DNA of 64,000 nucleotides from the NCBI GenBank assembly GCA_037447655.1, contig JBBHKE010001759.1, positions 17,743 through 81,742 on the forward strand, in the 5' to 3' direction. The position numbers and the translations under genes were made by a program. Shown in pieces: positions 1 through 64,000 of this stretch (position 1 is its first letter; every line of letters starts with the position of its first letter). The stretch comes from Zygnema cylindricum (Eukaryota; Streptophyta; Zygnematophyceae; Zygnematales; Zygnemataceae). The notes under the pieces were generated by a model, which did no database searches, was not told the origin of the DNA, and was given only the letters and a program-made list of their open reading frames with translations.

Positions 1-1908
1 GGATTATTTAGATTAAAGAAGAAAGTCAATCTGTTGACGTTTTAAGCATGGATGCAGCTGAAATGAATGAGAAAATACAAGAGTATATCATTCATGAGCA
101 AGTACCTTTTACTCCATCCTCTCGTACCTCTTCTACCTCTCTCCCAAATGCCTCTAGGCCGCCTAATACTCCTTCTGAAGCTGCTCCTTCTGTCGATGCT
201 CCTCCCAATACACGCCTGTGCGGCAATCTAGAGAACCAACAGTTCCCGCGTCAGATTTTATGGGGGGAAGAAGACAAAGCAGCCGCCTTCAAGGCGACCG
301 AGTTGAGAGTGCTTTTTGTGCAAGCACAGGGGAGCTGCTTACTATTCATGAAGCTTTTTCCGTTCCTGAAAAGGATCATTACATCTCGGCTGCAAATGAA
401 GAGATAAAGTCAATTATGGAAGCCGAAACTTGGGATTTTGTGGAGCTCCCACCGAACCAGAAAGCTATCGGTTGTAAGTGGGTCTTCAAATTAAAATTGA
501 ATCCTGATAAAACAATTGAGAGATATAAAGCTAGGCTGGTTGCTAAGGGATTTAGCTAAAAGGAGGGAATTGACTATGAAGAGACCTTCTCTCCTGTGGT
601 TCGCTCTCCTACTGTTAGAGTTTTGCTATCTCTTGTTGCAATGGAGGATATGGAATAACATCACATGGATGTTAAGACAGCTTTCTTGCATGGTGATTTG
701 GAGGAAGTAATTTATATGAAACAGCCATAGATGTATGCAGAAAAAGGGAAAGAAAATCTGGTCTGTAAACTGTTGAAGTCCTTGTATGGTCTAAAACAGG
801 CTCCGAGGCAATGGAACCTGAAATTAGATGAATTTTTAACCAATCTTGGCTTTACCAAGATCAGTTTTGATCACTCAGTCTATGTAATGCAAGGTGATGA
901 TGGAGTGATTTATGTGGCAGTTTATGTAGATGATTTGCTACTGATTAGTAAATCCATCAATGAGATTAAAAAAATAAAATCAGCTCTGAATTCCCGGTTT
1001 GAAATGAAAGACTTGGGTGAGGCTAAGTATATTCTAGGAATTCAAGTAGAAAGAGACAAGAAACAAAAAAATATTTATTTAACTCAAAAGGAAGCAATCA
1101 AGAACATGTTAGAAAAGTTTGGCTTGTCACAAGCATAGGGGAGTGCCACTCCTATGGAATTCAGGAAAAAATTGGAGGGCACGGAAACGGATGTTGGTGT
1201 TTTGGTTGATGATTTCTTATATTCAGCGGAGGCAGATTCTATGTCCTCTATTCCTTACAGGGAGATTGTCGGAAGCCTCATTTATTTCATGAACTGTACT
1301 TGTCCCGACATCGCAGCAGTGGTTAGAGCCTTGAGCCGAAGCCTGCAAAATCCAAGGAAGTCGGACTATGAGGCAGCAAAGAGAGTTCTTCGTTATCTTG
1401 CAGGAACTCGAAATCTTAGACTCTCTTCGGTGGAGGGGAAGTCAAAATTCATACATAGAGCAATGCGAGCTACGGAGATATGCCAAGCCGACGCTCCACC
1501 ATTGGATACATTTTGAAGATCGGAAGTGGAACTTGCTGCTGGAGCAGCAAACTTCAAAAGGTAACAGCATAGTCTACCATAGAGGCTGAGTACATGGCTG
1601 CCAGCTCAGCAGTTAAGGAGTTACTTTGGGTAAAGTCTCTTCTCCAATAGCTTCTCTTTATGCAATCTGAACCATAGATAGTGTGGTGTGACAATCAGGC
1701 AGCAATTGCTATTGCATCTAATCCCAATCACCACTTTAAGAGTAAGCACATTGATATCAAGCTACATTTTGTAAGAGTAAAGGTGATGGGAAAAGTCCTT
1801 AAGTTGAGTTATTTACCGGATGAGCAAATGGTGGCTAATATGATGACAAAACCCTTACCTGCTCCCAAATTGAAGTTTTGTAGAGAGGTATGTGGACTGA
1901 GTGACTAG
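1..1908 (+). pseudogene. Copia element A, 3' part of pol (reverse transcriptase and RNase H), degraded
   Basis: Ty1/Copia polyprotein remnant entering from the left window edge. Visible in order: a Ser/Pro-rich linker (from 48), the RVT_2 reverse transcriptase (about 400-1110, with KLLKSLYGLKQAPRQW and an intact catalytic YVDD in VAVYVDDLLLIS), the connection region (about 1230-1500) and the RNase H (about 1580-1905, with VWCDNQAAIAIAS and HIDIKLHFVR). The frame is broken by several stops (for example TAA after KGFS near 557, TAG near 728 and 1136, further stops near 1648 and 1678) and by frame changes, so no functional protein is possible. It is followed by a polypurine tract and an LTR start, as expected for a Copia 3' end. 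It is close in sequence to Copia C on the opposite strand. Confidence 0.93.
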
Positions 1909-1916
1909 CACAGTCC

Positions 1917-1931
1917 AAAGCTTTAGGGGAG
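1917..1931 (+). other. Polypurine tract of Copia A
   Basis: The purine-rich stretch AAGCTTTAGGGGAG lies directly before the LTR start TGTTG. This is the expected position of the plus-strand primer for reverse transcription, a few bases after the pol stop codon. Confidence 0.7.
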
Positions 1932-2265
1932 TGTTGTTTTTAGAAAGCTTTAGTCCTCTCTATGCCTCAGCTATGAGGGAGAGAGAGCTATTCAAGACAA
2001 GCTATTTTTGGTTGAGTTCGGTTCAGTGGTTTCCAAAATTAGTGTGACAGTGAAGTTGGGAGTTCACGGTTCATTCACACTTGGGACACACGTCGTCACT
2101 TGAGAGAAATGCGTGAGTATGTCCTCCGTGGACGTACGGAAATTCGGCAAGACCACGGGACTTCGTGAAGTCAATTCTACGGTGCCAAATCCTCTAGTCA
2201 GACGGCTGACAGCCGCCGCCAACAAATACTTACGAGGCGTGACTAGATCACTATCACTTTACGTT
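1932..2265 (+). repeat. Truncated 3' LTR of Copia A (left arm of an inverted repeat)
   Basis: Starts TGTTGTTTTTAG after the polypurine tract. About 334 bp are collinear, in reverse complement, with the start of the complete LTR at 2284-3120. It stops abruptly after CACTTTACGTT at 2265, where a minus-strand primer site and LTR begin. The rest of the LTR (about 500 bp) is missing. Confidence 0.88.
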
Positions 2266-2269
2266 ATAT

Positions 2270-2283
2270 GGGTTTTGATACCA
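2270..2283 (-). other. Primer-binding site of the inverted LTR
   Basis: On the minus strand the bases TGGTATCAAAACCC follow directly after an LTR end (CAACA). They resemble the initiator-Met-tRNA primer site TGGTATCAGAGC of plant retrotransposons. The site marks 2284-3120 as a 5' LTR in minus orientation. Confidence 0.65.
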
Positions 2284-3120
2284 TGTTGTTTTGAGACAAC
2301 TGCTGGCACTGAAGATGAAGAAGATGCAGCAGTAGTCATCGTAGAACAAAACAAAAGAGGAGCTTCCACAAATACCGATGGCAAAACAACCTTTTTGAAA
2401 GACTATAACTTTCGGAAAAATGATTCAATGAATCTGAATATTTACCACAGTGTAGATAACATACAAAAGAACAAACACACAAAACTCCAATGAATTCAGC
2501 TTGCAAATCTGTGAGATATGTAGAAATGAAATTACATTAAACTAAGTGTACTGTTTTCATATCATTTGTTCCTAATGAATCAAATTCACTAAGTCCTACT
2601 TCTATACACCGAAACTACACTAAGCTGTACGGAGGCATTCCAGCCGTACATATAACATTCTAACACAACAAGTAGTATGAGTACACCTGTGTACTGAAGG
2701 TATGTCATAAACCACATTCTCAACACTAAACAACTAATTCACTACAAACAAAATTCTATTCTACCAAATATTTACACCGAAGTTCAGACAACGTAAAGTG
2801 ATAGTGATCTAGTCACGCCTCGTAAGTATTTGTTGGCGGCGGCTGTCAACCGTCCGACTAGAGGATTTGGCACCGTAGAACTGACTTCACGAAGTCCCGT
2901 GGTCCTGCCGAATTTCCGTACGTCCACGGATACTCACGCATTTCTCTCAAGTGACAACGCGTGTCCCAAGTGTGAATGAACCGTGAACTCCCAACTTCAC
3001 TGTCACACTAATTTTGGTAACCACTGAACGAAACTCAACCAAAAATAGCTTAAGTCCGAAATAGCTCTCTCTCCCTCATAGCTAAGGCATAAAGAGGACT
3101 AAAGCTTTCTAAAAACAACA
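2284..3120 (-). repeat. Complete inverted LTR of the Copia A family
   Basis: On the minus strand this 837-bp LTR begins TGTTG (3120) and ends CAACA (2284), perfect inverted termini, and is followed by a primer site. Its first 331 bp (2790-3120) match 1932-2265 in reverse complement with few differences. No gene lies in it; reading frames here, such as 2113-2493 on the plus strand, run through LTR sequence only. Confidence 0.87.
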
Positions 3121-3284
3121 GTATGCTCCTCTAACACTCCAGTGACATTATTCCCGAGCATGCCTGGATCTTTATGAGAGTATGCATGGGAATTAGGACA
3201 AGACACTAAAGTAGGAAGGACCTTGACGGGCTGGCCAGGTACATTAATGTTGTAATTCGGAGGGTAGTCAGTTTGGACACATGA

Positions 3285-4226
3285 TTAGACTTGGTGAAAG
3301 GGAAGCAAAGCGGTCGTAATGTTTGAAGTGGGAGGTATTACAAACAAATAAGCCTCACGAAGACGACTTACATTGATTGGGTTCGTCCATTTGGAGCGAA
3401 CCCGATGTGCCAAGGACCCATGCCGAGAGACATCAATAATTAGAGGGGGTCCGATAAGGTAATCTATGCGCTTATAGTCAGCCAGAACTGTTGGTCGAGG
3501 ATCATTAAAAGCGGCAATGTTCTCTAAAATGTATCCGACAAGCTTGGCCATGGTTTGAAGAAAATGAAGGACCCTCAAAAGCTCAAAAAACAATTTGGTA
3601 CGGGGATTTGCCAAACCAAAACCTTTGCCTTCCCGAGACCTGCCTTGACACTCCCACCCCCCAAAAACAAGGTCTATCGGTTCGACATCCTGTAGATGAT
3701 GATCACTAAGGATGCGGATATCTTGTGGAAGAGGAGTGTGCATGTGTAGAAAGGCTGACTTTGGAAACAACTTTGGATACTGTGAATGCAAGAGATTACA
3801 GTGGTGCAATTGTGCTTTTCTAGCTAATGCATCAATTTCTACTACATAGCAGTGACGGATAATGAGACCATTCCGTAAACATGACAATAGTGAAGTTCTG
3901 AACCCAACAAAAAGATCTAAAATAACCACCCTGTCCGTATGAGGACTCAGCTGTACGAGCTTCCAACTGATTAGAAGGAAACCCGAAAGATCGGTTGCAA
4001 CTGTAGGTATAGGAGGGATAGTCGTTTATGGAAAAGATAATGTGGACTTATAAATATTGTCAAATGTGTGAGAATTGATAAGAAAACCCGGTTCCGCAAA
4101 GATCTCGGGTAAGGGGGAACTATCCGGCATAATTTCTTCGGCCGAAAGAGAGTGGAAAATTTCCTCCCCAACAAAGTTCCCCAAAAATGCGGGAAGAGCT
4201 GTAGCCGAGTGGGCCATAATGGGCAA
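3285..4226 (-). pseudogene. Cytosine-5 DNA methyltransferase domain, truncated copy (X')
   Basis: A 5-methylcytosine methyltransferase domain of DNMT3/DRM type. On the minus strand the N-terminal extension is at 4226-4026 and the catalytic core at 3929-3285, separated by a frame change. Seen motifs: motif I as DLFVGFRTSL (the GxG turn is lost), motif IV as GGWECQGRS with the catalytic Cys kept, motif VI as LENI, and the motif VIII region as AHRVRSKWTN, which resembles the AHRARYFWGN-type motif of DNMT3. Motifs IX-X are cut off at the left border. It is about 84% identical by eye to the copy at 34523-36121 over the core. The altered motif I and the truncation make it inactive. Confidence 0.82.
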
Positions 4227-4328
4227 AGGTTAGCAGGCTGAAATGAGAGGGAGGAAGATTTTGCGCTCCGGAAAATGTGTCGATCGGTAAGAAAATGTTT
4301 GGTCGTGCATGTCCACGCCACCGCCAGT

Positions 4329-4859
4329 TCAGAATATAACGTCTTGACCCACCAAACACTCATAGTCGTCACATTTAGTGACCAATGCTCTGACGGCAAT
4401 TTCAACGGACTCATTTTCGGTTCCTGTCTGAAAACGAAAGATGAGCAGGTCCTTTGTGATTCCGAGGACCGGCTCCGTGGTCCCAGCCAAAGTAAGAAGG
4501 CGGGTAGCGGTCGCTTGAAGCTTGTCTGCTGTCAGACCAAGCTTGAGCGCAAATCCGGATCCGAGAATCACGGGTTTGGCCCCAGTGTCCATGAGAGGAA
4601 GAGTGGGGTGAACACCGTTCACAGAGAATGATCCACGAGAGTTATCAAAGAAACTGATATAGGGATCGAGATTACGACGTTCTTCCGTAGTAATCGGTTG
4701 AACCGCTGAAAGACTACGATTTTTATGCAAAGCCCTCAAAGCGGCTGCTGCTGCGACCTCATCAACGAGGGGAAGGGCGTTCGGTACATCCTCCAACATC
4801 CCTGAAAGAATACTTAATCGCTCTTTCACCCGATTAGCCTCAGGAGTAGTGCCATCCAA
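4329..4859 (-). pseudogene. Retropepsin-like protease with C-terminal Gag (X' fragment)
   Basis: An aspartic protease of Gypsy type. LPLMDTGAKPVILGSGFA contains the D-T-G active-site triad and is followed by the usual hydrophobic strand pattern and ECLVGQDVIF near the end. It sits directly upstream (minus strand) of the DNMT core, as in element X, so the order protease-DNMT is conserved between two copies. The frame ends in a stop where X also has a break. N-terminal Gag sequence is missing beyond about 4898. Confidence 0.75.
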
Positions 4860-4898
4860 TATAGTCAGTGCCTTTGCCGCGATGGTAGGAGCGGTTTC

Positions 4899-6122
4899 AC
4901 AATCACAATCCTGGGTTCAGCAACAGCTCGAGATACAAGGTTGAGCAACAATCCACTTGATGGGGCGAGAGAAGAAGTGAAGGGAAACCGGTTAGGCCTT
5001 GGCGTGAGCCGTGTAGATTAATTTGTAGGGCAGGTTTACAAAGAAAGAAAGTAAGAGCCAAGCAGCAAAACGCTTAATGGCAAGGAAAATAGCCACTAAA
5101 AACTATCGAGACAATTTCACAAGAAAAATCCTTAAAGTTTAGGTCAAATCTTCCAAAAATAGAATTCTAGTGCTCTTGAAATTGTGAGCACAAAATTCAC
5201 CTAAAATTTGCTAAGTACAAAGTCTACAGTTGAGCGCATAACCTACTGCAAATATATGCATTCTATGTAGTTGTCTGCGCCTAGTTTGGATTTTGGCCAA
5301 TAGGCGACCAAAATCGTCTACCTTACGTTACAAAATCTACAGCCTATAGATAAAAATCCTTCCTAAGCTACATGTGAATGCGTGCAACCTCCAAGGGTCT
5401 AGGACTTAAAATGGTCCTGCGTGCAGTCCCCATCTGGACCGTCCATTCGTCCATATCATTTGTGGTCGTAGATTCGCGTTCTAATCCACGATGGCGTTGA
5501 CATCATTTGGAGTTGAGGTTTCGGTTCACGTGAATTTCAACGACCGACGACTTCGCGCACAGAATCTAAAATGTCAACGGGTTTCATGGCGTCGGACCAA
5601 AATCTCTACGGACTTGTCGCCACCAAAATATCACCACGAGTAAATTAGTGTGGCGTCCTTTTTTTTAGGACCGCTTACATTAGGATCAAATATATTAAAA
5701 ATGTTGTTAGAATGTGATTAACTATAATTAAAATGCGGCGACGCGATGCGGCATGACATGTACAAATCGAGTGTACGTTAGCTGCCATAAATCATGTATG
5801 TCTTTTGTACAACACTGATAATAACATTGTACTTTCCATATCCGACCCCATGGTTTTGTCCCCTTCTCGTTTAATGTCCACTTGAGTGCTGCCACATGTT
5901 AATATGTGGCTCTTTTGGCGTTATTCCCCAAAATAACCATTTCGAGCTATCAACGCTCACGCGGGCCGCCCTATCACTTTATTTCTTGACATGACATTTG
6001 TGCGATTAGGCGGCGAGCAAAATATTTTCTGGGTCCATAACTTATATGTTCACTACATTGTTTTGTTCTGATAAATTATTTATCTGTTAAGGAATTTTTT
6101 ATCACATTATCAAACCCTATAT
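4899..6122. other. Non-coding: diverged X-type LTR, then unassigned AT-rich sequence
   Basis: About 4980-5420 shows blocks shared with the LTR of element X. From 5421 to 6122 I see no reading frame of note, no repeat partner in the window and no RNA gene. The sequence is AT-rich with scattered CpG. Confidence 0.5.
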
Positions 6123-6380
6123 CCGTAACGATTCTTCTACGACCTACCGAATAAGGCGGACGACTACTATGGACTATGTAGGAATTGGGATCAAAACTAT
6201 ATCAGTCTATCATTTTTGTTTGACGCTACTTTGTCTCTCTTTCTCTTTTCTACCTTAGTGTGTTACCTTGGACACGAAGAAGGTAGCCATGGTTTTTCTT
6301 TGCCTATCTCTCTCTCTCTCTCTCTCTCTCCATTAGAGTCTAGGTGAAAAACAAGTGATTATGAAATACCCTTTTCAACG
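6123..6380 (-). repeat. 3' LTR of Copia E, with a (TC)12 tract
   Basis: Direct-repeat partner of 7766-8020. It contains a TC microsatellite at 6307-6330, also present in shorter form in the partner. A purine-rich tract (reverse complement of about 6412-6428) lies just upstream on the minus strand. Confidence 0.7.
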
Positions 6381-6408
6381 TTCCCTATATTTTGGTTTTT
6401 TTTTAATT

Positions 6409-7745
6409 TTACGCCCCATTTCTCCTTACAAAATTTAATTTAGGAGAGGGAACTAGTTTAGTTATCATGTCTACCACCATTTCCCCATCTGGTCTATATT
6501 TCAATTTAATTATTTTATCCTCTATTTTATCTCTCACAAAACTAAGTCTTATTTCTATATATTTTGCTTTAAAATGGTGTTTCAGATTGGCAACAATGAC
6601 CATGGAAGCTTTATTCTCACAAAATATATTATATACACCATTTTTCACAAATCGAAGCTCTTCAAGCAAAGATCTAGCCCACATTACTTCTTTGACAGCA
6701 GCACACGAAGCCATGTACTCAACCAACTCCAACAACAAGTCCAGACCCAATATGCAAAAGATATTCAGATGTACATCTTCTCATTGGCACATTCCTATAA
6801 TTAGCATCACTTCACGAAGTGATGTCAGTGTTATCCCCACCTAGATGGAACCACAAATTCTTGGTTCCCATCAAATACCTTATCACTCTCTTGGTTGCCT
6901 CCCAATCTCTCTTCTGGGGATCATTCAGACTCTTGCTAAGGACCGTTGTTGCGATATCAGGCCTAGTATAGTTCATGAAATATATTAAACTGCCAAAATT
7001 TTGCCTATACAAAATGTTCTTCATAAATTCTCTCTCTTCTTCATCCATCTGATCATCAATCATCACTACACCTCCCTCTAAGCTCCCTTCATAAATCTTC
7101 TTTAAATCCATATAAGAATTGCAACTATTAGCTTTATCGATCTAGAATTTTCCAACATGTTTTTTATAGTTTTTTTCTGAGTCATTTTTATAGTCTTGTT
7201 TCCTATGTCTCTTTCCGTGTGAATTACCAAAATGTATTTAGCCTCCCTTAGATCTTTCATATCAAACTGACTACTCTGATTTTCTTGCACTTTGTTATTA
7301 TTTTTTAAATGACATACTTGGAACTAACAAATCATCAATATATATTGCAATAAAAATTATACCATTCTCATCCTCAAATGTATAAATAGAATGGTTCAGA
7401 CTGATTCCGTTGTATACTATTTTTGTCATAATCTCATCTAACTTGATGGTCCATTTCCTCAGAACCTGCTTGAGACCATATAAGCACTTTATCAATATGC
7501 ACACTTTACTTTCCTATCCGTTCTCCATGAATGTTTTTGATTGTCTCATTAAGATTTCCTCCTGCAATTTCCCATATAGGAAATTCATCTTAATGACTTC
7601 ATGGTAAATTAATATATTTTTCGCTCCCGCCTGACTTAAGAGGATTTTGACTGAGGGAAATCTGACTACTAGAGCAAAGGTTTCTTCATAATCTATTCCC
7701 TATTTTGGAGTGCATCCTTTTGCAACAAGTCTTGTTTTTTGCCTC
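6409..7745 (-). pseudogene. Copia E reverse transcriptase and RNase H remnant
   Basis: On the minus strand: the start of RT (about 7745-7510, recognisable but full of stops), RT core at 7504-7298 (CLYGLKQVLRKW and IFIAIYIDDLLVPS with the catalytic DD), 7290-7102 (FDMKDLREAKYILVI), the connection region 7111-6812 (GSLIYFMNYTRPDI) and RNase H 6750-6409 (FCENKASMVIVANLKHHFK). Several frame changes and stops break it into pieces. It differs from Copia A, C and D and is a separate family. Confidence 0.85.
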
Positions 7746-7765
7746 TCTATTGAGTTAACACGACT

Positions 7766-8020
7766 TGTTAACAATTTTTCTAAGATATATTGGATAAGGC
7801 GGAAGACTTCTATCGACTATGTAAGACCTAGGATCAAAACTAGGTCAGTCCATCATTTTTATTAGAGGGTACTCTGTCTCTCTCTCTCTCTCGTCTGACT
7901 TAGTCTATCACCTTGGCCACCAAGGAGGCAACCATGGTTTATCTCAGCCTAACTCCCTCTCTTTCTCTCTCTACAGGATCTAGGTGATAAATAATTGAAT
8001 ATGAATTACCCTTTTCAACA
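7766..8020 (-). repeat. 5' LTR of Copia E
   Basis: Direct-repeat partner of 6123-6380. On the minus strand it runs from TGTTGAAAAGGG at 8020 to TTAACA at 7766. No primer-binding site or leader follows, because pol sequence begins at once. Confidence 0.7.
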
Positions 8021-8165
8021 CTTTTCTCATCTTATAGAAATTCCTTTTGCAAGATTTGTTGCACTTAGAATGAAAAAATCTAGGGATGGGACTTTTCGTC
8101 CCACGTTAACAGGAGTCGGTTTTTCAATAGTATATAAACGTGGTGGACTTGTTGCGACTCGCACC
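8021..8165. other. Flank between Copia E and Copia D, no gene
   Basis: Short non-coding flank that contains the target site of element D (GCACC, 8161-8165). No reading frame or repeat partner is seen. Confidence 0.5.
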
Positions 8166-8669
8166 TGTTAGATTCAATGTTGTAATCGGCTCTCGCGGTC
8201 TATCGCGCGGCCAAATAATTTGTCGTTTTGTTTTAGAGGGTGGTCTTGTTGGTTTGACATCATTATGTCTTTTATATCCTTTCGTAGATTCTTGGTCTCG
8301 CGTAGATTCGGTTTTGCGACGACCAAGTTTAATTGTCGTTTGGTTTGTACGGGTTTGTTTGGGTTGTACGTTTAGGTGTACGTTTGCGTTGTACTTTAGT
8401 TTTATGTTGTTTCGTGTGATGACGTGTTTTTGATTGGTAGGCGCTTCGTGCGCACTTTATGTTTCGTTTGGTTTTTATAGTTTGATAGTGTGACGCTTCA
8501 CTTGCAGTACTATATACTGCAACTTAGAGGGAGGGAAACTTAACCTTTTGTTGGGAGAAAATGTCCGTGAAATATATTGGCTTTCGTGGACAGTTTTTCT
8601 CTCGTGTGAATGTTTTATTTTTGCTTCCGCTGTAGTCTTGCACTCAGCATTTTGTGTGAGATCCTATCA
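8166..8669 (+). repeat. 5' LTR of Copia D
   Basis: Starts TGTTAGATTCAATG and ends GATCCTATCA. It matches 41392-41895 along its full length. The GCACC target duplication precedes it. The plus-strand reading frame 8140-8433 lies inside it and is not a gene. Confidence 0.95.
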
Positions 8670-8671
8670 AG

Positions 8672-8683
8672 TGGTATCGGAGC
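8672..8683 (+). other. Primer-binding site of Copia D
   Basis: TGGTATCGGAGC, two bases after the LTR end, matches the 3' end of plant initiator-Met tRNA except at one position. Confidence 0.85.
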
Positions 8684-8728
8684 TTGTGTTCTCCCTTGAG
8701 GTGTAGAAGGGTGGCTAGTTTGACCACC

Positions 8729-10165
8729 ATGGGGAGAAAGAAGAAAAATACCCCTACTCAAATGATGCCTTCTTCTTCTACGTTGATCCCTCGACCTCCG
8801 GATCCGAATCTTCCGGATCTAACCGAATCTGAATCATCGTCGGATCCAAAAGTAGAAACTCCATTTGCTTTCACCAGCAAAACTTTTGAGGAAGCCGTTC
8901 CGATTGATCCGTTCAGACAAAACAAGGAGAATGAGGGGAAAAAAGAGGAAGATGACCCGATGGGAGATCGTTTACAAAAAATGATGGATGGTCTTTTCCG
9001 TTATGTGGATCAGCGGATCTCCAAGGCAAACCGTGTTACTAGGTCTTCGTTATTCGGAGATCCGATTCCGGATCAAAGTATCGGCAATACGGAAGGAGGT
9101 GAAGGAAATGAGGAGGAGACGAGGGAATTAATTCGAAAGGGAAAACTTCCCATCGATGACGATTCTGACCTTGATGATTGGAGTGAAAGGGACTAACCAG
9201 TTTAATCTATGTCCGGCAAGATCGTCATTTTCAATGGGACAAATTATCAATCGTGGAAGAAATATATCAAAGGTCAATTTAAATTGAAACGGGTTTGGAA
9301 GGTGGTAAAAGAGGTGGACAAGATGCCTACCTCGGGTCATCGAGCTTATCGTGTGTGGACGAAGAAAAATATTTCGGCTATCGGCGCTTTATTTCAATCA
9401 TGTAGCACCTCGATTCACGAACTATTTCTTACCCGAAGATTTGCCTATGATTGTTGGGTGGCTCTTGAGAATCACTTCGAAAAAAAGCCTTCAAAATAAA
9501 GGGCAACTGATTTATACCGACTATAACTCTTTAAGGTCAAGTCAAGTGAGTCGATCGATAAAGCCGCGAAGGGATTGAACATTATTATCGAGCAACTCGC
9601 AAATTTGGGAAAGTTCATCCATGAGAGTGACAAGGCATCGGTCTTCATCCATGCCTTCCAGGAGAAAATGATTCACTTAAGGGACATTCTCTTATCAAGG
9701 GATTTGAACACCTTGGACTGGATCATTACATTTCTTAAATCGACCGAGGCGAATCGCCCGAACTCATCGAGGGGAACCCAACCGACCGTTTCCCTCAATG
9801 CAATAACACCGAAAACGCCCAATCTAAATTATTTTCGGGGAAGAGGAGGAAGAAGAGGGGGAAATCCGAAAGGAAAAGGGGGAAGAGGACACGAAAGGGC
9901 CGGGAGATCTCCTTCCCAGCTAGGATATTCAGATTTGACCAATATTGCATGTTTTCAATGCGGCAAACTTGGTCATATAGCGGCTTCTTCCCGGATAAGG
10001 AGCGCCAATGTCACTTTTGCGGGAAATAGGGTACTATAAGCCCCCACTGTTACTCGAAAGCCGAAAATGGAGGCGGCGGTTGAAGAGGAGATCGTGGCGG
10101 TAGAGGCGACGGCGGCAGCCGATACAGTGGGCCCAATGGCGGTCGTCTTGGCGGCCGCAATGGCC
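8729..10165 (+). pseudogene. Copia D Gag with RGG-rich tail, broken
   Basis: Nucleocapsid/capsid precursor remnant. The likely start is the ATG at 8729 (MGRKKKNTP). Pieces: an acidic N-terminal part up to the stop at 9194, the capsid-like part at 9209-9499 (IFNGTNYQSWKKYIKG, typical of Copia Gag N-termini), a second helical part from 9575, a Gly/Arg-rich stretch (FRGRGGRRGGNPKGKGG), a CCHC knuckle that has lost its last Cys (CFQCGKLGHIAASS), and from 10067 a long RGG-repeat region with one TGA. The pieces are separated by stops (near 9196, 9204) and a frame change near 9500. The RGG tail would bind RNA. Confidence 0.8.
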
Positions 10166-10200
10166 GCGGAGGTCGCCATGGAAGAGGAGGAGGACATTTT

Positions 10201-10627
10201 ATGGGCGACGATCAATTTGAAAGAGGAGGCGAAGGCGCGCAAATATTTTCAGCCCTTAACCTTTCACTTAATATTTTGGCAGGTGATACGCATCAAGAAA
10301 AGGAGTGGATTATAGATTCAGGCGCATCACACCACGTATGTACTGACGCGTCGCTTTTTGATGATTTTCGCGAACTCACGGTACTAAAAGGAATCACTGT
10401 CGCAAGTGGACAAGTGATTTCAATAAGTACAATGGGTACTTTACGTTTGGACTTACCTATTTTGGACGCAAGTGGCATGGAAAAAGTGACCCAAACCGAA
10501 CTAACAAATGTTTTATACTTACCTGAAGGTTCAATGAACCTTCTCAGCGTACCGCAGATTTTCAGCGTGCAGGCGTGAGCGTATATGCGTATGGCGACTC
10601 CACAATAAAAATTGAACGATCAGATGG
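10201..10627 (+). pseudogene. Copia D protease, cut by Gypsy Y
   Basis: Copia aspartic protease with WIIDSGASHHVC (D-S-G active site), followed by the usual LTNVLYLPEGSMNLLSVPQ block. A stop or frame change occurs at about 10578. Y then inserted at 10627/10628, and the same coding region resumes at 18446-18451. Confidence 0.88.
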
Positions 10628-11586
10628 TGTAACAGTAATAGCAGATCGAACTTGTTTATAAAAGGGGAAATTAGGTGTTATGATTATAAAGTACTAAATT
10701 TGGTAGACGTCTGCGAAAGAATCACGCTATTTGGAGTTATATTTTAAAAGTTATAGCGATGGGTGTATTTAGGTGACACCGTCGGGTCTAAATAACAAGT
10801 GGGTATCATTGAAACGGGTTAAGGGTCAAATTAGTACCGAAATTACGCGTGTACGTTTCATAAAGTTCTAATGATACGTTTAGTATGCACGGTGGTTCGT
10901 TTCGTACAAATTTTAGTACGAAACGTCACTTTCACTCGTAAGAAGTTTTGCGTGCGAAAGTTGTTACGCACGATCGTGCGAAGTCCAGTTTCGTTTGGCA
11001 CGCACTTTTGCACATAAATGTTACGTAGTGAAATGAAACGTTTGATTGGTTAGTAAAGTGCTAAGTAGTTAGTAAGAGATTTCGCACGTTTTTGTATAAG
11101 TATCTCTGAGTCCTTGCTGGTCAATGATTGGCCCAGGTAAAAGCTTGTTAAAACAAAGCGTTGACTCTGGCCAGGCGAGTCCAAGGCGATGATGGATAAA
11201 TAGTGAAGTGTAAGAGGAGAGTACACATCTTTTCCTTTGGAAAAAAATGTGGAAATTCCGGTTGATCTTGGTCCTGAGCGATTAATACCAAATTGGAGAA
11301 AAGGCATTTTTGCATTGAAATCTCTTGCTAACTAAATAGTGTTTTAGTAGTTAAGAGATAGAATTATTAAGAGTGAAGAGTAGTGGAAAACACTTTAATA
11401 AGAAGGGTTGAGCCACGAGGGCAAGAGACCAAGCTAATGTTATGTGGACAAAAGCTTCTTCTAATTTAAAGTTTATCCTTATGTGAGTGTGGTCAAATGT
11501 GGATGTGTATTTTCCAATGTGTGGAATGTGTGGTTGGGATTGTTTGTAGTAATGGGATTTTCTGAGAGGTACGAGATCCTATTACA
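10628..11586 (+). repeat. 5' LTR of Gypsy Y
   Basis: 959 bp, TGTAACAGTAATAG to CCTATTACA. It contains CpG-bearing palindromes: CGTTTCGTAC with its inverted copy GTACGAAACG (about 10897-10926) and CGCACGATCGTGCG (about 10967-10981). It matches 17494-18445, the two LTRs of Z, and the fragment at 41905-42263. Confidence 0.93.
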
Positions 11587-11588
11587 TA

Positions 11589-11600
11589 TGGTATCGGAGC
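11589..11600 (+). other. Primer-binding site of Gypsy Y
   Basis: TGGTATCGGAGC, two bases after the LTR end; initiator-Met type, the same as in D and Z. Confidence 0.85.
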
Positions 11601-12392
11601 TTTGGTTACAAACCAGGGAGAAGTTTGCTCACCCGAAATCGATTGTCCTGACCAGTAAAGGTTCTCTAACCTGTGTCGGTAGAACCACAATGTGAAGTGG
11701 TAAGGGATTAGAGGGAAACTGGTAGAACCACAATGTGAAGTGGTAAGGGATTGGAGGGAAACTGAGTTATCACATAGCCAACGACCACTGGTTTGATGTG
11801 GGGCGTGCTCAGGTCCTAAAGACTAAGGCAGGGTGAGCAATGTAGCCACCGCTGAAGCTCACTCCAATTACCTAGAGGCCAAACAAACTTGTCTTCTTTT
11901 AGCAATAATTCATGTGTAGAGGGAGGGTTTTAAGCCATGAAGGGTGAGGGTTAGAGAGTAAAAGATCTTGATGTAGTGGGAAGTGGAAAATTTGCTAATG
12001 GAGGAGAAGGAAAGTGGAGTACTTTACTTCTTCAACAGCAAAGGAGTCCAGAAATGACTCAAAACTTTTCAAACCCTAAATTGTTACCTTTGATTGCTTT
12101 CAATTTTGCTGTTGCAAAATTTGTGGTTAAATCTTACCTTAGAGAGCTTTCAATTTTGCTGTTGCAAAATTTGTGAGGAAATTCTTACCTTTTGTTTCAA
12201 TTTTGGAAAATTGAAATTTGAATTTGCACTAACTTACTGTCAATGTTTTTTTTTATTACTCAGAGTTCGACATTTTCAAAGGATTCGTTAAGGAGAAGAA
12301 GTCTTGGATAGGAACAATCTTAGGACTTCAAATCTGCAGCAAATTTCTTTGGGAAATTATATTCTTTCTTTCCTTTTGCATCATTTCATTGT
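11601..12392 (+). other. Leader of Gypsy Y, non-coding
   Basis: Untranslated leader matching 44572-45345 of Z. It includes a Y-specific tandem duplication of about 43 bp (from about 11679; the unit contains GGTAGAACCACAATGTGAAG), single-copy in Z. A further imperfect repeat (CTTTCAATTTTGCTGTTGC) occurs around 12095-12170. Confidence 0.75.
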
Positions 12393-13713
12393 GTGATAAT
12401 GACAAACTCTGCATGGAAACGTGAAATGGAGAATGCTTTGAATGTGTTGAAGAAACGTACTATGAAATTGGTCAAAAGATTTAATAATCATGTTGCCGCT
12501 TTGGATGAAACCATTTCCGAATTGAAAAGTGAATTGCAAGTTGTTAAAGAAAATGGAAATGTTTCAAATGAGAAATTAGATGAACTTATTAACTTAATTC
12601 AGGCCTAGAATGATATTAATGACCAAAAGGGTGAAAGTAGTAAAAAGAATGCCAGTTTTAAGGAGGATGATCATAATAGACCTAAGAAGATAAGAGATCT
12701 GAAATTGTCTATAAATGAGGAAAACTCGTATGATGGTAAGAAGATTGATGAGTTGGATGCTTGGATTTTTTATGTAGAGTATTATATGGAATCTAGAAAT
12801 TGTGATAATGATGATTACACTTCTTTTGTTGTTATTTCTTTGAAAGGCGATGCTCAAATTTGGTATTACACTCAAAGAAGGTCTAAATTGATTTCTTATA
12901 ATGCTAATTGGGAAACTTTTAAAACCGCAATCAAATCGCGATTCTTATCTGTCACTTTTAAATCCAGAATGGAAGAAAAGTGGTTGAACTATAAGTAGTA
13001 AGATCTGTGAAGGATTACATTGTGGAATTTGACTCATCTTGCATTCACATCATAGGTTTGACTGATGAAATGGCTAAGTTGCATTTCTTAAATTATCTAA
13101 ACCCTATACTGAAATCTGAATTGAAACATCAAAAATTTAATAATTTGAAAGAATTACAAGACAAGGCATTGGAATTAGAGGATCAGTTGGGGTATAATCG
13201 GGAAACTAGATCACTAAGGGGTAATTTGAATGAAGTTCAAAGTGGGATGAGGGGGAATTTGTGGATGAGGGTCTGAATGCTGGTCTGGTGAATAGGCAAA
13301 ATATATTTAGGGGAAATAAGAAGGGTGGACAAAGTGGTATTGCAAGAAACAAATTTAACAATAGAGGGGGATACATTAAGAGTCCTAAACCAAGCATTAA
13401 TGCTCAGAAGCCTAACCTTACCATCCCCACATGCACTATGTGTCAGAAAAAGGGTCATAGAGCATTTGAGTGTGCACAACTGAAAAAGATTAACTGTTAT
13501 AACTGTGGAGAGGAGGGACATTTTAGTAGAGAGTGCACAAAACCCAAAAAAAAAATCAGTTGTTTCAAATGCGGAGGTCCAAATCATTACGCTAAAGACT
13601 GTACAGATAAAGGTTCTCTCAAAACAGTCGATGTAAATGAAGGTCAACAAGAGGATATTGCATTATACTTAGCTGAGCAGGAAGCCGAGGAGGTGGGGAA
13701 CGGAAAAGAATAA
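12393..13713 (+). pseudogene. Gypsy Y Gag with three CCHC zinc knuckles
   Basis: Capsid/nucleocapsid precursor in four pieces. 12393-12608 is a Lys/Glu-rich coiled-coil-like N-terminus. 12609-12998 is the capsid part (YYTQRRSKLI, TFKTAIKSRF) ending in TAG-TAA. 13007-13276 follows in another frame, and 13261-13713 holds three knuckles: CTMCQKKGHRAFEC, CYNCGEEGHFSREC and CFKCGGPNHYAKDC. The TAG-TAA with frame change at about 12996 and the frame change at about 13261 are also present in Z. Confidence 0.87.
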
Positions 13714-13727
13714 TTGAAATTCCTCAG

Positions 13728-14309
13728 TTGAGTCAACCGGATCCAGAAGTTAAAGAGTTAACTCTAGAGAGAAAATTAATAAATGGAAAAGTTAGGATAG
13801 TTGATTTTATTATGATTCTCACTACACTGCATAGTTTAAAGAATCCTTCTGATGAAATTCTCAACAACAGACCTATGTTACGACAGTTAAGTAATGATGA
13901 CACCAGACACAGATTGATTAGATTCGAGTCATTAGTGGAAGGAAAACCGTTGAGACTAATGGTTGATTCAGGTGCCACACATAATTTTATTTAACATAGA
14001 TTTGTAGAGGAAAATAAAATTCCTACTGTCATAAGGGAAAAGCCTTTAAATGCTCAAGTGGCAAATGGTAATAAGTCCACATTAGACTTACAAACAGACA
14101 CGATAAAAGTTGATATCAAGGGTCATGAAATGAAAGTTGGGTTTGAAATAATGAATTTGGGAAGTGAAGAACTAATTGTGGGAAAGCCTTGGTTAACTGA
14201 ACACAATCCTCAAATTTATTGGGAAATTAGCACCTTGAAAGTGAAGTCTGAAAACTGTTGGAAGTTTTGCAAGCAGTATCTCCTAAGAAATTGCATAGGA
14301 ATCATATAA
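13728..14309 (+). pseudogene. Gypsy Y aspartic protease
   Basis: Retropepsin domain with LMVDSGATHNFI (D-S-G active site), stop TAA at 13992-13994, then VANGNKSTLDLQTDTI and GSEELIVGKPWL, the usual second half. The same TAA occurs in Z (46919-46921). A one-base deletion near 14258 relative to Z changes the frame. Confidence 0.86.
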
Positions 14310-15829
14310 ATAACATAACCAAATTGGGAGTGGAAGGTTTGATATCTGCTAAACAATTTAAAAAGCACTTAAAAGATAAAGCAAATCATGCTTTCTTGTT
14401 ATTAGTAACTGAGGCAGTTACTGATGAAAGAGGGGGAGAAAACACTAACATTGATGACATCCCTAAATCAGACACCACTAAAACTCTCGAAAAACTAAAA
14501 TCTGATTTTGTATTTGACATTAATACATCTGATGTTGCTGTTAAAGATTTGATTTTTGAATTTCAAGATGTTTTTCCAAGTGATTTACCCTCAAGAAGGC
14601 CACCTTCCCGAGATGTGGAACATGTTATTAACCTTGAACCTCGATGCAACCCTCTTATCACAGGAATTTATAAACACAATTTCTTTGAGCAGGCGGAATT
14701 AAAGAAACAGATCAAGGAACTGCTAGAGAAAGGACATATTCAGCCCAGCAAATCACCGTACAAAGCACCAGTTCTCTTCGTCCACAAGAAGGACGGAACG
14801 TTGAGAACGTGTGTCGATTATTATAGTCTGGACAAGATTAGGATGAACGATAAGTATCCGTTACCTTTAATTTCTGATTTGATAGATCGTTAAAAAGGTT
14901 CTTAAGTAGTTTTGTTGATTGACTTGCGTATTGGCTTTAATCATGTGCCAATAATAATTAAAAATGTTGATAAAACTACTTTCGGAACTAGGGTGGGCCA
15001 TTTCGAATGGATAGTGATGCTATTCGGCTTAACAAATGCATCGCCTACTTACCAAAGATTAATGAACCAAACCTTTTCAGATTACATAGATTAGTTTGTC
15101 CAAGTGTTTATAGATGATATTTTAGTTTACAGTGAATCTAAAGAACAACATGTAATTCATTTAAAAAGAGTGTTGAAAAGGTTAAGGGAAAGAAAATTAT
15201 ATGGAAAATTGTCAAAATTCATCTTTGTTAAAAGCGAACAATTATTTTTGGGACACATAGTTAGTGGGGAAGGTGTTAAAATCAATCTATCCTAAATTTT
15301 AGCAATCCAAAATTGGAAACAACCTACTAATGTCACAGAAGTTAGATCGTTTTTGGGATTGGCCACTTATTACAGGAAATTTATCAGGAACTTCAATATG
15401 ATCGCCGCACCTTTGACGGATTTACTTCGGTAGAAGGAGACGTTTGTGTGGGGAGCTGATCACGAGGGAGCATTCGAGGAACTAAAAGGGAAGTTTACCT
15501 CTGCCCCTACACTAGTGTATGCTGACCCTGCTGGGGAATTTGAAGTTATGATCACTACAGATGCATCTGAAAAAGGTCTAGGTGCAGTCATAAGTCAAAA
15601 AGTCGGCAAACACTTTCATCCTATTGCTTTTGAGTCCAAAAAATTCAATGATGTTCAAAAGAACTATACTCCACAGGAAAAGGAATTACTTGCAATTGTA
15701 CATGCATTGGTGAAATGGCGTTGTTATTTGCATAATAAAGAATTTACAGTTCACTGTGATGATAAAGCACTCTATTATTTACAAAGATGAAGTGATGCAC
15801 ATATTAAGACTGGAAAACAGGTTAGGTGA
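14310..15829 (+). pseudogene. Gypsy Y reverse transcriptase and RNase H
   Basis: RT with [19 protein letters not shown], the polymerase catalytic motif VFIDDILVYS (intact DD, about 15104-15133) and FLGHIVSGEGV. RNase H follows at 15446-15800 with ITTDASEKGLGAVISQ and KNYTPQEKELLAIVHAL. Stops interrupt it at about 14891, 15092, 15293, 15431 and 15827. Those at 15431-15433 (TAG) and 15827-15829 (TGA) are shared with Z; the others are private to Y. Confidence 0.9.
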
Positions 15830-16925
15830 ATGCAGAAATTAGCATATTTCAAATTTAATGTCAAACATATTCCTGGGAAGACAAATGTGTCGACAGATCC
15901 TTTAAGTAGATGTTTTGAAATAAGTGTTATGGTTCAGGATGAATTGTTTTTAGATACTGTTAGAAATGGTTATGATAAAGATCCTTATTTTGCTGTGATT
16001 TGCAAAAATATTTCGGGAGGGAATTTTGACCCATTGAATGAGAGGCGTGTCAAAACTTTAGACTACATGATGGTTTAGTGTATTTGCAAATTGGGGAAAT
16101 ATTATGCATTCTTGAAATGGGAGATAAAGAAAAAAAAAATTTAAAGCTCATGAGCATTTAGGACATCTAGGTCGACATAAAACTCTTAGTCGATTGCAAA
16201 GTGGATTGTTTTGGCCTGGGATGGCAAAGAAGGTGTTAAAACACGCGGAAAATTGTGTCCATTGCCAACACAGTAAAACTTGTACCCAAAAACCTAAAGG
16301 TCTCTTAAAACCTTTGGATATCCGTGAAAGACCGTGGGAAATTGTCACTTTGGATTTTATTGTCAAGTTGCCTGTTACATCTTAAATAAATGACAATATC
16401 ATGGTCGTAGTCGATAGGTTCAGTAAAATCGCAATCTTTATTTTTTGCAAAACCACTCATTCAGTTATAGATATTGCAAAGTTATATTTTGACAACGTGG
16501 TCAGACATCTTGGAGTCCTTCTATCTATAGTCAGTGATAGAGATTATAAATTTACGTTTGCTTTTTGGAAAGAATTACAGCAAAATTTAGGCTCTGAATT
16601 GAAAATGAGTACCGCTTATCATCCTCAGACAGATGGACAGACATAAAGGATGAACCGTACACTAGAGAAAATGCTTATGATTGTTTGCAGTGGAGTTTAG
16701 AACACATGGGAATTTAAATTGCCATTAATGGGATTTGCATACAATTCATGTAAGCATGCTAGTACAGGTTTCTCACCATTTAAAGTTGCATACAAATACC
16801 AACCTAGAGAAGCAATAGACTTAATAACAGGGGTCACTCAAGAGAATAGAGGTTATGGAACAGAGTTTTGGGAATACGTTCAAACAGTTTGGAAAACTGT
16901 CCGGGATGCATTAGTGGAGGCATAA
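15830..16925 (+). pseudogene. Gypsy Y integrase
   Basis: Integrase with the H-H-C-C zinc module (LGHLGRHKTL ... CVHCQHSK, about 16155-16280) and the DDE core: D in VTLDFIVKLP, D in SIVSDRDYKF, and the glutamate position in GQTxRMNRTLE replaced by a stop (TAA near 16644). Further stops lie near 16076, 16383 and 16698. The homologous region of Z is open from 48757 to 49734. Confidence 0.88.
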
Positions 16926-16967
16926 ACGAGGCAAGAATTAAATGCTAACCGCAAACGAGGTGATTCA

Positions 16968-17446
16968 GTGTTACCCACAGGTGAAAAAGTTTGGCTTTCT
17001 ACAACTCATTACAGGTGCAAGATCAAGGGACAATCGGATCTTACGGGGAAATTTTCTCCTAAGTTTATTGGACCATTTACTGTAATCGAGATGATATCGT
17101 CAGTTGTTGCCAAATTAGACTTTCCACCTTCAACAAAAATTTATCCAGTGATACACATCAGCCAATTGAAACCAGCGAATTTTCGACCAACTGAAGGAGA
17201 ATTTGAATTGGATCCCTCAATAATTATAGAACTTGAAGTCCACAAATGGGTAATAGATTGGGTTGGTCAACGATCAAGGTCTGCGATACTATATTCTGGC
17301 AAGTGCATTATCTAAGAAGGCAATACTATATTCTGGCAAGTGCATTATCTAGGAAAGGCCTGAGGATGAGTTGACTTTAGAGGATAAAAATTCTGAGTTT
17401 TTACAGAGGTATTGGAGGAATAATAATATAGAAATCTTGTCTTGAG
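16968..17446 (+). pseudogene. Gypsy Y integrase C-terminus with chromodomain-like tail
   Basis: Begins with the GPY/F-type module (GKFSPKFIGPFTVIEMI, YPVIHISQLKPA) and continues into a region around EVHKWVIDWVGQR with the later acidic PEDELTLEDKNSEFLQRYW in another frame. This order resembles a chromovirus chromodomain, though weakly. An about 34-bp segment (unit with TACTATATTCTGGCAAGTG, about 17286-17353) is tandemly duplicated here but single in Z. The frame change before PEDEL is common to Y and Z. Confidence 0.62.
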
Positions 17447-17479
17447 AATTATAATGTTTTAACTGAGGTCAATTAAAAA

Positions 17480-17493
17480 TAAAGAGGGGATGA
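17480..17493 (+). other. Polypurine tract of Gypsy Y
   Basis: AAAGAGGGGATGA immediately precedes the 3' LTR start TGTAACA, the expected site for plus-strand priming. Confidence 0.75.
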
Positions 17494-18445
17494 TGTAACA
17501 GTAATAGCGGATCGAACTTGTTTATAAAAGGGTAATTAGGTGTTATGATTATAGAGTACTAAATATGGTAGACGTCCACGAAAGAATCACGCTATTTGGA
17601 GTTATATTTTAAAAATTATCGCGATGGGTGTATATAGGTGACAGCATGGGGTCTAAATAACAAGTGGGTATCATTGAACGGGTTAAGGGTCAATTAGTAC
17701 CGAAATTACGCGTGTACGTTTCATAAAGTTCTAATGAAACGTTTAGTATGCACGGTGGTTTGTTTCGTACAAATTTTAGTACGAAACGTCACTTTCACTT
17801 AAGGGAATATCGTAGGAAGTTTCGCGTGCGAAATTTGTTACGCACGCTCGTGCGAAGTCCCGTTTCGTTTGGCGCGCACTTTTGCACGTAAATGTTACGT
17901 AGTGAAACGTAACGTTTGATTGGTTAGTAAAGTGCTAAGTAGTTAGTAAGAGATTTTGCATGTTTTTGCATAAGTCACTCTGAGTCCTTGTTGATCATTG
18001 ATTGGCCCAGGTAAAAGCCTGTTAAAACACAGCGTTAACTTTGGCCTGGTGAGTCGAGGGCGATGATGGATAAATAGTGAAGTGTAAGAGGAGAGTAGAC
18101 ATCTTTTCCTTTGGAAAAATTTGTTGAAATTCCGGTTGATCTTGGTCTTGAGCGATTAATACCAAATTGGAGAAAAGGCATTTTTGTATTGAAATCTCTT
18201 ACTAACTAAATAGTGTTTTAGTAGTTAAGAGATAGAATTATTAATAGTGGAGAGTAGTGGAAAACACTTTGAGCCAAGGGCAAGAGACCAAGCTAATGTT
18301 ATGTGGACAAAAGCTTGTTCTATTTTAAAGTTTATCCTTATGTGAGTGTGGTCTAATGTGGATGTGTATTTTCCAATGTGTGGAATGTGTGGTTGGGATT
18401 GTTTGTAGTAATGGGATTTTCTGACAGGTAGGAGATCCTGTTACA
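17494..18445 (+). repeat. 3' LTR of Gypsy Y
   Basis: 952 bp from TGTAACAGTAATAG to GATCCTGTTACA. It matches 10628-11586 with scattered differences and is followed by the target duplication GATGG. Confidence 0.93.
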
Positions 18446-18450
18446 GATGG

Positions 18451-19606
18451 TGTACAAATAGGCGAAGCAGAAGTCATGGATTTTATGCATAGTCGCTTAA
18501 TATGGCGTCGGCCGAGAGCGCACCCAAATTCCAGTGGTATTATTTCACAAATCTCCAAGTTGAAAGGTGATTTAACTTTGTAGCACCACCGTATGTGCCA
18601 CACATCCGAAAGGAGTTTACGACGCATGATTAAAAATAGAAGTGTAAGGGGATTGGACTTGGCGTCGGGAGAGAAAATTAACGGGTGCGATGGATGTAGT
18701 AAGGGGAGACAAATCCGAAAGCCGCATCAAGCCAAGGATCCAATGCATCGATCTAAGCATCCGCTTGATCTTGTGCATATTGATTTATGTGGGGACATAA
18801 AACCGGAGACGATTGGAGGAAACAAATATATTATGGTGGTAGTGGACAACTTCTCTCGCTTCACATGGGTAATATTACTTAAACACAAATCCGAAACATT
18901 CTTACGCTTTCAAGAGTGGCATGTGATGGCCGAAAGGCAATGTGAGAGAAAGTTAAAATCTATTAGATTGGACAATGGAGGAGAATTTCTTCCTTTTGAT
19001 CCTTATTGTAAAAAGTGGGGAATTTCTCATCAATATACCGTATCTTACTCACCGGAATCTAATGGCGTTGCCGAGAGGAAAATCGTACACTTCAAGAAAT
19101 GGTACGATCCATGGTACACGGATCCGGGAGGAGTATTAATTTGTGGGGCAACGCGATCTTAACGGCGAATTATATTTGCAATCGGCAAATCACATCGGTT
19201 TCGGGTGATAAAACTCCGTATGAGTTGTGGTATGGGCGAAATCCTACTCTATACCACATTCGGATTTGGGGATGTCGTGCGTCGGTATATATTCAAGCAC
19301 AAAAGAGAAAAGGTAAATTTGCATCGAGAAGTTGGAGTGGTTATTTCGTTGGATATAGTGACAAAGGGAGTCTTTATCGAGTTTATGATTCCGATTCGAC
19401 ATTTCATCGAGGAATCGAGAAATGTGGATTTTCACGAGGACTTATTATCCACAATCTCTCGATCGGCTAAGCGACATTCAAATCTTGATTTTCATGAGGA
19501 ATTTGAAATTGGTGATCTTAATGACATCGAGGGTTCGGATTCGGAAATTGAGCCGGAATCCACATCCAATGTTAAGAGGGGAAAGGTAAATTTGAGGAGA
19601 ATGTAA
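18451..19606 (+). pseudogene. Copia D integrase
   Basis: Continuation of D after Y. It has the pre-integrase zinc module (HHRMCHTSE ... CDGCSKGRQ, about 18580-18710) and the integrase core: D in LVHIDLCGDI, D in IRLDNGGEF and E in SNGVAERK. A one-base frame change at about 19085 shifts into the frame of 19099-19470 (NAILTANYICNRQ, TPYELWYGRNP), then another shift follows. The residue normally Trp before the zinc module is a TAG. Confidence 0.9.
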
Positions 19607-19650
19607 GTTTTGGTAACATTGGTGGGGATTCGCGAAGCGAAAATTCCCGA

Positions 19651-21076
19651 ATGTCTTCGGACACGAGGAAATCTTCGTCTTCTAAAACAAGTGAACCGAA
19701 TATAATTGAGGAGGAATTGGCGAGGGAAGAAAAAGAATTTGAGCCGAGGAGGAGTATGCGGGAAAATAGGGGTAAGAAACCGGCTCGTCTTTCTTTTGAT
19801 GGTAAAGGGAATGTGGAGAATTTATATTATTTTATTTCGGCGGAGAGGGAGGATGATTTTCTTTTATAACAATCATTATGTGAAAACAAGCCGGTCGATC
19901 CGCAATCGTATGTGGAAGCACGAAAATCATGCGATGGGAGAAGCATTGGAAACCAGCATGGGAGGGAGAACTTCAATCTATTATCGACAACCGAACATTT
20001 GAGGAGGTAAGCCTACCGGAGGGTAAAAAGGTTATTGATGCAAAGTGGATTTTTAAAACCAAAACTAGTGCATCGGGGGAAGTAGTAAAACATAAGGCTC
20101 GACTAGTTTGCAAGGATTTTCAACAAAGGGAGGGGATAGATTATACGGAGACTTACGCACCGATAGTTAAATTTGATTCATTGAGGATGATTATTGTTAT
20201 TGCCGCTCCCGGCAAGAAGCACATTCACCAAATAGACGTAGATCGGGCCTTCTTAAATGGTGACTTGGAGAAGGAGGTTTATACAAAAGTTCCGGAAGGA
20301 GTAGTGTTGAAGGAGGGGAAGGTATGGCGGCTGCGAAATTCCTTCTACGGACTAAAACAGGCATCGCGGATTTGGTATTAGAGATTACACAAAGTCCTAA
20401 CCGAATTTGGATTTGAACAAACAGTTTCAGACTCTGGAGTTTACCTAAAAGGTGAGGGGGAGGATCAAATCATTTTTTCTGTCTACGTGGATGATTTTTT
20501 GATGATATGTGACAAGTTGACGCGAATTGCGGTATTGAAAGAGTACCTACGTCTTCACTTTAAAGTCACAAATTTGGGGGACGTATGATATATTCTTTGG
20601 GTGGAAGTTTTGAGGTACGTTAATAGAGATATTAAATTGTCGTAAGCGCAATATTGTAAAAAAGAACTAACAAAATTTGCTATGTTGGATTTTAAGCCGG
20701 TTTTGACACCACTAGATTCCAAACTTCAATATCGCAAATTTGAGGAGGAGAAAACTGTCCATGTGCCCTATCGTGAGGTTGTTGGAAGTTTAATGTGTTT
20801 AAGTGTAGCCACGCGACCAGATATTTTGGCTGCGGTTTCTATCGTGAGTCGATTTTGTCAGGCTCCTAAAAAGATTCATTGGGAGGCCGTGAAGAGGATA
20901 TTTCGTTACCTTGCAGGTACGGTCGAGATTGGTTTATTATTTCGATCTGGACGGACATCTTTGGAGTGCGTGGGATATTGTGACGCAGATTGGGGTGGAG
21001 ATTTTGATACAGGAAAGTCAACGTCTGGATATGCTTTTGTTTTTGGTGGCGCGGCAATTTCTTGGAGTTCGCGACT
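19651..21076 (+). pseudogene. Copia D reverse transcriptase and 5' part of RNase H
   Basis: The linker at 19651-19869 is followed by RT from 19929: KVIDAKWIFKTKTSASGE, GIDYTETYAPIVKFDSLRM, SFYGLKQAS and SVYVDDFLMI with the catalytic DD. Stops lie near 20379, 20587 and 20643. The connection region is 20682-20900 (PYREVVGSLMCLSVATRPDI). RNase H starts at about 20960 (YCDADWGGDFDTGKSTSGY) and is cut after SWSSR at 21076 by element X; it resumes at 41015. Confidence 0.92.
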
Positions 21077-22411
21077 TGTCGTGCATGAGAGAGAAGCAAG
21101 GAAATCATGCATCATAACCAGCAAAATCATGCTCCAGACATGTATACAAACGAAAATGAATGAGAAAGGAAAAATATATATACAAGATGCAAAAGAATAA
21201 AGATGAAGATGACCAAATGAATAAAAGGGAAGAATACTCCCCTAACGTGAAGTGACCCCTATAATTTATACTCAGCCACAAGGTAGCCACTAGGCTCTTG
21301 GGTCTTCTACGTATTCTTTACATAGTTATCTCATAAGAAAGCAACGAAGCAAAATAAATAATTCCAACCAAAAACAAGGAAAACTCCAAATTCGGCCAAA
21401 ACTCACCCTTCCATTCCCAACCGAAAATACAAACAACAAAAATACAAACACCCAAACCGTTCAGCTGTCCGTGGGAAGGGCAGCCGGATCCGGATGCTTC
21501 TCCACACGAACTCCAATCCACCACTTCCCAAAAATGACACAAGTTGGAGGGAAACCATCAGGACTTGGCTTTGAGCCGCATGGATTAAAAGCGTGGGCAG
21601 AATTACAAGGGATAATGTACGTAAACTATCTAGCCCCTACAGCTAGCTAGCAAAAGAAAAGAAGAAACTTGAGCAATCGGTGAGAGAGAGAGTAAGAGAA
21701 AAGCTCCGCCGCCAAGAGAAAATTCTTGTCCAAAAGCTAGATATTCTAAGTCTGGAAATAGACTAAGTATTAGCTACACTACGCCTACGCAAACCCTAAC
21801 CTAAGTCTAGGCTAGTTCACATGAACGAAATACTTAAGATGTTTGGCCAATAGGCGACCAACATCGTCTGCCGTACGCCTAACAAAATCCACCGTCCGAG
21901 GGTAAAAACCCTCCCTATCTACATGTATGATTGAACCTACGTGGGTTAATGACTTTAAGGAATAAAAGTACATTGAAGCGCCACCAACGCTCCCAGAAAT
22001 CGCGCTTCGTCGCCAAACGATACTTGACGTCTATACTCCAAAATCGCGTACGTACGCACGAAAGGAAACATACCGCAAAAAATACTCCAAGAAATCGTGA
22101 CGCGTCGCCCCAAACGATATTTGCGAAAGTACCATCGAGATCATGTACCTACAAAATGAAACAAAACAAACATTACGCACGAAATTAGTATGTATTCAAT
22201 TAGACGCGTACGCGTATCGCGTACACGTCACAAAAAAGTGAACCAACATGCCACCGCACGTGCGAAACGAAACTTATATATGCGTGCCAAAATATCGCGC
22301 GTGCATGCATGATATTGTGCGCGCGCGTCGGATAACTCCCGTGCGTGCACGATATCGTGCATGCGTGCAAAATATCGTGCACGAGTGCTACCGATACCAT
22401 GCGACATGACA
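21077..22411 (-). repeat. 3' LTR of Gypsy X
   Basis: 1335 bp with perfect inverted termini TGTC...GACA on the minus strand. It matches 39918-41014 from its start up to about GGCTGAGTAT; the last 190 bp (21077-21266) are absent from the 5' LTR but recur at 22414-22590. It contains CpG-dense palindromic sequence at about 22240-22390. No gene. Confidence 0.85.
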
Positions 22412-22413
22412 AT

Positions 22414-22590
22414 TGTCTTGCATGAGAGAGAAGCAAGGAAATTATGCATCATAACCAGCAAAGTCATGCTCAGACATATATACAAACGAAAATGAATGAG
22501 ATAGGAAAAATATATATACAAGATGCAAAAGAATAAAGGTGAAGATGACCAAATGAATAAAAGGGAAGAATACTCCCCTTCCATGAAGTG
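22414..22590 (-). repeat. Extra partial LTR tail of X (tandem copy), split by Copia C
   Basis: Repeats 21077-21255 (TGTCTTGCATGAGAGAGAAG...GAATACTCCCC). The remaining bases, matching 21256-21265, lie beyond Copia C at 30217-30233. Thus a second LTR tail stood before the 3' LTR, only two bases away from it. It carries the AAGTG target site of Copia C. Confidence 0.75.
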
Positions 22591-24981
22591 TGTTTTTCTA
22601 CAACCACCGTTGCAGGCCAAGAACCAGCAGTAGTAGTGGAAGTAGACATGAAAAATAGCAGAAACTATCAAAGTACCTACTCAACATCCAACTTAAAATT
22701 GACACAAAATATGACTCAGAAAGCCAATATGCTTCAAATTCGCCACAGTGATACAAAATACAGTAAACTAACAATTCCCAAAATTGAAGCCCAAATGACT
22801 TTGTAAACCATAAGATATGATGTCAAGAAGTTTCCCAAAAACTGCCCTTAGAAAATCATATTCCCAAAACTGGATGCTACAAAATTGGCTAAGTCCTAAG
22901 CTATATACTCACACTGTCGATCTACTGATCTACACTAAATTTGGTAACCGTTACTACGGATATTATCCTGACTAATGACAAAGCATCCTACCTGTACGTC
23001 ACTGTACCTCAAAACCCTAATTATTATTTTCTAAAAACCTCATTAATGGAACATTATTTTTTTTATCACACTAAACTACAAACTAATGTTATTCAAATAT
23101 TTATAGACATTGAACCATACACAAAACGTTCTAACCGTACACAAAACGTTCCTAATGTTAAGTTAGCGGTAGCCGCTAAAGTCCACCCGAATACGATCGT
23201 GTAGTACGAAGCACCTGAGTGCTTCGTCACTTGTGGTCCCACGTGAATCACGCCTCGTCACTTTGTGGTCGCACGTAAATCACGCCTCGTCACTTGCGGT
23301 CCCACGTGAATCGCGTTTGTCGACGTCTCTCAAAATCAATGATCATAATGCACTTCCGAAATATCCGGATGTTTCTATTTAATGATCATAAAAATATTCC
23401 GTACCATATAATTCCAAAATATCTGTATGACTCCAAAAATACTCGTACCATATATTTTCTGAGATATCCGGATCAGATTCCGTCTGTCTGATCTGGCGAT
23501 TCCAATTCTCTGGTGTGTGACGCGTGTCGACGTCACTCTGTAAAACTTGCAAAGGTACAATACACTATATTGTACTTTGCCTACTGTAACACTAATAAAG
23601 GTAAGTCTATTATTCTTTGGTCTAAAATAGACCGCAGAAGCCACCCAAACTATCATGCAAAAAGCTAAGCGAAGCTAGGCCGATGAACAATCATTTGAAA
23701 AACATCCTCCATATGCGTACACAGACGCAACAAAATGCATACACAGATGCATTAAACAACAACTAGGGTTTCATGGAATAATCAACATAAACAAACTTTA
23801 TGACAACAACTATGGTATGATGGAATAATCAACATAAAAAAACCTTAGGACAAATGCATTAACAATGTATAACAAACAAACATATAAATAATAACACATG
23901 AATGCATCACACAAAAACAAATGTATAATCAAATAATCAATTTATCACTTAAAGTGCATGACCTAATCGACAACCCTAAAATACTACATCTTTGGTCCCC
24001 ACTTTACTAACCAGCATTGATGATAAATTCCTAACAAAGCTCATTCCTATATATACACTTGTGAGCTGTCAACAAATAGATACATGTCAAAATAACCAAC
24101 GTAACTTCCACTAAGTAGTATTACACCATGAGAACATATTACGACAAATAATCCTAACTGTTAGTGTACACCTGAGAGTCGACCAATCATAATAGTACAC
24201 TTGTTTGCAAGTTAGACACTACATACACACAAATTAAATTGCCGAAACCCTAACTGACCACCAAAATAAAAACTGTCATGATCAGTACTAAATTATTAAT
24301 ACACATAAGACAAGACAATGTTGATTTAAATATTTACACCGACGCGTCCGCAAAATCCAGTCGCTAAATGACAACTTGCTTAGTCACTTGTGGACAATAC
24401 CACGTAGTGAACCGACATCACAAAAGTACGGTCCACTTGATAACACGTCATCAAACAATGCGATCCTTGAAAATATCGGCGGACGCCGTCCGCCTTCCAC
24501 GTCTAGCTCGAACCACTGCCGAAATTAAACCATACTATCCAAATCTTGTCCGTACCGAAACTTCGTACCTCTCCATAAATTCCGCCGCTCAAATTCAAAG
24601 TAAGTCCATCCAAAATTGATTCTACGTACCAGTGGCGTTCTTTTTCTATAGATGTCGCCTGTCGCATTATGTTCTGTACGACCGGCAAACACCTTAAATA
24701 TTTCGTACATTTCAGATCAGATCGCTTCGCGATCCGCCGTCCATTTCCCAACGCATTCCGCGCCACTGAATTAGTCCATTAATTTTACTTGTACATTTAA
24801 TTCCCCAATCCGCAAATCCTTTCGAACCTCCACAGTATATCAGATAATTACATACGCACGCAAACATGCATACGCACATACAAAATTTAATCTTCCAAAA
24901 ACAACAAAGTCCTATATACCACTTTTTACAAACTATTCTAAGTCTACTCTATTTACTAACTAAAGATTTCAAATCTCAACA
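22591..24981 (-). repeat. 3' LTR of Copia C, with 1.3 kb of extra sequence
   Basis: 22591-23608 matches 29101-30140 and 24912-24981 matches 30147-30216. The extra segment 23609-24906 is flanked by AAGTC on both sides (23604-23608, 24907-24911), which fits either an insertion here or a deletion in the 5' LTR. I find no coding sequence in the extra part. The LTR holds a three-copy 31-32-bp repeat at 23225-23318 with CCACGTG and CGTCAC motifs. Confidence 0.85.
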
Positions 24982-24993
24982 CTCCCCTGAATC
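24982..24993 (-). other. Polypurine tract of Copia C
   Basis: On the minus strand GATTCAGGGGAG directly precedes the LTR start TGTTGAG, shortly after the pol stop codon at 25005. Confidence 0.75.
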
Positions 24994-25004
24994 TTTAGAC
25001 TCAG

Positions 25005-25666
25005 TTACTCACTTAGTCCAAAAGCTACTCTGCAAAAGTGCAACTTAGGAGCAGGAATGGCTTTTGTTAACATGTCAGCCACCATCTTCTCATCTGGTAA
25101 ATAACACAACTTAATGACTTTTGCAAGTACTTTTTCCCTGACAAAGTGAAGTCTAACATCCATGTGTTTACTTTTAAAATGATGGCTGGGTTTAGAGGCA
25201 ATGGAAATGGCTGCCTGGTTGTCACACCAAATAGACCGAGGACCTTTTTGCATGTACCCAAGTTCATGTAGAATAGACTTGACCCATAGGAGCTCCTACG
25301 GGGCTGAAGGTGCAGCCATATATTTAGACTCCATTGTGGATTGAGCTGTAAACTTTTGTTATTTGCTACTCCAACAGCAAGTTCCATCTCCAATCTTAAG
25401 TACAAAACCAGTTGTAGATTTCCGACTTGGCATGTCCCATAGCTGGCATCGCTCCACGTCTATATTTTCACCTCTTCTCCTCCGAGTATAAGCTTGAGAT
25501 TTCGAGTTCCTCCAAGATATCTCAACACCGTTTTTGCTTCTTCCCAATCTTCCCTTTTAGGATTCTGCAGACTTCTACTCAAGACTCCCACAGCTGCTGC
25601 AATGTCGGGTGTCCTACAATTCATAAAATACATAAGACTTCCGACTACCTATCTATATGGCTTTGA
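25005..25666 (-). pseudogene. Copia C RNase H and connection region
   Basis: On the minus strand: the end of the RT connection (about 25666-25548), KSTTGFVLKIGDGTCCWSS (ORF 25547-25359), and the RNase H with SIWCDNQAAISIASKPSHHF and MDVRLHFVREKVLAKV (25253-25005), ending LHFCRVAFGLSE and a stop. Frame changes separate the pieces. It is closely similar to the Copia A RNase H. Confidence 0.9.
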
Positions 25667-25771
25667 AGCCATAAACTCTTCCTCCCCTGTCTCTAGACTC
25701 CCACCAACCATTATGTCTGAATCTGTATCAATTCCTTCCAATTTTTGCCTGAATTCCATAGGAGTTACAGA

Positions 25772-26473
25772 TCATTTTACATCTCTCATTTCAAATCTTT
25801 CCAGCATGTTACCTATAGCTTCTTTTTGAGTCAACATAATCAGCCTCTTGTTTCTGTCTCTTTCTACCTGTAATCCTAAGATGTATTTTGCCTCACCGAG
25901 GTCCTTCATCTCGAGCCTAGACCTTAAAGCCGCTTTGATGCGGTTTATTTCAACCATTGACTTACTTATTAATAATAGATCATGCACATATACAGCAATG
26001 TAAATTACCCCATCCTCTCCTTGTAGAACATATACAGAATGATCTGAGCTAATTCTCTTAAAATCTAGCCCAATCAAAAACTCATCTAACTTCAGATTCC
26101 ACTGACACGGGGCTTGTTTTAGCCCATACAAAGATTTCATCAATTTAAACACTAATTCTTCCTTTCCCTTTTCAACATACATTTCAGGTTGTTGCATATA
26201 AATTGTTTCTTCTAACTCTCCATGGAAGAAAGCAGTTTTAACATCCATCTGATATATTTCTATATTCTCTATAGCCGCTAGACTTAGCAAAATTCTGACA
26301 GTGGGAAATCTAACAACTTGGGAGAAGGTTTCCTCAAAGTCAATACCTTCTTTTTGATTATATCCCTTGGCCACTAGTCTTACCTTATACCTTTCGATGG
26401 TGTTGTCCGGGTTCCGCTTCACCTTAAATGCCCATTTGCTGCCGATGGCTTTCCTGCCCGAAGGAAGATCCAC
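25772..26473 (-). pseudogene. Copia C reverse transcriptase, catalytic Asp replaced
   Basis: An uninterrupted 233-residue RVT_2 domain: KAIGSKWAFKVKRNPDNTI, QKEGIDFEETFSQVVRFPT, QMDVKTAFFHGELEE and LMKSLYGLKQAPCQW are all clear. The active-site motif reads YVHD instead of YVDD, so one of the two metal-binding aspartates is His. The preceding linker lies at 26480-27039 with breaks. The frame ends at a TGA before VTPMEF. Confidence 0.92.
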
Positions 26474-26479
26474 AAGCTC

Positions 26480-27039
26480 TTATGTCTGTGCCTCCATAAT
26501 GGACTTCATTTCATCGTTTGTCGCCTCGATCCACTGATTTCTCTTAGGTGATGAGAAGGCCTCCAGGATCATTAGAGGCTCCTCTGTAGCTGGAGAAAAA
26601 ATAAAGTGAGAGCTTGCTTGCAGACAGCTGCTAGATCTCTTTCCCCCCGGAAATTCAAAGGCTGAGATTGTCGGCAACCTCTTATTTCTCTGTTTAGTTT
26701 GAACCGAACTTGATCTAGTACAGAATGTGTAGTAGTTCCTTCCACCTAAGGTGTAGCTTGTGGTGAAGCATCTTGTAAAGGCACCAGAGGAACTGAAGGA
26801 AGAGGTGTCCCACTTGCCGATGGAAAGTAGACTCGCTGCGTATGGTGAAAAATGACATATTCTTGCTTTTCTTTTGCCGGTTGATCTGACACTTGAAACA
26901 GGTCAACCGAATCAAGTTCATCTTTAATCAGGATATTTCTAGAAACAATCACTTTCTGTTTCTCAAGTAGAAACACTCTATATCCTTTCGCATTATCATC
27001 ATACCCCATGAAAATCCCAGGTAAGCCTTTAGGCTCCAT
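26480..27039 (-). pseudogene. Copia C linker between integrase and RT
   Basis: On the minus strand 27039-26746 carries MEPKGLPGIFMGYDDNAKGY, the typical post-integrase block (G.F.GY....KGYR), then a low-complexity Ser/Pro linker and 26677-26480 with the block preceding RT (WIEATNDEMKSIMEAQT). Stops lie at about 26744 and 26478. Confidence 0.8.
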
Positions 27040-27198
27040 TTTCCATCTATCATGTGAAGTATCTAAAATAAAACACCTGCTACCTAAGATCTTAAAATGA
27101 CTAACATCAGGTTTTTCCCCAGTCCAAAGCTCATAAGGTGTAGTGCTAACAGACCTAGAAGCAATTATATTTTTAATATAAACAACACAGTTAAGTGC

Positions 27199-27836
27199 TT
27201 AAGCCCAGAATTTCAAATCTAGCCCTTTATCTACAAGCATGGACCGGGCACTCTCTGTCACTGTCCTATTTAATCTCTCAGACACACCATTTTGTTTCGG
27301 TGTATATGGAACTGTAAGATTGTGACTGATACTTTCGTGAAGGAGAAATTCTTCGAATTCAATCGATGTGTATTCTCCCCGTTGTCTGATCTTAACGCCA
27401 ATATTGGAACTCCATGAAGCTTTTCCGCCCACGCTTTGTAGTGTTTAAAGTGAGTAAACACTTCACTTTTATGTTGCATGAAGTAAACTTTGGTGTACCT
27501 CGAGTAGTCATCTGTAAATGTGACCATATAGTGGACCCCTCCAGCCGAAGCCACTTGTGAAGGACCGAGAACATCAGAATGGATGAGCTGCAAAACTTTT
27601 TCCGATCTATGGTATGTTTCCTGTGGAAATGGCAATTTGTGGATCTTGCCAAGTGAACAACCATCACATGTTTTTATAGGATGAGATGTGAGAGAAACTC
27701 CATCAACTTTTCCCGAATTCACCATTTTCTTTAGACTATCATAATTCATGTGTCCTAATCTCTTATGCCATAACTCATTATCAAATTCGACACTTGAGTA
27801 GAGAACATCATTTTCTTTATATTTAGCCATGTCCAT
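27199..27836 (-). pseudogene. Copia C integrase
   Basis: On the minus strand the pre-integrase zinc module (HKRLGHMNYDSLKKMV ... CDGCSLGKIHKLP) is followed by the core with D in LIHSDVLGPS, D in ALRSDNG and, after a frame change near 27400, E in NGVSERLNRTV. One frame change and stops flank it; otherwise it is well conserved. Confidence 0.9.
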
Positions 27837-28141
27837 CCTTTACATTTTGCTAACATCTCTAGTTCCTGTTACTACGACTTTCCCTTTCTTGCTAACAACC
27901 TGTTCCCTCCTTTCAAAGCAACTTCAAAGCCTTTGCTCTCCACTAATGATGTAGAAAAAAGATTTTAACCCTAAAAATTTGGAATATACAAAACATTGTG
28001 AAAGGTTCTCTCTACCAACTTTCCCCCCACATCTACCATCAATGATACATCACCCTGAGCTGAGGTTTGAACACTCATGCCGCAAGCATATTAGATACTC
28101 TTTGGAGATGTTTGTTGCAGATTCGTAAAAGCCGCCATGTT

Positions 28142-28810
28142 CTAACACATGTGGGCAGACGCTCCCGTGTCCATGAACCATCCTGCATACTTTGGACCCT
28201 CCATGGCAGCCGCCATAGCAAAGAAATCCGCCTCCTCTTGCTCATTGAAGATGAGAGACTCATCTATATCAGTTGCAGAAGCTGAAAAAAGAGCATTTCC
28301 ACGGGAAGGATTTCCAGAAAAACCTTTGTGATACTGGCTCTGCTGCCAACCTGGCCTGTATAAACTTGTCTCATTAGCCTTCTTCAATTTTGGACAGTAC
28401 CTGTATCCATGACCCTTCTCAAAACAATAGAAACAAGTAGTAGTAGATGGCCTATTCTGCCTTGGATTAAACTGATTTTGATTCAGATTAAACTGATATC
28501 TTTTGTCAAAGTCTGTTGCAAATGCTTCAACCTTTCCTTCTCCATCAAGGAGTTTAGTATTTGTTTCTTCCTCGAATATAAGATTATACGCTAACTGAAA
28601 TGACCAGCTAGCTTTATCATGACTCTTTAATTGAACAGACACACCCTTTATGCTACTAGGGAGACCTCTAATAAGCAAAGTTGTCTGTTGAAACTCAAGA
28701 AATGACCCCCCAGCAGAAGAGTGAGCATCAATGAGCGCGCGAAAATTGTCACAATACTCAACCATAGTTCCCCCCGTGTATTTGTATCCCCAATTTTTTC
28801 CAGCCACCAA
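28142..28810 (-). pseudogene. Copia C Gag C-terminus with zinc knuckle and protease start
   Basis: An uninterrupted 222-residue frame with capsid helices (LIDAHSSAGGSFLEFQQTT, LIRGLPSSIKGV), a CCHC knuckle CFYCFEKGHGYRYC and the protease motif WFMDTGASAHMC (D-T-G). The rest of the protease (28141-27837) is broken. Confidence 0.9.
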
Positions 28811-28819
28811 GAGCTCCTC

Positions 28820-29158
28820 CTAAACATTCGCTTTCTCAAAAGCGGATTTGAGGGATGTCCAAATCTCCCTCGCCTTCTTCATTTTCAGTCGAGACATGAC
28901 CAAATTTTCTGAAATACAAAGAATTAGATTGTTCCTTGCCATTGAATTCTTTTTCGCCCAAGTTGGATCTGTTTCATCAAGGGAGCCATCCAAGACCCCC
29001 AATAAGTCAACAGTTTCAAACGACGATTCAACCATCGCCGCCCAGTACGCATACTTTTGGCCATTGAAGATAGGAATTCTTGACAAAAGGCCCATAACCA
29101 GTAGTTCTACAACCACCGTTGAAGGCCGAGAACCAGCAGTAGTAGTGGAAGTAGACAT
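28820..29158 (-). pseudogene. Copia C Gag N-terminus, starting inside the 5' LTR
   Basis: Starts MSTSTTTAGSRPS and contains IPIFNGQKYAYWAAMVESSF, the usual Copia Gag N-terminal block, ending in a stop before the frame of 28810-28142. Its first codons (29158-29101) lie in the repeated LTR end, so the ATG is part of the LTR if the LTR boundary is as inferred. The same start also occurs in the 3' LTR at about 22645. Confidence 0.8.
29089..29100 (-). other. Possible primer-binding site of Copia C
   Basis: On the minus strand TGGTTATGGGCC follows the inferred LTR end. It begins with the universal TGG and partly resembles Met-type primer sites. It lies inside the Gag reading frame, so the assignment is tentative. 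Confidence 0.4.
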
Positions 29159-30216
29159 GAAAAACAGCAGAAACTATCAAAGTACCTACTCAACAGCCAA
29201 CTTAGAATTGACACAAAATATGACTCAGAAAGCCAATATGCTTCAAATTCGCCACAGTGATACAAAATACAGTAAACTGACAATTCCCAAAATTAGAGCC
29301 CAAATGACTTAATAAACCATAAGATATGATGTCTGGAATTTTCCCAAAAAACTGCCCTTAGAAAATCATATTCCCAAAAACTGCCCTTAGAAAATCATAT
29401 TCCCAAAACTGGATGCTACAAAATTGGCTAAGTCCTAAGCTATATACTCACACTGTCGATCTACTGATCTACACTAAATTTGGTAACCGTTACTACGGAT
29501 ATTATCCTGACTAATGACAAAGCATCCTACCTGTACGTCACTGTACCTCAAAACCCTAATTATTATTTTCTAAAAACCTCATTAATGGAACACTATTTTT
29601 TTTATCACACTAAACTACAAACTAATGTTATTCAAATATTTACAGACATTGAACCATACACAAAACGTTCTAACCGTACACAAAACGTTCCTAATGTTAA
29701 GTCAGCGGTAGCCGCTAAAGTCCACCCGAATAAGATCGTGTAGTACGAAGCACCTGAGTGCTTCGTCACTTGTGGTCCCACGTGAATCACGCCTCGTCAC
29801 TTTGTGGTCGCACGTAAATCACGCCTCGTCACTTGCGGTCCCACGTGAATCGCGTTTGTCGACGTCTCTCAAAATCAATGATCATAATGCACTTCCGAAA
29901 TATCCGGATGTTTCTATTTAATGATCATAAAAATATTCCGTAACATATAATTCCAAAATATATGTATGACTCCAAAAATAGTCGTACCATATATTTTCCG
30001 AGATATCCGGATCAGATTCCGTCCGTCTGATCTGGCGATTCCAATTCTCTGGTGCGTGACGCGTGTCGACGTCACTCCGTAAAACCTGCAAAGGTACAAT
30101 ACACTCTATTGTACTTTCCCTACTGTAACTTTAATAAAGGTGAGTCTTATATACCACTTTTTAGAAACTATTCTAAGTCTACTCTATTTACTAACTAAAG
30201 ATTTCAAATCTCAACA
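29101..30216 (-). repeat. 5' LTR of Copia C
   Basis: About 1116 bp. It begins TGTTGAGATTTG on the minus strand at 30216 and matches 22591-23608 plus 24912-24981 of the 3' LTR. It holds the three-copy 31-32-bp repeat at 29764-29857. Reading frames such as 29480-29743 are LTR sequence. Confidence 0.85.
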
Positions 30217-30233
30217 AAGTGACCCCTATAATT

Positions 30234-30248
30234 CCCCCCCCCAGCTCC
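30234..30248 (-). other. G-rich polypurine tract before the 3' end of X
   Basis: On the minus strand a GGAG segment and a run of G lie between the PHD stop codon and the LTR-tail sequence AATTATAGGGG. This is the expected place for the plus-strand primer, although an extra LTR tail follows rather than a clean LTR start. Confidence 0.45.
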
Positions 30249-30476
30249 TTAGCCTGCGGAAGAGCTGGTCAAAACCATTGGCGGCTCACGACGACCATGG
30301 CAAAACAAATGGCCAGCTGGCACAGCTGTCAATGGAGGAACTAAGCACTCCATGTGGAACCCTTGGTTACAATGGTCGCATAAGAGCATGGAAGTCTCGC
30401 CGTCTGCTCGCCTGCAAATGGTACATTCGGTCGCCTCTGTGATTGGCATCCTCATCGGATCCATATCCTGTGACAA
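30249..30476 (-). pseudogene. PHD finger at the C-terminal end of the X integrase
   Basis: The minus-strand frame shows a C4HC3 PHD-type zinc finger: CTIC, then MLLCDHC, then GFHMEC and finally LFCHGR, followed by a short tail and a stop. The family consensus ends C-x2-C; here the last Cys position is Arg (CGT), one transition away from a Cys codon (TGT). PHD fingers of this kind read histone H3 tails. It follows the integrase C-terminus directly, the place where chromoviruses carry a chromodomain, so it would plausibly steer integration. A frame change separates it from the preceding integrase frame (30780-30452). Confidence 0.82.
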
Positions 30477-31095
30477 ATCCGGTAAGTAATAAGGTGCACA
30501 GTTCTTTGAATGCTCTCGATTATCCTGGTATCCGCACCCTGGAAACCCAACATCCCATTAGCATCCATTTCCACCACACGAAGAATGTGTAGTGAAACAT
30601 ACGTGTCCAAAGTGTCGAAAGATTGTCGTCGAAGGTATACGTAATCTCCGACTTGGTAAGATTTCTGTTGAGGCTTGTAACTGCCACTTTGCTTGGTGGC
30701 AAAGCGCAAAGTATCCCGATGTTGGACAATATGAAAATTATCAAAAGCCATAGGCATCTCACGAGCAAAAAGCAAAGCACGGCGAGTTAGTTTTCTTCCA
30801 AGAATATGGTGTCAGACATTAGAGGCAAAGGTAAACTTGTTGCTTTCTAAATATTCCGACCGAGCAAGGGTGCTCGACCGAAGAGAATATAGTACGGGCT
30901 GAAATTAGCCAAGCTAGCGTGTACAGACATCCGGTAGCCCATGGTGATATAACCCAAGGATTCGTCGCAGACAGAGATGTGTTTCTCCAAACAATGCTTT
31001 TGGAGAGCTCGCTTGAAAGTTTGGACAGCTCGATCCGCCAAGCTATCGGCTTGTGGGTGATCACAACTCTGAAACTCTGAGACCTCCATTGGCCC
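30452..31095 (-). pseudogene. Gypsy X integrase, C-terminal half
   Basis: On the minus strand 31089-30847 holds the end of the integrase core (SCDHPQADSLADRAVQTFKR, where ADRA is at the catalytic Glu position, and SPYYILFGRAPLL). 30780-30452 holds the C-terminal barrel-like part (KSYQVGDYVYLRRQS, VVEMDANGMLGFQGAD). The two frames differ by a shift. In other Gypsy integrases the equivalent of ADRA reads AER; here Asp stands for Glu. Confidence 0.82.
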
Positions 31096-32232
31096 TCAGA
31101 GTAAGCAGATCCAAAAAGAAGCTTATCTAGATAGTGCCGACTCCAAGTGGATATAAACCCAAATGACTGACCCTTTGACAATCAAAACCCAAATATAGAT
31201 TCACCCCTATGAAATAACACTTTCTGTGTGGTCAGTTCCACCACCCAATGCAAAGTTAGAATATGAGATTTGGACACATTCACCCACTTTGACTTTCCCT
31301 TAGAAATATCGCCACCCTGGCAGACAAAAACTCTGACCGACTACACCCCTGTGTAGCGTGGACTCCTCTGAGTCCGCAGCAAAAAGAATCACTGAAAATG
31401 GTCAAGTAAATTGATAGTTATGGCTGGCCAAAGTTTGCCATTTATACAAGGTGCTCTCTGGGAGAGGCAGCTACTTACCCAAAATTTTCTAAGTCCTATT
31501 TCCCCTCTAAAACTCTATCTACTGAAGTACGGCACCAATCAAATTACTGTGTCGTACAGAAAAGTACAGGTGCCGGTGTACTTTCTGTACGGCCATTGTA
31601 CAACATGGCCAAATTGTCGACACGTGTCATAGACGGATTCGTTCCCGCAATCTCCGGAGTCGCCGCAATCCAACATTGTCGCGCCACGTGTCACATGAAG
31701 TGGCGATGGCTGAAAAACGCCAAAAGTACATGTTCCGTGATCGCGGCACCTATCGCGCCCGTCCGATCAAAAACCGGCTATAATCTTAGCCGCTGAAATT
31801 CGACGCGCGGTATTTGTTTCGCTATCGAAACAAATGCGCGGTATCCGTTTCGTACCCGTACTGTACTCCGTACTATATTAAAACGGTATCTATGTACTAA
31901 GAATCTATTTCCCGTTAAACGATTTAGTCTACGCGTAACAATGTATATTGTAATCAAACCTAACGTAATGTAACACTAGTTTTAGGTTTAACGGTTAAAG
32001 GCAACGGCTACGCCCACTTGTCAGACGGCAGGTTTCAGGTTCAATACCTGGGTCCGTCAAGTACATTTTATTAAATCTACCTAATTCACTTTCTGTCTTC
32101 TCTAGAGAGTTTAGGTAGCCATGGCTCTAGCTCCCTTTCCAGCCTTCAGTGACTACAGCAAGTGTGGGGGCTTAGAGAAGGGGACTTAGAGGCAGACGGC
32201 ATCAGCTCTTTTTCTATCATAATACAGACCTA
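31096..32232. other. 1.1-kb insert of unknown type in the X integrase gene
   Basis: The integrase reading is interrupted between DEALINHCRTS (right side) and SCDHPQADS (left side), where related elements are continuous. No credible coding sequence lies in the insert. It has a hairpin at 31812-31835 (10-bp stem ATTTGTTTCG, 4-base loop) and a tRNA T-arm-like sequence at about 32030-32057. A short GAGTTT occurs at both borders and may be a target duplication. Confidence 0.55.
32000..32058 (+). other. Possible tRNA-derived (SINE-like) segment
   Basis: GGTTCAATACC matches the Pol III B-box consensus and folds as a T-arm; GACGG and CCGTC flank it. An A-box is only weakly recognisable (around TTTAACGGTTAAAGGC at 31987). 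No full cloverleaf can be drawn. Confidence 0.3.
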
Positions 32233-32289
32233 GAAAATACTCAAATATCAACAAACTCGTCCGACAATGATTAATTAAAGCTTCATCCA

Positions 32290-32806
32290 ACATTTCTTGA
32301 AATTCCCCTTTGAACTCCGTACCCTGGTCCGTGAGAACCTATGCAGGAGCTCCATAACGCATGAGAACGTTCTCTTTAAAAGCAGCGGTGGTCAATTTAG
32401 CTGTCTTGTGGGGAAGAGTGACCACCTCTACCCACTTGCTAAAAGTTTCAATCATTATCATGATGTATTGTTTCCCCTTTCAAGATAAGGGAAACGGTCC
32501 AGCAAGATGGACGGACCAGCGATAAAACAATCCTCTGATGGGCAATGGTTGTAGCGACACCTGCCGATTAGAGAAAGAGGTGCGTAAGCGCTCGCATGTG
32601 GCGCATTTGTGGAGAATGGCCGCCACATCCGCTTGCATTTCGGACCACCAATAGCGTGCCTTTACAAGGATCAAAGTGCGCTTGGTCTCGTCATGGCCAA
32701 GCTCAGTATGTATCTGCTCAATCAAGGACAAGCGCTCGGTTGGCCGGGGGACATGTCGATGAATGCTGTCCGCCAGCAATCGAACTAAAGATCCGTCGAG
32801 CCACAT
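32290..32806 (-). pseudogene. Gypsy X integrase, N-terminal half
   Basis: The zinc-binding module H-H-C-C is clear (HTELGHDETKRTLI ... CATCERLR, 32806-32480), followed beyond stops by the core around FSKWVEVV and TDQGTEFKGEFQEML (to about 32290). Broken by stops near 32480 and by the insert at 32232. Confidence 0.82.
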
Positions 32807-32830
32807 ATAATTTTTGGCTCGTTTCTTTAC

Positions 32831-33286
32831 TCAGTCTTCCTCCTCGGCGGTAGTACCGGGTCGAAAGGTTTGAGAGGAGAGGAAGAAGATTAATGGGCCG
32901 TCGCGCCACGGATCCGTGGCCGGCCGAGGGTGAGGCATAGAAGAGAGACAGTAAGTGATATACGAACCAGCCAACATGGCCGGTACCTCGTCCTCGTCGA
33001 AATCTTGCCGGACATTGTTATCGATGGTCCCGGGTAGTGGGTTCCGAGAAATCCCGTCGGCGTTCAAGCTTAACAAACCGGGCCGATGGATGATCTCAAC
33101 GTCCTACTCTTGTAAAATTAAAGCCCATCGGGCAAGCTTCCCTGAAAGCTTATCGATAGTCATCAACCAATGAAAGGGGTGAGGGTCAGTTAGGAGCGTG
33201 AATGGCTTGCCGTACAGATAATGTCGAAAATGAACAATACCCCATACGGCGACGAGACATTCACCCTCGTAACTACAGTAATTAGA
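32831..33286 (-). pseudogene. Gypsy X RNase H and linker
   Basis: On the minus strand: YEGECLVAVWGIVHFRHYLYG and LLTDPHPFHWLM (RNase H blocks), then the frame 33076-32831 (NADGISRNPLPG, the usual post-RNase-H block). The RNase H start (LQTDFGKPGILAILTQ) lies in the preceding RT frame. Several stops are present. Confidence 0.8.
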
Positions 33287-34486
33287 TTAAGCTCGTTTAT
33301 TGTTCCGGTTGGCGTATGCCAATACGTTTTCCTCTCCGTTCAACTCTCTTTGCGTTAAAATAGCCAAAATGCCTGGCTTCCCAAAATCGGTTTGTAGGCA
33401 AAAGGGAAGCTTGTGGTTAGGAGGTCGGAGAATGGGAGCGCTGGAAAGGGCGGTTTTCAGTTTTTCAAACGCTTCTACTTGGGTGGGTCCCCAAACAAAA
33501 GGCACTTCTTTTTTGAGAAGGTCGTTTAGGGGAGAAGCAAACGTACTAAAATTCAGTACAAATAGACGATAATAATTGGCTAATCTGAGAAAAGCCCTCA
33601 GACTAATGAGATCTGTAGGGGCCACAAGTTTAGTGATAGCCTCTACCTTAGCTTCCAAAGGAGTGATGCCCTCAGCTGAAATAAAATGGCCGAGATAGGG
33701 CACTCCCTCCGCACCGAAAGTACACTTGGCTGGGTGACACTTCAGCACGACTTTCTTTAACTCGGTGAGAACCCACTCAATATGGCACGCATGCTCCTCA
33801 ACTGTGGCGGAAGTGATTATCAAGCCATTGATGTAGCACCGGGCAACTTTACATCCACCCAACACCGAATCCATGACTTTTTGAAACACGGCGGGTGCGT
33901 TCTTAAGACCGAAAGGCATAACTGCCCATTCCCACCGACCATCACTGCCCCAAAATGCAGTTTTATGCCGATCTCTTTCCTCGATTTCAAACTGGTTAAA
34001 CCCTTGACGCAAGTCAAAAATGCTAAAGAACTTTGCACCACCTACATGGTCAAATATTTCCTCCGCTAGAGGCATAGGGTAGTGGTCTTGAACAGTCCGG
34101 GCATTGAGCTCCCGGTAGTCCCCACACATTCTTCGCTCAATAAAATTTCCGTCGGAGTCTTTCTTCCTAGGAATGACTGTGGGGGCGGCAAAGGTGGAAA
34201 CCGACCGATAGATTAGACCGGCTTCTTCCAATTTTGCGCATCTTTTGTCCACCATGTCCCATTCCATTTCAGAGAGACACTATTTCGGCTTAAAGATAGG
34301 TCGATCGTCTTCAAGGTCGATTAACATTTTGTAAGTAGAATGACGTCCAAGGTCATTCATGGAGAAAGCAAACACATCTATATGACGGGTGAGTGTGTCA
34401 GTTAATAGTGTCTGTTCCGCCTTTGTGAGACTGGAACCGAACTTCCACTTGGGCGTCTCGAGACTCTTGATAGTGAAAGCTTCCAT
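33287..34486 (-). pseudogene. Gypsy X reverse transcriptase, active site destroyed
   Basis: RT reads 34486-34280 (MEAFTIKSLETPKWKFG, the pre-RT block), a stop, then 326 open codons 34267-33287 with CGDYRELNARTVQDHYPMPL, FSIFDLRQGFNQF, AVMPFGLKNAPAVFQKVMD and YLGHFISAEGI. The catalytic Y-x-D-D box reads YING, so both aspartates are lost (Asn and Gly). The first change fits GAT to AAT at a CpG, a common product of methylcytosine deamination. The length of this piece and its later decay suggest that X was active not long before. Confidence 0.93.
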
Positions 34487-34522
34487 GGCTTCAGCAAATG
34501 CAATTTGCTCATCGGCGATGAG

Positions 34523-36121
34523 TTAGTGGCCTAACTCGTATTTTACCGGAGTCTGCTGCAAGCAATTTACCCAGTGGTGCCAGCTACGCGTCAAAAATGC
34601 AGCTGTCCAGTGCGGTGCCGGACCAGGAAACGATGAAATTGTGGATTGAACGGCTGTATAGGCTGGGATTTCCCAAGACATATGACTGGGGTTGAGGAAA
34701 TCATAGATGGAGATGTTTTTAACCGCAGGTGTGAGAGAAGGGAAGAGAAAAAACTGAAATGGATTTCCCTTGAGACTAGGAGAGGTGCGAAAGGAAATAA
34801 GACGTGAAGGAGCCGCCGTATTCCCCCCCCCCCCAGCTGGTTGCATGGGGTGATTCTCTACGTAGCGACCAGCTGCAAGGCCGAGACCTAAGACAAATGA
34901 TAAAGACTGAGGATCCATGACCCTACCCAACAAAGTGCAACGTTGTCTGCGTGTAAGGTCGGGGGGCGCAGTAGTGCATTCAATAAAATGCATGAGATGC
35001 TCCCGTTCTGTGGCAGTAGGCTCCTCTAACTCTCTAGTGACATTATTCCGGAGCATGTTTGGACCGTTATGAGAGTATGCATGGGAATTAAGGTAAGACA
35101 CTAAAGTAGGAAGGACCTAGAGGGGCTGGCCAATTACATTAATGTTGTAATTTGGAGGGTAGTTAGATTAGACACATGATTGGACTTTGTGGAAAGGAAG
35201 CAAAGCGGTTGTAATGTCTATAGTGGGAGGTCGTACCAACAAATTAGCCTCACAAATACGACCAACATTGATTAGGTTCGTCCATTTGGAGCGAACACGA
35301 TGTGCCTAGGACCCATGCCGAGCGACATCAATAATTAGCGGGGGTCCAACAAGGTGTTTTATGCGCTTATAGTCAGCCAAAATTGTAGGCCGAGGATCAT
35401 TATAAGCTGCGACGTTCTCTAAAATGTATCTGACAGGCTTGGTCATGGTTTGAAGAAAATGAAGGACCCTCAAAAGCTCAAAAAACAATTTGGTACGGGG
35501 ATTTGCCAAACCAAAACCTTTGCCTTCCCAAGACCTGCCTTGACACTCCCACCCCCCAAAAACAAGGTCTATCGGTTCGACATCCCGTAGATGATGATTA
35601 CTAAGGATGTGAATGTCTTGAGGAAGAGCAGTATGCATGTGTAGAAAGGCTGACTGTGGAAAAAACTGTGGATACTGTGAATGTAGGAGATTATAGTGGT
35701 GCAATTGTGCTTTTCTAACTAATGCGTCAATTTCTACTGCAAAGTAGTAACGGATGAGGAGACCATTCCGTAAACATGACAATAGTGAAGTTCCGATCCC
35801 AGGGAATAGATCTAAAATATTGACCCCGTCCGTATGAGGACTCGGCTGTACGGGCTTCCAACTGATAGGCAAGAAACCCAAAGGATCGGTTGCAATTGTA
35901 GGTATAGGAGGGATAGTCGTTAATGGAATAGATAATGTGGACTTATAAATATTGTCAAATGTGTGAGATTTGATAAGAAAACCCGGTTGTGCAAAGAGCT
36001 CGGGTAAGGGGGAACTATCCAGTATAATTTCTTCGGCCGTAAGAGAGTGGAAAATTTCCTCCCCAACGGAATTCCCTAAAAATGCGGGAAGAGCCGTAGC
36101 CGAGTGAGCCATAGTGGGCAA
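34523..36121 (-). pseudogene. DNMT3/DRM-like cytosine-5 DNA methyltransferase encoded by Gypsy X
   Basis: A single frame of 533 codons interrupted only by three stops (35303-35305 and two near 35170 and 35128). Domains on the minus strand: an N-terminal extension of about 95 residues; motif I DLFPGIGTSL; the adjacent VEIDA; motif IV DLVFGGWECQGRS with the catalytic Cys but Glu in place of the usual Pro before it; LFFELLRVLHFLQ, as in DNMT3; motif VI ILENVAAY; motif VIII AHRVRSKWTN; and motifs IX-X around LTRRQRCTLLGRVMDPQSL. It would methylate DNA cytosines using S-adenosylmethionine. It lies between protease and RT, so it was made as part of the polyprotein. A C-terminal part of unknown role (to 34523) leads to RT. 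Confidence 0.88.
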
Positions 36122-37195
36122 AGGTTAACGGGCTAAAATGAGAGGGAGGCAGATTTTGCGCTCTGGAAAGTGTGTCAGTCAGTAAGAAAATGTTTGGTCG
36201 TGCATGTCAACGCCACCGCGAATTCAGAATATAACGTCTTCGCCCACCAAACACTGATAGTCGTCACATTTAGTGACCAATGCTCTAACGGCAATTTCAA
36301 CGGACTCATTTTCGGTTCCTATCTAAAATCGAAAGATGAGCGGGTCCTTTGTGATTCCGAGGACCAGCTCCGTGGTCCCAGCCGATGTGAAAAAGCGGGT
36401 AGCGGACGCTTGAAGCTTGTCTGCTGTCAGACCAAGCTTAGGAGCAAATCCGGATCCGAGGATCACGAGTTTGGCCCCGGTGTCCATGAGAGGAAGAGTG
36501 GGGTGAACACCGTTCACTGAGAATGATCCACGAGAGTTATCAAGGAAAAAAATATGGGGATCAAGATTAAGACGCTCTTCCGTAGTAACCGGTTGAACCT
36601 CTGAAAGACTGCGGTTTAACTGCAGAGCCCTCAAAGCGGCTGTAGCTGCGACCTCATCAACGAGAGGAAGGGCTTTCGGTACATCCTCCAACATCGCTGA
36701 AAGAATACTTAATCGCTCCTTTACTTGATGAGCCTCATGAACAGTGCCATCCAATATGGTTAGTGCCTCTGCCGCGATGGTAAGAGCGGTTTCCGGTAGG
36801 GAAGGCAGAGGCTCTTTTGCAAATGAGATTGGGACACGAGAATTTTGTAATTTGCCCACTCGATTATGGTCTGCTGAGCCCTTTTCAAATGTAGCTACCC
36901 GTTTTTGGACGGTGGAATCCTGAAGGGTTCGCCCGGCCAACGACGGCATATGGACAACGGTCTTAGCCATCCCAGTAAACTGGGGTTTCATTTCCGCCAT
37001 GAAAGGTGCAAATTGCTCTTTCATCATGGCCGCCATCATGGCTTGAAGATCGGCTTTCTCTCTCTCTCTACGAGAGATCTTAAGAGGAGCTTCCTCTTTC
37101 CATGTCTCCTTAGGCAGAGTGATTGGTTTCGCAGAACGGGCCGAAATTCTACCGTTTTTTATCTGATTTTGATAAGTGAAATTAGGGTCTTTCAT
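36122..37195 (-). pseudogene. Gypsy X protease and C-terminal Gag
   Basis: The 290-codon frame 37195-36323 begins after the knuckles and holds a basic/charged segment, a long spacer and the retropepsin motif LPLMDTGAKLVILGSGFA (D-T-G). The protease end (LVGxDVIF-type strand) and a spacer follow in another frame to 36122. The same order is seen in X' (4329-4859). It is continuous with DNMT downstream apart from the breaks. Confidence 0.82.
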
Positions 37196-38223
37196 ATGGC
37201 ATCGATGGACATAATGTCCCTTTTGGTGGCAATGATTGCGAGTGGCCGCCTAGTCACGACACATGCGGTCATCGTGCCCGGTTTTTCCACATCGAAAACA
37301 CATACGGTTTCCGGGACTAACAGGTGGAGTTCCAATGGCTGGCGTCTTCTGGGCCTATTGGGAGGCCATGGGTTTTTAGGTGGAGGAGGAGATGGATTAA
37401 CCGGTTCTCAGTGAGGAGTTTTGGAACGCTCATAGGCGTCCCACCACGATGTGTGCATCTCATACTCTAGCGCGTATTGAGCGGCTTGCTCAAAGGTGAA
37501 TTTCAGTCCATACATCTGGCTGAGGTGGTTTTGGATAAACCTCTTTGATGGAACTGGAAAGTGTCCCACAAATTTCTAGACAGCCTCCGCATCGGACATG
37601 AGGATTGGTAATGCCTCTCGCAGAGTTTCCATCCGAGCTCGCAAGGCGGAAGCAGTTTCACCTGGCCTACGTTCGAAGTTCATCATCTCTTTGATCTGAT
37701 CCGGATTTTGCATCCGGTACTCCTCTTGGAGGATGTCAAACATGACGGACAGAGGGTCACGTAAAGGAATGGTTCCCCCCGCTCTAGCTGGGACCGCCGC
37801 CCAGGCATCCACTGCATAATGACGAGGGACCTCGGAGATAGCGGGATACAACCCGTCCCCAATAGCAACTAATACCGTCGGTCTCGCAGCCTGATATGGG
37901 ATATTCACTTGGCCGAGGACTTCTGGTAACCCCGCAAACGGAGCCACGTACTCTCTCATCGCAAGAACATCCTCGTACTTGCGAGTGTAGAGAGTGAGGG
38001 CCGTACCACGGAGGTATCGACCGAGAAGGGAAAAAGCGACATGGAGGTCAAACCTATCTTGATATCTAAATGTTAAATCCCTCATTTCCGTGTCGTATAA
38101 CTTACGAAAATGCGATAAGGACATGTTGTCCTTTAATTCGGAAAAGCACAATTGCATTTTACTCATGGATCCCTCTGACGAGGAAGCCATGTTGTAAAGA
38201 GGAGGATAAGCCGGTTGTGCCAA
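37196..38223 (-). pseudogene. Gypsy X Gag with zinc knuckles
   Basis: 215 open codons at 38223-37576 form a capsid-like region (FRYQDRFDLHVAFSLLGRYL, DILQEEYRMQNPDQIKEMM, RRPGETASALRARMETLRE). After a stop the reading continues to a CCHC knuckle CFRCGKTGHDDRMC and a second, incomplete one (CHQKGHYVHRC) at about 37300-37200. The true start may be an ATG near 38503 (MPTDWDNLQYL), separated by a frame change. Confidence 0.75.
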
Positions 38224-39917
38224 AAGTTGGGCTCGCTGGGAACCTACGAGTGTGAGGAGTGGGAAAGGTTTCCTCCGGAAAGTCTTCTTCGGTCCCCTCT
38301 AGGTATGACCTAGATGAAACCGAGGACAATGATGACGTAGATGTGAGACTAGACCGCACTGATGGCGATCTGCGATCCGCAATTAGATCGGATGTGGTCA
38401 ACAATTCAGGAAATCCGAAGGATTTAACTGCGGAGGACGATAGAGTGTACCTCCTCGGGTGGACCCGGATAAATATTGAAGGTTATCCCAATCTGTGGGC
38501 ATAAACAAAGGGGAAAACCCTGACTACAATAATGAAATGTTTCGCACGACCTAACCGAGATGCAACACGTGTCAGACCAATCCACTCATCCAGTCAACAC
38601 ACTCAGTCACTATCAAGACCCGATGGTCATATCTAGCAAGAAGTCGGTTTACCAAAACCTCTACCCTGCAAACAGTTGGCAAGGCCAAAGGGCCAGATCT
38701 ATAAAAACAAGAAAATGGCTATCCAGGCACCTTTGGGTGCAGATCTACAACAACACAGCCGGGAAAAGGTCTACACAGTGCCACCCACGGCAAGATCTAG
38801 GAAGAAATCCCACTCCTGATAGTCACACGAAAATCCAAGGCCACTTAGGGCCAGATAGCATGCAGGGAAAGCAGGAAAATGCCAATGCTCAATAAGAAAG
38901 GTTCACAATGGAACCAATCCACACCGCTCCCCTACACGCGTGTCTACACGAAATCGGAACGCTCCTGCACCCGCAAGGCATCGACTACTTACAGACACCT
39001 TTAGTACTCTGGTGAGCACTAAGGGTGAACCGAACTTGTTCGAAGCAAGTCGGGTTTTGCAAAGCTCCCGAGGATAAAATTTGCTCCACGAAATTCGCTC
39101 CACGCAACGTCTCCCAAAATAACCCTCCGTACAGTGAAGATGTACGCCGTGGAATGTTAGGGAACCAATGGAAGGGAAAAAAATAACGTTGGGTGGATGA
39201 AAAATAACCAATAAGAAGCACAAAGGTGATAGATAGGAAAAAAGTGTTAGAATAAAGTCGTAGGCCGCTCAAACTCTAGATATACAGCCAATCTGGTGAC
39301 CACAATACTCAAAAGCCAGCGGCCAACCCTAATTCCACTTGAAAAATCCTAATTCCACTTGAAAAATCCTAATTCCAAAGCCAAACCCTAATTCTAGACG
39401 GCTAAAACTCAAAATCTGCAGCCAAGGAATAGAAGGATACCGTCCTAAGGACTAGAATCAAAAGGAATAAACCCTAAATCTGCTGCAACCCTAATTCTGC
39501 AGCCAAAACCCTAATTCTGCCTCCAAACCCTAATTCTGCAGATTAACCCTAATTCTGCAGATTAACCCTAAATTTGATACAAAATTTAGGTTTAACACTA
39601 AAGCCAAGAAATATAGTGGTGACAGAATAAGAGACAAAGATTAAAAGAAAGAAATAGCGGAAACAAAAACAAAATGTTTTTTTTTTCTTTTTTTTTTTAT
39701 AAAATAAAATTTATAAAATTAATTAATTTTGTAATATTTTTATTTCAAAGCAAAACTGAAAACGAAATGTAATTTGGAAAGAAAATAGAAGAGACCAAGC
39801 TATGAATTAAAACTGAAAATGAAAGGTGATATTTTTTTCTTTTATAAAATAAATTTGATATTTTTAATAATTTAATTCAAATAAAAGCTTTTGAAATGCG
39901 AAGTCTTTTGGACAAGA
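38224..39917 (-). other. Leader of Gypsy X, non-coding, with telobox-like repeats
   Basis: No convincing gene. At about 39325-39580 the motif ACCCTAA(T/A) recurs about eight times in 250 bp, mostly as CCCTAATTCTGCAG units. At 39660-39880 the sequence is AT-rich with long T runs. Reading frames such as 38903-39223 (minus) and 38259-38504 (plus) show no recognisable domain. Confidence 0.6.
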
Positions 39918-41014
39918 ATACTCAGCCACAAGGTAGCCACTAGGCTCTTGGGTCTTCAACGTATTCTTTACAAGAGTTATCTCGTACGAAAGCAACGAAG
40001 CAAAATAAATAATTCCAACCAAAAACAAGGAAAACTCAAAATTCGGCCAAAATTCACCCTTCCATTCCCAACCGAAAATACAAACAACACAAAACAAACA
40101 CCCAAACCGTCTAGCTGTCCGTGGGAAGGGCAGCCGGATCCGGATGCTTCTCCACACGAACTCCAATCCACCACTTCCCAAAAATGACACAAGTTGGAGG
40201 GAAACCTTCCGGACTTGGCTTTGAGCCGCGTGGATTAAAAGCGTGGGCAGAATTACAAAGGAGAATGTGCGTAAACTATCTAGCCTCTACAGCTAGCTAG
40301 CAAAAGAAAGGAAGAAACTTGAGCAATCGGTGAGAGAGAGAGCAAGAGAAAAGCTCCGCCGCCAAGAGAAAATTCTTGTCCAAAAGCTAGAAATTCTAAG
40401 TCTGAAAATGGACTAAGTATTAGCTACGCTACGCCTACGCAAACCCTAACCTAAGTCTAGGCTAGTTCACATGAAAGAACTACTTAGAATGTTGGCCAAT
40501 AGGCGGCCAACATTGTCTGCCGCACGTTCCGCATAATCCACTGTCCGAGGGTAAAAACCCTCCCTAACTACATGTATGCGCGAACCTACATGGGTTCGCG
40601 ACTTAAATAAACATATGTATCGAAGCGTCGCCCGGAAATCGCGATACGCCTCCAAACGATACTTCACGTCGATACTCCCCAAATCGCGTGCGTACGCACG
40701 AAACGAAACATATCGCACGAAATATATGGTATCGCACGAAATACTTGAAAAATGTGTACCTGCGCACGAAACGACATGGTACCACGCACGAAATTAGTAT
40801 TTGTTCTATTAGACGTGTACGCGAATCGCGTACACGTCAAACATAAATAAATCGCGGTCGCACGTGCGACCGAAAATCATACACGCACGCCGAAATATCG
40901 CGCGTGCATGCATGATATTGTGCGCGCGCGTCGGATATTTCCCGTGCGTGCACGATATCGTGCATGCGTGCGAAATATCGTGCACGCGTGCTACCGATAC
41001 CATGCGGCATGAGA
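39918..41014 (-). repeat. 5' LTR of Gypsy X
   Basis: Matches 21267-22411 in order and orientation. The outer end at 41014 reads ...CATGAGA in place of ...CATGACA. The last 190 bp of the 3' LTR are absent here. It is strongly CpG-bearing at 40790-41000, with the 16-bp palindrome TGCACGATATCGTGCA. Confidence 0.83.
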
Positions 41015-41367
41015 GACTCCAACCAACTGTCGCATTAAGTTCAACCGAAGCGGAGTATAGGGCTGCGTGTCATACGTCTAAGGCGACGATTTGGATTAAG
41101 GAGATACTTAGAGAATTGGGGATTACGATTGGATGCATGAAAATATTTTCTAGCAGTATGAGTTCGATGGCGTTGGTAAAGAATCTAGTCTTTCACAAAA
41201 GGACAAAACGTATTAGGATTCAGTGGCACTTCATACGCGATTTGGTCACCGCAAAGGGAGTTGAATTTTTGTACGTTTCGAAGTTGGAGGAAGCCGCGAA
41301 TATGTTTACGAAAGCCGCGAGTCATGATGTACTTTTGAGGGGAAAACCTAAATTAGGGTTGGTGTAA
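41015..41367 (+). pseudogene. Copia D RNase H, 3' part
   Basis: Resumes the frame cut at 21076: LQPTVALSSTEAEYRAACHT, IWIKEILRELGI and IRIQWHFIRDLVTAKGVEFLY, ending in TAA at 41365-41367. The reading joins exactly to SWSSR at 21062-21076 once X and one GACT are removed. It is the shorter half of one RNase H domain. Confidence 0.93.
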
Positions 41368-41380
41368 TGATTACAACTTT

Positions 41381-41391
41381 GAGAGGGGGAT
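41381..41391 (+). other. Polypurine tract of Copia D
   Basis: GAGAGGGGGA followed by one T directly precedes the 3' LTR start TGTTAG. Confidence 0.8.
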
Positions 41392-41895
41392 TGTTAGATT
41401 CAATGTTGTAATGAGCTGTCGCGGTCTGTCGCGCGGCCAAATAATTTGTCATTTTGTTATAGAGGGTGGTCTTGTTGGTTTGACATCATTATGTCTTTTA
41501 TATCCTTTCGTAGATTCCTAGTCTCGCGTAGATTCGGTTTTGCGACGACCAGGTTTAATTGTTGTTTGGTTTATACAGGTTTGTTTGGGTTGTAGGTTTA
41601 GGTATACTTTTGCGTTGTACTTAAGTTTTATGTTGTTTCGCGTGATGACGTATTTTTGATTGGTACGCGCTTCGTGCGCACTTTAAGTTTCGTTTGGTTT
41701 TTAAAGTTTGATAGTGTGACGCTTGACTTGCAGTACTATGTACTGCAACTTAGAGGGAGGGAAACTTAACCTTTTGTTGGGAGAAAATGTCCGTGAAATA
41801 TATTGGCTTTCATGGATAGCTTTTCTCTTGTCTGAATGTTTTATTTTTGCTTCCGTTGTAATCTTGCACTTTGCATTTTGTGTGAGATCCTATCA
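41392..41895 (+). repeat. 3' LTR of Copia D
   Basis: 504 bp, same length and order as 8166-8669. It is followed by the target duplication GCACC at 41896-41900. The frame 41723-41938 runs across its end and is not a gene. Confidence 0.95.
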
Positions 41896-41904
41896 GCACC
41901 TAAC

Positions 41905-42263
41905 TGTAACAGCAATAGCGGATCAAACTTGTTTATAAAGGGTTTTTAAGGTGTTATGATTATAGAGTACTAAATTTGGTAGACGTCTGCAAAAGAATCG
42001 CGCTATTTCGAGTTATATTTTAAAAGTTATAGCGATGGGTGTATTTAGGTGACAGCGTGGGGTCTAAATAACAAGTGGGTATCATTGAAACGGGTTAAGC
42101 GTCAAATTAGTACAGAAATTACGCGTGTACGTTTCATAAAGTTCTAATGAAACGTTTAGTATGCACGCTGGTTGGTTTCGTACAAATTTTAGTACGAAAC
42201 GTCACTTTCACTTAAGGGAATATCGTAGGAAGTTAAGCGTGCGAAATTTGTTACGCATGATCG
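41905..42263 (+). repeat. Truncated LTR of the Y/Z Gypsy family
   Basis: Starts TGTAACAGCAATAGCGGATC and follows the Y/Z LTR for about 359 bp, ending abruptly after TTACGCATGATCG. It stood in the genome before D inserted, since D's target site lies four bases upstream. Confidence 0.88.
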
Positions 42264-43509
42264 CCAATCCTAATTGAGGAAGGTTTGATACTGGCTCGAC
42301 ACAATGGAGCGGACATCTAGTAAATGCTGTCAGTAGACTTCTGCGTACATTTATTGGGACCGCCTAATGGAATTATGTTGGAGAACTGTCCACTTTGGAC
42401 TCCACACGTGTGTATCGCGTTGTAAGCTGGATTGCCAGTGCGCCGCTCATAGCCGTATAAATTCGGTATTAGGCGCTTGTGTACACATCGACCGGGTAGC
42501 TCAGTTCGTAGAGCTATTGTACGGTTTACACAGGTCCCGGGTTCGATCCCCGGCTTGGCCATTTTCCAAAGTTAACACTTTGGCGCCCTTGCGATAAGTT
42601 GAATATCGCCGATTTCTAGTAAATTCTATCTTTAGACGCAAATTGAAACGAAACCTCTCAAAACCGAGGAACTATAAGTATTACGTAAAATTACTATAGA
42701 ATAAGCTACTGTAGAGTAAATTACTACACAATAAAGTATTGTACAATAAATTAGAATAAAGTATTGTACTGTACTATACTGTACAATAAAGTACTGTATA
42801 ATAAATTACATTACAATAAAGTACTGTACAATACAGCAATTTAATGATTTCCATACCTTTTCGAACCAGGCCGTACTTTTTTCCTTTTCGTTTTTGTAAA
42901 ACAACATATGCATAGAATTTGTCGAGATGCTCCAAGAGGTCTAGTCGTAACATTGACCGTCCAATTTTTTTTGTTTCCTCATCTGCGAAGCAGTCGGTCA
43001 ATTCAGTCGGCAAGTAACTACAACACAGTACAACGCCAATCGCTATTAGATTAAAGGAATCAATAGGGCAAAAAAAATATAGTGTTTTTAACGCTAATTA
43101 GGAAAAAAAATCAAAAAAAACATATACACTAATAAATCCTTAAGTCTGCGTTCCATCAAACGAAAAGTGGGTTAGTTTACAAAAACCGACTCCTATCCGT
43201 ATCATGACGTACCGCTTATTTTGTTTTTATACGCGAAAAATATTACAAAGAATCTTGCCAATATTCTCTAGAGGTCAAGGAGGTGACAATGACTGTTGAA
43301 TATCTTTTCGCGAAGCATTCCCTTCGAAAGTTTCTGTAAATGGTGATGTCACTCATCAAGGTACATCACCATTTACGGGAAAAATTGAGCCACCACACGT
43401 TGGATAATGAACATATGTGTCAATACGGCAAGCAACGGAAATCAAAAAATTTCGCACATGATACATCCATTCAAAAATCCTAACCGAAATCACAAAAGTA
43501 ATCTCGTAA
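42264..43509. other. Region without recognisable protein gene; AT-rich short repeats and a hairpin
   Basis: It holds a tRNA-like sequence (42490-42560), an array of diverged GTACAATAAA-type repeats at about 42670-42840, and a perfect inverted repeat at 43336-43376 (14-bp arms GTAAATGGTGATGT, 13-base loop). The minus-strand frame 42774-43013 (start MPTELTDCFADEETKK) shows no domain I know. Confidence 0.5.
42490..42560 (+). tRNA. tRNA-like sequence (pseudo-tRNA or SINE head)
   Basis: 71 bases fold as a partial cloverleaf: acceptor GACCGGG/CTTGGCC (six of seven pairs, two G-U), a perfect D-stem GCTC/GAGC, a perfect T-stem CCGGG/CCCGG around TTCGATC, and a weak anticodon stem (three of five). 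The loop ACGGTTT would give anticodon GGT (Thr) but lacks U33. Pol III A and B boxes are good (TAGCTCAGTTCG, GGTTCGATCCC), and a TTTT terminator follows at 42562. More likely a pseudogene or the head of a SINE than a working tRNA. Confidence 0.55.
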
Positions 43510-44557
43510 TGAAACAGTAATAGCGGATCGAACTTGTCTATAAAGAGGTATTTATGTGTTATGATTATAGAGTACTGAATTTGGTAGACGTCCACGAAAG
43601 AATCACGCTATTTGGAGTTATATTTTAATAGTTATAGCGATGGGTGCATGTTGGTGATAGCGTGGGGTATAAATAACAAGTGGGTATCATTGAAACAGGT
43701 TAAGGGTCAAATTAGTACCAAAATTTCGAGTGTACGTTTCATAAAGTTCTAATGAAACGTTTAGTATGCACGGTGGTTCGTTTCGTACAAATTTTAGTAT
43801 GAAACGTCACTTTCCCTTAAGGGAATTTCATAGGAAGTTTAGCATGCGAAATTTGTTATGCACGATCGTACGAAGTCGCGTTTAGTTTGGCGCGCACTTT
43901 TGCACGTGAATGTAACGTAGTGAATCGTAAAGTTTGATTGGTTAGTAAATTGCTAAGTAGTTAGTAAGAGATTTCGCATGTTTTTGCATTTGTCAGTCTG
44001 AGTCCTTGCTGATCAATGATTGGCCAGGTAAAAGCCTGTTAAAACGCTTGCTGATCAATGATTGGCCAGGTAAAAGCCTGTTAAAATGGAGCGTTCACTC
44101 TGGCATGGCTAGTCTAGGGCGTCCAGGGCGATGAGGGATAAATAGTGAAGTGTAAGAGGAGAGTAGACATTTTTTCATTTGGAAAAGTTTGTGGAAATTC
44201 CCACTGATCTTGGTCCTGAGCGATTAATAGCAAATTGGAGAAAAGGCATTTTTTGCATTGAGATTCGATTAATACCAAATTGGAGAAAATGCATTTTTTG
44301 CATTGAAATCTCTTACTAACTTAATAGTGTTTTAATAGTTAAGAGATAGAATTATTAAGAGTGGAAAGTAGTGGAGGGTTGAGCCACGAGGGCAAGAGAC
44401 TAAACTAATGTTATGTGGACAGAAGCTTCTTTTAATTTAATGTTTATCCTTATGTGAGTGTGGTCCAATGTGGATGTGTATTTTGCAATGTGTGGAATGT
44501 GTGGTTAGGATTGTTTGTAGTAATGGGATTTTCTGAGAGGTAGGAGATCCTGTTACA
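43510..44557 (+). repeat. 5' LTR of Gypsy Z with two internal tandem duplications
   Basis: 1048 bp, longer than the other family LTRs because a segment with TTGCTGATCAATGATTGGCC is duplicated (about 44008-44092) and one with CAAATTGGAGAAAA is duplicated (about 44219-44308), each by roughly 42-46 bp. Confidence 0.9.
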
Positions 44558-44559
44558 TA

Positions 44560-44571
44560 TGGTATCGGAGC
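44560..44571 (+). other. Primer-binding site of Gypsy Z
   Basis: TGGTATCGGAGC, two bases after the LTR end. Confidence 0.85.
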
Positions 44572-45345
44572 TTTGGTTAGAAATCAAGGAGAAGTTTGCT
44601 CACCCGAAATCGATTGTCGTGACCGGTGAGGGTGCTCTAACCTGTGTCGGTAGAACCACAATGTGAAGTGGTAGGGGATTGGAGGGAAACTCAGTGATCA
44701 CACACCCAGCGGCCGCTAGTTTGATGTGGGGCGTGCTCAGGTCCTAAGGACTAAGGCAGGGTGGGCAATGTAGCCACCCCTGAAGCTCAGTCCAATTACC
44801 TAGAGGCCAAACAAACTTGCCTTCTTCTAGCAATGATTCATGTGAAGAGGGAGAGTTTTAAGCCATGAAGGGAAAGGGTTAGAGAGTAAAAGATCCTGAT
44901 GTAGTGGGAAGTGGAAAATTTGCTAATGGAGGAGAAGGATTGTGGAGTACTTTACTTCTTCAAGAGCAAAGGAGTCCAGAAATGACTCAAAACTTTTCAA
45001 ACCCTAAATTGTTACCTTTGATTGCTTTCAATTTTGCTATTGCAAAATTTGTGGTTAAATCTTACCTTTGAGAGCTTTCAATTTTGCTGTTGCAAAATTT
45101 GTGGGGAAATTTTTACCTTTTGCTTCAATGTTGGGAAATTGAAATTTGAATTTGCACTAACTTACTGTCAATGTTTTTTTTTTATTACTCAGATTTTGAC
45201 ATTTTCATAGGATTCGTTAAGGAGAAGAAGTCTTGGATTGGAACAATCTTAGGACTTCAAATCTGCAACAAATTTTTTTGGGAAATTATATTTTGTTTTT
45301 CTTTTTGCTTGATTTCATTGTGTGATAATGACAAATTCTGCATGG
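44572..45345 (+). other. Leader of Gypsy Z, non-coding
   Basis: Matches the leader of Y (11601-12392) without Y's 43-bp duplication. No gene; frames 45022-45210 and 45171-45353 follow leader sequence. Confidence 0.75.
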
Positions 45346-46599
45346 AAACGTGAAATGGAGAATGCTTAAATGTGTTGAAGATGCGTACTGTGAAATTGGT
45401 CAAAAGATTTAATAATCATGCTGCCGCTGTGGATGAAACCATTTCCGAATTGAAAAGTTAATTAAAAGTTGTTAAAGAAAATGGAAATGTTTCAAATGAG
45501 AAATTAGATGAACTTATTAACTTAATTCAGACCAAGAATGATATTAATGACCAAAAGGGTGAAAGTAGTAAAAGGAATGCCAATTTTAGGGAGGATGATC
45601 ATGATAAACCTAAGAAGATAATAGATTTGAAATTGTCTATTTTTGAGGCACCATCCTTTGATGGTAAGAAGATTGATGAGTTCGATGCTTGGATTTTTCA
45701 TATGGAGTATTATTTGGAATCTAAAAATTGTGATCGTGATGATTACACTTCTCTTGCGGTTAGTTGTTTGAAAGGCTATGATCAGATTTGGTATTATACT
45801 CAGAGAAGGTCTAAATTGATTCCTGATAATGCTAATTGGGAAACTTTTAAAACCGCGATCAAATCGCGATTCTTGTCTGTCACTTTTAAATCCACAATGG
45901 AAGAAAAGTGGTTGAACTGTAAGTAGTAAGATCTGTGAAGGATTACATCGTGGAATTTGACTCATGTAGCATTCATATTACAGGTTTGACTGATGAAATG
46001 GCTAAGTTGCATTTCTTAAATTATCTAAACCCTATACTGAAATCAGAATTGAAACATCAAAAAATTAATAATTTGAAAGAATTACAAGACAAGGCATTGG
46101 AATTAGAGGATCGGTTGGGGTATAATCGGGAAACTAGATCACTAAGGGGTAATTTGAATGAAGTTCAAAGTGGGATGAGGGGGAATTTGTGGATGAGGGT
46201 CTGAATGCTGGTTTGGTGAATAGGCAAAATATATTTAGGGGAAATAAGAAGGGTGGACAGAGTGGTAATGTAAGAAACAAATTTAACAATAGAGGGGGAT
46301 ACATTAAGAGTCCTAAACCAAGCATTAATGCTCAGAAGCCTAACCTTACCATCCCCACATGCACTATTTGTCAGAAAAAGGGTTATAGAGCATTTGAGTG
46401 TGCACAACTGAAAAAGATTAACTGTTATAACTGTGGAGAGGAGGGACATTTTAGTAGAGAGTGCACAAAACCCAAAAAAAAAATCAGTTGCTTCAAATGC
46501 GGAGGTCCAAATCATTACGCTAAAGACTGTACAGATAAAGGTTCTCTCAAAACAGTCGATGTAAATGAGGTCAACAAGAGGATATTGCATTATACTTAG
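45346..46599 (+). pseudogene. Gypsy Z Gag with three CCHC zinc knuckles
   Basis: Same pieces as Y: a broken N-terminus (45346-45560, with a one-base loss in AATGCTTAAATG and a stop), capsid part 45627-45926 ending TAG-TAA, 45935-46204, and 46189-46599 with CTICQKKGYRAFEC (the His of the first knuckle is now Tyr), CYNCGEEGHFSREC and CFKCGGPNHYAKDC. The TAG-TAA and the frame change at about 46189 are shared with Y. Confidence 0.87.
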
Positions 46600-46654
46600 C
46601 TGACCAGGAAGCCCAGGAGGTGGGGAACGGAAAAGAATAATTGAAAGTCCTCAG

Positions 46655-47425
46655 TTGAGTCAACCGGATCCAGAAGTTAAAGAGTTAACTCTAGAGAGAA
46701 AATTAATAAATGGAAAAGTTAGGATAGTTGATTTTATTATGATTCTCACTACACTGCATAGTTTAAAGAATCCTTCTGATGAAATTCTCAACAACAGACC
46801 TATGTTACGACAGTTAAGTAATGATGACACCAGACACAGATTGATTAGATTCGAGTCATTAGTGGAAGGAAAACCGTTGAGACTAATGGTTGATTCAGGT
46901 GCCACACATAATTTTATTTAACATAGATTTGTAGAGGAAAATAAAATTCCTACTGTCATAAGGGAAAAGCCTTTAAATGCTCAAGTGGCAAATGGTAATA
47001 AGTCCACATTAGACTTACAAACAGACACGATAAAAGTTGATATCAAGGGTCATGAAATGAAAGTTGGGTTTGAAATAATGAATTTGGGAAGTGAAGAACT
47101 AATTGTGGGAAAGCCTTGGTTAACTGAACACAATCCTCAAATTTATTGGGAAATTAGCACCTTGAAAGTGAAGTCTGAAAATGGTTGGAAGGTTTTGCAA
47201 GTAGTATCTCCTAATAAATTGCATAGGAATCATATAAATAACATAACCAAATTGGGAGTGGGAGGTTTGATATCTGCTAAACAATATAAAAAGCACTTAA
47301 AAGATAAAGCAAATCATGATTTCTTGTTATTAGTAACTGAGGCAGTTACTGATGAAAGGGGGGGAGAAAACACTAACATTGATGTCATCCCTAATTCAGA
47401 CACCACTAAAACTCTCAAAAACTAA
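46655..47425 (+). pseudogene. Gypsy Z aspartic protease
   Basis: LMVDSGATHNFI active site followed by the TAA (46919-46921) shared with Y, then the open frame 46985-47425 with GSEELIVGKPWL. A one-base deletion near 47418 (CTCAAAAAC against CTCGAAAAAC in Y) ends the frame. Confidence 0.87.
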
Positions 47426-48756
47426 AATCTGATTTTGTAATTGACATTAATACATCTGATGTTGCTATTAAAGATTTGTTTTTTGAATTTCAAGATGTTT
47501 TTCCAAGTGATTTACCCTCAGGAAGGCCACCTTCCCGAGATGTGGAACATGTTATTATCCTTGAACCTGGATGCAACCCTCTTGTCACAGGAATTTATAA
47601 GCACAGTTTCTTTGAGCAGGAGGAATTAAAGAAACAGATCAACGAACTGCTAGAGAAAAATTATATTCAGCCCAACAAATCACCGTACAGAGCACCAATT
47701 CTCTTGGTCCATAAAAAAGACGGAACGTTGAGAATGTGTGTCGATTATCATAGTTTGAACAAGATTACGGTGAAGGATAAGTATCCGTTACCTTTAATTT
47801 TTGATTTGATAGATCGTTTAAAAGGTGCTAAAGTAGTTTTGTTGATTGACTTGCGTAGTGGCTTTAATCAGGTGCCAATTAGAATTGAAGATGTTGATAA
47901 AACTACTTTCAGGACTAAGGTGGGTCATTTCGAATGGATAGTGATGCCATTCAGCTTAACGAATGCACCGCCTACTTACCAAAGATTAATGAACCAAACC
48001 TTTTTAGATTACATAGATGAGTTTGTCCAAGTGTTTATAGATGATATTTAAGTTTACAGTGAATCTAAAGAACAACATGTAATTCATTGAAAAAGAGTGT
48101 TGAAAAGGTTAAGGGAAAGAAAATTATATGGAAAATTGTCAAAATTCAACTTTGATAAAAGTGAACAATTATTTTTGGGACACATAGTTAGTGGGGAAGG
48201 TGTTAAAACCGATCTATCCAAAATTTTAGCAATCCAAAATTGGAAACAACCTACTAATGTCATAGAAGTTAGATCGTTTTTGGGATTGGCCACTTATTAC
48301 AGGAAATTTATCAGGAACTTCAGTATGATCGCCGCACCTTTTACACATTTACTTCGGTAGAAGGAGACGTTTGTGTGGGGAGCTGATCATGAGGGAGCAT
48401 TTGAGGAACTAAAAGGGAAGTTTACCTCTGCCCCTACACTGGTGTATCTTGACCCTGCTGGGGAATTTGAAGTTATGATCACTACAGATGCATATGATAA
48501 AGGTCAAGGTGCAGTCATAAGTCAAAAAGTCGGCAAACACTTTCATCCTATTGCTTTTTAGTCCAGAAAATTCAATGATGTTGAAAAAAACTATACTGCA
48601 CTAGAAAAGGAATTACTTGCAATTGTACATGCATTGGTGAAATGGCGTTGTTATTTGCATAATAAAGAATTTACAATTCACTTTGATAATAAAGCACTCT
48701 ATTATTCACAAAGATTAAGTGATGCACATATTATGACTGGCAGACAGGTTAGGTGA
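47426..48756 (+). pseudogene. Gypsy Z reverse transcriptase and RNase H
   Basis: RT open 47476-48051 with [39 protein letters not shown] and VFIDDI, where a TAA follows directly on the catalytic box (48048-48050). RT continues at 48097-48360 to the shared TAG (48358-48360), then RNase H 48373-48750 (ITTDAYDKGQGAVISQ), with a private TAG near 48559 and the shared TGA at 48754-48756. Confidence 0.9.
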
Positions 48757-49734
48757 ATGCAAAAATTAGCATATTTCAAATTTAATGTCAAACATATTCT
48801 TGGGAAGACAAATGTAGTCGCAGATCCTTTAAGTAGATGTTTTGAAATAAGTGTTATGGTTCAGCATGAATTGTTTTTAGATACTATTAGAAATGGGTAT
48901 CATAAAGATCCTTATTTTGCTGTGATTTGCAAGAATATTTCGGGAGGGCATTCTGACCCATTGAATGAGAGGCATGTCAAAAACTTTAGACTAGAGGATG
49001 GTTTACTGTATTTGCAAATTGGGGATAGATTATGCATTCATGAAGTGGGAGACTTAAGAAAACAAATTTTATGGGAAGCTCATGAGCATTTAGGACATCT
49101 AGGTCGAGATAAAACTCTTAGTCGATTGCAAAATAGATTGTTTTGGCCTGGGATGGCAAAGGAGGTGTCAAAACACGTGGAAAGTTGTGTCCCTTGCCAA
49201 CAGAGTAAACCTAGTACCCAAAAACCTAAAGGTCTCTTAAAACCTTTGGATATTCTCGAAAGACCGTGGGAATCTGTCAGTATGGATTTTATTGTCAAGT
49301 TACCAGCTACATCCAAAAAGAATGACAGTATCATGGTCGTAGTCCATAGGTTCAGTAAAATGGCAATCTTTATCCCTTGCAAAACCACTCATTCAGTTGT
49401 AGATATTGCAAAGTTATATTTTGACAACGTGTTCAGACATCATGGAGTCCCTCTATCTATAGTCAGTGATAGAGATTCTAAATTTACGTCTGCTTTTTGG
49501 AAAGAGTTACAGCAAAATTCAAGCTTTGAATTGAAAATGAGTACCGCTTATCATCCTCAGACAGATCGACAGACAGAAAGGATGAACCGTACACTAGAGG
49601 AAATGCTTAGGACTGTTTGCAATGGAATTCAAAACACATGGGAATCTAAACTGCCATTAATGGAATTTGCATACAAATCATGTAAACATGCTAGTACAAG
49701 ATTCTCACCATTTAAAGTTGCATACGGATACTAA
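48757..49734 (+). pseudogene. Gypsy Z integrase, open frame of 325 codons
   Basis: The longest intact part of the Y/Z family: zinc module HLGHLGRDKTLSRLQ ... CVPCQQSK, core aspartates in VSMDFIVKLP and SIVSDRDSKF, and the catalytic Glu in RQTERMNRTLEEML. It ends at a TAA near 49732; the related reading goes on in other frames to the GPY/F-like part. The first codons follow the shared TGA, so the frame lacks its natural upstream polyprotein. Confidence 0.9.
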
Positions 49735-50340
49735 CCTAGAGAAGCATTAGACTTAATAACAGGGTCACTCAAGAGAATAGAGGTTATGGAACAGAGTTTT
49801 GGGAATACGTTGAAACAGTTTGGAAAACTGTTTGGGATGCATTAGTGGAGGCACAAAGGAGGCAAAAATTAAATGCTAACCGCAAACGAGGTGGTTCGGT
49901 GTTACGCACAGGTGACATGGTTTGGATTTCTACAACTCATTACAGGTGCAAGATTGATGGACAATCGGATCCTACGGGGAAATTTTCTCCTTAGTACATT
50001 GGACCATTTACTGTAATCGAGATGATATCGTCAGTTGCTGCCAAATTGGACTTTCCACCTTCAACAAAAATTTATCCAGTGATACACATCAGCTAATTGA
50101 AACCAGCGAATTTCGACCAACTGAAGGAGAATTGGAATTGGATCCCTCAATAATTATTGAACCTGAAGTCCACAAATGGGTAATAGATTGGGTTGGTCAA
50201 CGGTTCAAGGTCGGCGATACTATATTCTGGCAAGTGCATTATCTAGGAAAGGCCTGAGGATGAGTTGACATTAGAGGATAAAAATTCTGATTTTATACAG
50301 AGGTATTGGAGGGATAATAATATAGAAGTCCCGTCTTGAG
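49735..50340 (+). pseudogene. Gypsy Z integrase C-terminus with chromodomain-like tail
   Basis: Counterpart of 16968-17446. GPY/F-type blocks are present in broken frames (a TAG in the FSPxYIGPF block near 49993), then EVHKWVIDWVGQRFKVGD and, after the one-base shift shared with Y, the PEDELTLEDKN tail. Single copy of the segment that is duplicated in Y. Confidence 0.6.
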
Positions 50341-50373
50341 AATTAAAGGTGTTTTAACTGAGGTCAGTTAAAA

Positions 50374-50387
50374 TAAGATGGGGATGA
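50374..50387 (+). other. Polypurine tract of Gypsy Z
   Basis: AAGATGGGGATGA directly precedes the 3' LTR start TGTAACA. Confidence 0.7.
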
Positions 50388-51356
50388 TGTAACATAAATA
50401 GCGGATCGAACTTGTTTATAAAGGGGTAATTAGGTGTTATGATTATAAAGTACTAAATTTGGTAGACGTCTGCGAAAGAATCACGCTATTTGGAGTTATA
50501 TTTTAAAAGTTATAGCGATGGGTGTATTTAGGTGACAACGTGGGGTCTAAATAACAAGTGGGTATCATTGAAACGTGTTAAGGGTCAAATTAGTACCGAA
50601 ATAACGCGTGTACGTTTCATAAAGTTCTAATGAAACGTTTAGTATGCACGGTGGTTCGTTTCGTACAAATTTTAGTATGAAACGTCACTTTCACTTAGGG
50701 GAATTTCGTAGGAAGTTTCGCGTGCGAAATTTGTTACGCACGATCGTGCGAAGTCGCGTTTCGTTTGGCGCGCACTTTTGCACGTAAATGTTACGTAGTG
50801 AAACATAACGTTTGATTGGTTAGTAAAGTGCTAAGTAGTTAGTAAGAGATTTCGCACGTTTTTGCATTGGTCAGTCTGAGTCCTTGCTGATCAATGATTG
50901 GCCCAGGTAAAAGCATGTTAAAACAGAGCGTTGACTCAGGCCAGGCGAGTCCACGGCGATGATGGATAAATAGTGAAGTGTAAGAGGAGATTAGACATCT
51001 TTTCCTTTGGAAAAGTTTGTGGAAATTCCGGCTGATCTTGGTCGTGAGTGATTAATACCAAATTGGAGAAAAGGCATTTTTGCATTGAAATCTCTTGCTA
51101 ACTAAATAGTGTTTTAGTAGTTAAGAGATAGAATTATTAAGTGTGAAGAGTAGTGGAAAACACTTTAATAAGAAGGGTTGAGCCACGAGGGGAAGAGACC
51201 AAGCTAATGTTTTGTGGACAAAAGCTTCTTCTAATTTAAAGTTTATCCTTATGTGAGTGTGGTCCAATGTGGATGTGTATTTTCCAATGTGTGGAATGTG
51301 TGGTTGGGATTGTTTGTAGTAATGGGATTTTCTGAGAGGTATGAGATCCTGTTGCA
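50388..51356 (+). repeat. 3' LTR of Gypsy Z
   Basis: 969 bp from TGTAACATAAATAG to GATCCTGTTGCA. It carries the same CpG-bearing palindromes as the Y LTRs (CGCACGATCGTGCG at about 50737). Confidence 0.92.
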
Positions 51357-51505
51357 CTAACCCATTGATGTTGCCACGTCATCATCATATCGAGTCTTGG
51401 TGGTATCAAATATCGAAAGGTCTTGCTTACGACCCTATCGCCCTACATTCCTATGAATCCTCCTTGTCTAGTGGACAAAGTTAAGTTCACGATTTTGGAA
51501 AATCA

Positions 51506-51709
51506 ATGTTTACCTACCACGGTTCTCCATTTGCTCATGATTTTCATTGCCCATTTGAATGGATGGTATCCGTAGTAAAGGCTAGTAGAAATTACGAGAA
51601 CATGGTCTCACATGTTCAAAAAGCTGACCATGTACACATGCCCTATGGTAATGTGTATCCAAATTGTATTATGAATGGCAACCATTATCACGGTTTTGTT
51701 TGCTTTTGA
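51506..51709 (+). other. Unrecognised 67-codon open frame
   Basis: Encodes a His/Tyr-rich peptide (start MFTYHGSPFAHDFHC, end NGNHYHGFVCF). No family is recognised. It lies between Gypsy Z and a tRNA-like sequence and could be an exon remnant of a host gene or chance. No promoter or splice context decides. Confidence 0.2.
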
Positions 51710-51846
51710 TTAATTGACAAAATAGCGTTAATAACAAGATTGTGTTCACTTCATTAATAATTTGTTTACGCTAAAATTGATAGTAAATTTTGTTAAGATT
51801 CCTAAAATCGGTGGATATGATGAACGTTCCCAATAAAATGAATGAT

Positions 51847-51918
51847 GAGCCGGCCAGGATTTGAATCTGAGACCTTTCACTGTAGCTGTGATTGCGCTAA
51901 CCACTACGCCACCAGCCC
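51847..51918 (-). tRNA. tRNA-like sequence on the minus strand (pseudo-tRNA or SINE head)
   Basis: 72 bases with a full seven-pair acceptor stem including wobbles (GGGCTGG/CCGGCTC), a D-stem GCGT/GCGC, a mostly paired anticodon stem and a T-arm around GATTCAAATCC. The anticodon loop AGCTACA lacks U33. A-box TGGCGTAGTGG and B-box GATTCAAATCC fit Pol III promoters. An 8-bp inverted repeat (CACCAGCC/GGCTGGTG, 51910-51935) overlaps its 5' end. Best read as tRNA-derived; function doubtful. Confidence 0.5.
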
Positions 51919-53624
51919 AAATATCGTGGCTGGTGAGTCATTTTTATTTAGGTATTTAGTGTGGATCCGGATTTTGATCGGTACAATTTTCGTACTTCAA
52001 CAAATTTTGTCTTGATGTTTGATATAGGGTGAAACTCTATCAGACTAAAAGTGAGGTTGTTTAAATAAATATGTATCTTTATTAATTATTTTATTTTTTA
52101 AGGAAAAATAACATTACAGAAGATCCGACCGTGATTCGCCTAAGGTACGCTATAGAAATGTACTATAGTCAAAAATGACCGCTGTATTTTTTTTGGGTAT
52201 TCATCCGCGAAGTAACCGCTTCATCCGGTTCTGAACCTTGCGTTTTTGGGGCTCTGTGTACCTCCGAGGTCGGTTTCGCGCATTGTGAGAGATCCACGTC
52301 GGCCCCCCGTCATCATTTCGTTTTACGACGCGCCGCGCCGCGTGGCGGTAAAATCGTATATATATGTTTAGGGTGTTTTATTATTTTGTGTTTTTTTAAT
52401 ATAAAAAACACCAAACCACACCCTAAAAAATCCTAAACGTGTAAACCCTAACCAGATACCCGGTAGGTATCTTGTCAGTGGTGAACTTACGGCGCATTTC
52501 GAACAGTGAAATGCGGGTTCACACGCGTTCACCACACCGGGGGAACTTGTAACACACCTTCCCATGTGGGTTACCCAACTGGGGGAGGTGGCTAGTCAAC
52601 TACAGTACAAGACGTGTAGAATCGGTTGACGTGGATGTTTAAGTTACGCAAGATCCAATCGAAAGTCCTAAACGCTCTTTCTACGATCCTTCTAGCTTCG
52701 TGGTTTCCCGCGCTTATATTTGTCAGTTTTATTATGATTTTTTTTCATTATAATTGGTCGGTATATGATTGATCTTTGACGATTTTCAATATCCAATCTT
52801 AGCTTACGTGGTACCACTCAAAGCAGAACACGTATGCAAAGCTTTGTTTTCAAACACTACCCAATGAAACGCGTAGTCCAGAACTTTACAGCCAGTAAAT
52901 GTGTCCGTACAATTACAAAAAGTATCCGATGGAACTTGGGCCTTACGCGAGTGCATGGTTATATGCGGTAATGCCGCCAAAACAATTTTGGCGTCTTCCA
53001 GCGTAGTTTTTACGGGGAATAAATATCTATTTGTCGATTACCAATGGCAAATGCCAAATGGGCAAGCGCAAGAGACTCTTAACTTTTAGGGTCCCGACAA
53101 AGTACTTCAAAACTTTCTGATATTTATCTAATAATGAATGAAATTTGTCGATTTGTGATGTGGATTACAGTCTTGTGCCGGCAGACTTGCCGTCTAGAGC
53201 CTGTCATACATTCCAGCCGGCTAGTTCGTACCTCCGGCTCCGCCAAAATTTGAAAGTCAACAATTTAAAATCATCAAGCCGGAAAATTAAACCAATCGTG
53301 TCACACTCCGGGCAGCAATTATTGGCTTACTAGATCGATTCCTTTTATTGTTTTTACGAGATAAATAGTTTTTTCATGACCGTCGGTAAGTAACGGGAAT
53401 TGCTCATGCGCCTAAGTTTTTTTTGGGTTTTTTTTTTTAGGTTTTTCTTTTTTTGTGTTTTATGGGTTTTTTTTTTAGGTTTTTCTTTTTTTGTGTTTTA
53501 TGGGTTTTTTTTCCCGCGAAATCCTAAAAAATCTGTCGCCTTACGACAAAGTGAAGATACGAATCTTTGGTGCAAAACTTGCGATGGAAAACCCTGGATA
53601 TAAAGTGGCTAAAAAGACAAAATA
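51919..53624. other. Intergenic stretch with a decayed Harbinger-like fragment and T-rich repeats
   Basis: Apart from the fragment at about 52600-52714 and a two-unit repeat of about 39 bp at 53425-53505 (TTTAGGTTTTTCTTTTTTTG units), nothing is recognised. 52330-52350 is CpG-rich. Confidence 0.45.
52600..52714 (-). pseudogene. Possible PIF/Harbinger transposase end fragment
   Basis: On the minus strand one frame reads EARRIVERAFRTFDWILRN, which resembles the third catalytic block of Harbinger DDE transposases (VVERAFGKLKCQWRFLLK in the copy at 60166). Only this block is convincing. Sequence to about 53340 may hold the rest in decayed form. Confidence 0.4.
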
Positions 53625-53627
53625 TAA

Positions 53628-53643
53628 GGGTATGTCCCCATGT
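53628..53643 (+). repeat. Left terminal inverted repeat of the Harbinger element
   Basis: GGGTATGTCCCCATGT, exactly the reverse complement of 61484-61499, preceded by the TAA target duplication. Confidence 0.8.
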
Positions 53644-54147
53644 ACTTGAAACTTAGCGAACTTACTTTGTTTTTAGCGCAGATCCGGTGGACCCGGATTT
53701 CAAGTGTCCCTATGTGTAACACCGAAATTGTTACTTAAAAGGGTGTGACGATTGTATACGCTGACAATGCCCGTGACGGCTGTCAACGTCTACAATCTGT
53801 AATGACGCACGTTGTTTTCCGTAACTGCTTGTGACGCGCGTGACTTTTCGTGACATTGTACACCTACCGCCCTCCAACCTGTGCCGTTTCACGGTTGAAG
53901 AAGATGCGTTTTGACTTTGCGTCTATTGTCGGCTCGACGTGAAATGGCATCGGAACCTTGAGACCCCTGCAAAAAAAAAATCCGTACCGGATGGAAACGG
54001 ACAAAACAAAACAAACTGTGTACTTCTCTTTGTCGTATTAAACAAAAACGGACAAAACATAGAGAATCGCGTACACTTCCACGTCGCTTGAAATCGTTTG
54101 AATTTTTTGAACAAAACGTTACACGTGCGAATACGTGTTCCTATTTG

Positions 54148-54406
54148 TTTATAAAAAATCCTTAATTTTAAATCACATCGGCCCTGTATTTTAAAGATAA
54201 GGTTGAAGATGACGTTTTTTGTCGTCGAAGTGGGTCGAAGAACACAACACGACAAGATGTAGTACATTTTAAATCCGATGATGACGCAAAATGTACTTCT
54301 CTTTTTTTCTATTTTATTGTACGGTTGAAACTTACGCGGTACGGCTCTAAGTTTTACAGGAAAACGACAGAAAAAAACCCTTACTTAAGCACATAGAGAC
54401 GCACCC
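54148..54406 (+). repeat. Diverged internal copy of the Harbinger right end
   Basis: Order and short blocks match 61180-61499 (for example AGTTTTACAGGAAAACGACAG and CTTAAGCACATAGAGACGCAC). It ends in a degenerate terminal repeat (reverse complement GGGTGCGTCTCTATGT) followed by TTA. With the left end at 53628 it could form a 779-bp non-autonomous element, but the TAA/TTA flanks disagree. Confidence 0.6.
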
Positions 54407-54899
54407 TTAGTCCAACGTGACACGTATCTTTAATATCCACGTGTAGCGATTACACATTCTTTAGTTGACTGGCCAATTACTGGACTGCTAAATCCCGGAG
54501 AGTCTAGGCGAGATCTTCTGAAATGTTGTTTTTTGAAATAAAAATAAAATAAACAGTTCGGCAGTACGGAAAATGTACGATTTTTTGTAACCAGCCTCAC
54601 TTTTCGTCTGATGGAGCGTCACCGTTATGCGTCCGAAAATCTGGTGTGTCCGGGCTGCTTGTAATAAAAGGAGATAAATTGATAAATTGACTTTATAATT
54701 TTTCTTCCTTACAACAAAAAAACTGGACTTCGGTATTATCGAACCAGTCTATACTCTAGTCTATACCCTACGTCAAAAAATGACAATTAAATAATTAATA
54801 GTCAGTGATTCAATTAATTTTTCATTTTTCTCCTCCTGTCGTCTTTTTTTTTTTTTTTTTTTTATCTCATCTTTTCTTCAGTTTTTTCTCACTGTCAAT

Positions 54900-56077
54900 A
54901 TGGTCTATCGCTGTCCTCCCAAGGCTTTTTCCCCTCCTCTGTCCTCTACCTCTCCCCTCTCTCTTCTTCACTATGCCTGTTTTTTTCTCCTATTTTTTTG
55001 TCCTTTCTTTCCACACGTGTTTGCCCGAATGATAACAACAGCTTCCGTCCACCAAACTGATTCCACACTAAATATGGTTTCCAATAAACTGATAACGGAA
55101 AAACACCCATGGAAATCCGCCAAGCTTGTCCCTAACAGTGCGGTTCTGTGGTTCGTAGAACACGCGGAAACTGACACTGTAATATCTCCCACTGGAAGTA
55201 AAATTTCTGCACTTGGAGATATATTAGTGTGGAACAATTCACTTTTTGATTCCTCCAATACAAAAGAAGAAGCGTACTTCTCGGTGAGGCTGCTTGTCTG
55301 TTATTTTGTCTTAGTTTTGGTGATGTGAATGTTGAATTTAAGGTTCTTTTGTCTTTTTTTGGCGGACTCAGTTGTAGGGTTAGGGTTAGGGTTTCGGATT
55401 GAGGTTTAGAGAGAACTGAAGCAAGAGGAGGAGGACAGAGAAAATGGGACGTATCTATACACACAGCCTCTTTGAGTTATTTTCTCTATCTCACTCTCCA
55501 ACTCTCCCTCTCTCTCTCTCTCTATCTCCGCATTCCCACCCCTCCCCCTCGCCCCACCCGCTCTCTGTGTATGCGTGTGTGTGTTGTCGCTGCACTTCCT
55601 CTCTCTCCATCTTCTTTGCAATTTTTCTCTCCTTCTCCCCTTTACCTCCCCCCCTCCCCCCCTCCCCCCTCCTTCCTTCCTTCCCCCCTTTTGTTGTACA
55701 TGACTGGTGATGAATGTTTTGGAGCATTTTGTCGACATCTCCTCTGGCCCGATATCCTGAAGGTTTGAAGCTTTGTAGTTCAATAAAATTGGTACTATTG
55801 GCGGTAACAGGGACATTGTTTGAGGACTGTTCCTGGTAAAGCATGGGATTGCCAATCGACACTTTTCGCGCGCTATTTCACTTTGGCTGTGAGTGGTCCT
55901 TTTTTCGATGACCGAAATAGTACACTTGCCATAGTTGGCGGTACCGGAGACTGTTGGGATGCGAGAGGATGGCTCGATATTGGACATCGCGAACAAGGAG
56001 ATAAAACTTTAGACTTTATTTTCACTGTTGTTTGTAGTCAAGGAGCTTGGAATCCGCATCGATCATTCGACTGGTAA
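54900..56077 (+). CDS. Dirigent/AOC-barrel family protein, two exons (possibly pseudogenised)
   Basis: Exon 1 54900-55283 (128 codons), intron 55284-55810 (GTGAGG...AACAG), exon 2 55811-56077 with TAA stop; phase-0 join, 216 residues. A hydrophobic segment at residues 20-41 looks like a signal peptide. Family blocks: VEHAETDTVISPTG (87-99), LGDILVWNNSLFDSSN (105-120), CLRTVPGKAWDC (131-142), LAIVGGTGD...ARGW (167-182). These match the beta-barrel shared by dirigent proteins (stereoselective phenoxy coupling in the apoplast) and allene-oxide-cyclase-like proteins. An upstream AG at 55777-55778 would add IGTIGG, which also resembles the family but leads to a stop; then the gene would be broken. 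It lies within Harbinger ends, so it may be captured. Confidence 0.55.
55370..55720. repeat. Telomere-like motif and CT-rich low-complexity tract in the intron
   Basis: GTAGGGTTAGGGTTAGGGTTT (about 55374) followed by CT-rich tracts (about 55490-55700). Long frames on both strands here (55406-55996 minus, 55444-55768 plus) are products of low complexity, not genes. Confidence 0.7.
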
Positions 56078-57487
56078 AGGTTTTCAGTCGAAGGAATTTT
56101 GGATGCAAACTTTTTGTAAATTTGTGATAGATAAGTGTACCGTGCCCTGTAAAATATTCCTTTTGTTTTGTACTTTTTTTAGTCGATCTTGGTTCGTGGT
56201 GCAAGATATTATTATGATCGTGTCTTTTATGGCCCAGAGACCATATTAGTGAAAACCGTACTTGATCATATATAGTTCACTTGACTGATAGTACTTTTTA
56301 CACCACAATATTGTATAATATGCAAATTATTTAAACATTTGTTCATAGTATTATCAAATTGTGACTTGTGTCACACAATTCAATGTCCTTCTCTTTGTAA
56401 GTTTGAGAGCATGATTTGAATCACACAAGGAATTTTCATTTTCAGTAAATCCCATCATATTTTATACAAAGAAAGAGCCCAGAAAGGGAGAATGTGATCA
56501 AATTGTTACCAATAGATTCTTCAATCTCTAAAAACAAAAATCACAATCTATTTTTAGAGGATTTTGTATCGACCCATTACAAACCTTCGTTATTGGGCCA
56601 AAATCTAAAGTGGAGCTAAGCAACAACAAACCTTAGGACCTGTACGATTTTAATAGGGCAAATGGTTCAAAAGCAAAACGATATCCTTCCATGATGAACT
56701 TTACTAAGCTCTCTGCCCCATGCTAATATAATATTACTTATGGTGCGCGTATAATATACATTATTATGCTAATATAATATGCATTGGCGTGCATATGACA
56801 CGGAGAGGAAGCTTGTAAAATAGTCATGGAACTACCATTATGCTTGCAGTACTGATAGACCTAAAAATCGAACAATCTTGAAGTCTTTTTCACCGTTCGT
56901 TGTTGCTTAACTTTGTCTTAAATTTTGGATCTATAATGAGTTCCAAGTGGGTCGATATGAAAATCTACTATTTTTATGAATCCAAAAAATTAATGCGAAA
57001 ACTTTGCACTACGCGACAGCACCTCTTCCCCGTAAACTATGTACCTCCGGATCTCCTTTTTTCCGTCTTTTCCTGCTGCACTACGCGACAGCACCTCTGC
57101 CCCGTAAACTATGTACCTCCGGATCGGGCCTGCAGCCGCTGCCAACAGCACGCATATTGGCGAAACCATAGGTGTGACCCCCCAAGGTCATCACGAGCTC
57201 CCCCGCCCTCCCCATGAAACGCTTGATTCCCAATCCCCCCATATAACGAGTTCCAAAAATCATACGCACAAACGCGCTCACACACACATAAACAATCACT
57301 GTATTCAAATAGGGCAAAGGACAAACATTTACGGCCTTCTATACAGCTATGTAAGTTCAAACTTGCCTGTGACATTGCCAAATGTTGTTGGGTATTTTTT
57401 ATAAGCTCATTTTAACTGTAAAACAGTTTGCAATGTGAAGTATTTTCTTATATTCAGTTTAACGCAGTATTTCTATGTTGTAATCGA
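56078..57487. other. Non-coding interior of the Harbinger element
   Basis: No recognised gene. A 48-bp direct repeat with CACTACGCGACAGCACCTCT lies at 57007-57054 and 57080-57127, 73 bases apart. 56720-56790 is rich in TAATATAAT. Confidence 0.5.
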
Positions 57488-59055
57488 CTTATTATAATTG
57501 TTCATGCAGCCAACAATGTGAACAGCATTTTTTTTTTATGTTCACTACACAGTGTTAAAACTATTTTCTGGGTTGCTTTCGCCTTATTATAAATGTTTAT
57601 ACAGCCAACAATCTGAACTGCATTTTTTTTTAATGTTCACTACACACTGTTTACACTATTTCTGGGTTGCTTTCGACTTATTATAAATGTTTATACAGCC
57701 AAAAATCTGAAATGCATTTTTTCTTTATGTTCACTACACACTGTTTACGCTATTTCTGGGTTGCTTTCAACTTATTATAAATGTTTAAATAGGCAACAAT
57801 TTGAACTGCATTTTTTTTTATGTTCACTACACAGTGTTTACACTATTTCTGGGTTGCTTTCAACTTATTATAAATGTTTAAACAGGCAACAATTTGAACT
57901 GCATTTTTTTTTATGTTCACTACAGAGTGTTTACACTATTTTTGGGTTGCTTTCGACTTATTGTAAATGTTTATACAACCCACAATCTGAAATGCATTTT
58001 TTTTTTATGTTCACTACACAGTGTTTACACTATTTCTGGGTTGCTTCCAACTTATTATAAATGTTTATACAGCCAACAATCCGAACTGCATTTTTTTTTA
58101 ATGTTCACTATACCGTGTTTACACTATTTCTGGGTTGCTTCCAACTTATTACAAACGTGTATACAGCCAACAATCCGAACTGCGTTCTTTTTTTCAGTTC
58201 ACTACACAATGTTGACACTATTTCTGGGTTGTTTCCGACTTATTATAAATGTTTATCTGCATTTTTTTTTATGATCACTACACACTGTTTATACTATTTC
58301 TGGGTTGCTTTTGACTTGTTGTAAATGTTTATACAGCCCACAATTTGAAATGCATTTTTTTTTTATGTTCACTACACAGTGTTTACACTATTTCTGGGTT
58401 GCTTTCAACTTATTATAAATGTTTAAACAGGCAACAATTTGAACTGCATTTTTTTTTATGTTCACTACACAGTGTTTACACTATTTCTGGGTTGCTTTCG
58501 ACTTGTTGTAAATGTTTATACAGCCCACAATCTGAAATGCATTTTTTTTTAATGTTCACTACACAGTGTTTACACTATTTCTGGGCTGCTTCCAACTTAT
58601 TATAAATGTTTATACAGCCAACAATCTGAACTGCATTTTTTTTTTATGTTCACTAGACAGTGTTTACACTATTTCAGGGATTCTTTCGGCTTATTATAAA
58701 TGTTTATACAGCCAACAATCCGAACTGCATTTTTTTTCAATGTTCACTACACCGTGTTTACACTATTTCTGGGTTGCTTCCAACTTATTATAAATGTTTA
58801 TACAGCCAACAATCCGAACTGCGTTCTTTTTTTCAGTTCACTTCACAGTGTTTACACAATTTTTGGGTTGCTTCCGACTTATTATAAATGTTTATCTGCA
58901 TTTTTTTTTTATGTTCACTACACCTTGTTTACACTATTTCTGGGTTGCTTTCGACTTATTATAAATGTTTATACAGCCAACAATCCAAACTGCAGTTTTT
59001 TTTTAATGTTCACTACACCGTGTTTACACTATTTCTGTGTTGCTTTCGACTTATA
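57488..59055 (+). repeat. Minisatellite: about 17 units of 93-95 bp
   Basis: Each unit contains CTTATTATAAATGTTTATAC, AGCCAACAATCTGAACTGCA, a T run, and TGTTCACTACACAGTGTTTAC. Two units (near 58238 and 58878) lack the same ~17 bases (after TGTTTAT). Each of these follows a unit with GCGTTCTTTTTTTCAGTTCA, about 640 bp apart, so a multi-unit block was duplicated. The unit length is not a multiple of three, and the many overlapping reading frames (57761-59100) are by-products. Confidence 0.93.
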
Positions 59056-59136
59056 AACTGGAATTGGAATATAACATTCAAAAAGGTCTACTCAAAATGA
59101 GAAATAATGTATGGATTTTAAAATTAAAATTGGCAA

Positions 59137-60348
59137 ATGTTTTTCAGGGCGGATCGAGAACAAAAAAAGCAATATTTGCTGATGATCATCCAAAAATTGA
59201 CTCTTATTTTGATGACGACCATCCAAATTGTCATGCAAACATTCTTGGCGTCTATATTTGACGACCGACAAATCCGACAAATAACGCAAACAACAATAAC
59301 GAAATTGGTGGCCGACATTACAACTAAGACACTTTATCGACAAACAAGTGCCAACCTCATTCAAATGGTTTGTATTACATTCAACCTAGGTCAACACATT
59401 GGGTAGACAAAGAGCTTCAACGTTATACCGACGAACGTTTCCGTCAACTTTTCCGCCTAAAGAAGGATACTGTGCATTTCTTGGTTAGTGAACTACGAAA
59501 TGAGTTGAACACCAACCCTCCGCCAGGCCTCCAAAATATACCTAATAGACAGTAGAGTGTGGAAAAACAGGTTTTGATTGCATTGATGAGATTAGGGCAC
59601 CAGGGAGGATTGATACGTACTTCTGAAGAGTTTGGTGTCGGAATCTCAACGGTGTGTGAAGTTTTCCGGAAGGTCATGGAAGCGATTGTTGAAAAGTTAC
59701 GACATTGGATTCGATGGCCGACAGAGGAAGAATTGCAAGATACAAAGGATTTTTTTGGGGAAAAAAGAGGGTTGCCAAACTGTGTTGGTGCTATTGACTG
59801 CACACACATTGTAATAACACTTGGGAAAGACATGTTACCGATAGACTATTTCGATGCTAAAAAAAATTATTCAACGGTAGTGCAGGCTGATGTAGACCAC
59901 CGAATGAGGTTTATAGACCTAAATTTGGGATCACCGGGATCGATTCAAGATTCAAGGGTTTTTAGAAGATCAAAATTGGGGGAATATTTCAAAGAAAAAA
60001 TGCATGCAATCGGTAGTGTTTTCCAATGGGGAAGTACTAACGTTTTTTTATACCTTGTAGGGGATGCCGGCTACGCGTTACACCCCAATCTGATAGTGCC
60101 GTACCCAAGTACACGACTAACTTCATTTCAAAAAAAAAAAAAATTTTCAGCATGCGTCACTTAGGATGGTGGTGGAGAGAGCATTTGGGAAGTTGAAATG
60201 TCAATGGAGATTTCTTTTAAAGATATTGCATCCTCAAACTGAATCGTTGGTGACATTCATTTTGGCTGCTTGTATTTTGCACAATATCTCTATTGCACGA
60301 AATGAAATGGTAGGCACACAGGCAGGTTGTTGGCAGGCAGGTAATTAA
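59137..60348 (+). pseudogene. PIF/Harbinger DDE transposase, nearly intact
   Basis: Nuclease that cuts and joins transposon ends. The main frame 59370-60164 has a single in-frame TAG at 59553-59555 and is thrown out of frame by the A-run near 60129-60141; 60166-60348 continues it. N-terminal part: RSTHWVDKELQRYTDERFRQ, then ISTVCEVFRKVMEAIVEKL. Catalytic residues: D in CVGAIDCTHI, D in LVGDAGYAL, E in VVERAFGKLK, all present. The end LVTFILAACILHNISI is the usual C-terminal block. A possible 5' exon (59137-59369) lies in another frame, with TTTTCAG before it. One stop and one homopolymer shift are the only lesions. Confidence 0.9.
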
Positions 60349-60361
60349 CAGGCAGGCAGAT

Positions 60362-60392
<31 letters not shown>

Positions 60393-60543
60393 TACTACCA
60401 ACCGCCTGCTTGTCTCCCTACCAGCCAAGTACATACATATACATCTGTATATATGCCTATAGATATGTATCTGTATGACTTATATATTTCAGGCCAAGAG
60501 GTTGGCAGACATATTATATATATCATACTATTAGGTATATCAT

Positions 60544-60596
<53 letters not shown>

Positions 60597-61179
60597 TATT
60601 TACATCTGTATATGTATATATACAGCTCTACATGTATAATTACATCTCGCTCTATATATATACATGTACACACACACATTAATATGCAAAAATACACATG
60701 TTATATAAACAAGTTTTTAAATCAGAAACACCAAAAAGCTACTACAAAACATATAAAGAAGGTACAACAATGAAGAATATGGCATTTGCTATTCATTATG
60801 AAGAAACCATAAAATACCTTACGTTGTTGCACAGAAATGTGGTTTTTTTTTCATCTTCCCGCTTGTCGCAAGCTGCCCAATGTTTTTCCCACGCCGTATA
60901 TGTGAAGGCACGTGTGTTTGAGAAAGGAGTGTTATGACAGAGAGCGTTGAGGAAGTATATGAGGGGAGGGAAGGAGGCGCTTTCACGCTTTTGCGAAATG
61001 GCGTCCGTTGGTCGTGACCCCTCCTCGGCCCCTGTACGGAAAACAGCGCACGGGATACGGTTCGTACAGGCCGTAAACGTGCATTTGGGGTATTTTTTTT
61101 GGTACTCCGCGCTCGGGAATAGTAAAAAACGTCCGGCACGTGTTACAACGTCTGCCTATTCGCTCGAATCCTGGAACTT
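60349..61179. other. Harbinger 3' interior: (AT)n and GGCAGGCA repeats, no gene
   Basis: (AT)n at 60364-60391 and (TA)n at 60546-60592; GGCAGGCA-type repeats at 60320-60360. Frames on either strand at 60698-61270 show no domain. Confidence 0.6.
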
Positions 61180-61499
61180 TATTTAAAATCACCTCGCGAG
61201 GTGATTTGATTTCAAGTTTGAAGATGAGCTGGAAGGACGTGAAAAAGTGTCGAAACGCGCTAGACGACAAACTGCATCGACCTAAACGACAAACTACAGT
61301 ACATTTAAAGTTTCACGGTAATGCATCTTGTACGGTATTAATTTCGTTTTTTTGGTACGGCTGCAGATTTTCTCGTTTTTTTCTAAGTTACAGAGGAAAA
61401 CGACAGAAAATAACTGTAACTTTAACACATGCGAAAGTACCCTAAGTTTTACAGCAAAACGATAGAAAAACCCTTACTTATGCACATGGGGACATACCC
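61180..61499 (-). repeat. Right terminal region of the Harbinger element, with duplicated end units
   Basis: The terminal 58-60 bp (61442-61499) are preceded by a diverged tandem copy (61392-61441) that ends GAAAGTACCC. A 22-bp perfect palindrome (AAATCACCTCGCGAGGTGATTT) lies at 61186-61207. The outer end is followed by TAA. Confidence 0.7.
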
Positions 61500-61502
61500 T
61501 AA

Positions 61503-63430
61503 TTTGCGCTAACGTGTAACTACAATATATTATGTACCGTAGTTTGTCGTCTTCCATTTTTTCGATACATCGCCACGTCATGCTGACTCATCTTCAAACC
61601 TAAACGTCAGCAATCTGAGGGTTGTTTTTTTGCAAAGTAACACCTCATCAGCGAATAGGAAAGGTCCGTCGCACACTTCACAAAATTCCAACATTTTCGC
61701 ACGAGGGAGAGTGCACGTTATTTTTTTATTTGTTCGTTGCTTTAATGTACAGAAAAAAAATTGCGCACATTTCAAACGATATCAACATTTTCGCACGAGG
61801 GAGAGTGCACTATTTTTTTTTTCCCGTCGAGCACATGTACGGTAAAAAATTGCGACGCTTCTCACCTTCCAATCATAGTCTTTGAAAAAGTCAACGTCGC
61901 CGTCACCTCTCCCTCTCCCTCTCCCTCTTTATTTCGTCCCCCACTCCCTAACACGACAATTTTGGTATGAAACGAAACAACTTTGAATTTGTTTTTATTT
62001 TTTACTATGTGCTTCGTTTTTTTCTGTGACAGGTCGAGACAGTAAAGACAAAAGTACGAAATCGAAAAGCCATGGCAAAAAGTTCCAGATTTACCGTAGT
62101 ACATCCACAATGTCGCAAATAAGGAAAAGGTACAGTAGACGATGTCACAAAAAACCAAACGTCTACAATGTCACATATAGTCTACAAATGTCACGATTTT
62201 AAGTGACGACTTTTGTTTTCGGAACAGCCGGAAAAGTACAGTAAATCTACCAAGAATCTTCACTAAAAAACAAAAATTTTGTCGCTAAAGTTACTGTTGC
62301 ATGGGCGTATACCCCAATGGTGTGATACCCAGTGTTGCTTCCGAGCCGGCAGCGTTTTTCACGTTTAGACGTTTAAAATGGCGTTTGAACGCGTATTAAG
62401 GTTTTTTTATTTTTTGGGCTTCGTTTTTTCGCTCATACCGTACATAATCCGTAAGATAGGTACAGTAAAAAATGACGGAAACTTTCTAAATAAATGAATA
62501 GAAAATTATAAGTTAGAGAAGAAAAAAAAAAGAAAAAAAAAGAGGCCAAAAGTGAAAAAAAGAAGCAAAGAACAAAATAACGTGTGTTTTCTCTGATTTT
62601 TTTTTTCATTTTAAATCCAATGATCTTCTACTTGGAGGTAAAGCAAGTAACCATAAAAGAAGATAAAAAAGCGTCGACTGAGACGGTTATTGAGTGTTTA
62701 AACGATTAAACGCAGTTTTGTCGGTGTTTGGCGTTTAAAACCAACACGTGTGTACCCTCAACTTCCGTTGAAAAAATGATTTCACGGGAGCTGTCCATAT
62801 CTTACCGAATCTTACCAAATCTTGACGTTGACGTGGAGCCTTCAAACCCAAGGAAAAAAAATAAAAAAAAACAAAGTTCGAGGAGAATCTGGTTGCCAGA
62901 CGTCACGCATCCGTCCGATTCAAATTGCAACGGCTAGCTTTTTTGAAAGTACAAAAAAGTAAGCGGAATAAGTAAACGGAGTAGAAAAATTTGGACGTCC
63001 AAAATCCGTAACTAACAGTTTCGCACGGAATCAGTATCCATTTCGAACTATAAGCCGTACAACACAATAGTAACGTACAGTCCAGAACAGAATCTCGATC
63101 GTGTCCGATTCGCCGTTTGAACATCAGGAGCCGCTTCAACCACAAAACGACAAAAAATAGATAGAATGTGACGTGACGACGATTTCCTGAAACGGCCAAA
63201 GCGGGAAAAATCTATTTAGTCTTTTACGGTTTAAACCGAATCTTTAATTTCGTCTCTCCCTTCTTTTTTGGAGTATTCCTCCTGTTACCTTTTTTGTCCG
63301 ATTTGTTTAAATACAAAAATTAATTATTTGAAAAGAAAATAATCCCACTCGCCGAAACATTTCCCAGACCCAATTTTCAACTGCCTCCCATTTTTTTGAG
63401 CGAATGAAATAATTTCTTGCGATATCTGGT
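61503..63430. other. Intergenic DNA with short repeats, no gene recognised
   Basis: A two-unit, 94-bp tandem repeat at about 61691-61878 (unit with TTTTCGCACGAGGGAGAGTGC), a CCCTCT tract at 61904-61926 and A/T homopolymers. Frames 62728-62937 (plus) and 62903-63199 (minus) show no known domain. Confidence 0.5.
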
Positions 63431-63459
63431 ATCCGTACGGACGGTGAGAGAACTAGACA

Positions 63460-63750
63460 GGTCTAAGAGGGAGAGGGAGAGGGAGAGGGAGAGGGAAAGG
63501 GAGAGGGAGAGGGAGAGGGAGAGGGAGAGACAGATAGAGAAAAGAAAAGTAGAGACAAGGACAAATTAAGGAAGAGAGAGGAAAGTTAGAGCAAAGGCAC
63601 GCAGAGTTAGAGAGAGGGAGAGAGAGAGAGAGAGACAGAGAGAGAGAGAAAAAGAAAGAAAGGGAGAGAGAGAACGAGAGAGAGAGAGAGGGAGAGAGAG
63701 AGAGGGGGAGAGAGAGAAAGAGCGACAGAGAGAGAGAGAAGAAAAAGGAA
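63460..63750 (+). repeat. GAGAGG hexamer array and GA-rich tract
   Basis: GAGAGG-type repeats at about 63464-63530, then an imperfect GA tract to 63750. It ends just before an ATG and could be the purine-rich 5' leader or promoter of the downstream gene. The minus-strand frame 63566-63991 is a shadow of this tract. Confidence 0.75.
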
Positions 63751-63758
63751 AAGAAAAA

Positions 63759-64000
63759 ATGGGTCTATTCTCCCGCGCCACCTCCTCCAAAATGGACTCC
63801 ACCTCCGCTACCCCTCCCTCCTCCTCCGCTCCTACCTCTCCCGTCCACTCCAATCTCACCCCCCTCCTCCGGACCTCCCATCCCCTTACCTCTCGCCCCT
63901 CCTCCTCCCGTCTTCCCGGCCCCTCCCTCCAATCCCCCACTCCCTCCTCCTCCTCCCCCCTCCTCCTCCGGCCCTCCTCTTCCTCCTCCATTCCCTCTCC
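63759..64000 (+). CDS. Possible 5' end of a Ser/Pro-rich protein gene, cut by the window edge
   Basis: Open from ATG (63759) to the window end, 80 codons without a stop: MGLFSRATSSKMDSTSATPP, then a Ser/Pro/Leu-rich low-complexity stretch. Codons favour C in third position (TCC, CCC, ACC), and base composition differs sharply from the AT-rich flank. No domain is visible. It may be a real gene start or merely C-rich low-complexity DNA. Confidence 0.35.
   Translation, partial: MGLFSRATSSKMDSTSATPPSSSAPTSPVHSNLTPLLRTSHPLTSRPSSSRLPGPSLQSPTPSSSSPLLLRPSSSSSIPS

Follow-up and report, generated by a model that had tools for sequence, protein, structure and literature searches.

In Klebsormidium nitens, the Pol of the Gypsy element KnitGypsy-Dnmt3 contains a Dnmt3-related DNA methyltransferase (DNMT) that is intronless and under purifying selection (de Mendoza et al. 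2018, PMC5890265), and its repeats are described as "the same as that of a DIRS retrotransposon" (PMC5890265, Fig. 4 legend). SymbioDIRS-Dnmt3 of dinoflagellates also carries a Dnmt3 in Pol, with repeats in the order A-coding-B-A-B (PMC5890265). The family that we analysed in Zygnema cylindricum resembles KnitGypsy-Dnmt3, compared by its description, in the Dnmt3-type DNMT within a Gypsy Pol, the DIRS-like repeats and the purifying selection; with SymbioDIRS-Dnmt3 it shares the Dnmt3 in Pol and the A-coding-B-A-B repeats. It also has a PHD finger, which the main text of PMC5890265 does not mention for either element, and it differs from SymbioDIRS-Dnmt3 in having a DDE integrase instead of a tyrosine recombinase. 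Given that a DNMT-bearing Gypsy element with DIRS-like repeats has already been published (PMC5890265), what the present analysis adds is a PHD as the partner of the DNMT, duplications of 4 bp in an element with split repeats, and a wider distribution.

The window, the whole stretch of 64,000 nucleotides that was analysed, contains on its minus strand, at 21077-41014, a single old Ty3/Gypsy element whose insertion site is a Copia gene. Its features, together with those of a second copy, are as follows.

3119-4898, minus strand: second copy, truncated, protease and DNMT only (89.8% to 35014-36793; PF00145 3.5e-5)
21073-21076, no strand: target-site duplication GACT, left (identical to 41015-41018)
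21077-21266, minus strand: terminal repeat B2, element 3' end, ending ...GACA in element orientation (94% identical to B1, 179 bases)
21267-22411, minus strand: repeat A2 (alignment with A1, K2P 0.124 over 1095 sites)
22414-22590, minus strand: repeat B1, first part, interrupted by Copia (matches 21076-21254)
22591-30216, minus strand: nested Copia element, foreign to the Gypsy element (RVT_2 7e-68, gag_pre-integrs, rve)
30222-30233, minus strand: repeat B1, second part (alignment with B2)
30234-30242, minus strand: polypurine tract, G9 in element orientation (same position in other copies)
30300-30425, minus strand: PHD finger at the C-terminal end of Pol, ligand 8 lost (PF00628 6e-11 in 30249-30557; PDB PHF12 and Lid PHD; 42% identical to the L001 PHD region)
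30524-30805, minus strand: integrase C-terminal region (L001 ORF2 864-957, 46%)
30850-31068, minus strand: integrase core, 3' part (L001 ORF2 776-849, 50%)
31070-32253, no strand: LTR-like insertion of 1.2 kb within the integrase (TG...CA, target-site duplication GAGTT)
32255-32830, minus strand: zinc-binding H2C2 domain of the integrase with the first part of its core (Integrase_H2C2 PF17921 7.5e-14 in 32480-32830; rve 5.6e-4, below cut-off, in 32342-32479; L001)
33107-34441, minus strand: reverse transcriptase (RT) and RNase H (RVT_1 PF00078 9e-24 and RNase H PF17919 5e-14 in 33287-34279; RT_RNaseH PF17917 4e-16 in 33107-33286)
34847-36124, minus strand: C5 DNA methyltransferase, Dnmt3-like, motif IV GWECQG (PF00145 2.1e-7 in 35306-36124)
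36323-36607, minus strand: retropepsin-like protease (PF13650 1.3e-4, below the Pfam cut-off, in 36323-37249; L001 ORF1 from residue 475)
37195-38298, minus strand: Gag, frames shifted, with a zinc-knuckle remnant (by eye, resembling the N-terminal part of copy C1344)
39918-41014, minus strand: repeat A1, element 5' end (repeat alignment)
41015-41018, no strand: target-site duplication GACT, right (identical to 21073-21076)

The order that a preliminary description had claimed for this element, Gag - protease - DNMT - RT - RNase H - integrase - PHD, was recovered on the minus strand by Pfam searches, including the proposed DNA_methylase (PF00145) and PHD (PF00628) matches; Gag was recognized by eye, and a Pfam search of its region gave no match. 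The order protease - RT - RNase H - integrase, the Gypsy-type RT and the H2C2/rve integrase place the element in Ty3/Gypsy. Its GACT duplication was located as claimed, and removal of one GACT makes the Copia RNase H frame intact again (ISWSSRL followed by QPTVALSSTEAEY). The window copy itself is dead: many stops break its frames, and the eighth and last zinc ligand of its PHD finger is lost to R (CHGR); the eight other host copies compared read CHGC.

Since the window copy holds two other insertions, the LTR-like one and the 7.6-kb Copia element with its own duplication (AAGTG, 22586-22590 and 30217-30221), nesting is common there, and the DNMT or the PHD might have come from an independent insertion, or from a host exon captured between the repeats of one copy. 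We searched the host genome (G000, 353 Mb) for other copies with both domains, and such copies were found. Ten were fetched, selected for open frames, and all ten match DNMT, RT, integrase and PHD, in the same order; in copy C1344, the DNMT, RT and PHD matches are each listed with one open frame of 2395 aa. Genome-wide, 43 or more of the 142 scored DNMT places are followed on their own strand by a PHD at a distance of 5 kb or less (150 PHD places listed), where 0.15 such pairs are expected by chance. Among the matches listed, the spacing is mostly ~3.55 kb, the reverse order does not occur, opposite strands occur twice, and 99 of the 142 DNMT places have no PHD within 5 kb. An accidental composite is thus extremely improbable and was rejected, as other copies have both domains in one frame. 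The DNMT and the PHD are native parts of Pol, which extends the original claim of both domains in one Gypsy element to a family.

This is further supported by a distant relative, L001, in which the RT is 50% identical to that of the window, the domain order is the same and all PHD ligands are present. Its proteins are collinear with window positions 36607-34847 (8e-73), 34441-32255, 31068-30850, 30805-30524 and 30518-30300, and the stretch REHSKNCAP ahead of its PHD is identical to that of the window, which again argues against separate insertions. Between DNMT and RT, L001 has a stop in the sequence TAG-CAA-TCA, which fits a readthrough context. Readthrough at this point was set aside, as the frame of C1344 runs through without a stop and the corresponding window sequence is TAA CTC. 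Among the best 120 of 677 RT matches, the top-scoring named relatives come from Calypogeia, Klebsormidium and Closterium (46-50% identity), followed by flowering plants, a fungus and insects (~35-44%). The one K. nitens protein found, P0012, has an RT 47% identical, and no DNMT part was recognized in it by eye.

The preliminary description had also bounded the element by LTRs. Terminal repeats are indeed present, but they are split repeats in the order A-internal-B-A-B, and the plain-LTR reading was rejected because this layout occurs in the window and in the 6 of 10 fetched copies that have all four A and B repeats; the remaining four are incomplete. A polypurine tract of G9-G14 stands at the matching position in nine of the ten copies (it was not seen in C82), and that of L001 is G7. 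The family termini are TGTC...GACA, of the TG...CA type, and perfect 4-bp duplications, read by eye, flank five of the seven insertions with both ends read, the window included; C605 has no matching duplication, and in C449 three of four bases match. Together, termini and duplications indicate that such ends are the substrate of a DDE integrase. The two L001 frames gave rve and H2C2 matches and no match of the phage-integrase (tyrosine recombinase) type at E<=0.01. DIRS and other tyrosine recombinase (YR) retrotransposons are not known to make a target-site duplication; the split direct repeats are shared with them, whereas the 4-bp duplications set the window family apart. Ngaro, PAT-like and VIPER elements (PMC6681497, as far as consulted) likewise have the A1 ... 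B1 A2 B2 order in common with the window family, but use a tyrosine recombinase; the latter has a DDE integrase instead, together with TG...CA termini and 4-bp duplications.

Seven of the ten fetched copies have the B1-A2 junction with the same GC spacer (GACA-GC-TGTC). We propose that this junction is an already joined pair of ends: the integrase would open joined or circular cDNA there, and the termini would be remade from this intermediate. Alternatively, a two-LTR circle cut at one B-A junction would by our reasoning yield A-internal-B-A-B, and the layout could be the frozen by-product of one such founding insertion, copied ever since. We regard this as improbable, since the DNMT piece of the seven copies sharing the junction has 60-88% identity to that of the window, KnitGypsy-Dnmt3 is described with the same layout (PMC5890265, Fig. 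4 legend), and young copies have near-identical repeats (99-100% within three of the six complete copies). The last point suggests that the layout is remade in every cycle.

By profile score, trees aside, the DNMT is Dnmt3-type: a profile of six family members matched DNMT3C/3A/3B in the PDB at 6e-15, ahead of HaeIII (7e-7) and DRM2 (1e-4). This ranking speaks against a phage origin. PHROG 116, however, scores 2e-25 on L001 and phage records reach 72 bits, so that phage-type relatives are a possible source of the DNMT. A protein search with the DNMT piece gave no matches, and three viral-contig scans gave none. One viral-contig scan returned two viral contigs with DNMT-like matches.

Whether the enzyme is catalytic is uncertain, because motif IV reads GWECQG instead of PCQ in all seven distinct stop-free host copies and in both window copies. 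The DNMT of Klebsormidium showed no activity in yeast, a result that its authors call inconclusive (PMC5890265, in the part consulted). Both observations would fit a catalytically dead passenger (motif IV P to E), which Pol would retain for a structural role or for binding DNA or RNA, while the PHD alone acts on chromatin. We consider this possible but doubtful, given that L001 has PCQ, that DLFAGIG is retained in four of five aligned host members and ENV/ENI in seven of eight host entries (L029 being the exception in each case), and that pN/pS is low. The DNMT is under purifying selection, with a median pN/pS of 0.19 over 26 pairs, compared with 0.10 for RT-RNase H, 0.07 for integrase and 0.135 for PHD, in a set picked as stop-free, with synonymous sites near saturation and one copy entered twice (L008 and L019). 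In the model that we favour, the DNMT would travel with the RT complex and methylate newly made cDNA. The protease upstream of the DNMT implies that DNMT and PHD may be separated post-translation.

The PHD resembles the fingers of PHF12, Lid/KDM5, UHRF1 and CHD4. A protein search with the PHD piece gave no matches. Two AlphaFold models made in the course of the analysis (mean pLDDT 36 and 43) were both too poor for use. Chromoviruses carry a chromatin-reader domain at the integrase C terminus; the window family has its reader in the same place, a PHD finger in place of a chromodomain, and no Chromo match was found at E<=1 in window piece 30452-30811 or at E<=0.01 in L001. In this position, the PHD would bind the tail of histone H3, most likely when lysine 4 carries no methylation, and would tether the integration complex to such chromatin. 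That the PHD serves nuclear import or the assembly of particles, and does not read histones, seems unlikely in view of its similarity to chromatin-protein fingers and its location behind the integrase, which matches that of the reader in chromodomain elements. Arthropod retrotransposons reportedly captured a methyl-CpG-binding domain (de Mendoza 2019) and so took up a reader of a host mark likewise, theirs reading methyl-CpG; we know of no methyltransferase in them. A limited literature search found no published account of a DNMT and a PHD paired in a retrotransposon.

DNMT3A pairs a Dnmt3 writer with an H3K4me0-type reader, its ADD domain. It is tempting to speculate, though we would not expect it to prove right, that the element rebuilt this host de novo methylation logic in one polyprotein, docking at H3K4-unmethylated chromatin and inserting pre-methylated cDNA from the joined-ends intermediate. 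If true, a new copy would be born already resembling host heterochromatin. On balance, the window element is probably a decayed representative of a streptophyte-type Ty3/Gypsy family that has multiple copies and the order Gag - protease - Dnmt3-like DNMT - RT - RNase H - integrase - PHD, for which we infer cDNA methylation, H3 tethering and junction-made ends.

This family combines a DDE integrase with split repeats of the DIRS-like kind and leaves clean 4-bp duplications, a layout for which we know of no worked-out replication mechanism. The retention of a DNA-methylation enzyme domain alongside a histone-reader domain extends over many copies of a mobile element and at least two of its lineages. 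Why retrotransposons capture DNMTs thereby becomes testable, through young copies, insertion sites, and methylation set against reader specificity.

The preliminary description held that a single minus-strand Gypsy element carries both a C5 DNA methyltransferase (DNMT) and a PHD finger, and this was borne out by Pfam domains lying in line. In the main Ty3/Gypsy retrotransposon of the window, matches were obtained for the DNMT (PF00145, 2.1e-7), reverse transcriptase (RT, 9e-24), RNase H, the integrase zinc domain (7.5e-14) and the PHD finger (6e-11); those for the protease and integrase core were weaker and fell below Pfam's cut-offs. With this qualification, the claimed order stands from protease through DNMT, RT, RNase H and integrase to PHD, and Gag was recognised by eye only. 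The proposed GACT duplication flanks the element on both sides (21073-21076 and 41015-41018), and removing one copy restores the RNase H frame of a surrounding Copia element. The earlier account lacked two later insertions within the interval (second and third lines below).

21077-41014, minus strand: main Gypsy-type element, defined by Pfam domains, repeats and duplication
22591-30216: later Copia insertion inside the main element, duplication AAGTG
31070-32253: TG...CA insertion in the main element's integrase, duplication GAGTT
3119-4898: second copy, cut down to protease and DNMT (89.8% identity with the main one)

The nested Copia element has itself taken an insertion of ~1.3 kb in its left LTR (23609-24907), and an A-like scrap accompanies the truncated copy (5289-5375). 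Self-comparison also revealed a tandem array (57457-59054) whose period is about 95 bases.

The element had been described as bounded by LTRs. Its repeats are not plain LTRs but split, reading A1 - internal - polypurine tract - B1 - A2 - B2 in element orientation. The divergence between A1 and A2 (K2P 0.124) indicates that the window copy is old. Its frames contain many stops, and the eighth zinc ligand of its PHD is gone (CHGR; CHGC in eight other host copies listed, one of which, C232, lacks another ligand).

Other host copies with both domains were sought in the 353 Mb genome. Of 1509 candidates for the DNMT piece, 142 were scored matches, as were 150 of 782 for the PHD piece and 121 of 3862 for the RT piece. 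Among the matches listed, 43 of the 142 DNMT places were followed on the same strand by a PHD no more than 5 kb away, in most cases ~3.55 kb downstream, compared to 0.15 expected under random placement; none showed the reverse order within 5 kb, and two had DNMT and PHD on opposite strands. The remaining 99 had no PHD within 5 kb downstream among the matches listed, which does not imply its absence. Ten DNMT places were fetched as two stretches each, a biased sample picked for open frames. DNMT, RT, integrase and PHD matches lay in line in all ten, with frameshifts breaking several, and the complete eight-ligand motif was found in eight (not C232 or C82). In the copy C1344, the open frame given for the DNMT, RT and PHD matches is 2395 residues long in each case. 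As controls, we used two related Gypsy elements of the window (10623-18451 and 43509-51353; internal parts 94% identical). Both matched RT-integrase of L001, a distant relative with the same domain order, and neither matched its PHD or DNMT; a motif scan of the two found no PHD pattern and no W(E/P)CQG. By self-comparison, their repeats resemble plain LTRs.

Between stop-free host copies, pN/pS was low, with medians of 0.19 for DNMT (26 pairs), 0.10 for RT-RNase H (8 pairs), 0.07 for integrase (2 pairs) and 0.135 for PHD (26 pairs), in a set that excludes pairs with pS <=0.04, has synonymous sites near saturation and includes one copy under two entries (L008 and L019). Jukes-Cantor (JC) correction gave 0.068-0.179 for the only five computable DNMT pairs and 0.020-0.455 for the only seven computable PHD pairs, with no RT or integrase pair computable; the two highest corrected PHD values printed come from pairs involving the dead window copy.

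All four repeats were located in six of the ten fetched copies. Young copies are present: repeat identity in C1344 is 100% for A and 99.6% for B, and at least 99% in C829 and C1063. C232, C605 and C449 are older by their repeats. In the others, A1 was not found (C1407), A2-B2 were missing (C2577), the copy ended at a contig end (C783) or no B repeat was found (C82). The B1/A2 junction reads GACA-GC-TGTC in seven of ten copies and GACA-AT-TGTC in the window. Insertion is of the integrase type, with perfect duplications read by eye as TTGG, AAGG, TTGT, CCAT and, in the window, GACT; in C449 three of four bases match, and in C605 none.

L001 is one of four loci found when an RT alignment was run against contigs of prokaryote genomes. 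This 9285-base contig is binned with a cyanobacterium, and its content is plainly eukaryotic. Gypsy-type RT contigs L001-L004 (from cyanobacterium, Bacillota, Rhodoferax and Methanosphaera MAGs) are presumably eukaryotic contamination. In L001, one frame matches a DNMT and, below cut-off, a protease, and zinc knuckles can be seen by eye further upstream; RT, RNase H, integrase and PHD follow in the next frame. From protease through PHD, the L001 proteins are collinear with those of the window, with identities of 50% for RT, 38% over 188 residues for DNMT and 42% over 76 for the PHD region, where REHSKNCAP before the finger is identical; L001 has PCQ and ENV, and none of its eight PHD ligands is missing. 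At the stop between DNMT and RT, L001 reads TAG CAA TCA (3489-3497), which fits a tobamovirus-type readthrough context; readthrough would place the DNMT on the Gag side. At this position the C1344 frame has no stop and the window reads TAA CTC. P0005, a protein-database entry, joins the C terminus of a DNMT to RT. L001 begins and ends with the same 127 bases and is thus a circle or a collapsed repeat. A G7 tract and, ~280 bases further on, an inverted repeat (CTTGACTTGACA-TCTT-TGTCAAGTCAAG) fit the same repeat plan, without proving it, since the contig holds a single repeat set.

A profile built from five host DNMTs and L001 retrieved DNMT3C, 3A and 3B first (6e-15), then HaeIII (7e-7) and DRM2 (1e-4). 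The phage family PHROG 116 scored 2e-25 against L001, so a phage-like relative is also a possible source of the DNMT. Two viral contigs, L005 and L006, are possible phage-side relatives; their DNMT-like stretches share 34-41% identity with the DNMTs of the elements. Motif IV is GWECQG in all seven distinct stop-free host copies and both window copies, and GWPCQG in L001. Active enzymes almost always have the proline, so the host-family DNMT may or may not be active. The PHD is nearest to fingers of PHF12, Lid/KDM5, UHRF1 and CHD4, many of which read H3 without K4 methylation. At the position two residues ahead of the His, where K4me3 readers carry a Trp of the cage, the family finger has Gly, which also points to reading H3 without K4 methylation.

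The nearest described family is KnitGypsy-Dnmt3 of Klebsormidium (de Mendoza et al. 2018, PMC5890265), which likewise combines Gypsy Pol, Dnmt3 and DIRS-like repeats. The main text of that paper makes no mention of a PHD. A literature search, itself incomplete, found no published element pairing DNMT with PHD. A 2025 DNMT paper restates that DNMT3 occurs in retrotransposons of streptophytes and dinoflagellates, and VIPER, Ngaro and PAT-like elements share the split-repeat layout (PMC6681497). In de Mendoza et al. (PMC5890265), cDNA methylation is considered as camouflage or protection chiefly for dinoflagellate DIRS elements. In the Zygnema family, the DNMT between protease and RT may methylate the cDNA, the PHD at the integrase end would dock to chromatin, and the termini would be regenerated from the internal B1/A2 junction.
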